A program made the translations under genes and the position numbers. A DNA stretch of 64,000 nucleotides from Lindgomyces ingoldianus. Taxonomy: Eukaryota > Ascomycota > Dothideomycetes > Pleosporales > Lindgomycetaceae. Each line of letters opens with the position of its first letter. The stretch's first letter is position 1. A model generated the notes under the pieces. That model was not told the origin of the DNA. It saw only the letters and a program-made list of their open reading frames with translations, and did no database searches. The stretch lies in assembly GCF_010093535.1 (NCBI RefSeq), contig NW_022985209.1, forward strand, positions 302,319-366,318, in the 5' to 3' direction. Positions 1 through 64,000 of the stretch are shown here, piece by piece.

Positions 1-17
1 GCGCGACCAGCTTGCAA

Positions 18-140
18 CATGCTGCAATTTGTTGCAGAATATTGCAAAATGCTGCAACATGCTGCAATTTGCTGCAAAATGCTGCAATTTGCTGCAACAT
101 GCTGCAATTTGCTGCAACATGCCGCAATTTGTTGCAACAT
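18..140. repeat. Decamer minisatellite, array 1
   Basis: About 12 tandem copies of a 10-bp unit, GCTGCAANNT, with variants ending TTT, CAT and AAT. The unit contains no stop codon in any frame, so it produces spurious open frames on both strands. It is followed by a unique flank that recurs after array 2. The start of the array is close to the window edge. Confidence 0.9.
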
Positions 141-226
141 ACTGTTCGAGCTTATTGCTTGTACTATGTAGCAGCTTTCGTCCAGCGTTCCTCCTGTCTT
201 GACAGTAGGTGCGCATATCTGACAAA
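138..226. repeat. Flank repeat, copy 1
   Basis: A segment of about 88 bp beginning CATACTGTTCGAGC recurs nearly unchanged at 658-746 after array 2. The lead-in GCGCGACCAGCTTGCAA also occurs at both 1-17 and about 412-428. Array plus flank is therefore duplicated in tandem with a period of roughly 410-520 bp. The spacer at 227-411 is present once in view, and no gene is seen in it. Confidence 0.85.
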
Positions 227-423
227 GCTAAAGTTGTCAGATTGAAGCACTGTTTCTGGGCTTCCTGAGATGAATGATGGGTTTGGATATGATGTATGGG
301 ATGATTGATTGATTGTATTGATCGTGTTGATTTATCGATCCTTTTTCTGCTCTACTCGTGTTGCTCGGCTTTTTGTTTTGCCGATCCGAGTCCCTCGCGC
401 ACTTGCCCTATGCGCGACCAGCT

Positions 424-657
424 TGCAAAATGCTGCAATTTTCTGCAATTTGCTGCAAACTGCTGCAACATGCTGCAATTTGCTGCAATTTGCTGCAATT
501 TGCTGCAACATGCTGCAATTTGCTGCAATTTGCTGCAAACTGCTGCAACATGCTGCAATTTGCTGCAAACTGCTGCAACATGCTGCAATTTGCTGCAACA
601 TGCTGCAAAATGCTGCAATTTGCTGCAACATGCTGCAAAATGCTGCAATTTACAGCA
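424..657. repeat. Decamer minisatellite, array 2
   Basis: About 23 tandem copies of the same 10-bp unit as array 1, mixing endings TTT, CAT, AAT and ACT. The array is full of CpA/TpG steps, the preferred RIP targets nearby, yet it is essentially unmutated. All six frames stay open because the unit lacks stops. I do not regard any of these frames as a gene. Confidence 0.9.
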
Positions 658-746
658 ACATACTGTTCGAGCTTATTGCTCGTACTATGTAGCAGCTTTC
701 GTCAAGCGTTCCTCCTGTCTTGACAGTAGGTGCGCAAATCTGACAA
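658..746. repeat. Flank repeat, copy 2
   Basis: Second copy of the segment at 138-226, differing at a few positions. It joins directly to the 3' end of a Fot1-like transposon at about 740-750. Confidence 0.85.
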
Positions 747-947
747 AAGTAGGTAAGTAATCCTAAAGGCGCTGCAGACAGTGCAATTAGACTAGGCATA
801 ACGCGCAAACGTGTAAGCAAGAAGTAGAAGTAGTATCTAAATGATATTCTAAGCTGTACTCTACTCTATAGTGCTAGAGCGGGTTGTTATAAAGTTTGTT
901 GTGGTGTGGTCTTGGCAAAAGTGAGCAACTCAGGTGTGTGAGCAACT
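740..947 (+). mobile_element. Fot1-like transposon, 3' end fragment
   Basis: Matches the last about 200 bp of the full-length element at 8831-10695: the same TCCTAAAGGCGCT and AAGAAGTAGAAGTAGTATCT segments, then the right terminal inverted repeat GGTCTTGGCAAAAGTGAGCA. The terminus is cut at 947, before the outermost CGCC...GTACGT part, by a 30-bp repeat. Confidence 0.8.
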
Positions 948-1036
948 GCCAATCCCCGACACACCGATGCGGCTGATGCCATTCCCTGACACACCAATGT
1001 GGCTGATGCCAATCCCCGACACACCGATGTGGCTAG
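948..1036. repeat. 30-bp tandem repeat, three copies
   Basis: Units start at 948, 978 and 1008 with GCCAATCCCCGACACACC. The copies differ by C/T and G/A changes. The repeat abuts the broken terminal repeat of the preceding transposon. Confidence 0.9.
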
Positions 1037-1041
1037 AGAGG

Positions 1042-1310
1042 TGGAACAGACGCAACTATCTATAATTTAAACATGTTTTACACAACGCATGCTAGAGTAA
1101 ACTGCATGCAAATTAACAGAAAGGTGCACCTATATTAGGTATACATTTTTTTTAAAAAAGAATGTAAGAAATACCTAAGGTGACAGAGAAATAGCGTTAC
1201 CGGGGTTTATCCGAAGAAATTCTGACTAACTAGCGCGTCCAAAAGAGGAGATTCTGCTCAACTTTTCGTTCTGCAAACCCGAATATAATAAGCAGAGCAA
1301 GCTCTGCTAA
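1042..1310 (+). mobile_element. Terminus of unknown element F, left copy
   Basis: About 270 bp that recur in inverted orientation at 63731-64000. The sequence ends in a perfect 8-bp hairpin, AGCAGAGC-AA-GCTCTGCT, at 1291-1308, then CTAA and a T in the target. Both copies stop at exactly this point, so it is a true element end. Here it abuts gypsy internal sequence. A 3' hairpin with a CTRR-like end next to T is reminiscent of a Helitron, but the hairpin overlaps the CTAA rather than lying upstream of it, so the class stays open. Confidence 0.6.
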
Positions 1311-2732
1311 TAAATATTATAGTAGTTGTTAATTACTTAACTAAGTATTAACACTTAATACTATATTCCTCTATAACTGCCTCTAATATAGCCTAGTTAT
1401 TCTACTAATACATATAAGTTTACTATAGCCTGCCTAACATAATTATATTAGACAGAGGTACACAGTTTGTCTTAGCTTTCTAGAATAAACTCTATAAACA
1501 GCTCTAAATTATCTCTTATCTATCTACAGCTTTTTACCTAGAGACTAACAGCTAGACTAAGAACATAAACACTATAATAAAATAAGTTCTATAAGTGTAC
1601 ATAAACTACTAGTAGGATAACTAGGTAAAATAGTTAGCTATAGCATAGTTTAAAGCTAATAACATAACATCTAAATTAACATAAGTATTCCTATTTTTAG
1701 TAAACTATAGATACTACTTTTAAATAAAATTTAAACTACTTATAAATACTCTCTAACTAACTTATTAATTTATATAAGTAATAAATATAAATAGACTTAT
1801 TAATAAGATCTAAAATATATCTAAATACATTTATAAAAAGCTTATATAGGCTTAAGCTTTTTAATAAAAGTATGTAAACTAATTCTAAACTTTTACCCTT
1901 GCATATGCAGCTAGCAAGAAGGTCTAGCTAGACACTAGAAATATCTAAATAAACTAATAATTAAAGAAACTTAATTAAAAGAACTTTAGCCCCTTTATAG
2001 TAGCCTATATAGTTTTATTATATGCTTACTAATTAATTCTACCTAACAGCATAAAGATACACCCTGTGTTCTACATATTATTACTGCGCTAAGTAGCCCT
2101 TAAATCTAACTATTTACCTAGACAGCTAAACCTGCTACTTAAACCTATTATTATAAATAATAAACTAGAATATGTTATAAAAGACATTAAATAGATCTAG
2201 TTTAATAAAAAAAAACATATTTATAAATACTTTATAAAATAGACTAGATATAATAAACTATTATAGAAACTTATAGAAGCTTTATAAAAGAACTCTATAG
2301 TAACTTAATTTTATGCTTAATACTTATCTAAACTAAACCTATACTTTAATAAAGACAACTTAATGCTAGAACTACTAATGTAAAGGATTCTCTTCTTAAT
2401 AAGAGGGGGGGTACTATTACAGTATCCTCCCTAGATCCTAGACATAACTATATTAGACATGTACTAGAGTATTATTAGTGCATGTCTAACATAAATATAA
2501 TATAATATAGACATAAACTTAAGTATAAACTGCTTTAACACTAACTAAACTTAAAACAGGCTTAATTTATACTTAAAGCGCTTAGACTTTTAAGCTAAGT
2601 ATTTAATTACTAATTTTTTTCTAAACCTTTCTATTCCTTACACAACGTCTTGTACCTACTATAATACCTCACGTAGTAATTAAACTAGACCTCTGTGAAG
2701 CTCTATAACCTTACTCGTGCATAATCGTGACA
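1311..2732 (+). mobile_element. Ty3/gypsy element B, truncated 3' part
   Basis: RIP-mutated remnant of the integrase end of a gypsy element, followed by a purine tract (AGAGGGGGGG at about 2402-2411) and a 318-bp 3' LTR at 2415-2732. An integrase core is readable around 1450-1560 (DRGTQFVLAF-like, then a TNSQT-like tract), broken by many TAG/TAA. The same element is present full length and inverted at 57297-62959. It is truncated on the left by element F at 1310. On the right it interrupts a Tc1-like transposase. Confidence 0.85.
2415..2732 (+). repeat. 3' LTR of gypsy B fragment
   Basis: 318 bp, aligning over its whole length with the LTRs at 57297-57614 and 62643-62959. The inner start is mutated (TATTACAG where an unmutated LTR starts TG), and the outer end, ...CGTGACA, is preserved. 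Confidence 0.9.
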
Positions 2733-2737
2733 CTCTT

Positions 2738-3392
2738 GTACGCTTTTCTATGCTGCTAACGTACATATGGAGGTCTAGTGTCTAAGCCAACTTCAAATGT
2801 TGCTTTATTACAATAGGCTACGCAAGCTACGTTACTGCTCTTGTTATATTAATAGATTTAAGTAAAGCAGAGTTGTTTTTCTTTGTGTACAGCTAAGAGC
2901 TAAGGCTTGTGACGCAGACAGAAGGCGTAGTACTTATGTTTTGCAAGGTATCTCCTTACAGTACTAGCATGGATGCGGCAGTGGGTCTTAGACAGTGTCG
3001 CAATAGTCTAGAGCGTAGCAAAGGGATTATTTGCTGCCTAGTGAATTAAATGCCTCTTAGCGCGTTTGTTAAGCTTTAGAGGCTAGCCTGTACGCAGGGC
3101 TTTTGTATAGATAGGCTGGGGCTGCTTGCGCAGCCGGCGGATGTTATATGTAACTGTTGACTTAGGAATGCTAAGATAACTTAAAATTTTGCTAGCGCTC
3201 ACGCTATAGAGGTGGAATTGCCATATTGTATTAATAGTAGACTTAGATAGCTCTTTGCGCAAGGTTTTATTTGCTTTTGTAACTATTGAAAAAGGTGGTA
3301 ATTTGATTAAGTTACAATTGATTGAAATTAAAGCATTGTGGGGTGGCCTAGGCCTCTCGCTAAAGTGGCCAATCACTTTTGGTAGGCGACTG
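2738..3392 (-). pseudogene. Tc1-like transposase, RIP-damaged and truncated
   Basis: The minus-strand frame from 3376 opens with a helix-turn-helix region (IPKSTVTYNIRRL near 3150). It then runs in one frame to the gypsy LTR junction, interrupted only by TAG/TAA that replace likely Arg/Trp/Gln codons. A second DNA-binding segment (STVRRYLAKHKYY) and the first catalytic region are readable. In the catalytic region the expected D-E pair before ATFEVGLDTRPP reads N-K, as G-to-A change would give. The rest of the catalytic domain is missing because gypsy B inserted here. A TA followed by CAGTCGCCTACC (minus strand, from 3392) may be the terminal repeat. A non-functional relic. Confidence 0.7.
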
Positions 3393-3394
3393 TA

Positions 3395-3600
3395 CAGTAT
3401 ATAGTTAGCCTAGAGCACTCTTAAGCTCCTTAGACCTTACAATACACTAGTACAATTCACCTTGTTTGGATCTCAATACCTTGTCGACTCTCTTACCTAT
3501 GACCCCTTCTCAGCTCATGCATGAGTATTCACCCACGGAGTCGACTGTGTGCCCTTGATGCGTGCATCTATAGGCTATTGTACTGTGTTGTCTTCTGACC
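3395..3600. other. Spacer, nothing recognised
   Basis: About 200 bp of mixed composition between the Tc1-like relic and a gene relic. No open frame of note. Confidence 0.5.
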
Positions 3601-3609
3601 TAATATAGA

Positions 3610-4108
3610 GCTGTGGCTGCTGTACCATTCCGGTAGGGTCCCAAAAAAAGAACATACATTTCCATCCAATAGCGATGATCAGATATAAAGGTCAAGTTGA
3701 ATGCGCATAAGCGAGGCACTGCTGCTTCTTGCAGGACGTCTTTCCACCCACAGGAAATCTCTGCCTTGAGTCCTAGAGGGACGGCCTGGAAGCACCACGA
3801 TTGGATTCAATCTGACCTCAATTACGTCCGGCTTGGTGCCTGAGGGAGTTTGTCCGGGAGGCAAGCCTCTGCAGGCCTCTCGTTCAACAGACCAGGATAT
3901 GCCATTTGGTGTCGCCACGACTTGTGGAAAATAGATGTTGAGGATGGCTTGCCATGCATGCCATACGACATCCTCTTGTGTATAATAGGCTCCTTTTTTG
4001 TAAATTTTGCCGATGCATCTGTAGGCCGAAGTTGATGTTTCCCAGAATTGGGGTGCCCAATTGGGAACGCCAAGGTTCGACGCAATCGACCCTGGTACCT
4101 GTCGTTGC
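3610..4108 (-). pseudogene. Relic of a fungal PD-(D/E)XK-like protein
   Basis: On the minus strand a frame without a start runs from about 4105 to 3679. It reads ...WAPQFWETSTSAYRCIG, then EDVVWHAWQAIL, then GTKPDVIEVRLNP and RDFLWVE. The protein sense then continues in a second frame (GWKDVLQEA) and a third (LYLIIAIGWKCMFFFWDP). PDV...(about 25 residues)...WVE followed by a GWKDVLxEA helix resembles a family of fungal hypothetical proteins with a PD-(D/E)XK-like domain. The family name is from memory and not certain. Two frame breaks and an in-frame TGA between the blocks mark it as dead. Base composition is normal, so it decayed by indels rather than RIP. Confidence 0.45.
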
Positions 4109-4740
4109 TGTTGTTGTCTGAATTGAAATTAGACTAAGTAGAAGCTTGTAGAAGTAGAGTGATTATCTTATGCTGCTATATTTTCCTTTAAACTTAAAGA
4201 TTGCTTAAGAGTGTAGTAGACGTTGATGCCCTTGAGTTAATATAGATGTAAAAGCTGTTTGTAGTAGATGGTGTGCTCTAATAAGAATAAGAACAGTTAA
4301 CTACCTACAAATAGCGCTTTATATGTTTTACGCGCATGTTACTCCAACAGCGCGAATAATCTGAAGCTAGCGCTTAGCATTTAAGGGTGCGGCGAAGAGC
4401 GTGCGACAGGCGACGAGCGGCAGCAATGGGCGCCTACGCTGAAGGCGCTTAAGGATTAGTTTATAATGAACGGCATGTATGCGTTCTTCGCGCCGAGGCC
4501 TCTGGTATCCTATTGGATACTCGCTCCCCACTTTTAGCGGCTTGGCGCCGCATCCCACCACCTGTCTTCCCCCAACGCCTTTAAAATGTAGATTGCGCTC
4601 GCAGTTTCAGCGCCGTAAGACGCATCCAGTACACCACCTACAAGAAGAAGTCATCAGCCTACGTTTACAGTATGTTTATAAAATATATCTCCTTGAATTT
4701 CTTTAGAGTCTTAAATGCTGACACAAAAAGCTTTAATATG
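4109..4740. other. Gene-free stretch
   Basis: 4110-4330 is AT-rich; 4340-4640 is GC-balanced with short open frames on both strands that have no recognisable content. I call nothing here. Confidence 0.4.
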
Positions 4741-4746
4741 TCCTAG

Positions 4747-5145
4747 ACACTCCCTCTTAACACGTTCTGTGCGTCTGATGGAAATGTGTACACTATGGAC
4801 GGGAAGTACGTCCTTCAAAACAACAGTTGGGTCCCACGCTAAAGCGCCGGCCACAGCAATACGTCTAGTCAGCAGAATCAGTCCAGTCAAGCTCAATCAG
4901 GACCTTCAGTCGGACCTGTCTCTGGGAATGACATCAGTGCAGCCATGCACGCGCAATTTGGGCAGGTTCCTCCTTCGCAACCACAGCTGCCGCACCAGCC
5001 GGCAACCAATTCATTTCAACTGACGGACGAACCGGCTGCACCTCCAATCGACTTAGACCCGTCTTTTAGGGCAGCGAAGAACCAACATATAATGATTGGG
5101 GCTTTTGTTGACGCCTGGGATGCTATATCTGGTCGAAATGGATGA
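4747..5145 (+). pseudogene. C-terminal relic of an unrecognised gene
   Basis: One plus frame reads TLPLNTFCASDGNVYTMDGK, then YVLQNNSWVPR, a TAA at 4840-4842, then a Ser/Gln/Pro-rich segment and a compact end, AAKNQHIMIGAFVDAWDAIS, stopping at 5143-5145. The sense on both sides of the TAA looks protein-like, so CAA to TAA (a CpA-to-TpA change) is a simple explanation. An unseen intron is the alternative. No start codon or upstream exon is convincing. Function unknown. Confidence 0.4.
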
Positions 5146-5767
5146 TACTTTAGCGACCAGTGATGTTTGGTCGGCATGGGTCATGTCAGATGGAATGCCA
5201 TGGTAGATCTATATTATTGTGACAGTGAATCTTCAGGGTTCTGTGGCTCGAAGTAATGAAAGTTGCTTTTTTTACTTTAATGTCTTGACACCCTAATACA
5301 CTTAAGACTGCATTAAAGATTATTTTCGTACCTACACCATGCATGTGACTACTAGGAGCTAATCATACGAAGTACAAGCGCCGTCGGCGGCACATTCGAG
5401 TACTCGCAGAAATTTCACCTCTATCCTGTACCAATGTCTCTCGTACGAATTCTTGATTAAAGTCATTGAACCCCCCTATGACCACTAGAATACCCGAACG
5501 CCTGTTCAGCCCCCAATGGAACGTCTAAGCGGTGCTCAAATCAGGAGGACATGGTAGCGGAAAATGCCTGTCGATTCTGCATTTGCCCTTGAATTCTATG
5601 TCGCGCGCTAAGTTTGTTCGTAATATGGGGTACCTAGCGGTTTGAAAGTAACAACTAGTTAAGGGTTCTTAAAATATTAACAGACAATGCTTAGCAAGGA
5701 AGTTCTATACCCTTATTTTGCGAACTATTTAGAGCCTTGAGGCTGCTCCTTAGACTGTTAGATCGCT
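5146..5767. other. Gene-free stretch
   Basis: Moderately AT-rich, no open frame of note, no repeat recognised. Confidence 0.5.
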
Positions 5768-6060
5768 AACAGCTACGCCGCATCCGGTGGAAACAGTCCT
5801 GGCGCTAACTGGTTTTCTGTCGCTAGAGTCGCAAGTTTCAAGCATAGCACATATCTTGAACTTGACACGCGGGCGCCAACAGCTACACCGCACCTAGTGG
5901 AAACAGCCCTGGCGCTAACAAGCTTTCTATAGCTAGAGTTACAAATTTTAAGCATGTGGCACATAGCTTAAACAGACACGCTAAGCGCCAACAGCTACGC
6001 CGCACCTAGTGGAAACAGTCCTATCTAACAAACTTTCAGTAGCTAAAGTCACAAGCCTAA
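5768..6060. repeat. Tandem repeat of about 110 bp, 2.7 copies
   Basis: Units begin with AACAGCTACGCCGCA or a variant at 5768, 5878 and 5990. The copies differ mainly by C/T and G/A changes (for example GCCGCATCCGG against ACCGCACCTAG), as expected of RIP or drift after duplication. Confidence 0.85.
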
Positions 6061-8071
6061 CGACGCCCCATTAGATGCTTGGCGTAAATTTAAAAAAAAC
6101 ATATCGCTAGCGTTAAGAGGGGCATAGTAGTTGGCAATTAGACTAATACTTAAAACGGAGAGCATTTGAAGCTAAGCTATATTTCTTAAAGTAAAAGGTA
6201 GGCGATTAGCAGCCTAGGAGCTAGACAACCTCTACAATCCTAATACCTTGTACTAGCGCTTGCCGCGTGAACTGAAACGAGAATGGGAGAAGGTCCCGCC
6301 TCTATTAGTTGTAGGAGAAGCGCGCGCAATCTAGCCCCTGTCCTGTCTTAGGTCTCTAGTGTAAAGAATATGGAAAGAAAATAATAAATTATGTGCTAGT
6401 AGAAAAGTATAAATATTTAGTATAATAGTAAATTTACTTAGCCTACCTATTCAATCTCTAAAATAAACCCTTTATACGTTCTAGTATACACAAAACCAAT
6501 TACACTTCTTGCTTTTCACGTCTGCTAACATGGGAATTACGAAACGAATGCGTAAGTTTTGTACTAAAGTCTTTAGACATTCATACTAATAGTCTATCTT
6601 GTAGAAACTGTAAGGCCGAGATGGTGCTTACGTGCGACGGGTATATATACTATTCTGCACCCGAAAATTAACGTTGGTTGATTATTCGTACCTTTTGGTT
6701 GTATTGGCGGAGTGGTGCGGAGCCCTGTCCTTACAGAAACTATGAATTACTGTCTTTAGACCTACCGTCTTTCTATACCTACTCTTACATTTTACAGTAA
6801 TACTCCCACACGCTACATTAATAGAATTTTCATAAATGTAGCTAGCTCTATTGCTTACTAAATGTGTATTAAACTCCTCTAGAGTTCCTAACATTTTCTT
6901 AGTAGAGTTACAAAGTAGAGATAATTCCACGTCTTCTACTCTCGAAATACGTCTAGGATACTTAGGTAAGAAACACTCTAGTTTATATTACTTAAACTTA
7001 CTAACCTTTAAATAAGCGTCTGTACTTTAGTATTAAGTAAACTACTCTGTTAACTAAGCTTAGAAAAGACCACAAATACTATACTACACTCTACAAGTTC
7101 GATTTCATTTACTAATTCAACTAACGCTTAACGCTAAGCAAGCATGATATTCTTTGCACTTACAGTCTAATTAAAAATACTTCTAGGTGTTCTTGCTAAA
7201 GCTAGCATTCTTTTTGCTTTTAGCTTGTTCTTTATTATCTTGTTAAAGAAGAACTTTAAAGAAGTGGAAATAGACAATCTAACTGCATCTAGGCGTAGAC
7301 ATTTTTTATTAAATGCTTTGTTTACAACTATATAGATTTTAGTTGCATTTTCACTAGCTTTAGCAACATCTATAAATTAAACAACAAATTTAATAACTAG
7401 CGTATGTCACCTAATTTCTACTTTTCTTTTATAAGTAGTAGTCTTATTAGATATCTAAGGTTTGATATACTAAGGTACACTTTGTTTTTAGAATAAGACT
7501 ATAGTTTTTTTACTTATGTCTAGTTAGCTTTATGTGCTAACGTTATTTTTTAATTATTCTGCTTTATTTTTTGTGTTAACTAACTATAGAATGCTTATAG
7601 ATGCTACACATGGTTTATAACTACTTTAGATGTTTCTAGTTTAGTTCTAAGTCTTTTGTTTCTAAGAATTTGTGCTTTATAACTATAGTTAGCTTTAAAA
7701 AGTGTTATTCTTATAGCTAATAATTGTAAGTGTTAAAGGTAAACTAGGCTGCAGATAGCTACTATGCATAGTCTTTTCTCCTTTTATTTATATACTTCTA
7801 TAGATATATTATTAGCGTCTAGTTAGTCTATTTAGTCCGTCTATCTATCTTTTAATAATATGCTATAAAAAGTTAGATTTTTATTTTTTAGTTTCTTATT
7901 AAATATTACTAACGCTTTAACATAAATAGCTTATTTTTATCTAAGATAATAACGTTTAAGACTTTATAGATAGTAATAACATACCTATATAGCTTATATG
8001 CTATTTTCTCTATAACTATTAACTTTTCTACTAGCTAAAAGTATACATAGTTAGTTATCTTATCTTATATA
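6061..8071. other. RIP-type AT-rich tract
   Basis: Strongly AT-rich with very few CpA or CpG, and stops in all frames. A short less-damaged stretch at about 6600-6780 has no recognisable coding content. Probably old transposon DNA, not classifiable by eye. Confidence 0.5.
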
Positions 8072-8830
8072 ACGTACTTCACAGGCGAGTTGCTTACACA
8101 CCTAAGTCGCTTACTTTTGCTAAGACTACACCCTAACAAACTCTATTATAGCCTATAACAACTTGCTCTAGCACTATATAGTATAGTATAGCTTAGAATA
8201 TTATTTAGATACTACTTTTACTTCTTACTTACATGTTTGTGTGTTATACCTAGTCTAATTACACTATTTATAGCGCCTTTAGAATAGCTTATCTACTCTA
8301 GCTTACACCTGCTTTTTTGCCTTCTTTCTATTACTGCGCGCTTTAAACTCCTTTAGAGCTGTTAAGTATAGGCCTTTTTAAATTATTAAAGCCTTTTTTA
8401 CTTTAATTTACTTTTTTTTATGTAATTTATATTACATAGTAGCCTTATTAGCTACTTAAAGCTTAGTAATTTTTTATTATACTAATACTAGCTTATATGT
8501 AATTATTACTACTTTTTTAAAAACTTTTTTAAACACTTTAACTATAAAAGTTAGTAAACTATTTATATGTTTCTAAATTTTTATTTTTATAAGCATTAAT
8601 TATAACTTAAGTTTTAAAGTATTACTTAAAGTTTATAACTACTAAGGCTGTTTATGTATAAGTAGTAGTAGTAATAAAGTGTGTAACTTTACATTAAGGC
8701 TTATTATAACTTATTATAGGTTAAAAGAAACTAATCTAGCACTTTAAAACTTTTTTTAGATATTACTAAAAGTAATTATAGTATTATAGGCTACTTTAAA
8801 GCATAGTAAGAACTTTATTTTTATAATATA

Positions 8831-10695
8831 ATGTACTTTATAGGCAAGTTACTTACACACCTAAGTTGCTTACTTTTGCTAAGACCCTACTACACTACTC
8901 TTTCTACACTAATGCATTTCTAATAACACTACTTAGACATGTTAAAGAAATGTTAAATATAGCTTATGCTTTAAGCTTTTAAATAAAACATAACACTTTT
9001 TAAGCAACGCGCTGCAGCTATTTATAAGGTCTTTTAAAAGATAATAAGTAACTAACACGCTAGACAACTTTTCTAAGCTAATTATATAGCTAACTTATAA
9101 AAGCTAGATAATAATAAGAAAAAAGTAATTATTTAGCACATACTTAAGCTAGATGTGTAAGGATTTCCCCCTTAGCTAGCAGCTATAGCTAATATAGCTA
9201 ATTCTTTACACGCTAAGCATAATATAAGCTATATTAGCATAAACTAGCTTAATATGTTTATTAAGTGTTACTTAAAGCTTAAAGTAAAGTTTAAGCATAA
9301 GTATAACTATAAAAAAGCTTTTTATAAAAATTCTATAGTAATTTAAAGCTAGTTTAACCTTATAAAGAATATTAAAGCTAAGTATAGCATTTAGAATAAT
9401 AACATGTATAACTTTAATAAAATAAGGTTTATAATAGGCTAGATATCTACTAGAGTAGTTGCTATAAGTTTAGAGAGATAAGGACAGCTAACAGTGGTCT
9501 AGCTAGGCAACTAGAAGTAGATAACAGCTATCTAGAGCATTAATACTAAAGGGTAAGCTATTTTACCTTTTATTATCTTTTAAAGTAGCAACTACTTTTT
9601 AAACTAGTATAAAAAAAAATCTACTTTAAGATTAAGTTATTATAATCTCTAAGCGCAGCTAGACTACTAATTAGCTTAGTTTAGACTAGTTAAAGCACTT
9701 TAATGTGCATATAAAAAAGTGTACTGTTAGCAGCTACTATCTACTAGTTATTAATAGCTATAAAAGCTATAACTTACTTTATTTCTAGTAATACTATAAA
9801 AATAATAAAATTATTACTATTTATATGCCTTTTTACTTATTATACTTTTTATAGCTACTTAATGTAGGTTATTTTACTTTTTTAAAGAAGGTGTATAAGC
9901 GCTAAGCTAAAAACCTTATACATAACTAGATTACTTATATTATAAAAATAAAGTTTTTACTATGCTTTAAAGCAGCCTATAATGCTATAATTACTTTTAG
10001 TAATATTTAAGAAAAGTTTTAAGGCGCTAGATTAGTTTCTTTTAACTTATAATAAGTTATAATAAGCTTTAATGTAAAGTTACGCACTCTATTACTACTA
10101 CTACTTATATATAATAAGCCCTAGTAGTTATAAACCTTAAGTAAGACTTTAAAACTTAGGTTATAATTAATGCTTATAAAGATAAAAATTTAAAAGTATA
10201 TAAATAGTTTACTAACTTTTATAGTTAAAGTGTTTAAAAAGGTTTTAAAAAAGGCAGTAATAATTACGCATAAGCTAGTGTTAGTGTAATAAGAAATTAC
10301 TAAGCTTTAAGCAGCTAATAAGGCTACTATATAATGTAAATTATATAAAAAAAAAGCAGATTAAGGCAGAAAAGACCTTAATAATTTAGGAAAGCCTATG
10401 CTTAATAGCTCTAAAGGAGTTTAAAGCGCGCAGTAACAGGAAGAAGGCAAAGAAGCAGGTGTAAGCTAAAGTAGGTAAGCTATCCTAAAGGCGCTATAGA
10501 TAGTGTAATTAGACTAGGCATAACACGCAAATGTGTAAGCAAGAAGTAGAAGTAGTATCTAAATAATATTCTAGGCTATACTATACTATATAGTGCTAGA
10601 GCAGGTTGTTATGGGCTATAATAGAGTTTGTTAGGGTAGGGTCTTAGCAAAAGTAAGCAACTTAGGTGTGTAAGCAACTCGCCTATAAAGTACGT
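8831..10695 (+). mobile_element. Fot1/pogo-like transposon Y, full length (1865 bp)
   Basis: TA-flanked element with TIRs of about 60 bp (RIP-altered ATGTAC left, GTACGT right). The left one contains CTTACTTTTGCTAAGACC. Inside, a plus-strand transposase relic is readable despite many stops: a helix-turn-helix N-terminus near 8980-9100, then HILKLDV, then the core segments KYNYKKAFYKN, KYSI and NNNMYNFNKI. These match the order of Fot1/pogo (Tc1/mariner superfamily) transposases. No functional frame remains. It sits inside transposon X. Confidence 0.85.
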
Positions 10696-10816
10696 TAAGT
10701 AATTTAGTTATATATAAAGTTTTTAGCTTAGTGCTTATACACCTTTTTTAAAGAAGTAAAATAACTTATATTAAGTAGCTATAAAAAGTGTAATAAATAA
10801 AAAAGTATATAAATAG

Positions 10817-10894
10817 TGTCGCGTACAGCTATCCGTCTACATATATCCTTCTGCTGTGCTAGCTAGAAGGTTGACCTTTTAGCAAAACGCAACA
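10817..10894. mobile_element. 78-bp micro-element, copy 1
   Basis: Starts TGTCGCGTAC, ends ACGCAACA, and is flanked by AATAG at 10812-10816 and 10895-10899. The intact version of the site is seen in transposon Y (about 9815-9830), which lacks the insert. A second copy in inverted orientation is at 18230-18305. TG...CA ends with 5-bp duplications fit a tiny solo LTR. The ends also form an imperfect 7-8 bp inverted repeat, TGTYGCG. Confidence 0.85.
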
Positions 10895-11184
10895 AATAGT
10901 AATAATCTTATTATTTTTATAGTATTACTAGAAATAAAGTAAGTTATAGCTTTTATAGCTACTAATAACTAGTAGACAGTAGCTACTAATAGTACACTTC
11001 TTTATATGCGCGTTAAAGTGCTTTAACTAGTCTAAACTAAGCTAATTAGTAGTCTAGCTGCGCTTAAAGACTATAATAACTAAATTTTAAAGTAGATTTT
11101 TTTTATACTAGTTTAAAAAGTAATTACTACTCTAAAAAATAATAATAAGTAAAATAGCCTACTTTTTAGCATTAATGCCCTAGA

Positions 11185-11535
11185 TGTAACAGCACAGGCA
11201 AGACAATGGGTCCGAATGCGGTGGGAATCCACTTAGAGGCATATAGGAGTGCGTGGGGACTCTAAACCTGGGAATGCCATTAACACCTATAGGCCTTGTA
11301 TAAAAGGATATTAGAAAACTACTAAGCTAGCTACAAAAGTAAAGTGTAACTAAATACATAAGAAAATAAAAGTACAGTAAGAGGCAGGGCAGAGTTAGAG
11401 CTAATATAGGGTCCCTTTAGATAGGTTCTAGGCAACCTAAGATAAATATAATTTATAAAAATTAAGTTAAAGTTAAAGCTAATATAAGAGCCTTTTAGGC
11501 TATCTAAGATAGAACAATTTATAAGGATTATTACA
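11185..11535 (-). repeat. Left LTR of element E
   Basis: 351 bp. The outer part (from 11185) keeps C and G; the part facing the interior is mutated relative to the right LTR. Confidence 0.9.
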
Positions 11536-12834
11536 CTACCCTCCCCCCTCTATAGACTAATAGTCTTTATTAGTAGTTATAGTTTAAAGTATTGCTGTTA
11601 TATCCTTTACATTCTTAAACTAAAACTAGTCTAATTTAGCTAGGTGTCTTTGCTAAGTATTTCTTTACACTACTAGTAGTGTTCTCTAAACTAAACGCTA
11701 CGCATGTAGTTATTAATTATTAAAGTAGTAAGTGTAGTTTATTAATTAGAGCTAATTTAGATAGAATAATAAAGTCTTTTTTATAAGTCTTTCTTTCTAG
11801 ATTGTATGCTGTAAGGTAGGCTACTATAGCTTTAAAAGAGTTTACCTAGGTATGTTTAAAACTATAATTTAGTACTTATAGGCTAGAAGGAAGCTTCTTT
11901 TATAAGTAGAAAGACTAATTTAACTAAGATACCTTTTTTTTAATAGCTGCACTAATAAAGCGCGCTTTAAATGCAAAAAAAGCTTCTTCTTTATTTATTT
12001 TAAAAGTCTAGAATGCTTACTATGCCTTAGTTTTTTTCTAACTAGTAATAAAATAAGCTTATAAGAGCTTTATTATATCTTTTACACTCTTAAACTAAAA
12101 CTAGTCTAATTTAGCTAGGTATCCTAGCTCTAGATAATCCTTTATAATACTAGCTGTGTGTCTCTATATTAATGCTATATGTGCACACTTGCTCTAATAG
12201 TAATCTAAATTAATATTAAGTCTGTTTATAATAAAAGCTTACTATTATTTAAACATAGGTTTTTTACTATCTATAAAAATCTTAATCTTAAGTGTGCATT
12301 TAGTAAAGTAGATTTACTAGGTTTAAAAAGTACCTAAAAAGTCTCTTACACTTAGAGTAGCAAAGGTAGTATAAAGTGTTATTAAAAATAATTTAGTAGT
12401 TAGTAGAAGTTAACTAGCAGTTTTTAGCTAAATTAGCTGCTTAAGCTATACTTATAATTAAGTAATTTAATTATTAATAAATATACTGCTAAGGGTTAAC
12501 TCTAAATTAAGTAAAAGTATAGCTTTAGGTGCTGCAAAAGTAGGTTTAGCTAGAGCGTATTTTAATTCTAGAATTAAAAAGTAGTAGTGAGTTAGATATT
12601 AGTAGTTGTTTTTAATTCTAATAAATTATTAGTGGTCTTTAAGTTTCTACTTTAGCGCCTTTTTATAAATTTTCTAAAAGTAATCTTAATTATAGAGGAT
12701 AGAAAGTTTTAAACTTAAAGGCTTTAGTTAACTAAAGGTTAATAAGATCTAGTTTATAGACTAACTAGTTTAATATAACAGTGTGTAAGTATTATAACCT
12801 AAACTAAATTAGATGCGTTTTAAAGCTTAGATAT

Positions 12835-13049
12835 TGTGATGACAAGCACTGTCTCTACTACTGTATTCAGCTAGGGAAGCAAGGTAGAGTAGGTCGGCTC
12901 TATTTCAGCTAAACTAGGATGGGGAGTGAAGGAGGCGAAGGGTTTTCGCGAGAGAAAAGCTTGCGCAGCGCCAAGGCGCTAGCGCGCTCGCTTAACCCTT
13001 AGCGAGATCATGTGATTAGCAGCGGAGCTTGACAAGCAGCACCGTCACA
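12835..13049. mobile_element. Unmutated 215-bp solo LTR-like insertion
   Basis: A GC-rich island inside the AT-rich interior of element E, beginning TGTGATGACA and ending CCGTCACA, flanked by GATAT at 12830-12834 and 13050-13054. It contains GGCGCTAGCGCGCTCGC with intact CpG. Its base composition shows it arrived after the surrounding element was mutated, or was too short to be mutated. Confidence 0.8.
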
Positions 13050-13123
13050 GATATAGTTAAATAAATAATTAGTGTAATATTATAATAAGGCTGTTACTAG
13101 TAAAAGTAAGTTTTTTAATATAA

Positions 13124-13474
13124 TGTAACAGCATAGGCAAGATAATAGGTCTAAATGCAGTAGAAATCTACTTAGAGGCATATAGAAGTGCGTGGGGACT
13201 CTAAACCTAGGAATGCTATTAACACCTATAGGCTGTGTATAAAAGGATATTAGAAAACTACTAAGTTAGCTACAAAGGCGAGGTGCAACTAAATACATAA
13301 GGAAATAAGGGTACAGTAAGGGGCAGGGCAGAGTTAGGGCTAATACAGGGTCCCTTTAGATAGGTTCTAGGCGACCTAAGATAGATACAATTTATAAGAA
13401 TTAAGTTAGGGTTAGAGCTAATACAGGGGCCTTCTAGGCCATCTGAGATGGAACGATTTATAAGGATTGTTACA
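13124..13474 (-). repeat. Right LTR of element E
   Basis: 351 bp. Its outer end (towards 13474) keeps C and G (GGCCATCTGAGATGGAACG); its inner start is mutated relative to the left LTR. Confidence 0.9.
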
Positions 13475-14181
13475 CTAGATAGCTGTTGTCTACTTCTAGT
13501 TACCTAGCTAGACTGCTTTTAGCTGTTTTTATTTCTTTAAACTTATAATAACTACTCTAGTAGATATCTAGCTTATTATAAACTTTATTTTATTAAAGTT
13601 ATAATTATTATTATTTTAGATACTATTCTTAGCTTTAATATTCTTTATAAAGTTAAACTAGCTTTAAATTACTATAGAATTTTTATAAAAAGCTTTTTTA
13701 TAGTTATACTTACACGTAAACTTTACTTTAAGCTTTAAGTAGTGCTTAGTAAACATATTAAGCTAGTTTATACTAACATAGCTTATATTATGCTTAGTGT
13801 GCAAAGAATTAGCTATATTAGCTATAGCTGCTAGCTAAAGAGGAAATCCTTATGCATTTAGCTTAAGTATATACTAAATAATTACTTACTTTTTATTATT
13901 ATTTAGCTTTTATAAGTTAGCTATATAATTAGCTTAAAAAGGTTATCTAGTGTGTTAGTTACTTATTATCTTTTAAAAAACCTTATAGGTAGCTGCAGCG
14001 TGTTGCTTAAAAAGTGTTACATTTTATTTAAAAGCTTAAAGTGTAAGCTATATTTAATGTTCTTTTAACATGTTTAAGTAGTGTTATTAGAAATACATTA
14101 GTGTAAAAAAAGTAGTGTAGTAGAGTCTTAGCAAAAGTAAGTAACTTAGGTGTGTAAGTAACTCGCCTGTAAAGTACGTTA

Positions 14182-14667
14182 ACTTATATATAATTATTAC
14201 TACCTCTTTTAAACTTTTTAAATGCTTTAACTATAAAAGTTAGTAAACTATTTATATACTTTTAAAGTTTTATTTTTATAAGTATTAATTATAACTTAAG
14301 TTTTAAAGTATTACTTAAGGTTTACAACTACTAAAGCTTATTATATATAAGTAAGTATGTGCTAAATAATTACCTACTTTTTATTATTATCTAGCTTTTA
14401 TAAGTTAGCTGTATAATTAGCTTAAAAAAGTTGTCTAGCATATTAGTTACTTATTATTTTTTAAAAGACTTTATAGATAGCTATAGCATGTTACTTAAAA
14501 AGTGTTATGTTTTATTTAAAAGCCTAAAGTATAAGCTATATCTAACATTCTTTTAACACGTCTAAGTAGTGTTATTAGAAATGCATTAGTATAAAAAAAG
14601 TAGTGTAGTAGGGTTTTAGTAAAAGTAAGCAACTTAGGTGTGTAAGCAACTTGCCTGTGAAGTATAT
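14182..14667 (-). mobile_element. Fot1-like fragment with internal deletion
   Basis: Minus-oriented copy joined directly to transposon X. It jumps at about 14356 from the region near the transposase C-terminus to the 5' quarter, then ends in a degraded TIR (GTATAT then TA at 14668). Confidence 0.7.
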
Positions 14668-14669
14668 TA

Positions 14670-15330
14670 TATATATTCTCTTACAAACTATTAAGTCTTC
14701 TTTAGAATTTATCTACTAATACTATTCTTTACTATCTTCTATACGTTATGCTTTCTGCTTTACAATGCTTTTACACTATGCTATTTTCTTTATTTATTAT
14801 TTAAACTTACTATAGTTATACAGTTTTTTTAAAGTAGTGTTTTATATTATAGTAGTTTAAAAAGTCTTTTCTTTCTACTTTAGTTTTTCTATATATAAAG
14901 CATCTATTAAAAATGCTTTTTATATTTTTTTTACAGATTTTTATTTTCTTAGGTATACATTATTTCTAGGTATAAATAGTAGTAGAGTAGAGCTTTATTC
15001 TACTAAGTTTTTCTTAAGTTTACTATTTTTATTTTTAAAAAGTAAGTTTTTAAGCTTAGTTAGTATATTTTTATTATATAAATTTAAGCTTTATTCTTTT
15101 TAGCTAAAAATTACACTTTGTATAAAAATGCTTTTTGTTTACTAAAATTATATATTTTTTAACAAAATATTCTAATCTTTATTTCCTATTAAAATGGATT
15201 AAATATGGGTTATTTAGCTGTATAAAACAACTAATGTAGGCATATGTGTTTATTAGTTGCTATAAATTTCATTAAGTAGTTTTAGGAATTTATTTATCTT
15301 CTTAGTTTTATAAGTAGCTACTCACCTTTT
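14670..15330. other. RIP-type AT-rich tract
   Basis: AT-rich sequence with stops in all frames. Nothing recognised. The boundary with GC-balanced DNA lies near 15330. Confidence 0.5.
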
Positions 15331-16296
15331 TCTTGTTTAGGACTAGCTCTCTCTCGCTTTAGAGACCTTACACCCCGCCTCAATCTACCTAGGTCGTCTC
15401 TCATGACCTAATTGACTGCTCCATACTCTCCACCATCAATCAGCTCAAACTCTGCGATAACTTGGCTTTGTAGCAGAGGCGAGCAAAGAATTTCGCAGCG
15501 GCGAATTCCATGTCACAGAACGGGTAAATGTGTATGATTGTTTTAGGCACTCCACCTAGAGCTACATCCTGACGTATACAAATTTCAGGCGAGATATAGG
15601 ATGTCGAAGCCGAAACTAGATGCAATTTTAGCCAACTGCTCTTCATCCTATGGCAATAATACGGCAAAGTATTAGTTCTATCTCAAGTTCGCCTTGAAAC
15701 ATAGGCCAAGTCGCCAAGTGTTATTAAAGACGGGCGTGTGTGAGAATTAATCATCGATAATCGTACTATGCGAAAAGGCTGTCGTCAGGTGTTGCCCACG
15801 GGTTGTAAGATCAGCGTTCTCTACACCCGAGGGCAGGAAAAGAACTAAAATATGCGCAGAAGAAATGAGAAGCAAAAAAAGCGGATCTCTATTATCAGTA
15901 GCATAGCTTATCGAGGACATTCAAGAAGGGTGTTGGCCTCCTCCTCCAGCCAATCAGCTTGGTCTTTTTAGCTGACAAATCTAGCTCGCTGTTGGCTCCG
16001 CCCTGTTGTCACCCGAGAAGGATTCGAGCTCGAACAACGTGTTTCAAGTCCCCTCCTGCGGCGAGGTTGCGGCGGGGTTGCGGCAGAACTGCGGAAGTGG
16101 CTGTGCAGGTGATCCTATATCTCTAGGCTCCCAACTTCTGCAAAGGGATAAACTTCACACGTCCTGTTTTGCGAGGAAGTTTGGATTGAATTTGTGATAG
16201 TGGCTTCAACGCAGGGCAGCGTGATCTGTTTCGACCGGACATACCGTACCACGAAGTACAAACAACGTTAGAACCTTAAGAAGACACCAAGTTATT
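15331..16296. other. Intergenic, GC-balanced
   Basis: Contains only short open frames without recognisable content on either strand. The last few hundred bases are presumably the promoter of the next gene. Confidence 0.5.
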
Positions 16297-17806
16297 ATGG
16301 GATCTTCATACAACACCTTCCCCGACCTGAAATTCTCATCTCTAACCTCTCCCTCGGAGGCTCATCTCGAAAGTCAAACTGGGGTAGCTGTCCGAGCCAA
16401 CCGACGCCTCTCCCGGAGAAGGTGTGGTATCAGGATCATTGTCACATTCGCAGTTTCTATCGCCGCCATTTACTTCCTCTTCTACTGGCGAGGTGAAATT
16501 GGCCACACAGACACCTCTGAACCGATCTCTGGGGCACCAGAGAGCAACGAGACATGCCACTGGTGCATTATTGACGTGCCGGAGGCCCAGAAGGAGTGGC
16601 CGGCTGTGGGATATGATTTGACAGAGTCGTACGGGTATGTCTGCGACGTGATGCTCTCTTTAATGTAGTGTAGTGGGAGAGTTCTTGATAACCCTTTCGA
16701 TAGTGCCGCGACGATCATCTTCCGTTCAGGGGAAGTGGTCAACATTGGACCCATTGAGGGTGACAAAGCATACAAGGACGCGATGCACAAGCTGTCGCTG
16801 GAATCGTCCAAGCACACCGCGTATGATTCCGACCCTACCTCTACTAGACTTCTTTCCTGACCACAGCAGACCCCCATACGACTGGTACCGGGACCCTCCC
16901 GGCGGCCCCATCGCAGGCCTGTACGACATCCCGCGTCGCAGGTGGCGCTCGTTGCGCAAAATGCTTGGACTTGCGGCTTCTCCGGAAGTCGGTTCGATCG
17001 CCGGCCTCCTCAAATTGCTTGCTGCAGAAGCGGACAGCGCAATTCAGCTTCGAAATCCCGCGCAGAACGGGCGCAAAGCCGTCATCACATCACCAGACCT
17101 GCTCGCGCTCTATGATGAAGACATCTACGACGTAGCCGAATACGCGGGACTCAATGCTTCCGGGACATTCCCCTGGGAGACATCATATTTCCCGGAGTCG
17201 TTGTTGAGCACGCTGACGTTCCAGCGACAGCCCAAGTATGCCGATGCCGCGTTTATGGGGTATGGCCTTGGGCTGTGCAAGCATCCCGAACACGAGGGGA
17301 TGTGCAAGGGAGAGGAGAGAGATATGCCGTGGAGGTACACGATGGTAGTCTACGTTTCAAGCGTCGCTATCGACGTAGAGTGCCCGCCGGAAAGGTCCGC
17401 TGCCAGTACACGAACGTTGCAGTGGCAGCAGCATTCGAGTTATTTTGACGATTCACTAGGACTAGGTGATAATGAAGACGAAGGGTACAGGTATTGGCTG
17501 AAGGTGCATGCACTGCTGGAGGACTGCATGGCGAGGTTTGGCATCTGGCGCAATGTAACAGATGTGCTGCTGATAGGTGAGAAGGCCGGGGATGACCGGG
17601 TCGAGGCCGAGGTGAGGAAGGCAGTGATGCAGAGGCCGCAGAAGTATAAGCCGAGGGTGTTTAAAGCTCATGATCCCATTTTTGTACCGAGCAAGGGAGC
17701 AGCGGAGATGGCGGCGCGGATTCTGTGGACGCCGGAAGGGTGCGGGATTGACACACCAGCGGAGGGGCGGAGGACGTGCCTGCAGGGCCTTGATGCAAAG
17801 GGCTAG
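16297..17806 (+). CDS. Membrane-anchored protein with degenerate Hsp70/actin-like ATPase fold
   Basis: Three exons are proposed: 16297-16634, 16680-16820 and 16870-17806, giving about 471 aa. The introns are GTATGT...AG (45 nt; 39 nt also fits) and GTATGA...CTGAC..CAG (49 nt; 46 nt also fits). Residues about 45-66 form one transmembrane segment (IIVTFAVSIAAIYFLFYW) preceded by Arg-rich sequence, suggesting a type II membrane protein. After it, VGYDLTESYG resembles phosphate-1 of Hsp70, VITSPD...AEYAGL resembles its VTVPAYF...AGL stretch, and VLLIGEKAGDDRV followed by DPIFVPSKGAAEMAA resembles its adenosine motif and C-terminal end. The key Gly/Asp/Thr residues are only partly kept, so ATPase activity is doubtful. 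The Hsp70 relation is inference; a conserved fungal hypothetical protein is the safe label. Confidence 0.7.
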
Positions 17807-18229
17807 CAATATGGACGTTTCAGGGGCATTGAGTATGGAGACCCTACCGAAAATGGGTAATTAATCCTCTAACCCTACCCCAGCGCCTCTGCTGTCAAGT
17901 GGTTCACGATTTTCAACACGCCCGCCTGCTCCCCTATCTCATCTACGGCCACCAATCAAAAACTCGTCTTCCAACTAGCGAACATGCTGCGCGGCTTCTG
18001 TAGTTTCCACCTTATCGTTCTTTTTTATCTTAATAACTCTATGTCTAGGGACTTTCAACTTCTTTTTTCTTTTAGAGGTTTCTATCGCTGCTTTTAGAGA
18101 CATTTGTCCGACAGGGCGCGCAACTGAGAACGAATGACGGCTACGCACTATATATCGCCTGGCTTGCTCGAGTCTAGCACAGACCCGTTATCTGCGGCAC
18201 AGCGTTCTCTATACTATCTAATTACGTTC
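17807..18229. other. Intergenic
   Basis: No coding content recognised. It includes a pyrimidine-rich stretch at about 18018-18075. Confidence 0.5.
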
Positions 18230-18305
18230 TGTTGCGTCGCCAAAAGGTCAACCTTCCCGCTAGCACAGCAGAAGGATATATATAGGCGGATAATTGTATG
18301 CGACA
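18230..18305. mobile_element. 76-bp micro-element, copy 2
   Basis: Begins TGTTGCGTCG, ends TATGCGACA, and is flanked by CGTTC at 18225-18229 and 18306-18310. It is the inverted counterpart of the 78-bp element at 10817-10894, sharing AAAAGGTCAACCTTC and GCTAGCACAGCAGAAGGATA. The TATATATA inside could be a promoter remnant. It lies about 30 bp beyond the putative end of the minus-strand locus that follows. Confidence 0.85.
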
Positions 18306-18336
18306 CGTTCTCCACTACCAGTACTTACAAGCGCGT

Positions 18337-19164
18337 TTACAACCACACCACCAACCACCCACTTGCAACGCCCACTCTAACCATCCCCCACTGCACCATT
18401 ACACTATTCCCTATACTCGCACCACCCGGCGGCAAATTCGGGTTACTCGGAACCGCCGCCGGTGCGCTAAATGCTGCATTACTCGTTCTTGTCGTACTCC
18501 TGCCCGTCTCCACTGGTCCATTGCCCGCCCTTGTTGTCAGATCCCTAACCTAAAACTCGCCGCCTGCGTCTCACTAGGCTTGATATCCCACAAGCTCGCT
18601 AAACTCGTGTGAGCCATGGGCGGCAGCTCGAATGTCAACGTCGCCGACAGCGCGGCAAAGAGCGACTAGGCTTCGAGCTCCTCAGTCGCCGTAGTCGTGA
18701 AGGTTGTGGTCTCGTAGAACGTGGCGTATGTGACGGTGGACTTGGTCGGCAATGTGGCGAAGTCGAAGAACAGATACCACCACGTCACTGTCCAGTACCA
18801 TGACCGTACTCTTGCCTACACTCGGCACCGCACTCGCACTCGTAAACACCGGGGCTTCCGTCGTTATCGGCGGTGTAGTCAGTGTTGCAGAAGGAACGTC
18901 ACCGCATTGCGATGAAGCCGTCATGTACGTCGTCGTCCCCGATATCATGGCCGCCGTGCAGCTATAATCTGTACAGCACTTTATCTGTCTGGTGCTGGAA
19001 AGCTTGACATATATATTCTTCGCTTCGTAGTAGTTTTTGTCAGAGCAGCAGTCACCAGCGGCAGCGGCCGAATCCTGCATACAGAGAACATCGTCAGCGT
19101 TACAGTTTTCGAGGTCCCTGCGATAGATGGGAGAGCGTACCACTGCAATACTAATAACTTGCAT
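18337..19164 (-). pseudogene. Cys-rich, Ser/Thr-rich, possibly GPI-anchored protein locus, structure unclear
   Basis: The minus frame from 19164 encodes an eight-cysteine segment (ENC, VLC, DCC, KCC, SC, QC) followed by Ser/Thr/Pro-rich sequence. The protein sense then moves to a second frame (TVTYATFYETTTFTTTATEE) that meets TAG near 18670, and to a third (from a TTTTAG splice-like site at about 18553) rich in Asn/Gly/Pro. The third frame ends in a hydrophobic tail (GMVRVGVASGWLVVWL), stop at 18337-18339, as in GPI-anchored wall proteins. No convincing splice sites join all the pieces, and no signal peptide is clear. It may be a multi-exon gene or a decayed one. The TAG could be CAG to TAG. 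Confidence 0.4.
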
Positions 19165-19260
19165 TACACGTCTTCTGACTATCTCCTAACTCCGCACTTC
19201 GATCCTGCAGCTGCGGTATCTAGCGTTCTTGCCTAGCTGCGAGGAAGGCGCGAACGCAGC

Positions 19261-19405
19261 TTAGTATTCGTCTGCGGCGATTGCTCCGCTTCCGAAGCCC
19301 TCGTTGTTTTTGGCGAGTCCGAAAGCGTCGAGGGGAGCGCGCTTGCCTGTGCCGGGAGTGTGAGAAAAAGGCGGTCGCTGCGACGAGGGTGGAGGAGCTG
19401 TGCAT
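19261..19405 (-). pseudogene. Frameshifted small secreted protein
   Basis: ATG at 19403-19405 opens MHSSSTLVAATAFF. The sense then switches frame to LTLPAQASALP, completing a typical signal peptide, and switches again to LDAFGLAKNNEGFGSG, ending AIAADEY at the stop 19261-19263. Each switch lies in a homopolymer-like run (TTTTTC and CCCC) and equals one missing base. Either a very young pseudogene or two assembly indels. If intact it would encode about 48 aa. Function unknown; no cysteine in the mature part. Confidence 0.45.
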
Positions 19406-19871
19406 GATGGAGGTTAGTGGGTTTTTCTTTTCTGGAAGAATGGGGAGACTCGAGGAAGCTTTGGAACGAAGAGTGCAAAAGACTGGATGCAAAATATTCG
19501 CAAAACCTGCGAGGATTTTCAACTCATACAAAGCGCACAAAGAATTCGCACTTCTCGTATGTATACCAACACCGATCTCCACTGTCCCGTATCCCGCACG
19601 CCCAACCTCATCCTGGAGTGGATCATCCGCGATCGCTCTAAGGGTTCATTTCCACGTTCGCGGGCTAGCCAAGCATTTGGAAAGGCTTGGTCTGTTGTTC
19701 GGGGGGTGGGCGGGAAATAAGCTTTTTGGTGGGAGCTTGGGCCACTGATGAAGGCGCTAAGGGGCGGGATCGACGGGATGGGGTTCAGGGGTTCAAGATG
19801 CCGAAGCAAGAGGACTGCACGGGACGCGGACGAGAATAAATTGACTCCAGAACGGTTGCGATTGAGTCATC
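19406..19871. other. Intergenic
   Basis: Open frames exist on both strands but lack recognisable content and overlap each other. None is called. Confidence 0.45.
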
Positions 19872-20550
19872 TCATTGTTGCCATAAAATCAACAGCCACT
19901 GCACCGCGGAAAGAACAGCCAACGTACATGTGCCGACGTTGAGACCGAGATTCGTGTCTCCTGCAAGTCCCGCTGCGATACCACCAATAAGGGAAAGTAC
20001 TAGTGCGACGAAAAGCCATTTGGCTGCCACCCTCCCACTGAGCTCGTAGTACAAGTACCATGCACCGCAGCAGCTAATATAATTCCCTTTGCTGCGCCGA
20101 TTATCACTGAGAATATAATCCGATATCGACGACAATTCTGATGCTCCCCGGGAACGATCGCGGACTAGAAGTGTGAGAACTTCGTCTTTTGTGAATTGTG
20201 CCTGGTAAAGTAGCACTGGTGTGCCTGGTTCGATGTCTCCCGTCGGCAAAGCCTGGTCAAGTCAGTATGGCATAGGGTGTGGCATGGTTTTTTTTTTTTT
20301 TTTTGGATGTTCCATTGCTTACTTCTGACAGATCAACTTTGGCGATAGAAAGACTTTGCATGAGAAACTTCCGAGTGAAACTCCGGAGGTAGCGGCGAAA
20401 TAGGTTCCTCGGGGTGCAAAGCTGATAAACTTTCTTCTGGAGATCACTGTTCAACTCTCTGGGATTGATGCGCATGTATTGCACCGTACATGTACCTCGT
20501 GGTCCAGGAATTAGTAAAGGAATCGGTTCGGCGAAGGTCTTCAAAGCCAT
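19872..20550 (-). CDS. Small two-TM membrane protein, conserved-hypothetical type
   Basis: Two exons: 20323-20550 (76 codons from ATG) and 19872-20252, giving 202 aa. The 70-nt intron has GTAAGC at the 5' end, ACTGAC as a branch-like site and GACCAG at the 3' end, and contains an A18 run on the coding strand. The soluble N-terminal part has IPLLIPGPRGTCTVQYMRIN and a helical LYS/ARG-rich stretch. The C-terminus has two membrane segments (WLFVALVLSLIGGIAAGLAG and LGLNVGTCTLAVLSAVQWLL) and ends ILWQQ. Spliced phase is exact (DLSE|ALPTGD). No known domain recognised. It is transcribed away from the neighbouring C2H2 gene, sharing an upstream region of about 600 bp. Confidence 0.75.
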
Positions 20551-21148
20551 GGTATCGAGGTTAGGTCACGTGATGATGCAGAAACGTGGTTTCGTGAATC
20601 CGTAGCTGTGTTAGGGAACGTCGGTCGTATGCAAGCTCATGGATAGTTGTAGATGGTGGAAGGACTCGGATTGATGGCAGTATGGCTAATCGGAGACGAA
20701 AAGATCTTTTATAAGCCGTGTGTCTAGCTATGTCTGGGGAGGGTTCAGCGCACAGGTGGAAGTGAAAGCGCGAGAAAACCATTTGGGTGATTTGTAGACA
20801 CCAATCCGCATGATGTGAGCTCCTACGTCAAGAGACAAGAATTCGAACCGTGTTCTGATGAGATTCCGAGTGCTCTGAAGAACAGCGCAAGTTGTGCTCA
20901 ACTTGCTGAGCGCCGGGGGATCCCGTGGCGTCGTGTGCAGCCAATGCAGCCAACCAGCGACAGGCTCCAGCCATCGCAATTGAGGCTGAGCGCACAACTT
21001 GTGCGCAACTCAGATTGCGGCCTTGAAACCCCACGCGTCGCGTTCAGCTTTCACACAGTTCTTGACCTACCTCTCCAACACCACAACGCGCTTCTCCCAC
21101 TACCCGCCGGTCTTGTCTTCAAACTTTGCATCGCGCACAACTCTCGAA
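20551..21148. promoter_or_regulatory. Divergent intergenic region
   Basis: Lies between the minus-strand membrane protein and the plus-strand C2H2 gene, so it should hold both promoters. An in-frame ATG at 20999 would extend the C2H2 protein by 50 residues of low-complexity type. I prefer the ATG at 21149. Confidence 0.5.
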
Positions 21149-23181
21149 ATGTCGGACACTTGGACGCGCGCCATGGACGACGAGTTCTTAGCCGAGCCTC
21201 TTCGCAGAAGGTCCCAGCCCCCCCCAAAAGCGCCGAGCGCACCCACACCCATCGAGTCGGCTTGTTCAAAAGACAAAATCTTTTCCGAACTATTAAAACG
21301 TGAACTTGGTCTACAGGATGAAGGCAGCAAGAAGCGCCGCAACTCGGCCTCGTCGGAACCGTTCACTCCGTCCTTGAAAAGAGCGCGCACACAATCGGAG
21401 TGCGACAGGATCCCGCGTCCTTGCACACCTCCCAACAAGATCATACCTCCATACGGCCTGTTTCCAAGGCATACACATCCTTCGACACCACCGACACCAA
21501 AGCACATATGTCCTTCGACACCACCGACGCCGAGCCAGGTACCGTCGCTTTGTGGGAGCAGCATTCCTTCAACGAATACAACTCCTCAAAAGCTCCTTTG
21601 GACCCCGCAGCAATTCGATTTCCACAAATACCCCGTCCCCTCTTCGCGCAACTATGCATCGATGAAGAGGCCCAAGAGGCCCCGAAGACCCTTGGCAGGG
21701 CATGGCGACGCTAAGTCGGAAGTATCGCGGCTCTCTTTACTCACGTGGTTGGATGGTACAGCCGACGAAACTTTACTGGAGCATTCTGATAATGAAGATA
21801 TTCTTCTGGGCGAGGACCAAGATGCTATACCCCCCAGCAGCCCTCAGAGTGACGAGGGTTCGCCGGGTGGCAGCGTATCTGACAACGAGACGTGGGGTGA
21901 ATTATCGTCATCTGAAGATGAAGGAGCGGTGCTACTGCCTCAATTTCAGCAATTCCTTCAATCCGCTGTGAATGATCTATACACGCACTTCCAAGAATGG
22001 AAGAAGAATGCCGGCCACCAAACTCGGGGAGAGCGGCAGGACAATCATCAAAGTGGCACCAGATCCTCATTTACAAACACGACCGCGTCATCTACACAGC
22101 CCAAAGGCGGAAGGTCTAACAAAAGCCCTGGAAAGAGACGATCCGGCGATGAAGACGAAGACCGGGCGTCCAAGCTACCAAGGCTTGATCCGAGCCGAGA
22201 GGATCAGGACACGCGGCTGCTAGCATGTCCATTTGCCAAAAAGAATCCTCTTCAGCATCGGAAATGCTTCAAGTACGTGCTACAGGAGATAGCAAGATTG
22301 AAGTAAGTGCCAGTCATCCGCGTATGCTATATATACACTCGCTAACCCAGCCTAGACAGCATCTCCTAAGAGTGCACCAAGTACCCATCCACTGCGCTCG
22401 ATGTTCAAAAGTCTTCGACACAATAGAAGAACGAGACCACCACTCCAGACAGCCAGAATGTATCGTTCAGCCACCTCGCATATTCGACGGCATCAACGAG
22501 AGCCAGAGGCGACAGCTAGGGAAACGCATCTCGTCCAAGAAGAGCCGCGAAGAGAACTGGTATCTCATATACCAGATCCTCTTCCCTGATGCCGCACGCC
22601 CAGAGAGCCCATGTAAGTCGTATAGCCCATCCCAACTATAACACCTCGCTTACTCCGTGGTAGACATCGAAGATATCTGCCTCTCAGAAGAGCTCCTTGC
22701 GATCCGCGAATTCGCCACACAAGCCGCCCCAGCGCGCATCGCCGCCTTCGCCAACACCCACCTTCCCTCATCTCTCCGCTCCAACCAACAGCAGGTCGAA
22801 TTCTTCACACAAGCCGCCGTCCGCGACGTCTTCAACATGATAATCGAGAGCTGGGACAGCAGCAGTCAGTCTGGTCAGTCTAGCATCGAAAACACACCGC
22901 ATCGCTCGACATCGGGCGGAAGCAGCAGTGGCCATGACTCCGGGTACTCGACTACTGGGCCGCCCTCAGGAAGCAGTGGGTATTCCAGTGGAGGGGCGTC
23001 TGGGTCTGGTGTTTTCAACGATGATCCTGTGCCAAGGCCGGCATTTGGGCCGCTGCCGAGTGCGCAGGAGCTGGAGCTGGTGACTGCGGGGTTGGAGGGG
23101 AGCGGGGAGTGGGATTACGAGAATGTTTTTGGGAACTTTGGAGACAGCACGAGGGATTTCTTGTTCGATGTGCAGGATTGA
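21149..23181 (+). CDS. C2H2-type fungal regulatory-like protein
   Basis: Three exons: 21149-22302, 22356-22612 and 22664-23181, giving 642 aa. Introns of 53 and 51 nt both start GTAAG and end TAG; splicing gives LKQHLLRVH and SPYIEDICLSEE. The long N-terminal part is disordered and rich in Ser/Pro/Arg with basic, nuclear-type clusters (KKRRNS, KRPKRPRRP) and acidic runs. The centre is a C2H2 pair of the fungal type: LACPFAKKNPLQHRKC...LKQHLLRVH, then CARCSKVF...RDHHSRQPEC. It is followed by RQLGKRISSKKSREENWYLI and LFPDAARPESPY, conserved in this Ascomycota family. The C-terminus is Ser/Gly-rich. Presumably nuclear; targets unknown. Confidence 0.85.
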
Positions 23182-23472
23182 ACAGTCTTATTTCCTGAAG
23201 CGAGCGAAAAGATGGGCACCTTTCCCTGGACACTCCGTACCCGAAGGCTGTGTTCTAGCCATTAGCTTTGATTCAGCATGTCCTGCACAAAGATGATTCG
23301 CACTTAGATAACGACAGACTAAGAGTTCAAACATTGAAACCAGTACAATTTGTAAAACGTCCTCTCATGGCGTCCTACGAGCGCACCAACACACCCCTTC
23401 CCGCACGTGCTCCGAAAAGCACCTTGCCTCCCCAAACCTCGCAGTCTAAACTGTTGCAAAGTGCTCTCCCAC
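23182..23472. other. Convergent intergenic region
   Basis: 3' flanks of the C2H2 gene (plus) and the small secreted protein gene (minus). Nothing else seen. Confidence 0.5.
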
Positions 23473-23853
23473 CTATTTTGGGCAGTCAACAGACCAAGAC
23501 TGGATTTCGCCCGAGAACTGAACACAGTCGTCGAGCCTGGCAGCCTTTGCATTCTTGCTGCAGTTCTTGTCGGTGTAAATTGTTCCTGAAGTCTGTTAGT
23601 CAATTTCTCCTCCTACACATCTATTCTAAATCAAGGCGGTTAATTGCCTACCGGTGCATCCTGTTCCAAGATGGGTTACCTTCAAGCTTTTAACATTAGT
23701 CACAGGCTGGCAAGTTCCCGGTCCATGGGAGTCGGGAGCATCCCAGTTGAAGGCGTTGCCGGTGCACTTTGGGCCGCTCCAGGTGGTGAGGTGCGAGTCG
23801 GCAGCCACGAAGGCGGCGAGGGCAAGGGCAATGGAGGTGGTAGTGAGCTTCAT
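23473..23853 (-). CDS. Small secreted cysteine-rich protein, effector-like
   Basis: Two exons: 23652-23853 and 23473-23585, giving 104 aa. The 66-nt intron starts GTAGGC, has GACTAAC as branch site and ends TTCAG; phase is exact (GCTG|TIYTD). The N-terminus MKLTTTSIALALAAFVAA is a clear signal peptide, probably cleaved before DS. The mature protein of about 86 aa has six cysteines (PKC, GTC, TGC, KNC, DDC, VDC), allowing three disulphides. A TATAAAG lies about 110 bp upstream of the ATG. It sits about 1 kb from a RIP tract, a common setting for plant-pathogen effectors, but effector function is inference. The protein could also be a wall or antimicrobial protein. Confidence 0.8.
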
Positions 23854-23960
23854 GGTGATGGGGGGAAAGGTAGGATGATGTTTTTGAAACGGTGTTTGAA
23901 GTGTGTGATAAGTGTGTTGATGGAGATGTTATGGGGACGTTGGAGAACGAAACTGAATGT

Positions 23961-23967
23961 CTTTATA
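23961..23967 (-). promoter_or_regulatory. TATA-like box of the small secreted protein gene
   Basis: TATAAAG on the minus strand, about 110 bp upstream of the ATG at 23853. The spacing suits a fungal core promoter, but no experiment supports it. Confidence 0.4.
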
Positions 23968-24361
23968 CCTTCTATCTAGTTATGGAGGTCGGCTTAAATC
24001 GCTTCATCGATCCAAGATTGGAGTCTTCCCTTTCGCAACATGTTGGAGCTGAAAGTCATCCGAAGCGTCGCATAACGTTCACGCTGACTGTTGAGAGCGG
24101 GTCGCCCATCCCCACCTTCAGTAGCTAAGTGACGAACAATGATACAGGGAGTGCATCTACAGGCTTGCTATTTTTGCATCAAAGTGGAACCACAATTTCC
24201 TCTAGAGCCTCACAAGGTCAAGCAATAATTGACAACCTCGATATTGCTCCTCGCACCATAATCATCATCAGCCTACTCCGCGGGTGAAAGCGCAGCTTGC
24301 CTGTTGTTACTACATTATTGTGACCTTAACACTACTGATTTGCTAAGGCTTAGTCGGAGAA

Positions 24362-24626
24362 CTAGGCACACTTCCCTTTTTCGTACTCGTTGCTGCAGAC
24401 TTCCCCGGATCCACAAAGCTTAGAAAGCTTAATTAGAACGCCACCCGCCGAAGCATGCAAGGTCAATTGAAAACCCTGCGCTGAGAATGCGAGGATCATA
24501 TCTCCACTTGCGGTGTGCAATGTGCGAGAAAAATGCACCAATCGTGCCATTGCTTACAGCAATGAGTGTCAGCTCGAGGACGAGGTTAGACAACTGCGCA
24601 ACAAGGTCTTCGATGTTTCGTAGCAT
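24362..24626 (-). pseudogene. Possible small gene or gene relic
   Basis: A minus frame opens MLRNIEDLVAQLSNLVLELT at 24626. A GTAAGC...TTCTCAG intron could join it to QGFQLTLHASAGGVLIKL, ending CGSGEVCSNEYEKGKCA at 24362. No signal peptide or known domain. The gene structure is a guess. Confidence 0.3.
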
Positions 24627-24699
24627 CGCACCATGCGGTTCAAATGCTTTCGGTCTCGCTTACGATATCGAGCACGAGGAACGCCCGTGAGGATTCATT

Positions 24700-25283
24700 G
24701 TTGTCACCCCCTTCGGCACTGGATACGTAGAAAATTGAAGCTTTTTCGTCCAAGTGTACATCAGATCACAACTGAAGTATTCTAGCTCATAACCAGAAAC
24801 AGGACCAGCCTTGCTACGTACAATGCAGGTCTGTCACAACTAGTGTATTTCTAGTAATGCTGCTTCTAATGCTTAAATTTCTAACAAATGCTTATTCTCT
24901 TTTAAGAACAAAAGTTGTGTAAATTCTAGCTAAGAAAAAGTATAACATTTTGTTTTAAAATATTTTTAATTAACGTTAGTAGAATAGAATCTACTTTAAT
25001 ATTCTTATAGTATTTAGAGAGAGTTAGCTTTACAAGCTACATCTTTAAGTAGAATATTCTTTTCTTTACTTATATCTCTAAGATCCTATTTACATTGTTT
25101 GTTATTAATAGTAAATAATGCTCTTTACTTCTCTATCTTTCTAAGATCTTTACAAGTTTTTAATAATGCGTAGCTAAAAATTTAAGCTTTAGTTGTAGTT
25201 TCTGTTGCTAAATATTTAATTTTATTACTCTGCGCCGTTGAGGACGCATGCAGCTGTACACTTCCTTAATTGCAGATAGTTAC
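24700..25283. other. Transition into RIP-type DNA
   Basis: GC-balanced to about 24840, then AT-rich with stops in all frames. Nothing recognised. Confidence 0.5.
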
Positions 25284-25661
25284 TGTCACGGTTAACTTAG
25301 ACATGCCTCGGACTCTCCCCGGAGAGCCCTCGGCCCGGCCTTGGGCACATGATGTCACGGTTATGTTACAGCTATCCAACCCCTGAGTACCCTAGGCTTG
25401 GCACGGGGTATATAGGCTCCTCGGCCTCCGTACCTCTGCCTCCGACCCTAAGGTTTACTCTCGTTACCCCCCTATCCTGCATTCCCTCTCTGTGACCTGT
25501 GTTTCCTGCTCGATACCTCTCACACATGACGTCTCGCCACGTGCCCTAGTATATATATATATCCTCTCACGAACCCCTGAGTCTCCTCAAGGGTTTGTCT
25601 ATCAATACTATCCTTTACCCCCTTCTGCGCTTCATGCTTCCTACTTCATAATGCTCTCGCA
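25284..25661. mobile_element. Probable 378-bp solo LTR
   Basis: Begins TGTCACGGTTAAC, ends ATGCTCTCGCA, and is flanked by GTTAC at 25279-25283 and 25662-25666. It keeps C and G in the middle of mutated DNA and contains a TATATAGG box at about 25408, as an LTR promoter would. No second copy is in the window, so the call rests on the ends, the duplication and the composition. Confidence 0.6.
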
Positions 25662-25666
25662 GTTAC

Positions 25667-26390
25667 ACGTATCATAGTAGTCTAAGAAGAAAATAGAAAG
25701 GCGCTTAACAGCTACTAGGATAACATTAATTACAGATTAATAGGATAGCCTAACAGTATAGCACACAGAAAAGGCTGCTAAATTGAATAGAAGCTGCACT
25801 AAATAAGAGTGGGAAGGAGATGAATAGTATAATAGAGTGCAAGCAAAGATAGTGTAATAAGGTAGGCGCCCCGCCTGCCAAGCCGATACTATACGACTTT
25901 CTCCACTGTACCAAAAAGTACGCACGAGAATACTTAAACTAAGTATTCTCGCATAGTATAATATATATATAGATAATGCTAGGGCTAGCACTAGCACTAG
26001 CGGTTGTCTCTAGTCTAGCCTAAACCTCTATAAGCGAGAGAAGGCCATGTGGTTGACTGTGCCTACCTCGTTACAGATAGCAGGTTAATAGAGGGCGAGC
26101 GAACGCGCTTCTCTAAGTACAGACAAGGCGAGATTCTAGCAAGGCGGGCATGGTAGACGAAACGCTAATAATATATTGACAGGATGGACGTGGGTCCTTT
26201 TTTGGGCTTGCTTAGTTGTTGTGAATTTTAGGAAAGCACGAGCAGATTAGCCTTCCTTTCCAGGAAGAAGGGGGCTAGTCCTAATTAGGAATGATTACGT
26301 AACAGCTCGCTTACGCGCACAGCCGCCACAATAAACAATCTAACCAACCCAGCTTCACATCTCCTCCTGCCACGCCCACCAACCCACCTA
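25667..26390. other. Mixed-composition, gene-free stretch
   Basis: Holds a perfect 12-bp hairpin (CGAGAATACTTA, loop AAC) at 25925-25951 and a (GCTAGCACTA)-type short repeat near 25982. 26165-26390 is less mutated and may be the 5' end of the following element. No coding content recognised. Confidence 0.45.
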
Positions 26391-29300
26391 ACTAGGGCAG
26401 TGCAACCTTACTAGCTAATCCTAAACTGCTAAGAACGCTATAAGTACACATCTTACTCTATCTACACATTTTAAGTTAAAATTTAATTAGAACAGCCTCT
26501 AACACCCTTTACTTACTTCTAACACAGCAGATTATGTCTAATAACACTATAATAACACTAAATAATAACTAGTTATAACTTAATAATAAGCCTTTATTAC
26601 TAAAGATTAATACTAAAGTTATTATTAATTTCTAAGGTAAAGGCCTAACTAGAAGCTAAAACCTCTTAGCTAAAAAAGCTAGTGCTAATAGTAATAGTAA
26701 GTTTTACCTTACATATGTTATAATCTAGGGCTAATTAGGAAAAATAAAGGCGCTAAACAACAATAAACTTACTTTATTAAATAATATATTATTAAGACCT
26801 ACCTTTTTACCTTCTGTGCCTAATATGTTCTAACTAGAAGACACATAGTCTTGCCTAAGTCTAATAGCATTACAGGCAGGACTAAACTAGACAGTGCCTG
26901 CCCGCGCCTTTAGCTAGACTAGACTAGACAGCTTACAGGGCAGCTAAGATTAGAGCTAGTAATAGTATAGTAAAAGTGTAAGTAAATTTAGATTAATCTA
27001 GATTAATATAACTTAAAAAAAAATTAGACTAATAATATTTTTTTATAGCCTACTTTTACTTATATCTAACCTATATTTAGCTATAGAGAACATTAGCAGT
27101 AATTTGCCTGTTAGCTAAGTTGCAGACTATATCTGCTACTGTAAGGTCTATATCTACAGGCCTAGAGTTAATATCTACAGGCTTAGGGTCTGTACTAGAA
27201 CACCTAGTAGCCTTAACATAAAGCACCTTTATTTACTCTAGGCAGACTATACCCTTTCTAGCAGCAGTTTATGCCACCATATTCCTAGTATAGACATTAC
27301 AGATATAGCATAGGTTAGGCCCTACCTGCTCTAACTTTAATTATTTTGCCTTATTAAATAAATCTAGCTAAAGCTAGGTTAAAGCTAACTAAAAGTAAAA
27401 AAAAAAAAAAAATTATACTTTAGCCTAAACTTTTAAGTAGTAAATTTAAGCAGTCTAACTCTTTTATAAAGGACACTAATTTATATAAAATTATTAATCT
27501 AAAGCTGCTATATAAAAAGGTTTAGACTACTGTAAAGATAATAGAACTTTCTAGGCGCTTAATAGACCCTAAGTTTATAAAGAATCTAAATATAAAAGTT
27601 ATAATAGCCTATTTAGAGTTAGTTAAGATGCAAACAAATTAGATTATTATAGTGTATACATAAGTTAATTTTTTTTAAAATAGCTTTAACTTAGTTTTAA
27701 TTAAAGTTACACGCTCTAAAGCAGCTAAAGCACTAGTAGCCTTTATAGTAGGTTAGATCTTACAAGATCTTTGCTAGAAATGCTTAAAAAAAAACAGTAA
27801 GTTTATCTACTATGTATATATCCCTAACTATTTTAGCTATAGTTGTGCAAATTGTTACTATAGTGCAAAAAGTAAAAGTTATAATTTTTAAAGTAAGTTA
27901 TTCTCTTTCTAAATAAAATATACCTAGATACTAATATATATTAGTAGATTAAACTAAATTTATTAAATAAAATAAAGTTTATTAGCTAAAGAAGAAAAAA
28001 GTAATGCCTAAAAATATTACTACCTCTCTAAAGAGCATCCCTACTCTGTAGAAAAGTCTAGCTGTGCTAACATCCACCCTAATACTAAAAGGGCCTAAAT
28101 TAGCTTTAACTAAGGTAGATCTAAGCTCTTAAAAAGCTACTTTAGTTCTAATCTATAACAAACCTACTATTTCTTATAATCTAGTTATAGCCTTTATAAT
28201 TAACTTATTTAGTTACTAAGTTCTAAGAACTAAGGCCTAGCCTATACAGTAAAATATGTACACAGCTCTACTAATTATAATTAAGTTATTCTAAGAAGTA
28301 ATTTTTATAGATAATAAATTACTATAGTCCTAGTTTAGTTAGGTCTAAAACTAGATTAAAGATATAATAGAACTTGCAACAGATAAGTGCATAAAACTTA
28401 GCAAAGTAATGCAGTCCCTATTATCTTAGTTTAACATAGTAGTAGACATTAGTATAGCTTTTAATGCTAAAAAAGGCCTAGCTAATAGTAATAAAAAAAA
28501 AGCAAAAGAGCCTATAAACAACACTAACATAGCTAAAGGTTAATCTAAAGAAGATAAAGACCTAGAAGATACTAATAATAAAAAGTTTATAGCTGCTAAT
28601 AATATAAAGGTTTCTACTAACACTTTTTTAAGTTCTAACTTTTTATTTATTAAAAAAGTTAAGACTTAATTAGCTATAAAATAATTCTACAATAAACACT
28701 TAATCTAGTTAAAGTTAAGTAATATTAGAAAAAAAAAAGTTAAGACTACAGCAAATAATCTAGGCTACACTAATATAACTATCTCTGTAAAAGGCACACT
28801 AAAGAAGAGAAAATTCTTTAAAAAGTGTAAGCATAGGCTTAATAATTATTAGTATTTTTTCTAGACTAATTAAAGTAGACTTTAAAAGCATTAAGTAAAG
28901 TTAGTAGAGTTGCTTTTAGTTTACTAGGTTTAGATAGTTAGTTTATTTTCTAAATAGATGTAAGTTAGTGTAGCAGCAGTTTGCTCTAGCACTATACCTA
29001 CTAACACTTTCTCTGCTAGAGTTAATAGATTAACCTTATAATAATATACCTACTATATAAAGGACAGCGTTTATAATCTTATAATAAGTAGCTAATATAA
29101 TTAGATTATAGGCTGCACATAACTATTTCTATAATAGATATAAAGTAAATTAGTAGCTATACATTATTAAAACCTTTAAAGAAATAATGCTAAAGCTTAA
29201 AACTCTAAACACTTATAAACTTTCTTAACTTTTTAAAGTAAGTAGTATTTTTATTAATCTAATTAGTAAAATGTTTTTTTTACTTTTAATATTAATTATT

Positions 29301-32300
29301 TGCCTTCCTTTTCTAACTAGACTAGTGCTAATAAGCCTAATCTATGCGCCTAATTGCCTAATAATAGATCCACACTAATTAGAGATTCTGTAACATGCTA
29401 CTATTATAGTAGCTTGTAAAAGAAAAAGAAGCAGGACTAGATATTAACTTTATTAAAAGTAAAAAAGTATTTTTATACTTTAGCTTATAATTTTCTAGTA
29501 ATAACTAAAAACATTATGCTAATAAATAACATATAAAGCATTTAAGATTATAATAAATTTAGAGTATAATTAAAAAAGATTAAAGACTAGTTAAAATAAC
29601 ATACTTAATAAGCATTAGGCTAAACCTAACAAAAAAAGTTCTCTAATGTGTACTATTTTTCTAACCTTACACGCCTATGCCTTAGCTAAAGAGTATGCTA
29701 GAAATAAAAGTTAAGCTTAGAATATAAGTCTTTTAGTTTAACTACTTTAGTATTATAAAACATAAGCCTTAGAAGCTTTATGTTATAGTTTTATATATAA
29801 GGCAGATAGAATTAGGTAGCATCTAGTAGATTACCTACTACCTAACCATAAACTAGTCTATCCTAGAGCGGCCACTCCTAGACAACAGTAGAGGGGAACC
29901 ACATCTAGGACTAAAGCTGCCCTAGATAGGGCAGGTAGAGGCTATAGTAACAGCCCTACTAACACTAATTTATTGCACCTCTATTATTAATAAAAGGCTA
30001 GTCTAGGTTATAGTTAAAGTTAAAAAAGAGAATATTATACTTAAGTAAAATAGTAAAAGAATAATAAAAGTTCTAGTCCTATAAAAAAATTAGCTTATAT
30101 AATAAAGTAGCATAAAAGTAGCTTATGTTAAGGTAGGTGTAGCTAATACTCCTCTTCTTTTGTCTAGTTAGACTATAATTAATGCAGGCAAGGTAGGTAG
30201 TTATAATATAATGCTAATTAAGCATCTCTTAAATAAACATTTGCTACTTAATACTTAGCATAATAGCTACAGGCCTAATAAGCTCTTTATGTACAGAAGG
30301 GTTAAAAAGCAAAATAGCTCTAGTAGATATGTATATAAAAAGTAACATAGCAAGCAGATAAAAGGCAAAATAATAAGAAGTATAATATAGTAAGTAAAAA
30401 GTAAAAAGAAAGTATTATAGTAGATTAAAAGGGATTAAACCTAATTTAAAAAGGCTAAGGCTAGATTTATTATTACATAAAGCTAAAACTAGATTTCTAG
30501 GGGCACTGCCTAAAATAGAATAGCGCAGGACTAATATAATTATAATAAAAGTAGACATTACTAATAGAGCAAATATAGTAGCAGGGCAGAAATGTACATG
30601 CACTGTATAAAGTAGTTTATAAAATAACCTTAAGATACATAATATTAACTACCTTACCTATTAAACTAGGCAGAATTAGAATAGAGATGCTAGATACAGT
30701 AGTAACACATAAAAGAGCTACATATAACTAGCTATAAGTAAAGACAAAATGTTATAGGTTAACACTAATAATCTTAAGCAACTAACCTTACAACTTGTTA
30801 ATAAACATAGCAAAACAAAGTTAAACTAGAATCTAATACTAAATAATTAAAAAAAGTAAGGCATTATTATTCTTAAACACTAACTTTACATGTGTAATTA
30901 TTTAGATTTAACTATTAAACTTACTGCTAAGTATCTTACTAATAAAAAAAGGCGCTGTCTAGCTAACAGCAGTAACTATAAAACATGTGCTATTACACAA
31001 TCCTTACCCTAGATCTAGATTACATAAGAGCATAATAGAAACACTAACCTTTAGTTATAAAGTAGACAGAGAGAGGCTAGGCAGATTAAAGCTTTAAAGC
31101 AGGTTTTCTAGTAGTTAATTAATTCTATCTAAGAAAGATTAATAAACTTTATTAGCAAAGTAAAATTTTATTGCAACACTTTTAAAGCGCTTAAATAAAA
31201 AGTTATTTAAAGAATTAACAGTATTATTCTAAACTACTAATATACACTTTTACTTTAATAAAAAAGTATAAACTTCTAGATTAGTAGGTTTCTAAAGTAG
31301 ATTAGGTAGATAAATATAAAAATAGAATGTAAATATAAACTAAAACTACTAGATCTTAGAAAAAAGCGCAACAGACTTTTTATTACGCCTAGCTAAGTCT
31401 AATATCTACTAAGCATATTCTTAGTTAGTAGGTCTCTACCTTATCTTTATATTCTCTGTTAGCTATAGAACAGTAAAGTATAGCTATAAATAGAAGTTCT
31501 AAAGGCAGGCTTATACAGTCTGTAACCTTCTACTGCGCGAAACAACAGGAAGGATCTAGGCAAAGTCCCCTCTTAACAGCACTAGAATACCTCTAAATAG
31601 GGAGTTGTTCTTTATAATATTCTATAGTATATAGTTAACTGCTTTAAAGTAGTACTAGTGCTACATTAGAACTTTATCCTATATAATTAAATCTATCTAA
31701 TAAATAAGGTCTGCAGCAGGAGAGTCTACACACATAAAGCAGGTAGATTTGTCTTTAATATTAATAAGTATTTTAAACTAATAATAAGCAGTGCAGCTGC
31801 TAGAAAAGAGAAGCGCAGCAATGCTAGATAATGCTATGCATAAAACAATCTTACATTAGGTCTAAAGATAAGTGTAAATAGTTTTATATAAAAAGGTCTT
31901 TCTAGTTCTACTAAGGCCCTAAATAAAGTAGCAACTAAATTATAGCATAGTAAAAATAGACTAAGTAACAGCATAAAAAACTTCTAGTTAGGCCTTATTT
32001 AGCTTATTATACATATTAGTATAATTAAAATCCTGCTTTATAGTGTTATAATTAAGCTGCTTAGTAACTAATAAATTAACAGCCTTTTACACCTAATATT
32101 CTTATAGCATAGGCATATTAAAATTAAAAAGGTTTTTTCTAAATAACTTAAGTATAGCCTAGTTAATTAGCTACAGGCATAGATCTTTTATAAAATTAGT
32201 AATGCTAAAGAGTAACACTATTTATTCTAAGCAAAGAGGCAAGTTGTTAGATAGATGTTAGAAAAACTTATTTTATAACACTATAAAATTACTTATATTT

Positions 32301-35300
32301 CTAAAGACTAGGGCCTAAAGAAAGACGCAACATAACTTAAAAGCAAGTGCTAAATGCTAAAGCTTAAAAAATATATACTACTATAATCTATCTTTAACTA
32401 AAAGATTAAAAGCTAAATAAGCGTCCTTAAAAGTAGGTTAAATCTAACTATTAACTATATAGAGATATTTAAAACTAATTATGCTTAGGATTTATGTAAG
32501 AAGCATTTTAAAATAGAAATGCTTTTTAAAGAAAGAACTGCAGAAGTAAACATAACTAATAGAGTACTAATTATGTTAGAACTAAGTCTATTTACTACTA
32601 TCTTTCTCTAGATTCTAACAATACTAGGTTAAAAAGTTCTAGTAAAGAAGATTACACTTATTTATATAAAAGGCATTATACTTTAACTATTTTATTAATA
32701 ACAATTTTTTCTATTTAACTGTAATCTCCACCTGTTTAGCACTGTCCTTGTTATAAAAGGTAACTATATGCTGTTTTAGTAAATGCACTGCTAATTAAAT
32801 AACAGAAGGCTTCTTCTTATAAACTTTAAACTCTATTAATTACTAAACAGCCTTAGTTAGTCTAATATAGCGCATGTTTAGATACTAGGCAACCTTATCC
32901 TCTTACTAGATATAGATAACAACTTAATTAGTGCCCTTATAAATATACTTATGTATATATATAACTAACTTTACAGAGGCACAGACCTCTATGTTAACAT
33001 GTGCGTTATACTTACATAAAAAGTATAGACTATAAGGCACTACTTAGTAATTATTAACTATAATGTTTTAACTACAACACTTTATAACCTAAGTTAAACT
33101 AAGTTAATGCTAATATATAAGATAACTGTCTTTACTAACTAGAGTTTTATTAGTGTATTCCTTTAGAAATTACTTCTAACAGGTTGCTTAGAGAGAACGC
33201 TCTGTAGTCTGCATACAGGGCATGCTAGGATTTAAGGTTCTACATAGCCTATAAACTATAGTAGTTTTAATAATGTTACTTAGGACTTTATTTAGATCTT
33301 AAGCCTTTATAAAGAGCTTAGCTTATATAACTTAATTAATAAAGTTTAAATTAAAAAACTAATTATAGTAATTATAACATAGAAAAAGTAGAATGTAAGC
33401 ATAAAGCAAACCCTACTTTTAGTACTTAATAGTATACATAATACTAGTATACTAGCTAAATACATAGTTAGTCTAGAGGTCTGTAAGAAGGGAGTTAAGA
33501 CGCAGCTTAAAAACGCGCGCAACTAGATCTAGCTAATCTAATAGCTAAAAGGACGTACTAATCTCCTGCTCTAACTCTAGCTATTTAGGATTAGCAGTAA
33601 AAGTAATAAATAAAGTAGGTTAACTAAGCTTTTAAATAATAGCTATAAAGTTTTAATAACACTATGTAATAAAGTAACTACTGCTAATATAACTTAAAGA
33701 AAGAATAGTCTAAATCCTAACTAAATTAGCCTAAAAGTTGTTCTAATCTAATGCATTACACACTTCTTAATATAAATTAGCACGTAACTGTCTTTAATTT
33801 ACTATAATCTACTATAACTTTCTTTATTTACACTAAGCCTAGCAGTTAATAATAAATTGCTAGAATAACAGACTATAATTAAAAGGCATAATAAGACTAC
33901 TACACTAGAGAAATAAGTAGAATTAGTAATACTTAGAATTAGTTAGAGTATCCTAGGTGTAAGACATGCGTGAAGTACGCAGCTATAAACTATAGTAAAA
34001 CCTAAAAGTACCCTATAAAAACATTAAAACATAGTAAAAAGGCTAATATACTGCATGTGTATGTTTAATTCTTTAGTATAAAGACTAACAGTGTCTTAAA
34101 TTAGAGCTAAGTTAGTAGTAAAAAATAAGATCTTAGTTATAATCCTTAACTAGCTTATTATAGACTAAAGTAGTAATTTTTTTAGTAATAAGCAGGTTCT
34201 CTTAACATTAATTAGCCCTAGCCTGTATAATTAACTATAGTTATAAATTAAGAGTAATTTATAATTCTTTATCTTACTTATAAGCTTACTATAACTACTT
34301 ATGTGCAGTTTTATATATTTTAATTTAAGAATTATTATAATCTGTCTTAACTATCTATAGTAGCTGCGTAAGTATAGTTAGATTAAGACTACTATTAGCC
34401 TAATGCCCTATACACGCACTGTTAGCCTAGGCAGGATTGTAAAAGTACAGCTATGTGTAAGAAGAGATGTCCCCCTTAGCAGGCTTTAATAGGCTGTGCA
34501 TATAGTACATCTCCTTTATAATCTAAAAAACTTTTACACTTATGCTATACATACTTTAATTTATTTATTTATAGTTAGCTAATGTAAAAGCTAAGGCTAT
34601 ATTATATAATTAAAGATGCTTTTAAAAGAATCTGCTAAGTAGGTGCTTGCCCTGCAAAAGACAACACAGGAATAAAGGTAGATCTAGAAAAGTTAGAAAG
34701 TTAATATTACCTATTAGGTAATATATAGAGTACTAAAGAGAATCTGCCTAACTCTTATTAACCTACTTTTTAGGCTAGTAAAAGGCACTGTAGTTAGAAC
34801 AGCTACTTATAAAATTCTACATTAGACTAAAGTTAATAGAAGTAATATAGTCTATAGTAGTAATAATATATACTTCTAGTAAATTATTTTATAAGAGACT
34901 AGCCCTTAGTTACTCCTAATCTTTATGTATAGATAAAGATAAAGTAGGCTAATCTAGAGTGTGTTAAAAGGGTAGAAATTAGACAGGTCTTTATAAAGTT
35001 AGCTATATATTATAATAATGTATACATATAAACAGCGTAGAAGAAGTAAAAGTTAGTGTAAAAAACTTAAAAGAGGTTAATTATATATTATAATAAATCT
35101 AGACAGATAGCGTAAAAAAAGTAAAAAAAAGTGTAAAAGTCTTAAAAAGGTCTTAATATGTATAAAATAATTAATTAAGCACTAGCATTCTGCTTAATAT
35201 AGTGTTATGCCTAGCATGTGCAGGTTAGCCCTAGCATAGACCTAATTAGACTGTAGTAGCGCAAGCTTAAACATGTTTTAAGGGTTATGTATTAAAGTTA

Positions 35301-36470
35301 ACATTAGCTAATAGCTAACACGCCTAAATAGAACTAGATATAAGCGCTAAAAAATATAATAATTATAATAAAGTAACATACTACATAGCTATGTCTGTTA
35401 CACTAGTAATAGGGAGCTCTAACTTTATTAGTAAGAAAGTTAAAAAAGAGTCTGTAGTTATTATAAACTAGGTAGAAAGTAGGCAATAAGTCTATATAGC
35501 AATAATATAAAAAGATAACACTGTATAATAAAAAAGAAAGAATAGGTTAAAAAAGAAAGGTACTAATTAAAAAAAGTTAAAGTAGATTAGAGATAGATTA
35601 ACTTTAAGTAAATTAAAATCCTGCCTATTAAAATAGAGCGTAGTAAGGCTTATACTACACTAAATAAATTTATTTTTTTAAAGTCTTTAAAAGTATAACT
35701 CTTTTTAAAACAGCGTCTTTATTAAGTTTAAAAAAAGACTTAATTAAGCTAAAAACCTCTAAGAAAAAATCTTACATAAAAAAGAATTTAAGCTATCTAA
35801 ACTTATTATCTTAAGCAATAAAACACCTTTAAGCCCTTACCCCCTATGTAATAGTTTGTAGTATGTAAATATGCTTTTAATTTTAATATAATTAGTATAG
35901 CTTTATAGCTTAAAGAAAAAAAGAAATAGTTAAAAGTGTTTTACATTAGGCTAATATTATGTTAGGTGTAATCTTAAGGCCTTTACAATCCTTTATAAAG
36001 GTTAGTAGATAATGTAGAATAACTTAATACACTTACATACATTATAAATAGCTATAATATAGTAGCTTACTATAACTTATTATTATTATAAAGTAAGGTT
36101 AACTAAGGCTGTAAAAGTATTAAAGCAGATAATGTCTAGTTAGAAAAGATTAGAACAGGTTAGAGCAGATATAGAGCTAAAGCCTAAAGTTGCACTACTG
36201 TTTTGCTTAACTAGGGGGAGATTCTCTAGAACCCTCTTTTTGCCTGCAGCAGGCTTTGCTTAGAAGGTCTTAGCAGAGCTAATTACATTTAGCAGGAAAA
36301 ATTACACTGTAGAAGTAATTTTTACACCCCTAACTGTGCAGTAGTTAATTATAATAGGAAAAAAAGAAGATAGGATTAAGCATGTAGCATAGCAGAACAA
36401 TTACTTAAAGCTTAAAAACAAACAGTAACGCAGCTTTTTAGTTACTAATTTTCTACTAATTAAATTAATA
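26391..36470. mobile_element. Unclassified RIP-mutated relic(s), about 10 kb
   Basis: Long AT-rich stretch with stops everywhere. In places the plus strand keeps protein-like sense. At about 27776-27880 it reads CxxC, about 20 residues, then SCANCYYSAK, a zinc-finger-like pair. Near 28380-28500 and 36130-36340 (KRLEQVRADIELKPKVALLF) compact hydrophobic/charged segments are readable. No LTR pair, TIR, reverse transcriptase or helicase motif was found by eye. It ends abruptly at about 36470 against GC-balanced DNA. It could be one large element or several. Confidence 0.4.
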
Positions 36471-36998
36471 GCCGGCTTATATCCAGACTAATAGGAGAGA
36501 GGGCTTGGCGGTAGAGATAGTGTAATATTTGATGAAACGAGATAGGGTGGGACGGTGCGGAACTAAGCGGAACTAGGCAAGAAACGCTGACGGGGTTGCA
36601 GGGGTTGGACTTGGCACTTTGCTGCAAGGCACACAAAAAGTAGCGACAAGAAAATCCCCCCAAAAAAATGAGTCAAAAGTCCTCAGACATAGAGTTACTA
36701 TTGTAATCCTCACATTGTTGTTACTCAACCTCATTCTCATTCTGATCCTCATCTTCATTGTCAGAGGCCACACCACCTGCAGCCCATCCGCCCACACGTA
36801 TCGATCGTCAGCGAGTCCCCCGCACATTTTTCCAGCTTGCCGGATCGCCCATGCAGCCTATCCATCCATTCAGCCTGGCCACCCACACACCATTTTCGGC
36901 CTGCCGCTCGCACGTATCCAACTGGCGCTATCTGTCGATAACGCACCTCTTCTTGAGGAGCGTGTGCTCGGCTAACCAGGACTTCTACTCGTCCTGCG
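36471..36998. promoter_or_regulatory. Upstream region of the DHCR24-like gene
   Basis: GC-balanced, unmutated. Several overlapping short open frames on both strands have no recognisable content. It presumably contains the promoter and 5' UTR of the following gene. Confidence 0.5.
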
Positions 36999-38489
36999 AT
37001 GGCACCGCACGAAGAAGTGGTTGCCCACATTGCAGCTGCAGTAGGGGCCTTCTTTAGTAGCAAGCAATCGTTTCGCATCTTCCATGGGTCGACCAACAGC
37101 ACTCGCCCCGCCCATGACAGCCGTGTTGTCGATATCACTGCGCTTTGCAATATTCTGAAGGTTGACAGACAGTCCAGTACGGCCACTGTTGAACCAAATG
37201 TTCCCATGGACAAGCTCGTCCAGGCTACTCTTGCTCATGGCATGATCCCCCCAATTGTGATGGAGTTTCCAGGCATCACAGTGGGTGGAGGCTATGCTGG
37301 GTCTGCAGGCGAGAGTAGCTCCTTTAAGTATGGGTACTTTGATCAGACTGTAAGATCAGTTGAGATGGTTCTTGCGACTGGAGAGGTTATCACGGCTTCT
37401 GAGTCTGAAAACGCTGATATATTCAAGGGAGCGGCTGGGGCTCTTGGGAGTTTAGGTATCATAACAAAGCTTGAACTAAGGCTTATTCCAGCCAAACGTT
37501 TCGTTAAGTTGATATACCATCCATACTCGACCAGGCATGACACCATCAAGGCTCTCCGACAGGCAACAGAGGACCCAGACAACGATTACGTGGATGGTAT
37601 CATGTTCTCTAACACTCACGGAGTTCTGATGACTGGTCAGTTGATTAATGATATTCCACCGTCTGAAAGTCCGCAGAAATTTAGTGGGTCGTGGGATCCC
37701 TGGTTCTATCTCCATGCAATGGAAAAGCCTCTTGGGAAACAATCTACCGACTATATACCAATAGCCGAGTATCTGTTCCGTTATGATCGAGGTGGCTTCT
37801 GGGTCGGAAAACAGGCATTCAAATACTTCGGCTTTGTCCCATTCAACCGATTCACTCGGTGGTTCCTTAACGATTTCATGCATACTCGGATGATGTACAG
37901 AGCGTTGCACGGAAATAACATGTCTTTTGGGACTATGATCCACGACCTTTCCCTGCCTTACGACACTGTGGAGGAGTTCATCGACTATACAACCCAGAGG
38001 CTTGGGATTTGGCCCCTGTGGCTCTGCCCTCTGCGCGCCATGGATCCCCCAACATTCCATCCTTGCACCACTAGTCCAAAACGAGGCGAAACACCCCAGC
38101 CAATGCTCAACATCGGTCTCTGGGGCGCGGCTTCGAAGGACATGGACACCTTTATTCGCCAGAACCGAGATTTAGAAGCCTGGCTCACAGAGCTAGGCGG
38201 TCGCAAGGTCCTGTACTCCCACACCTATTATACAGAAGAGGAGTTTTGGCAACTGTATGATCGGAAGTGGTACGAGGCACTGAGGCAGCGCTACTCCGCT
38301 ACTACTCTACCAACTGTGTATGACAAGGTGAAGGTCGACGTTTCTCGGCAGATGCAAACTCGAAATGTACCTTGGGTTCGAAGACTGGCGCTATTGTGGC
38401 CTTTTGCCGGATTTTTGGGGATATGGTGCGCAATTCGAAGCAAAGATTATCTTATTCATAGGCGGTTGAGCTGGATGAAAGGAAGTTAG
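36999..38489 (+). CDS. DHCR24/DWF1-like FAD-linked oxidoreductase
   Basis: Single exon, 496 aa, close to the usual length of Delta(24)-sterol reductase-like proteins. The N-terminal FAD_binding_4-type domain reads FRIFHGSTNSTR (about residues 25-36), STATVEPNVPMDKLV, then the FAD-loop segment MEFPGITVGGGYAGSAGESS and KYGYFDQTV, and GALGSLGIITKLELRLIPA. The C-terminal part has the family's Trp/Tyr-rich ends (YTEEEFWQLYDRKWYEALRQRY, TVYDKVKVD) and a hydrophobic stretch, LALLWPFAGFLGIWCAI, that may touch a membrane. The expected reaction is reduction of a sterol side-chain or related C=C bond, but the fungal substrate is unknown. The frame is fully open, with no RIP-type stops, although mutated transposon DNA lies on both sides. 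Confidence 0.9.
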   Translation: MAPHEEVVAHIAAAVGAFFSSKQSFRIFHGSTNSTRPAHDSRVVDITALCNILKVDRQSSTATVEPNVPMDKLVQATLAHGMIPPIVMEFPGITVGGGYAGSAGESSSFKYGYFDQTVRSVEMVLATGEVITASESENADIFKGAAGALGSLGIITKLELRLIPAKRFVKLIYHPYSTRHDTIKALRQATEDPDNDYVDGIMFSNTHGVLMTGQLINDIPPSESPQKFSGSWDPWFYLHAMEKPLGKQSTDYIPIAEYLFRYDRGGFWVGKQAFKYFGFVPFNRFTRWFLNDFMHTRMMYRALHGNNMSFGTMIHDLSLPYDTVEEFIDYTTQRLGIWPLWLCPLRAMDPPTFHPCTTSPKRGETPQPMLNIGLWGAASKDMDTFIRQNRDLEAWLTELGGRKVLYSHTYYTEEEFWQLYDRKWYEALRQRYSATTLPTVYDKVKVDVSRQMQTRNVPWVRRLALLWPFAGFLGIWCAIRSKDYLIHRRLSWMKGS

Positions 38490-38788
38490 GGAAGAAGTAT
38501 TAAACAATTGAACAATAGGCTTGCTAGCTTCTAGTTGAGATCTGCGATTCGTTCCAGGAATTGTAGAGACCTGAGTTGATATTAATATAGTAAGTAGCTA
38601 GAAACTAATTTTATACTAGTAGTTAAAGCTTTACTAGATTATTAAAAGCGTGAAATACGCACTTATAGTTGTAACTAAAAGGTAGAATTATTATAAAATT
38701 AATTATAAAGCGTGCTAAATTAAGGTATTTTAACCTTTAACTAATGTAGTAACAGATAACGTTAGAATTACTTTATTTAAATTACTTA
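38490..38788. other. Downstream flank passing into RIP DNA
   Basis: About 90 bp of GC-balanced 3' flank, then AT-rich sequence. No gene. Confidence 0.5.
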
Positions 38789-38852
38789 ACGTACTTTACA
38801 GGCAAGTTGCTTACATACTTAAGTTGCTTACTTTTACTAAGACCCTACTAAA

Positions 38853-39471
38853 TGTTACGGCCAACAGTCAGACCGTAATGACCCAACTGGCTGTCCCACA
38901 CAGCCCGAACAACGTCGGATGGAAAACGCTTAGCCCCGCGCTGAGCGAATCACGTGACAGGACAGATAAGGAATGGCTCCAGCTTTTAGACAAAAGCCTG
39001 GCGGAATGCATCGTCCAATGAGGACCTTAGCATTGCAGGCAGTGCAGGTATTGCAGGCTGTTGCAGGCAATGCATGCAGCACCTGCAACGCATGCAAGCG
39101 CATGCAAACCCTATGTATATAGTCCTAATCACAACTATAGTTAGAAGGTTATAATTACTGTTTAGTTTATTATCTACTCTTACCCCTTTAATAAACTAAG
39201 AAGCATTAAAACCTTTATAAATAAGACATTACTAACTTGTATATCTTACACTATATATACCTCTACTCCTATCCCCACAGATTAGGTTTACTAGCTCCCT
39301 ATACAGCCGCTGGGTTAAACCACAAGCCTGCCTACTCTACCCTCTCCATTCCCGCACTCTGCTAGACAGACTGTACACCTAATCTAGCTAAGTTCTCCCC
39401 TCTCTACTAAATATTATTATAGGCTAACGTACTCCTAAAAATACTATTTTGCTAGAGTAAGGATTGTAACA
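38853..39471 (+). repeat. 5' LTR of gypsy A
   Basis: 619 bp. The first about 200 bp (outer side) are unmutated relative to the 3' LTR; the last about 150 bp (inner side) are mutated. It contains a TGCA/GCAGG-rich tract at 39035-39110. Confidence 0.95.
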
Positions 39472-42400
39472 GTAATCACTGCTACCTGCAAAGTATAGCT
39501 ACTACTACTTTAGACATTAGCATGACAGGCGCTTCAGCTGCTGGCACTAGCTAGACCCCCACAGCAACTAAAGAAGCATAAAATTAGCAGATACTCTATC
39601 TTTAAAACAAGCTTAGACAGCTTAAACAGCACCTCTAGCTACAGGCATAATAAGGAACCCTAAACGCCTACTAGATCTAAGCCCTCTAGCTAAAAATAGC
39701 TAACCTTAGAAACATTACTTAAGAAAGAACTAGTATTAAGTCTAAAAAGACCTTACGCTTAGCCCCCCCTAAAGCATTTAATAGCTCTGCTAAAGACTTA
39801 AAACCTTTCTTTACTAAATGCTACCTTTACATGTAATACAACAAAGGTGCCTTTAAAATAAATAAAGAAATAATTTTATAGATAAGCTTATACTTAGAAA
39901 GATTACCTACTATTTAGTTCTAACTTTATGCTAATAATTAGATAAGCTATAAGGCAAATAGTAAACCTTTATTACTAAAAACATAAAAAGTCTTTAACAA
40001 CTTTAATTTATTTAAAGCAGCTCTAACTATAATCTATAGGCTAGTTAATAAAGAAAAATAAGCAGTTAATAAGATAAACGCTCTCTAATAGAGCAACAGC
40101 TCTGTCTAATAATATGCAGCCTGCTTTAGGGAACTGCTAGCCATCTATAGATAGACAGACAAGAAGGCTGTAGGACAAATGTTCTACAAAGGGCTTTTAG
40201 ATACTATTAAAAATAAATTTACTTATACTAGAAAGCCTAAAAGCTTTAAGGATTACATTAAAAAAGCACTTACTTATAATAAAAGACATGCTAAATAATG
40301 TAGTAAAAAAGAAAAAGGCTAGACAACTAGAAAACCTAACTAGTTCTAGAAGAAGAAAAAAGTTCTACAGGCTAATAGTAAACCTATAGACCTTAGTTAC
40401 GCTAAACACATGCGTAGCTTCTCTAAGAAAAAAAGTAATACCTCTAGAAGTATAAGGCCACCCCTAAATAAGGAATAGAAGAAATAGCTTAAAGAAAAAG
40501 CATGCCTTAACTGCAGAAAAGTAGGCTACTTCTGTTAAAAATGCCTAGACTCTAAATAACTAGGGAATAAAAATAGTAGATTAACTATAAAAGTAATGTA
40601 TATAAAATAAGGTCTAACAGAATAAGAGATCCTAGAAAGATTAGATAAACAACTCTGCTAGTAATACAGAGATAATTATAAATCTAAAAGATGCTTTATA
40701 GAATACTAAAAAGTTAAAGTATAAGATAATAATAAAGCCTTTAAAGCACTAAAACAGGCAGCTACTTATAAAGGATAGTAAGGCTATACCTAAGCTGCAA
40801 CATATGTCGCGAACATTTTAAAAAAAAAAGAAAAGTTTTCTTTAGAATAACTAATAATAAGAATCTTTGCTTAGAAGCTAAGATATTAATTTACTTATAG
40901 TAACTGCTAGAAATATAGTAATACACATAACATATAAAGCTGTAAAAAATTAATGTATAAAGTGCGCATTAATAATAATGCTAAAACCTACAGTATACTA
41001 AAAGAAATTGCTAAGACACATTACACAGTTATAAACACTAAAGAATAATAAAAGATGTTCTAGAAAATTCTTAACAACAGAAAAGGCTCTAACTAGTAAT
41101 GCACACTACTATTAACACCTAACCTATGTTAAGAACAAACTACTACTTCTCCCCTAGCATTAGCTATTACCTGCAAAGACCTAGAAATCTAATAAGATAA
41201 GAGATATTATATTCCCTGTAGAAGTAAGTAACATAATAAGTTCTAGTGTACCTACTAAAGTTACCTGCTATAAATAATAAGAACTAAGGAATATCTAAGG
41301 TAGACATAAGTTTAACTAATCCTAGTACAAAACAACCTTTAGGGATGTCCCTACACCTAGTACCTATGCAGCAATAAATACTGTATTAAGCACTAGCTAA
41401 CTAAGCATAGGGCTAGCTAATGCCTTATTAATAGAGTATAGTGTAAAATAAATTTAACTTAAAACAGAAGAACTTATTACTAAAGCTAAAAGAACTAACA
41501 ACTAGATATCCTTTAACATACTACTGCTAAGAGGCAAATACTAAGCAATACTAGGCTATAACTAGCTCTATAAGCATAACCTACTAATTAATTAGTAAAC
41601 TATGTCCTTAACTAACTAGAATTGCAAGGAAGCAGCACAGTTAGCCTTCTATAAAGACTTTAGTAGGACCTATTAGCAAGAAATGTAAAAAAGTTCCCCT
41701 GTTAGGAACTAGAGGCCTAGGCTGTCTAGCTAATAAAGGAAGAGCTAGAAGAAATCTTTTTTAAAGAATTTAAAAAAGAATAAGACCTTAATTAGGTTAG
41801 AATCTATTAAATAACCTATAAAACAACTAGACTACTAGAAGAATACTAAGACTATAAGAATATGTTTAAGACCCTAGAAGATCTAAGAGAACTGCTACTA
41901 CATTAGCCCTAGGATTACGCTATTAATTTTAAGCTAAACCTACAGCTAAAAACACATAAACTATAACCCCTAATAAAAGCTTAGAAGGACGCTTTGCAAA
42001 AGTACGTAGACAGAATGCTAGCTTAAGAACACATTAGAGAAAGCAACAGTTTAGTAGCATTAGCAGTAGTTTTTACAAAGAAGAAAAATAGCAAAGTAAA
42101 AGTATGTTAAGATTACTAAACCTTAAATAATAACACTATAAGGGATTAATACTCTTTACTAATTATTTAAGACATTATAAACTAACTTAAAGGAACTAAA
42201 CACTTTACTAAGTTTAATGTCTAAGATAGATTTAACAAAATAAGGATTAAAAAAGAACACAAATAGATAATAGCTTTTTAAACCTTAGGAGGATTATATA
42301 AACTTCTTATTATGCTATTTAGACTAACTAACGCCTTAGCAACCTTCTAATAAGTTATTAACACTGCACTTAACCCCTACCTAGATATATTTGTACTTAT

Positions 42401-43468
42401 GTATCTAAACAACGTTCTAATATACACTAAAAAGGACTAAGAAGACTATGTATCTAAAGTAAAACTTGTACTTAACTAACTCTAATAATATAGACTTTAC
42501 TTATAACTAAAAAAATGTAAGTTTAACATATAAAAAACTAAATACTTAGGATTTATTATTAATAAAGAAGAGATAAAGATAGACCCTGCTAAAGTAAATA
42601 AGGTACTTAACTAGCTAACACTAACAATAGTAACAGAAATTAAAGGATTTCTAGGCCTTACTAGCTACGTACAAAGAATAATTAAAGACTACTTAAAAAT
42701 TACACTTCCCCTTACAGACGCCACCTTAAAAGAAAGGGCAGCTTAGAAATTCTAATAGACAGTAGAAATAGAAGAAGCCTTTTAGAAGCTAAAATAAATA
42801 ATAACAAGCTACTCTATCCTTAGAATGTACAACTCTACACTAGAAACAAAAGTGCACACAGACGCCTTCTTAAGAGTAGAGGAAGCAGCACTCTCTTAAA
42901 AACAAGAAAATAGTTAATAGCATCTAGTAGCTTATTACTTAGCAAAGTTTACACTACTAGAACAGAAATATACTATCTCTAATAAGGAACTAAAAGCTAT
43001 AGTTAATGCATGCAGAAATTAGAAAGTTAAGCTCTAAGGTCTTAGTTAATAATTTATAATTCTTACTAACTATGTAAACTTTATTACCTTTTTTACTACT
43101 AAAAAACTCTCACCTATGCATGTACAATAGGCTATAGAACTTGCCTAATTTAATTTTATTATTAAACATGTAGCTAGAAGCAGCAACTAGCAGGTAGACG
43201 CCCTAAGTAGACATGCTAACTACTTTAAAAAAGATAAAGAAAATTCTAAAGAATTTATAATCTTTAAAAAAACTCTAGAAGAACTAATCTATAGAGGACT
43301 AGACTAAGAGAAACTACTATGTTCCTTTATAATAGTTAAACAAGAATAGAAAAACCTAATAAAGAAATATTATAAAGCCCCTATGTTTAGACACCTAGGA
43401 ATTAGATTGCTATAGAAGAAAATTAAAACAGCTATACTCTAAGAAGTACTCTAATTAAAACACTTATG

Positions 43469-44062
43469 TGTTACAATCCTTGCTTCGGGAAGCACTCAGG
43501 TCTGTTGGTATTCCTCGGGGGGAAGGAGGACGGATATAAGGGGCCAATCCGGTAGGGTGTACAGTCCTACGTACAGGCTATTGGGCTAATGGAGGCTTGT
43601 GGAGAGTGACCGGATTGTGGTTTGCCCTATGTGCGGCAGTAGGGAGGCCAGGGTCAAACAGTCCTTATCAGACAGGGTTAGAGGTATATATAGTGCAAGA
43701 TATACAAATAGTATTGCAGCTCCTTAGAAAGCTAAATGCTACTTAGTCTATGTAGAGAATAAACTAAACGTTAAACACACCTTCTAAAGGTTGTTTAAAG
43801 TGGGAACTATATACATGTGCTGGGACGCTAAGGGGAGTTGGCGGAGTCTATGGGAGCCTGCTAAGGGGAGCTCCTTGAGCTCCCTTGAGCTCCCCCAAGA
43901 CGCGGCCTGTTTCCTTACTAGACAACGCATTCTTCTATAATCTCGGGCAGCCGCGCTATCTCCTTGTCTTCTGATTGGTCTGTAAGCGAGCCCTGTCCCA
44001 ATCCAGCTAGATTGTGGAGCACCGCGGGTGGAGTTACGTTGGTCCAACCATAGACCGTAACA
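43469..44062. mobile_element. Unmutated 594-bp solo LTR inside gypsy A
   Basis: Begins TGTTACAATCC, ends GACCGTAACA, and is flanked by TTATG at 43464-43468 and 44063-44067. It interrupts the gypsy coding region between RNase H and integrase. Its composition is GC-balanced with intact CpG and CpA, unlike both flanks, so it arrived after its host was mutated. It contains a TATATATAGTGC promoter-like box at about 43686. Open frames at 43784-44100 are not regarded as genes. Confidence 0.85.
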
Positions 44063-45909
44063 TTATGTACTAAAGTCTTACAGGAATGTAATACCCGCAA
44101 CTAAAATAATTCTAGACAACACAAGCCCTATAGATTACTTTAGCTAATTATAGCACTAACCTAGCTATAGATAATAATAACTATAGACTTTATTACTAGA
44201 CTGCCACCCTTACGCAAACTTAGTACAAAAAGACTCTATAATATAATCACACAGGTTATAGACAAAACTACTAAATTTGTTTACTTATAGCTATTAAAAA
44301 AAACAATTACAGCTAAAGAATTTATGTTTAAACTAGAAAAAAACGTCCTAGCTATTTATAGTTACCCTAAGATTATTATCTTAGACTATAATAAATTATT
44401 TACTAGTAAATTCTAAACAGCTATAATTAAACACCTTAGAATTAACTATAAACTCTCTACTGCTTATTACTTATAAATAGACAGACAAACAGAAAGAGTA
44501 AACACAGAAGTAGAAAAGTATCTACGCAAATATGTATTATATAAGTAGACAGACTAGGCAGAATAGCTGCTAATAGCGCAGTTTACTATTAACACCTTAG
44601 AATTAGCTACTACTAAAGAAACCCTATATAAAGCTAATTTTAAATACGCTCTAAGATATAAGCTCTATAAAGCACAGCTAACAGACCTCTCTAAAGCTAT
44701 AGACTGCACAACTAAACTTTTAGAGTTGCACTAGAAACTTACTAAAAAAGCGTAGTTAGCTAAGGAAGCTATAGAAAAAACAATAAATTAAAGAAAAAAA
44801 CTAGCACTAGAAATACACTCTAATAATTACATATACTTAGACATAAAGAATCTTAAAACACTTAGGCCCTCTAGAAAGCTAGCTAAAAAACATATAAAAC
44901 TATACTAAGTTATATAAACACGCCCTAGTATTTGCAAACTTAAGCTTTCTAAAGAAATGCAGATACATCCTTAGTTCTATGTCTTTAAGCTTAAACTTAC
45001 GCCTAAGACTATTCTACTTGCCACTACTAGATAGAAAGAAGAAGAAAAGAAATATAAAGTAGAAAGAATTTTAGACTATAAAAAAGACAAATACCTAGTA
45101 AAATAGAAAAGATAGCTTACTAGCAAAAATACCTAAGAACCTATTAAAAGCCTGTTAAACACTCCTTAGGCCTTTTATAAATACCTAGAGTCCTTTCTAA
45201 ATAAAACTATTCTAGAGAAAGCTCTCTAGACTAGAAAACACTATTATTAGTTAAAACTATAGTAGCATTAGCTAGCTATAATGTAGGAAGTCTGTAACCA
45301 TTTAACATAGGTTAAAAAGAAGGAAGACTAGCTGCTTCTGCTTTAAGCGCTTTAAGCTTATCTAGTAATAAAAGGTCTTTTTTTAGATACTTTGCTTTTT
45401 AATCTACTAAAACCTTTAACTACTTCTAAACCTATTCTTGCTAAGCTATAAAAGACTAAAGACGCCTTAAAGACTTAGCTTACTTTTGCATCTCTCTTTT
45501 CTTTTCTTTTGTTTTCTTCTTTTTAGCTGCTTCTAGCTCTCTAAGTAGCTTTTTCTTCTCACACTTTAAATAATCTTAGGCTGCATTAGAAATAAAAGTG
45601 TTATAGTAACTACCTTTTTGCACACACTCTACACACTTGTCTAATAATAAGGATATTATGTAGGAGAAACTATAAGACTAGCATAGACTACAGGGACGCA
45701 TCTTTATACAATAAAGAGGATTAAGGCAAGTAACAGTATAAAGGCAACAGATAACAGCAGAAGAATAAAAAACCTAACAAGGCATAGTTAAGAAAGATTA
45801 GTATTAGACTAGCTTTTAAAGACAGAAATGCACTAGCTAAAAAGAAAATCTAACACTTGCAATAGAAAAAACATAACAGTAAAGACGCTAATTAGAAGGG
45901 AAGCCTGCG

Positions 45910-46528
45910 TGCTACAGCTAACAGTTAGACTATAATAACCTAACTAGCTGTCCTACATAGCCTAAACAACGTTAGATAGAAAACGCTTAGCCCTACGCTA
46001 AGCAAATTACGTGACAGGACAGATAAGGAATAGCTCTAGCTTTTAGACAAAAGCCTAGCAGAATGCATTGTCTAATAAGGACCTTAGCGTTGCAGGCAGT
46101 GCAGGTATTGTAGGCTGTTGCAGGCAATGCATGCAGCACCTGCAACGCATGCAAGCGCATGTAAACCCTATGTATATAGTCCTAATCACAACTATAGTTA
46201 GAAGGTTGTAATTACTGTTTAGTTTATTATCTACTCTTACCCCTTTAATAAACTAAGAAGCATTAAAACCTTTATAAATAGGACATTGCTAACTTGTATA
46301 TCTTACACTATATATACCTCTACTTCTATTCCCACAGATTAGGTTTACTAGCTCCCTATACAGCCGCTGGGTTAAACCACAAGCCTGCCTACTCTACCCT
46401 CTCTATTCCCGCACTCTGCTGGACGGACTGTACACCCAATCTAGCTAAGTTCTCCCCTCTCCACTAAATATCATTATAGGCCGACGTACTCCCGAAAATA
46501 CCATTTCGCCGGAGTAAGGATTGTAACA
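45910..46528 (+). repeat. 3' LTR of gypsy A
   Basis: 619 bp. The inner start is mutated (TGCTACAGCTAAC), while the outer end keeps C and G (CCGACGTACTCCCGAAAATA). Confidence 0.95.
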
Positions 46529-47308
46529 CTAAACTACTTAGATATGCTAAAAGAATATTAAATATAGCTTACACTCTAAGCTTTTAAATTAAATATAAAA
46601 CTTTTAAAAAAACATGCTATAGCTATGTATAAAGTTTTTTAAAAAATAATAAAAAACTATAGCACTAGACAACTTTTACAAGCTAATTCTATAGCTAACT
46701 TATAAAGGCTAGGTAATCATAAGAAGTAGGTAATTATTAAGACTATACTTAAGCTATATGCATATAGATTTTCCTCTTAAATAGCATTTATAGCTAATAT
46801 AGCTAATTCTTTACACGCTAAGCATAATCTAGGCTATATTAGCATAAACTAGCCTAGTATATTTAGAAAGTGTTATCTAGAGCTTAAAGTAACATTTAAG
46901 CGTAGTATAACTATAAAAAAAGCTTTTTATAAAGGTCCTAGAGTAATTTAAAGCAGGTTTAGCCTTATAGAGAATATTAAAGCTAAGTATAGCATCTAGA
47001 ATAATAACATGTATAACTTTAGCAAGATAGGCTTTATTATAGGCTAAATATTTATTAACTATACTTATGCTTAAAACTTTACTTTAAGCTTTAAATAATG
47101 CTTTATAAACATACTAGGCTAGTTTATGCTAATATAGCCTAGATTACGCTTAGCGCGCAAAGAATTAGCTATATTAGCTATAAATGCTATCTAAGGGGAA
47201 AATCCTTGCGCATATAGCTTAAGCATAGTCTTGACAATCACCTGCTCCTTGTTATTGCCTAGCCTTTGTAAGTTAGCTGTAGAATTAGCTTATAAAGGCT
47301 CTACTTTA

Positions 47309-47612
47309 GCTTAACATGCTTTTTAAACTTACTAAGTTAGTACTTAAAATAACAAAGTATTGTATAAATTATACTAAAGTAAGTTAAAAAGCTATTGCTT
47401 TTAAATTGTAAAGTAATATTCTAAAGTAGTTTTAGTATAGTAATATACTTAGTAATTACTACTTAGTTAGCTATAGTAAACCTATTAGTCTTTATTTATT
47501 ATAAAGCTTAATAGTGCTTGCTTTTGCTTTTATTTTTAATATAGTAGATATAATAGCTAATACAGTAGTAATATATAGCTTATAGTTTAATAGCGCACCT
47601 AAAGTACTAATA
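47309..47612. other. RIP-type spacer
   Basis: AT-rich, no repeat or coding signal recognised between the broken foldback arm and the next transposon. Confidence 0.4.
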
Positions 47613-48727
47613 ACGTACCTAACGGGTTGGCCGGCCACACGGGTTAGCCGGCCACTTTTGCTAAGCCCCCACTAAAACCACCCTATTCTCTCGCAAAACA
47701 GCCTACTTTAGCCCTATATAAAGTAATACAACATAACATATTATTTAGAGTCTACTTCTACTACTTACTTATATGTACGCAAGTTATGCCTAGTCTAATT
47801 ACACTGCCTGCATTACTTTTAACTTAGCTTACTTTCTTTAGCGCGCACCTATGTCTTTAGCTTCTTTCTATTACTACGCGCTCTAAACTCCTTTAGAGTA
47901 GTTAGACAAGCTTTATTCTTAACTATTAAAGTTTTTTTTGCCTAAATTTACTTTTTTTTATGCAATCTATGTTACATAGCAGCTTTATTTACTGCTTAAA
48001 GCTTTATAATCTTATAGCCTACTTTATTATGTTAATGCTTTAGATAACTGTTATCTACTTTTTATTACTTTACTATATTGCCTTTAGCTGTCCTTGTCTC
48101 TCTAAAGCTATAATAACTGCTCTAGTTAATATCTAGCCTATTATAAAGCCTAACTTGTTAAAGTTATACTTGTTTTTATCCTAGATACTATACTTAGCTT
48201 TTATGTTAGCTACTAGGCAAAACTAGCCCTAAATAACCTCTAGATCCTTATAGAGCGCTCTTTTATAATTATACTTATAATTAAACTTTATTATAAACTT
48301 AGAGCAGTGCTTAACCTACATACTAGTCTAGTTTAAGCTAACCTAGCCTAGATTGCGCTCTGCAGGCAAGGAATTAGCTATATTAGCTATAGCTATAAGC
48401 CTAGGGGGAAATCTGCGCGTAATAAGCTTAAGTATATACTTAACAACTACCTTCTTCTTAAGCTTAGTTAGATTTCTTAATTTAAGCTAGCATTCTGCTT
48501 ATAAAGGCTGTCTAGCGCGTTAATTGCTTAGTGTTGTGTAAAAGACATTATAGATAGCTGCATTGTGTTGCAAGAAGAGTTTTAAGTCTTATTTAAAAGC
48601 CTAAAAAGCAAGCTGTATTTAATGTTCTTTAGAAGATTTAATCTCGTGTTGTTGTTAAGGCATTATGTAGATAGGTAGAGTTTAGTAGGGGCTTGGCAAA
48701 AGTGGCCGGCCAACCTGTTAGGTACGT
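47613..48727 (-). mobile_element. Fot1-like D-family element, internally deleted (1115 bp)
   Basis: TA-flanked. The left TIR starts ACGTACCTAACGGGTTGGCC; the right TIR is shorter because one of two tandem units inside it is missing. Compared with the full D copy, about 750 bp of the transposase centre are deleted at about 47995-48010. Minus orientation, RIP-mutated inside, GC-rich ends preserved. Confidence 0.8.
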
Positions 48728-50541
48728 TAGTAAAATTTCTAATGTATAGTAATAAGCTTTACTTATTATACTATTTCTTATTTATATACAAGTAGCTTAG
48801 TATTAGTAAGATGACAAAAGCTTTTACACTAATATTACTTAAGAATATTAATAACGTACCTAACAAGTTAGCTAGCCACACAGGTTAGCTAGCTACTTTT
48901 GCTAAGCCCTTTTAACACTCTACCTATCTACATAATGCCTTAACAACAACACTAGATTAAATTTTCTAAAGAACATTAGATATAGCTTACTCTTTAAGCT
49001 TTTAAATAAAACTTAAAACTTTTTTTATAACATGCTATAGCTATTTATAATATTTTTTATATAACACTAAGTAATTAACACACTAGACAGCCTTTATAAG
49101 CAGAATGCTAGCTTAAATTAAGGAATTTAACTAAGCTTAAAAAGAAAGTAGTTATTAAGTACATACTTAAGCTTATTACACGCAGATTTCCTTTTAAGCT
49201 TATAGCTATAGCTAATATAGCTAATTCCTTACGCGTAAAGCGTAATCTAGGCTAGGTTAGCTTAAACTAGCCTAGTATATAAGTTAAGCACTGCTTTAAG
49301 TTTATAATAAAGTTTAATTATAAGTATAATTATAAAAAAGCACTTTATAAAAATCTAGAGGTTATCTAAAGCTAGTTTTACCTAGTAGCTAATATAAAAG
49401 CTAAGTACAGTATCTAGAATAAAGACATATATAACTTTAATAAGTTAAGCTTTATAATAAGCTAGATATTAACTAAAGTAGTTATTATAGCTTTAAAAAG
49501 ATAAAAATAGTTAAAAGTAATATAGTAAAGTAATAAAAAGTAAATAATAGTTATCTAAGGCATTAATATAATAAAGTAGGCTATTTTACTTTTTGTTATT
49601 TTTACAGGCTGCTATTACTTTTTTGCCTAGTTTAAAACTAAAAATCTGCTTTAAAACTAAGTTATTATAGTCTTTAAAAATAGCTAGATAATAAATAAGC
49701 TTAGGCTATAGTAGTTAAAGCACTTTAATAAGCATATAAAAAAAAGTTATAAGCGCTTATTAGCTTTTTATTATTAATGGCTATAAAAGCTATAACTTAC
49801 TTAATTTCTAGTAGTACTATAAGAAAAATAAAATTATTACTATTTATATACTTTTACACTTATTACACTTTTTATAGCCTTTTAATATAGGTTGTTTTAC
49901 TTTTTTAAAAAAAAGTATATAAGCGCTAAGCTAAAGATCTTATATATAACTAAATTACTTATATTATAAAACTTAAGTTTCTACTATGCTTTATACACAC
50001 TTATAATATAGTAATTACTTTTAGTAATATCTAAGAAGGGTTTTAAAGCGCTAGTTTAGTTTTATTTAACTTAAAATAAGTTAAAATAGCTTTTAATATC
50101 TAGTTATGTACTTTATTACTACTACTACTTATTAATAATAAGCTCTAGTAGTTATAAACCCTAAGTAATACTTTAAAACTTAGGTTATAATTAATGCTTA
50201 TAAAAATAAAAATTTAGGGGTATATAAATAGCTTACTAATGTCTATAGTAAAGGCTTTTAAAAAGGTTTTAAAGAGGGCGGCAATTATTATGCATAAGCT
50301 AGTATTAGTATAAAAAAAATTTATAAAGTTTTAAGTAGTAAATAAGGCTGCTATGTAACATAGATTACATAAAAAAAAGTAGATTTAAGTAAAAAAAACT
50401 TTAATAGTTAAAAATAAAGCTTATTTAACTACTCTAAAAAAGTTTAGAGTATGTAGTAATAAAAAGAAGCTAAAGACACAAGTGCGTACTAAAAAAAGTA
50501 AGCTAAGTTAAAGGTAATATAAGTAGTGTAATTAGACTAAG

Positions 50542-50793
50542 TGTTGAATGGACTCTCTGCTAGCTAGCACTTGGTGTCAGCAAATGCGTACAAGACGGAG
50601 AGGTTTGCACGGTGTAAACATCGCACAGGGGTGTTAGGTAACTAGTGTTAATTGCTTCTTGTTATTTCTATTGTACAAAGGAAAGGGGTTAATATAGTCC
50701 TAAACTCTGCGCACAGATCTCTGTGCACAGAGATCTAGGCGCATCTAAGCTATGTGACTATTAACTAGGCGCCTAAATATTACTATTTAAATA
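50542..50793 (-). repeat. Left LTR of element C
   Basis: 252 bp; outer start unmutated (TGTTGAATGGACTCTCTGC), inner end mutated (TATTTAAATA against TATTCGGACA in the other LTR). Confidence 0.9.
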
Positions 50794-50886
50794 TTAGTAA
50801 CTTTTTCTTTTTCTTTTATATAAGACTTGCCTTATTTACACATATAGTAGACAGGTTGCTATAGGGCCCTTTTTACCTATCTTATA

Positions 50887-51986
50887 ACGTACTTCATGGG
50901 CGAGTTGCTCACACACCCGAGTCACTTACTTTTGCCAAGACCCCACTAAACCACCCTTCCTACACTAATGCATTCCCCACAACACTACTTAGACGCGCTA
51001 AAAGAATGTTAGATACAGCTTGCGCTCTAAGCTTTTAAATAAGACATAAAACTCTTAAAGAAATGTGCTATAGCTATGTGCAAGGTCTTATAAAAGACAA
51101 TAAATAACTATAGCGCTAGACAACCTTTATAAGCTAATTCTACAGCTAAATTACAGAGGCTAGGCAATAAAAAGGAGCAGGTAATTATTAAGACTATACT
51201 TAAGCTATATGCGTAAGGAATTTCCCCTTAAATAGCATTTATAGCTAATATAGCTAATTCTTTGCGCGCTAAGCGTAATCTAGGCTATGTTTGCATAAAC
51301 TAGCCTAGTATGTTTGTAAAGCGTTATTTAGAGCTTAAAGTAACATTTAAGCGTAAGTACAACTATAAAAAAGCCCTCTGCAAGAGTCCTAGGGTAATTT
51401 AGGGCAGGTTTAGCCTTATAGAGAATATTAAAGCTAAGTATAGCATCTAGGATAATAACACGTATAACTTTAGCAAGATAGGGTTTATAATTAGCTAGAT
51501 ATCTCTTAACTATACTTGCGCTTAAAACTTTACTTTAAGCTCTAAATAACGCTTTATAAACATACTAGGCTAGTTTATGCAAACATAGCCTAGATTACAC
51601 TTAGCGCGCAAAGAATTAGCTATATTAGCTATAAATGCTATCTAAGGGGAAATTCCTTGCGCATATAGCTTAAGTATAGTCTTAATAATTACCTGCTTCT
51701 TTTTATTACCTAGCCTTTGTAATTTAGCTGTAGAATTAGCTTGTAAAGGTTGTCTAGCGCTGTAGTTATTTATTGTCTTTTATAAGACTTTGCATATAGC
51801 TACAGCACATTTCTTTAAGAGTTTTATGTTTTATTTAAAAGCTTAGAGTGTAAGCTGTATCTAACATTCTTTTAGCGCGTCTAAGTAGTGTTATAGGGAA
51901 TGCATTAGTGTAGGAAGGGTGGTTTAGTAGGGTCTTGGCAAAAGTAAGCAACTCGGGTGTGTGAGCAACTCGCCCATGAAGTACGT
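50887..51986. mobile_element. Foldback element A4 (1100 bp, 480-bp arms)
   Basis: TA-flanked. The left arm 50887-51366 and right arm 51505-51986 are near-perfect inverted copies of the 5' end of the Fot1-like A element; the 138-bp centre continues the transposase sequence from the left arm. Non-autonomous. Ends are GC-preserved (CATGGGCGAGTTGCTCACAC) while the arms inside are AT-rich. It lies inside copia-like element C. Confidence 0.85.
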
Positions 51987-54900
51987 TATAGGCTTAAGTC
52001 TATTAACTAACACTTTAACTTTAACAGTTAGTTAGTTATATAAAATTAGTTTTTTAAGAGCAGAGTTTAGCGCCTTCTTTATATAGGCATTTATAGAGTT
52101 GTCTCTTTTATTAATCTACCTAATCTTTATAATCTTTCTTTTATTATATAATTTTTAAATTAATATAATATTAATTATAAGTCTTTTCTTATTTATTATC
52201 TTAAGCTTTATAAGACATTTATACAAAAATCTTAAATCTATGCATAGTATAATAGGTATAGAAGGTATTCTAAGCATATGTGTAATCTAGTTAATAGTTG
52301 TACTTAGTGTAATTGCGCAGTTAAATCCTCCTACTATTCTGTACAGCTTACTAGCTAGGATAGAGCAGGTAACGCGTTTACACTTAGAGAAGTTCTAGTG
52401 TATAATATTACTTATAATTTTAAAGTTATATAAGTTCCTAGTTTATTACTTAGTTTTAAGAATAATAAAAAAGCTAAGCTATAAACTTAAGTTCTTATTA
52501 TTTATAAATAATTTATTAGTAAAGATAAACAACTTTATATAGAAAAGATTAAGTAGTACATATAATAATCTTTTATTCTAGTTATTAATTTACTATTAGA
52601 TTTATACATTTAATGCCTTAATATTGTTATACAACAGCAACACAACTTAAGCGGCAGTAGACAGGTTAAATGCTGCCTTAGGTTAACATACTAATGCAAT
52701 ATAGGCACCTTGCGCGCGCTGTTCAACGTACTTCTGCGCGGCATCCTCTACCTTAGACTCTATTATGTGTAGATTTTTAGCTTAACCTTTTTATATAAAA
52801 ATAATATTATTTTATATAAAGTAGATCTTTCCTTTATTAAATTTAATAGCTTAATTATGTAATAGTATAGTCTTAGGCTTTACTTAAAAGTTAGCTTTAA
52901 GCAATTTTTTTTCTCTTTTTATGTAAAATTAGCTATAATAATACTAAGAGTATTATTTATCTACAGTCCTATAATACTAAACACTGTTAGGCTTTTATGT
53001 GTAATTAATAAGCATAAATTATATAATAAGGTTTTTATAAAAAGTCTATTTTTATAATAGTTATAGTATGTCTTAAACTAATACAAGCCTAACTCTGCTA
53101 CGCTGTATAGTAGTTATACAACTCTAAATATTATGTGTAGAGAGAAGCTTTTATAAAGTTCTCTTAGTAGTTATGTAAAAAGAGTGTAAATAAGCTTATC
53201 TATTAATTATACATATACCTAAGTAATATTGTGTAGTTTATAGTGCATGTTATATAAAGCTATTAGTAATAGGCTAATAGCTAGAATTAACCTCTAACTT
53301 ATTTTCTAAATTATAAAAAACTATGTAAGAATTTTTTTCTTCTTTTTATTTAAATATTTTATAAACATAAGTTGTAACTTTTTATATAGTTTTATTAATT
53401 TCTCTTTAACTTTATATATAAGTTAAAGGTTAAAGATCTGTCCCTTATAAATTAATAAATTATATAAAAGTACCTTAAACATACTACTTATAATTAAACT
53501 TTTTATTTCTGTATAGTCTAATTCTTTAAATAGTCTTCTAGGTGTTATAATTACACTGTCTACATAGAGCTTAATTGCTAGCGCGTAGTCTTTCTTTTTC
53601 TTTTAAGTTAGAAATGTTGTAGCCTATAGATTCTTATATAGTCTCCTTTAGCCTTTTTTAGCTAGCTATAGTTCTAGTTTTAGTTTATATAATAAATTTA
53701 ATGCTACTTAAGGGGCTGTTTTATGTAGTCTATTAACTAGAGTTAGTTGCTTGCGTAGGCAACCTCTCTTTTATGCCTGTAGAGGATCTCTTTATACTAG
53801 GGCTAGTTTGTCTAGATCTAGTAATTCTTATATAAGTTTATTCTTATCTTTTATATAATAATATAGCATAACTTATATGTAGTAGAGTTTTACTAGACTG
53901 TTCTTTATCTTAATAATAATGTTTAAAGCCTTAATTTCCTTTACTACATGTAGTCCTGTCTATTTCTTCTTCTTTTACTATGTCTTTACTTTAGAACTAA
54001 GTAGGAGATTTAGTACTTTATATAAAGTTAAGCTATTTTAGGTATTAATTACATAATTAATATTAACTTTTACCCTTTTACTTTAAAGCATTCTTATTGC
54101 CTTTTATATAGCATTAGCCTGCGTAGTAATGTTAGAAGATAGTGTAGAATCTATGTTAATTCTTAAGTATATTCTAAATATAAGTAATATAAGTATAAGA
54201 CTGTTTAGTTTTACTATATTATTTAAGGCTTTAACAGCTATCTATAACACTAATTTATTATTTATATAATTATCTAATTCTGCACAGAGGATATTATATG
54301 CATGTTGTAGTAGTGCGTGCGCGCGCTTAATCTTCCCTATAGCCTAATAGGCTTCTACTAGCATTTGTTAACATGTTGCTCTTATAATCTTTATGTAATT
54401 CTAGAAATCTTTAAATGCAAAGTTTATACTAGGGTTATGTATAATATAATTAAGTAGGCCTTAGTACATGTTAATTTAACACTTGCAGAGCGCGTCTTAA
54501 GTATCTTATATAGACATTAATTTTAAAAAGGTTGCTGCTTAGAATAATATATTTATGTTAATTATATGTAGTACGTTTTAGTTACTAATTTATATAACAT
54601 TAATTACTATTTTATAGTTAAAGTGTAAGTTGTCTTTAATTATAAACTTAAATCTTTATAGCGCTAAGTTATGTAGCTAACATATATAGCAGAACTTCTT
54701 AATTTTCTTAAGTATAGAGGGATTAACATTATGTCTAGTGTTTTTAAGCATTGTGTAAAGTTGTTTTATATAAGAATAGCTAAATTTTCTATATAGTTGT
54801 TAAAGTTTATGTTTAGTAAAAAAAAACATTAATTTCTTCTTTTATATATTAAAAAATAGATAACTCTATTTTTGTATAACTAGGACAGTATTTCTATTGC

Positions 54901-57296
54901 TTTGTATAATTACATTCTGCATGTTGTTAAAGTACGCACCTATTTAGTCTGCGTCTGCTAGAGACAGTAGGAACAGTGTTAGAGTGTCTAGAATGTGATA
55001 TGTTACATTACTAACTAAGTTAGTAATTTATATAGTACTAATTAATTTTATTAATTCTTGTCTTCTAAAGCTAATACTTTTCTTCCTTAGTGTCTAGTCT
55101 ACTTTTGTATAAGGGAATTCTTGCAGGTATGCTTTAAGTTGTAACTTCCTTACAGTAGAGATTTTTACTGTGCTAGTATTCTATAGTTTACCTTAGTATA
55201 CTGTACAGTATTAATCTTTAAGAATAAACTGTTCTGCGTATCTTTTAGGTTCTAGGCTGTAGATGTCCTCTGCAGTCACGCAGTAAAGAAATGTAGCATT
55301 AGTAAGGTAGTTAATAATCTTCTTACCTTTCTTTTTATTTAGGTTATTGTTATTGTGTAACTTTTTTTTCTTCTACTTTAGTTTACTTTTAAACTTTTAA
55401 ATATATATATTTACCTTTTTACACATTAGTGTCTTATTATAAAATCTTTTATATAAAGAGATATATTAGCATTTTACATAAAATTAATTTATATAAGAAT
55501 AATTTATTAACTAATATTCTTTCTTATAATAAACAAAGCATTGCTTTAATTATGTAGAGGACTATAGTCTAAATAATCCTTTATATTCTCTTAAGCTTTT
55601 TTTATGTTGTTAATAGCTATATGTATGTAGTAAGCTATATTACCTATTAGTGTAGTACACATCTTAGAATTTATTTATAAATGCATTATTCTATTAATTA
55701 ATTATAACCTAAAGTGCTAAATAAAGGTTACTGTATAGTGCTTTATATATAGGCTTAATTAAGAACATTGCTTATTTAAGTTTAAGTTGCCCTTAGCATG
55801 CTTATATAATAGCAGTGTAAAGCAGTATTTTACTTTAGAATTATAGACTAAGAGCTTTTTATGTAAAAGTAAGTTTATTAATTATAGCTTTAAAAGCTTT
55901 ATATAGAGTTTTTATAAAGTTTTTTTACTTACTTTATGTAAAGCTTATTATTATCTAATCTATCTAATACTAGTTATAGTTTATGTTAGTATTAAAGTAA
56001 TTACTAAGCTACTTATACAGTAACTTCTATAATTATCCTAGACTAATATTATAAAAGTAGAACATGTGTGCGCGCTTTTTAAAGATATTAAGAAAGATGC
56101 TTGCATATAATGCCTTAAAAATAGTAAGGTGTTAGTAAAGCTTAATAAATACTATAGCCTTATTAGCTAAGATATTATATAGTTGCTTTATATAGTTGTT
56201 CTTCTTTCTCTATAGCTTTTAGAATTATATAACCTTCTTAGGTGTAAGGTTCTCTGCTGTAATATCTTGTGTAGGTAGAAGTTAGTATAGATTATACAGT
56301 AATTAAATTATATGTAGTAGGTACAAGCTTTAAGGAATCTTATGTAGAGCTGTAGCTACAGGAATATGTAGCTGCCTAGTTATGCTCTTGTACAGTGAGC
56401 TATTGCAAGGTAGTTATACTAATTATAGAGGAAGTATTAGGTCTGCAGGTAATTTATATAGAGACATCCTCTGTTGTGTTAAGACTAGTAATAGTAGTAA
56501 TAGTTTTATATAATGCTTTAGTAAAATAGTAAACATGTATTCTTTTTTTATAAGTTTATATAGTGTAGTAGCCTTTGTTATATTTTTCTTAAAGCTAATG
56601 CCTTTATTCTATAAGGTAGTAATTAGTTTTTATAGAAATAGTTAGCTAAGATTTTTAAAGTGTATAAGCTTCTACTTTATAAAGTTATTTTAAAAGTTCT
56701 TAAGTGTATATATGTCTATTGCGCTTAATGTGTAAAGTTCTATAATTAAGTTAGCTATGTATAAATTAAGCTTATTTTTAAGTGTGTTATCTAATAGTTT
56801 AATTTTATTTACTTAATCTTTAATGTTTATCTGCTTTGCTAGGGTCTTTGCTAAGATGCCTATAAAAGGTACATATTAGTTATATGTTAATATGCTATGC
56901 TAGCTAGTTATAGATAGAGCTGGCGTTGCTTGTTGCTCTATAGTAGTTAGTTATGCGTTGTTGCGCGCTGTCTTACTTCTTGTTGTACGCTGCCTCTAAA
57001 CAGCCTTGTGCGAAAAGATAAAACAGACCTTCTAGTGTTAAACAAGCACTACTATTTATATAATACCTTTAAATAGTATTGTACAGATAGGTTTCTTACT
57101 TTTGCTTAGGTAACTAAATAAAGATTTATAGCTACTTACATGTAAATTAGACTCTATCTTTACTCTTACTAATTTATAGTTAAAGTAGTAAGGAAAAAGA
57201 TTCTTCTTATACATAAACTTTTAAATAGAAAGGTATAAGAAAAGCTTTCTCTTTTACAGTATTTAAACTACTAATTAGTGTTAAATAGACTCTCTA

Positions 57297-60200
57297 TGTC
57301 ACGATTGTGCACGAGTAAGGTTATAGAGCTTCACAGAGGTCTAGTTTAATTACTACGTGAGGTATTATAGTAGGTACAAGATGTTGTGTGAGGAACAAGA
57401 AGGTTTAGAAGAAAATTAGTAATTAAATACTTAGCTTAGAAGTCTAAGCGCTTTAGGTATAAATTAAGCCTATTTTAAGTTTAGTTAGTGTTAAAGCAGT
57501 TTATACTTAAGTTTATGTCTATATTATGTTATGTTTATGTTAGACGTGCACTAATAATACTCTAGTACATGTCTAATACAGTTATGTCTAGGATCTAGAG
57601 AGGATACTGTAACAGTACCCCCCCCCTTATTAGAAAAGGAATTCTTTACATTAGTAGTTCTAGCATTAAGTTGTTTTTATTAGGGTATAGGTTTAGTTTA
57701 GATAAGTATTAAGTGTAGAATTAAGTTACTATAGAGTTCTTTTGTAGGGCTTCTGCAGGTTTCTATAACAGTTTGTTATATCTAGTCTATTTTATAAAGT
57801 ATTTATAAATATGTTTCTTTTTATTAAACTAGATCTATTTAATGTCTTTTACAACATATTCTAGTTTATTATTTATAATAATAAGTTTAAGTAGCAGGTT
57901 TAGCTATCTAGGTAGATAGTTAGATTTAGAGGCTACTTAGCGCAGCAACAATACATAGAACACAGGGTGTATTTTTATGCTGTTAGGTAGGATTAATTAG
58001 TAAGTATATAATAAGACTATATAAGCTACTATAAAGGGGCTAAAGTTCTTTTAATTAAGTTTCTTTAATTATTAGTTTATTTAGATATTTCTAGCGTCTA
58101 GCTAGACCTTCTTGCTAGCTGCATACGTAGGGGTAAGGGTTTAGAATTAGTTTATGTACTCTTATTAAAGAGCTTAAGCCTATGTAAGCTTTTTATAAAC
58201 ATATTTAGATATATTTTAAATCTTATTAATAAGTCTATTTATGTCTATTACTTATATAAATTAATAAGTTAGTTAAGAGGTATTTAAAAGTAGTTTAAAT
58301 TCTATTTAGAGGTAGTATCTATAGTTTGCTAAAAACAAAGATACTTATGTTAATTTAAATATTATGTTATTAGCTTTAAACTATGCTATAGCTAACTATT
58401 TTACCTAGTTATTCTACTAGTAGTTTGTGTACACTTATAGGACTTATTTTATTACAGTGTTTGTGTTCTTAGTCTAGCTATTAGTCTCTAAGTAAAAAGC
58501 TGTAGATAGATAGGGGATAATTTAAAGCTATTTACAGAGTTTGTTCTAAAAGGCTAAGACAAACTGCGTACCTCTGTCTAATATAATTATGTTAGGTAGG
58601 CTATAGTAAACTTATACGTATTAGTAGAATAACTAGGCTATATTAGGGGCAGTTATAAAAGAACATAGTATTAAGTGTTAATACTTAGTTAAGTAATTAA
58701 TAACTACTATAATATTTATATACTCTTTAAATAGAAGTAGGTTTATAATAAAATTAATTAATATGTCTTTTTAAGCTTATTTAGAGATTAGAAGTAGTTT
58801 AAGTAGGCTATTATACTTTTTTTAAAAGGCCTTTACTTTACAGCAAGTATAGCAACATAATACATATTAGCGTACAGTATAGAACATGCGGGGCTAGTAG
58901 TACTCTCTCTGTAGTAGGTTAAGAGTCTTTTCTCTGCCTAGGTATCCTTTAATAGGCAAGTTATATATAATTTAGAGTAGTTTAATTCTTAGTTTATTAA
59001 AATTAGAGATTATAAGTTAGTTATAGTAATATAGCTTACTATTTTAGTTTTTATAGTTAGCTAGTGTTACCTTCTTTAACTAACTAGTGTTATTTTAGAG
59101 TAGGTCTAAGGTTTCTTAGATAAATTTATTATTTAGATACTTATTAGTAATAATTTAATTAATTATTTAATTTATTTTATTTAAGTTAAAGTTTAAAAAT
59201 AGCTTAAGTTAAAGTAAAGTTTAGTGTTAAGCCTTTTACACTTCTTTCTAAGTAAAGATGTCTTAGAATTGCTTTATAAAAGCATCTAGTTTCTCTTTAT
59301 TTTAACTAAAATAATAAGTAATCTTAAAATTAAAATAAAACAGGTATTTAGACTAATAGGCTTATTAGTAGCTAAGTTATTTTATAGTTACAAAGTACTA
59401 TAAGTTCTTATAGTTAAATAAGACCTATATTAGATGCGCTGCACTTTCTAGTTTAGGTTGCTATTATTTAAAGTAGTGTACTATAGTAAGCAATTTCTTA
59501 TTATAGATCTTATAATTACCTTCTATAGAACTTATTCTTTTTAAAAAATATGTAATAGGCCTAATAGTCCTGTCTAGCTTAGTCTAAAAAAGAACTCCTG
59601 CTACTATATAGTCTAAGGCATTAGCTTTTATAAGTATTAGTAGTTTAAAGTTAAAGTAGTAGAGTATTAAAGCTTTAGTAAAGGCTTTCTTTAGCTAGTT
59701 AAAAGACTATTAGTAATTTAAGTTAAAGTTAAATTAGATTTTTTTTTTAGTAAGTGTAATTATAAAGCTTACTTACTATAAAAAGTTGTTAATAAATTAT
59801 TAGTAAAAGTTAGTAAATTCTATAAAAGCTTAAACATCTTTTATGTTTTTTAAGTATTACTAATCTAGCACAGTTTAAACCTTAATAGGGTTTATTTAGA
59901 TACTATCTATAAAGATTACATATTCTAAATATATAACCTTTAATTAGTAGAACTTATATTTGTCTATGTTAAGTTATAGACCTGCTTCTTTTATAGCCTT
60001 TAGCACTAGGCGTACATGCTGTTTGTGCTTTAAAAGGCTATTACTATAAATTAGAATATTATTAATATACATAGTGCAGAACATGTCTAGGTAGGGTTAA
60101 AGCAAGTTGTTTATAAAATATTAAAAAGTACTAGGCGCGTTAGCTAAGCTAAAGGGCATTACTAGGTACTTAAATAGTCTGTATTAGGTCTAAAATACTA

Positions 60201-62959
60201 TTAGCTACTTATTACCCTTTACTATCTTTAGCTTATTAAAGGCAGTAATAATATTTAACTTTATAAAATACTTTACTTTACTTAGTTAGCTTAGAGTTTT
60301 CTATAAAAAAGGAATTAAGTATTAGTTTTTAATAGTAATAGTATTTAGTCTTTAGTAGTTAACATAGAATTAAAGCCTACCTCTAGGTTTCTTTATAAAT
60401 AGTATAGGTAACACTACTAGTAAGAAGCTAGCTTAAATAAACCTTTTTTTAAGTTCTTATTAAAGTATTTTTAGAGCACTTTTAATTTATTTAGTAATAT
60501 CTTATATAGTAGCCTATAACTAAGTTGTTTGCTAGGCTTAAAAGTTATTTAGTAATTATATAGATGTTATATTAAAAGCTTATTAAACTTATCTTAAAAA
60601 AAAATATGTAATAAGTTATAGTAGTCTTAAAAGACTATTATTCTTAAGTTAGTGTATTTTTAGAGAGCTAAAGCTTAGTCTATATTAGAAATTATAACTG
60701 TGTAGATTTTATAATCTAGTTATTAAGCTAGGGTTATAAATAAGGCAGGTTCTATATAGCAGATGTTTATTTACTGTTTAAGTTCTAGTTTATGTTTAAA
60801 TTAAGTAAGTAAAAATTTCTTAAAGGCTTTCTTTTTTTTAAGTTTAAGTAGTTGTTAAATTATTTTACATAGCCTATTTTAGTAAAAGGCCTAGCTTATT
60901 AGCTTTACTTAAGTAGTTTTTTTTTAAGTTATTAAAAAGTAAGTCTAAAGACTTTCTATATTAAGTGCTACTTAGGTATTATTTAAGTGTAAGTGTAAGC
61001 ATATGTCTTAGTATTAAAAAGAGTTAAAGTTTAGAACTTACTCTTAGTAATTAAAGGCAACTTTATGCTAATATAGCTATAGTTGTTCTAGAATTAAGTT
61101 ATAACATCTTATGTTTATTACATAGAGCTTAATCTACTCCTTATAGTGTTAGTAGGTAATTATAATAGTTATAGTATAAAAAATAAAACTTTTTTTAAGT
61201 TATTTTTTATTAAATCTAGTTAAGTAAATTATTTAGGTAAGTAGTGTTAATTAAAGATTTAGTTTACATGCTAGTTTTTTATTAATATAACTTATGCTAT
61301 TTACTTCTAAGTTAATAAGAGCTTATATTAGAGCTAATATAGTTTTTTATTATAAATATATAAAAATATTAACTTAGTACTTTTAGTTGTTAGTAGGGGA
61401 CTTAGCCTATAAGTTAGCAGAGATCTAGTGTTAAATTAGTCCTAAGAGGCAACTTAGCCCTAGGGCAAGCCTTTTTACAGGCTTCTACTGCTATAGCTGC
61501 AGCTACATTAAGAGTAGTAAAAAGAATTAAAGCTTAAATATAAGTTAAAGCCTTTATAAAAATAAAAATAAAATAGTAAGAATTTTTAATAAGTGCTAGC
61601 AGCACTACTTACATAAACTTAAAAAAAAGAAATAAAGTAGTTTTAAAAAATATAACTATACTTACTACACTTAAAGTATTAATTTTTTTTTTTATAATCT
61701 TTACACTTTCTAGAACTAACTAAAGCATAATTTAAATTAATTTTTATTATATTAAGGTTCTTATTTACAACTGCACTAGTTTAGAGGCGTATTAGGGCTT
61801 GTATAGGGAGGAACCTTATGTTATTATTATAGGTAGTAATTAGGTTTACATATGCATTAAAGTTGTTTAAAAGGGGTTTTCCTACTATAGCGTGTTATAG
61901 TTTAGTTAAAAGGGAGTTATATAGAGCTATAATTAGACCTATTTTATTTAGGCCTGTATTAAAAGCAAGTTAGTAAAACTTAGTAAAGTGTAAAGTAAAG
62001 CTTTTTTTTTTTTATTATAAAGTGTTTAAGTAACTTAGAGCTGTTAACTTTTTATTTAAGTCTTTATAAGTTACTTATAAAAACACTATAAATTAATCTA
62101 AGTTAATAATATCTTTATTTATTAGTAAGTTAATTAAAGCTATTATATTATAATTAAGTTAAAAGTAAGTGTATAGTAACTAGAAGTGTTTAAAAGAAAA
62201 TTAGTCTATGTTTTCTTTAAGTTTATATTAAAGCTTATGTAGAAAGGAAAGTAGGTCTTTCTATTTTCTATTAAACAGTAAGGGATTAGGGAGTTAGTTA
62301 GATTTTATTACTAAGTTAAAAAGGTTATAAGTTATAGGTAGCATTAAGTAGAAAAAAGTTAAGCTATTTTTAGACTTTTAAGTAAGCTTTAAGGCTAGTA
62401 AGTTCTTAGTTTTTACTACTATAATAAAAGTTAAGGCAGAAATAGACTACTTAATAATATAAAGCTATTTTTTAAAGTCTTTTTAAAAAGCTTTAAAGCT
62501 TATAATATAGCAGCTTTCTTATAAAGTAAGCACTTTTTAAAAAGCTTTTTAGCTTACTTTAATAGCTTAAAGTTATATAAGTACTAAGCTTATTAAATTA
62601 AATTTAGAGGCTATTCTTAGCTAAAGTTTTAACATAATGTAATATTATAATTATGCATAAGTAAGGTTATAGAGCTTTACAGAGGTCTAGTTTAATTACT
62701 ATATAAGGTATTATAGTAAGTACAAAATGTTATGTAAGAAATAAAAAGGTTTAAAAAAAATTAGTAATTAAATACTTAGCTTAGAAGTCTAAGCACTTTA
62801 GGTATAAATTAAGCTTATTCTAAGTTTAGTTAGTGTTAAGGCAGTTTATGCTTAAGTTTATGTCTATGTTGTGTTGTGTTTATGTCAGACGTGTACTAAT
62901 AATACTCTAGTACGCGTCCAATACAGTTATGTCTGGGATCCGGGGAGGATACCGTGACA
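57297..62959 (-). mobile_element. Ty3/gypsy element B, full length (5663 bp)
   Basis: LTRs of 318 bp (57297-57614) and 317 bp (62643-62959), target duplication CTCTA at 57292-57296 and 62960-62964. A C-rich tract (about 57617-57625) next to the left LTR is the reverse complement of the polypurine tract, so coding is on the minus strand. Integrase sequence matching the fragment at 1311-2410 is at about 58450-58600. A reverse transcriptase YINNILIYS lies at about 60045-60075. Heavily RIP-mutated, no working frame. Inserted in the 3' LTR of element C. Confidence 0.9.
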
Positions 62960-63381
62960 CTCTACTAGCTAGCACTTAGTGTTAGCAAATGCGTACAAGA
63001 CAGAGAGGTTTGCATGGTGTAAACATTGCATAGGGGTGTTAGGTAACTAGTGTTAATTGCGTCTTGTTGTTTCTATTGTATAAAGGAAAGGGGTTAATAT
63101 AGTCCTAAACTCTGCGCACAGATCTCTGTGCACAGGGATCTGGGCGCATCCGAGCCACGTGACTATCAACCAGGCGCCCGAATATCACTATTCGGACACT
63201 AAGCATAACTTATATATATATAAGTAAGTAGTAGAAGTAGACTTTAAATAATATCTTATGTTATATTACTCTATACAAGGCTAAAGTAGGCTGTTTTACG
63301 CTAGAATAGAGTAGTTTTAGTAGGGGCTTAGCAAAAGTGGCCGGCCAACCCGTGTGGCTGGCTAACCTGTTAGGTACGTTA

Positions 63382-63648
63382 TAGTTAATAGACTATTTTT
63401 ATAATAATTACTTAAATATTAATTCTTATTAGTATACTTAGCTAGGTTACTATTATATATGTTAGTGTTACACTTAGTAATTATAGGTTACCTTGTAAAG
63501 TTAATTATATAGGTGCTAGAGTAAAGATATTAATCTTTTAGCTTACAGCTATACTTTAGACCAAAGTGCTTAGCAGTAGTATTATTAGTAAAGCGTTATT
63601 TAGTATAACGTAGCTAAGCTATGTAGATAAACTTTAAAAAACTCTATA
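63382..63648. other. RIP-type spacer
   Basis: AT-rich, no coding or repeat signal recognised. Confidence 0.4.
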
Positions 63649-63730
63649 ATGTACTTTACAGGCAAGTTGCTTACACACCTAAGTTACTTACTTTTACTAA
63701 GACCCTACTACACTACTTTTCTTATACTAA
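63649..63730 (+). mobile_element. Fot1-like 5' end fragment
   Basis: TA then the A-family TIR (ATGTACTTTACAGGC...), followed by the first bases of the element up to TATACTAA, where element F begins. Confidence 0.8.
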
Positions 63731-64000
63731 TTAGCAGAGCTTGCTCTGCTTATTATATTCGGGTTTGCAGAACGAAAAGTTTAGCAGAATCTCCTCTTTT
63801 GGACGCGCTAGTTAGTCAGAATTTCTTCGGATAAACCCCGGTAACGCTGTTTCTCTGTCAGCTTATGTGTTTCTTATATTCTTTTTTAAAAAAAAATGTA
63901 TACCTAATGTAAGTGCACCTTTATGCTAATTTGCATGCAGTTTGCTCTAGCATGCGTTGTGTAAAACATATTTAAATTATGGTTAGTTGCGTCTGTTCCA
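63731..64000 (-). mobile_element. Terminus of unknown element F, right copy
   Basis: Inverted counterpart of 1042-1310, ending in the same 8-bp hairpin (63733-63750) at the junction with a Fot1-like end. It continues past the window edge. Confidence 0.6.

What the first reader, a model, noticed from the sequence alone, without database searches (positions are those of the whole stretch)
38853..46528. RIP stops short of element edges: outer halves of LTRs spared, inner halves mutated
The two LTRs of one element start identical, so they act as an internal control. In gypsy A, 12 of the 13 differences I counted in the first about 55 bp are C/G in the outer (5') LTR and T/A in the inner (3') LTR. 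At the other end of the LTR the polarity reverses: the 3' LTR keeps ACTCCCGAAAATACC and the 5' LTR reads ACTCCTAAAAATACT. The same sequence is thus mutated or spared only according to its distance from the element boundary.
Basis: seen in the sequence. Interest (0 to 1): 0.8.

Follow-up and report, generated by a model that had tools for sequence, protein, structure and literature searches.

The report
RIP leaves transposon ends unmutated
In this fungus the genome defence that riddles repeated DNA with C-to-T mutations stops about 100 to 180 bases short of both ends of the long repeats tested, so these transposons keep two clean caps, which gives a way to measure how the cell recognises repeated DNA.

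Summary
Gypsy A (38853-46528, TSD CTAAA) has two 619-bp LTRs with 50 differences, all transitions. In the first 150 bp, 23 are mutated in the inner copy and 1 in the outer; in the last 150 bp the sign flips (1:13). All 19 paired members of the family show it (426:5 and 8:321), and so do three more LTR families: 39 of 44 pairs examined were usable, and all 39 agree. At the RIP motif YpCpR, 2 of 959 sites within 120 bp of an outer edge are mutated only in the outer copy. Un-RIPped solo LTRs used as references put the half-rise 96-183 bp from each edge: a fixed zone, not half an LTR. A non-LTR foldback element has the same caps (90 of 96 surviving YpCpR sites within 120 bp of an edge). Ten of 11 solo LTRs (about 600 bp) are nearly clean. 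Best reading: RIP with an edge exclusion zone set by homology recognition. The zone is shown, its cause inferred. Ten literature searches showed no earlier report; a Zymoseptoria study reports the opposite trend.

The parts
38848..38852 (+). left target-site duplication CTAAA
   Evidence: flank print
38853..39471 (+). 5' LTR of gypsy A; outer end clean, inner part RIPped
38853..39020 (+). left spared cap (25 YpCpR sites at 38859-39020)
   Evidence: island list; pair differences
39472..45909 (+). internal region of gypsy A, RIPped (YpCpR 0-1 per 100 bp over most of it), interrupted by a nested solo LTR
   Evidence: track; (mean of 19 elements 0.44 per 100 bp beyond 619 bp from an edge)
45910..46528 (+). 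3' LTR of gypsy A; inner part RIPped, outer end clean
46333..46528 (+). right spared cap (18 YpCpR sites at 46333-46511)
   Evidence: pair differences
46529..46533 (+). right target-site duplication CTAAA
43469..44062 (-). nested solo LTR of family C (594 bp, GC 0.50), not RIPped although RIPped DNA lies on both sides; TSD TTATG on both sides read by eye
57297..62959 (+). gypsy B, LTRs about 318 bp (core used in counts: 57304-57614 and 62650-62959), same polarity 16:0 then 2:16; LTR start and TSD CTCTA read by eye
11185..13477 (+). family D short LTR element (LTR about 351-355 bp), same polarity 14:5 then 0:22; TSD CTAGA read by eye
50883..51990 (+). foldback (non-LTR) element E, arms of 466 bp; all 19 remaining YpCpR sites lie within 96 bp of an edge
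12835..13049 (.). 215-bp high-copy repeat inserted in element D, this copy un-RIPped; 40 places listed (this one plus 39 others at 93-98% identity)

Best explanation
This is repeat-induced point mutation (RIP) with an edge exclusion zone. After insertion the element is recognised as a repeat by homology with its other copies, and cytosines (here mainly in YpCpR) are turned into T on both strands. A cytosine is mutated only if the shared homology continues roughly 100-180 bp beyond it on the outer side, so each long repeat keeps two clean caps. In an LTR element the caps fall in the outer ends of the two LTRs, and as the LTRs start identical their differences point inward. Shown: the caps, their dependence on position, similar width at both ends and in several families, and their presence in a non-LTR element. 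Inferred: that RIP is the mutator, that the caps come from homology recognition (frayed or too short pairing at the end of homology) rather than from another edge effect, and that the zone reflects a pairing length.
For: LTR pairs: 19 of 19 family A elements (18 fetched plus the window), 18 of 19 with perfect 5-bp TSDs; 426:5 in the first 150 bp, 8:321 in the last. Families B (6 of 10 pairs usable), C (4 of 4), D (10 of 11): all usable pairs agree. YpCpR sites within 120 bp of an outer edge mutated only in the outer copy: A 0/578, B 0/50, C 2/105, D 0/226. Whole gypsy A elements (19), YpCpR per 100 bp by distance to the nearest edge: 14.1, 11.3, 5.6, 1.1, 1.1, 0.44; gene-rich DNA at 16-24 kb 13.4. 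Half-rise 125-171 bp (A) and 96-183 bp (C) at LTR length about 600; conditional fit A 151, B 130, C 122, D 150 over LTR lengths 311-619. Foldback element E: 90 of 96 YpCpR within 120 bp of an edge in 5 copies, 20.7 expected by length. DNA outside gypsy A is also poor in YpCpR (0.76-2.7 per 100 bp), so the caps lie between two depleted stretches. Short repeats: 10 of 11 solo LTRs keep 44-66 YpCpR sites; the window's copy of a 215-bp repeat is clean. Two C5 methylase loci; that one is DIM-2-like and the other RID-class is recalled. In N. crassa as few as 155 bp of perfect homology between close repeats trigger RIP and 220 bp promote substantial RIP (PMC4858203, passage), about the size of the zone.
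Against: One genome only. In Zymoseptoria tritici the most distal windows (5% of TE length) held 35% of the de novo meiotic mutations found within TEs, mostly owing to LTR elements (PMC10294615, passages): the opposite trend. RIPCAL reports one Stagonospora family with slightly more RIP towards the ends, though non-tandem rDNA repeats are hit most in the centre (PMC2621366, passages). RIP is elsewhere said to leak outward into flanks (PMC7296669, passage). The width is not constant (96-183 bp; about 100 in E). Outer-zone mutations exist: 2 of 105 YpCpR in C, and in the weaker motifs ACA, ACG, GCG 12 of 943 within 120 bp (A 1/537, B 5/163, C 0/89, D 6/154; summed). A zone of about 140 bp alone does not explain why the middle of a 600-bp solo LTR is clean, so a length threshold is also needed. 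Conditional fits do not separate 'fixed distance' (nll 519.4) from 'fraction of LTR' (518.1); the separation rests on solo-LTR references. Comparisons across copies leave a floor of 0.03-0.10 in the outer zone, read as differences older than insertion.
Confidence: 0.76

Rival explanations
1. Kinetic edge effect: RIP acts up to the very end of homology but much more slowly there, so ends are late rather than excluded.
For: The rise from the edge is graded (logistic scale 10-57 bp); single outer mutations exist (2 of 105 YpCpR in family C; 12 of 943 at weaker motifs).
Against: Inner LTR ends are 0.78-1.00 mutated at YpCpR in the last 40 bp while, given an unmutated twin, sites at 1-60 and 61-120 bp are 2 of 34 and 0 of 39, so any rate at the end is small beside the interior.
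Confidence: 0.3
2. The mutated zone is the transcription unit (R to R): mutation follows transcription or RNA-guided marking, so the 5' U3 and 3' U5, which are not transcribed in cis, are spared.
For: In family A a TATA-like stretch lies at about LTR position 263 (read), so U3 and U5 happen to match the spared sides.
Against: With solo LTRs as references, both copies of family A are already 0.67-1.00 mutated in nearly all bins between 181 and 420 bp (one bin, 181-240 with L090 as reference, is 0.17 in both), so the boundary is about 140 bp from each edge and not at one shared R position. The foldback element without LTRs has the same caps. Fitted distances are alike in LTRs of 311-619 bp.
Confidence: 0.03
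3. Regional cause: slow deamination of methylated cytosine in heterochromatin, with a chromatin boundary at the element.
For: The mutation type fits methylation; two C5 methylase loci exist.
Against: The caps lie between a depleted interior and depleted flanks, and a 594-bp solo LTR and a 215-bp repeat stay clean inside RIPped elements. A regional process would not skip them.
Confidence: 0.05
4. Ends were restored by gene conversion from clean copies, or kept by selection for transposition.
For: Clean solo LTRs exist that could act as donors.
Against: The same sequence is mutated at the inner side of the same element, so sequence-based repair or selection would not pick the outer copy in 39 of 39 usable pairs; selection on the ends of already inactivated copies is not expected.
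Confidence: 0.02

Closest known systems
Repeat-induced point mutation (RIP) of Neurospora crassa and other Pezizomycotina
   Same: C:G to T:A nearly only, both strands, CpA-type sites hit, repeats hit and gene-rich DNA spared, short repeats clean, C5 methylase genes present.
   Different: [quoted passage not shown] here the outer 100-180 bp of the homology is left out. Context is YpCpR with CpG as strong as CpA.
RIP of crapaud LTRs in Podospora (PMC10787394, abstract and passages)
   Same: LTRs of full copies are RIPped while most solo/fragment LTRs are not.
   Different: In the passages I saw, LTRs are treated as whole units by GC content and no inward polarity is mentioned; the excess of clean solos is left open. 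Edge caps offer a further account: recombination between two RIPped LTRs brings together the two clean outer ends.
De novo RIP along TEs in Zymoseptoria tritici (PMC10294615, passages)
   Same: RIP mutations are unevenly spread along LTR elements, with a special behaviour of the ends.
   Different: There the distal windows gain most new mutations, the reverse of the standing pattern here.

Membership tests
RIP | C:G to T:A transitions, hardly any other change, on both strands | tested here: met
   Family A pairs: 604 C-to-T plus 447 G-to-A against 14 transversions (summed); window pair 50 of 50 transitions.
RIP | CpA preference | tested here: inconclusive
   Deeper than 250 bp: TCA 0.81, CCA 0.85, but TCG 0.90, CCG 0.89, ACA 0.24, GCA 0.18 and YpCpY 0.18-0.23: YpCpR rather than plain CpA.
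RIP | acts on repeated DNA above a length threshold | tested here: met
   1.1-kb and longer repeats RIPped; 594-619-bp solo LTRs mostly clean (10 of 11); window copy of a 215-bp repeat clean. Solos could not be dated, and four of the 11 came from a search ranked by likeness to a clean copy.
RIP | does not run far into neighbouring non-repeat or short-repeat DNA | tested here: met
   Nested solo LTR and 215-bp repeat inside RIPped elements are clean; they may have inserted after RIP, so this is indirect.
RIP | RID-type methylase in the genome | tested here: inconclusive
   Two C5 methylase loci. One best matches solved chains 9baq and 9bap (1244 and 1456 aa, named DNA (cytosine-5-)-methyltransferase; that this is DIM-2 is recalled). 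The other has 42 hits, one of them, near the end of the list, named DmtA (that DmtA is the RID class is recalled). No tree was made and dependence was not tested.
RIP | occurs in the sexual cycle before meiosis | not testable with these tools
   Needs a cross.

The most novel reading that the evidence does not exclude
Probability: 0.5. Interest if true: 0.82.

Novelty: new variant of a known kind. Interest (0 to 1): 0.66.

Why it matters
How intact double helices are compared for RIP is an open question. LTR pairs are natural experiments in which one sequence sits at two depths from the edge of homology, so the depth rule can be read from an assembled genome without a cross. In practice, caps would bias LTR dating, RIP indices and TE end annotation, and they may help explain clean solo LTRs.

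Tried and rejected
Relative-position and distance-from-inner-junction models: nll 518.1 and 531.1 against 519.4 for fixed distance; relative position was not decided there, and solo-LTR references then spoke against it. A first tally of polymorphic columns across all copies mixed in older subfamily variants and was replaced by within-pair counts. Pooling all CpA plus CpG seemed to show a low mid-LTR; much of it came from GCA sites, which are rarely hit here. Transcription, chromatin, conversion and selection: see rivals. Whether nested insertions create new edges could not be tested because the order of events is unknown.

Rows dropped. Family A: 20 elements fetched, 18 paired; L027 has only 272 bp of its 3' LTR in the stretch, L028 shows one LTR only (element or solo, not resolved). 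Family B: 10 pairs examined, 6 used; L052 and L055 hold only the start of the 3' LTR (first-half counts 7:0 and 17:2, in line); L057 and L063 hold no recognisable 3' LTR (85 and 73 transversions; counts 15:3 then 9:10, and 6:7 then 9:4); L053 had no partner stretch because the contig ends. Family D: 11 examined, 10 used; L037/L038 align poorly (5:6 then 7:14, first half not in line). Left-end sample (40 hits each, 13 and 7 already held): A 27 fetched, 3 solos, 20 5' LTRs, 4 dropped (L089, L096, L097, L107); C 33 fetched, 4 solos, 28 5' LTRs, 1 dropped (L130, a 3' LTR). L077, L082, L087 and the nested solo came first from a search ranked by likeness to the clean nested solo, so they lean towards clean copies; L082, L087 and the nested solo recur in the left-end search. 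Loci L001-L008 were not used.

Literature: ten searches; others returned nothing. Seven papers were seen as passages only.
Full report
WHAT IS THERE. The window lies in a 68.4-Mb assembly of 99 contigs. An open frame at 36999-38489 is closest, among named proteins, to Cucurbitaria berberidis (84%) and Massariosphaeria phaeospora (81%) (that these are Pleosporales is recalled), so the host is a fungus of that kind. Gypsy A runs from 38853 to 46528 with two 619-bp LTRs and a CTAAA duplication on both sides, so its edges are exact. All 50 LTR differences are transitions.

HOW GENERAL. Searching the genome with each LTR scored 40 of 860 and 40 of 856 candidates. Of 20 elements fetched, 18 had both LTRs in the stretch; with the window that makes 19, of which 18 have a perfect 5-bp duplication. 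In all 19 the first 150 bp are mutated in the inner copy (sum 426:5) and the last 150 bp in the other (8:321). The copies were found by likeness to one or the other window LTR, but each pair supplies its own control. Three more LTR families were tested: B (core 311 bp, window 57297-62959), C (594 bp) and D (about 354 bp, window 11185-13477); 6 of 10, 4 of 4 and 10 of 11 pairs were usable, and every usable pair shows the same reversal. The poorly aligned D pair did not.

CONTEXT. At sites deeper than 250 bp, compared with un-RIPped solo LTRs, the mutated fractions are 0.81-0.90 for TCG, CCG, CCA and TCA, 0.18-0.27 for ACG, ACA, GCG and GCA, and 0.18-0.23 for YpCpY. The motif is thus YpCpR. Using it removes most noise: within 120 bp of an outer edge, sites mutated only in the outer copy are 0/578, 0/50, 2/105 and 0/226 in A, B, C and D, while inner LTR ends (last 40 bp) are 0.78-1.00 mutated. 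At the weaker motifs ACA, ACG and GCG the outer 120 bp has 12 of 943, most of them in B and D at 61-120 bp. These counts are conditional on at least one unmutated copy. Given an unmutated twin, YpCpR sites at 1-60 bp are 2 of 34 mutated and at 61-120 bp 0 of 39, then 0.43, 0.34, 0.63 and 0.93 for 121-150, 151-180, 181-220 and 221-260 bp, and 0.70-0.93 beyond.

HOW WIDE. Pair data alone cannot tell a fixed distance from a fixed fraction of the LTR (nll 519.4 and 518.1), because sites mutated in both copies are invisible. Un-RIPped solo LTRs solve this, as actual genomic copies that serve as references. With them, families A and C show mostly 0.0-0.2 mutated up to 80 bp, a rise between about 80 and 180 bp, and mostly 0.7-1.0 beyond, with some lower bins (for example 0.53 of 146 in the A 5' LTR at 461-480 bp), at both ends (each copy is compared with several references, so counts are not independent). 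Fitted half-rises, two references each: A 5' end 171 and 138 bp, A 3' end 125 and 132 bp, C 5' end 183 and 147 bp, C 3' end 96 and 101 bp (4 LTRs). The middle of the long LTRs is mostly RIPped in both copies. So the sparing is an edge zone of roughly 100-180 bp, not half an LTR. The 19 whole gypsy A elements say the same: 14.1, 11.3, 5.6, 1.1, 1.1 and 0.44 YpCpR per 100 bp at 1-60, 61-120, 121-180, 181-240, 241-619 and beyond 619 bp from the nearest edge.

NOT AN LTR EFFECT. The foldback element at 50883-51990 has arms of 466 bp and no LTRs. In five copies (the window and L148-L151, of 40 full-length matches listed) 90 of 96 YpCpR sites lie within 120 bp of an edge; 20.7 are expected by length. 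The caps end at about 96-104 bp. Transcription from an LTR does not explain this.

NOT A REGIONAL EFFECT. Just outside the 19 gypsy A elements YpCpR is 0.76-2.7 per 100 bp, against 13.4 in gene-rich DNA of the window: the caps sit between two depleted stretches. A 594-bp solo LTR of family C nested in gypsy A (43469-44062) keeps 46 YpCpR sites. A 215-bp repeat nested in element D (12835-13049) is clean in the window; the 39 other places listed are 93-98% identical to it, which suggests that they are clean too, but I did not read them. Both may have inserted after the surrounding RIP.

SHORT REPEATS. Sampling LTRs by their outer 120 bp only, so that middle and right end are not selected, gave 7 new solo LTRs recognised by a 5-bp duplication on both sides; with four found earlier there are 11. 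Ten keep 44-66 YpCpR sites, spread along the length. The eleventh, L142, has 11, 0, 0, 0, 4 and 8 per sixth: clean at both ends, RIPped in the middle. That is what recombination between two RIPped LTRs would leave, or edge-limited RIP of a solo. Solos are as far from other copies in transversions as 5' LTRs are from each other (0.032-0.038 against 0.029-0.039 per site), so they are not one young lineage, but their insertion ages are unknown. A length threshold between about 0.6 and 1.1 kb, besides the edge zone, would fit.

MECHANISM. The change type, context, repeat specificity and length dependence point to RIP, and the genome has two C5 methylase loci, which I take from recall for DIM-2-like and RID-class. 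The edge zone is best explained by homology recognition that needs shared sequence beyond the target base. In N. crassa as few as 155 bp of perfect homology between close repeats trigger RIP, 220 bp promote substantial RIP, and mutation number follows homology length from 220 to 520 bp (PMC4858203, passage); a threshold of that size and a zone of that size may be the same thing, which is inference. A strong kinetic slowing at the ends is not excluded.

LITERATURE. Ten searches of the held library, with passages of seven papers, showed no report of spared caps. Against: in Zymoseptoria tritici distal windows of LTR elements gain most new mutations (PMC10294615), one Stagonospora family has slightly more RIP towards its ends (PMC2621366), and RIP is said to leak into flanks (PMC7296669). 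In Podospora, full-copy LTRs are RIPped and solo LTRs mostly not, with the reason left open (PMC10787394). Most subscription papers, the older RIP work among them, are not held, so earlier notice of an edge effect cannot be ruled out.

Noticed in passing
four LTR families, genome sample: RIP context here is YpCpR: a 5' pyrimidine is strongly favoured and CpG is hit as strongly as CpA; GCA sites inside LTRs mostly stay intact.
   Followed up: yes
window 12835-13049: A 215-bp repeat, clean in the window, inside element D; the last genome search scored 40 of 232 candidates and listed this place plus 39 others at 93-98% identity. May be a MITE; class not tested.
   Followed up: partly
L142: Solo LTR, RIPped in the middle and clean at both ends, with a perfect 5-bp duplication: a likely product of recombination between two RIPped LTRs.
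   Followed up: partly
window 50883-51990: Very abundant foldback family (2894 first-look candidates, 40 scored) with 466-bp arms; the 40 best full-length places are 95-100% identical to the window copy.
   Followed up: partly
window 36999-38489: Open frame of 496 aa, Delta24-sterol reductase-like with an FAD-binding domain, ending 363 bp from the left edge of gypsy A, in an un-RIPped island between RIPped stretches.
   Followed up: partly
window 13-747: Tandem-like repeat array at the left end of the window.
   Followed up: no
window 47624-47692, 48645-48711, 50546-50622, 63142-63194, 63339-63360, 63760-63859: Other short islands rich in YpCpR in RIPped DNA, perhaps caps of further elements not delimited here.
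   Followed up: no
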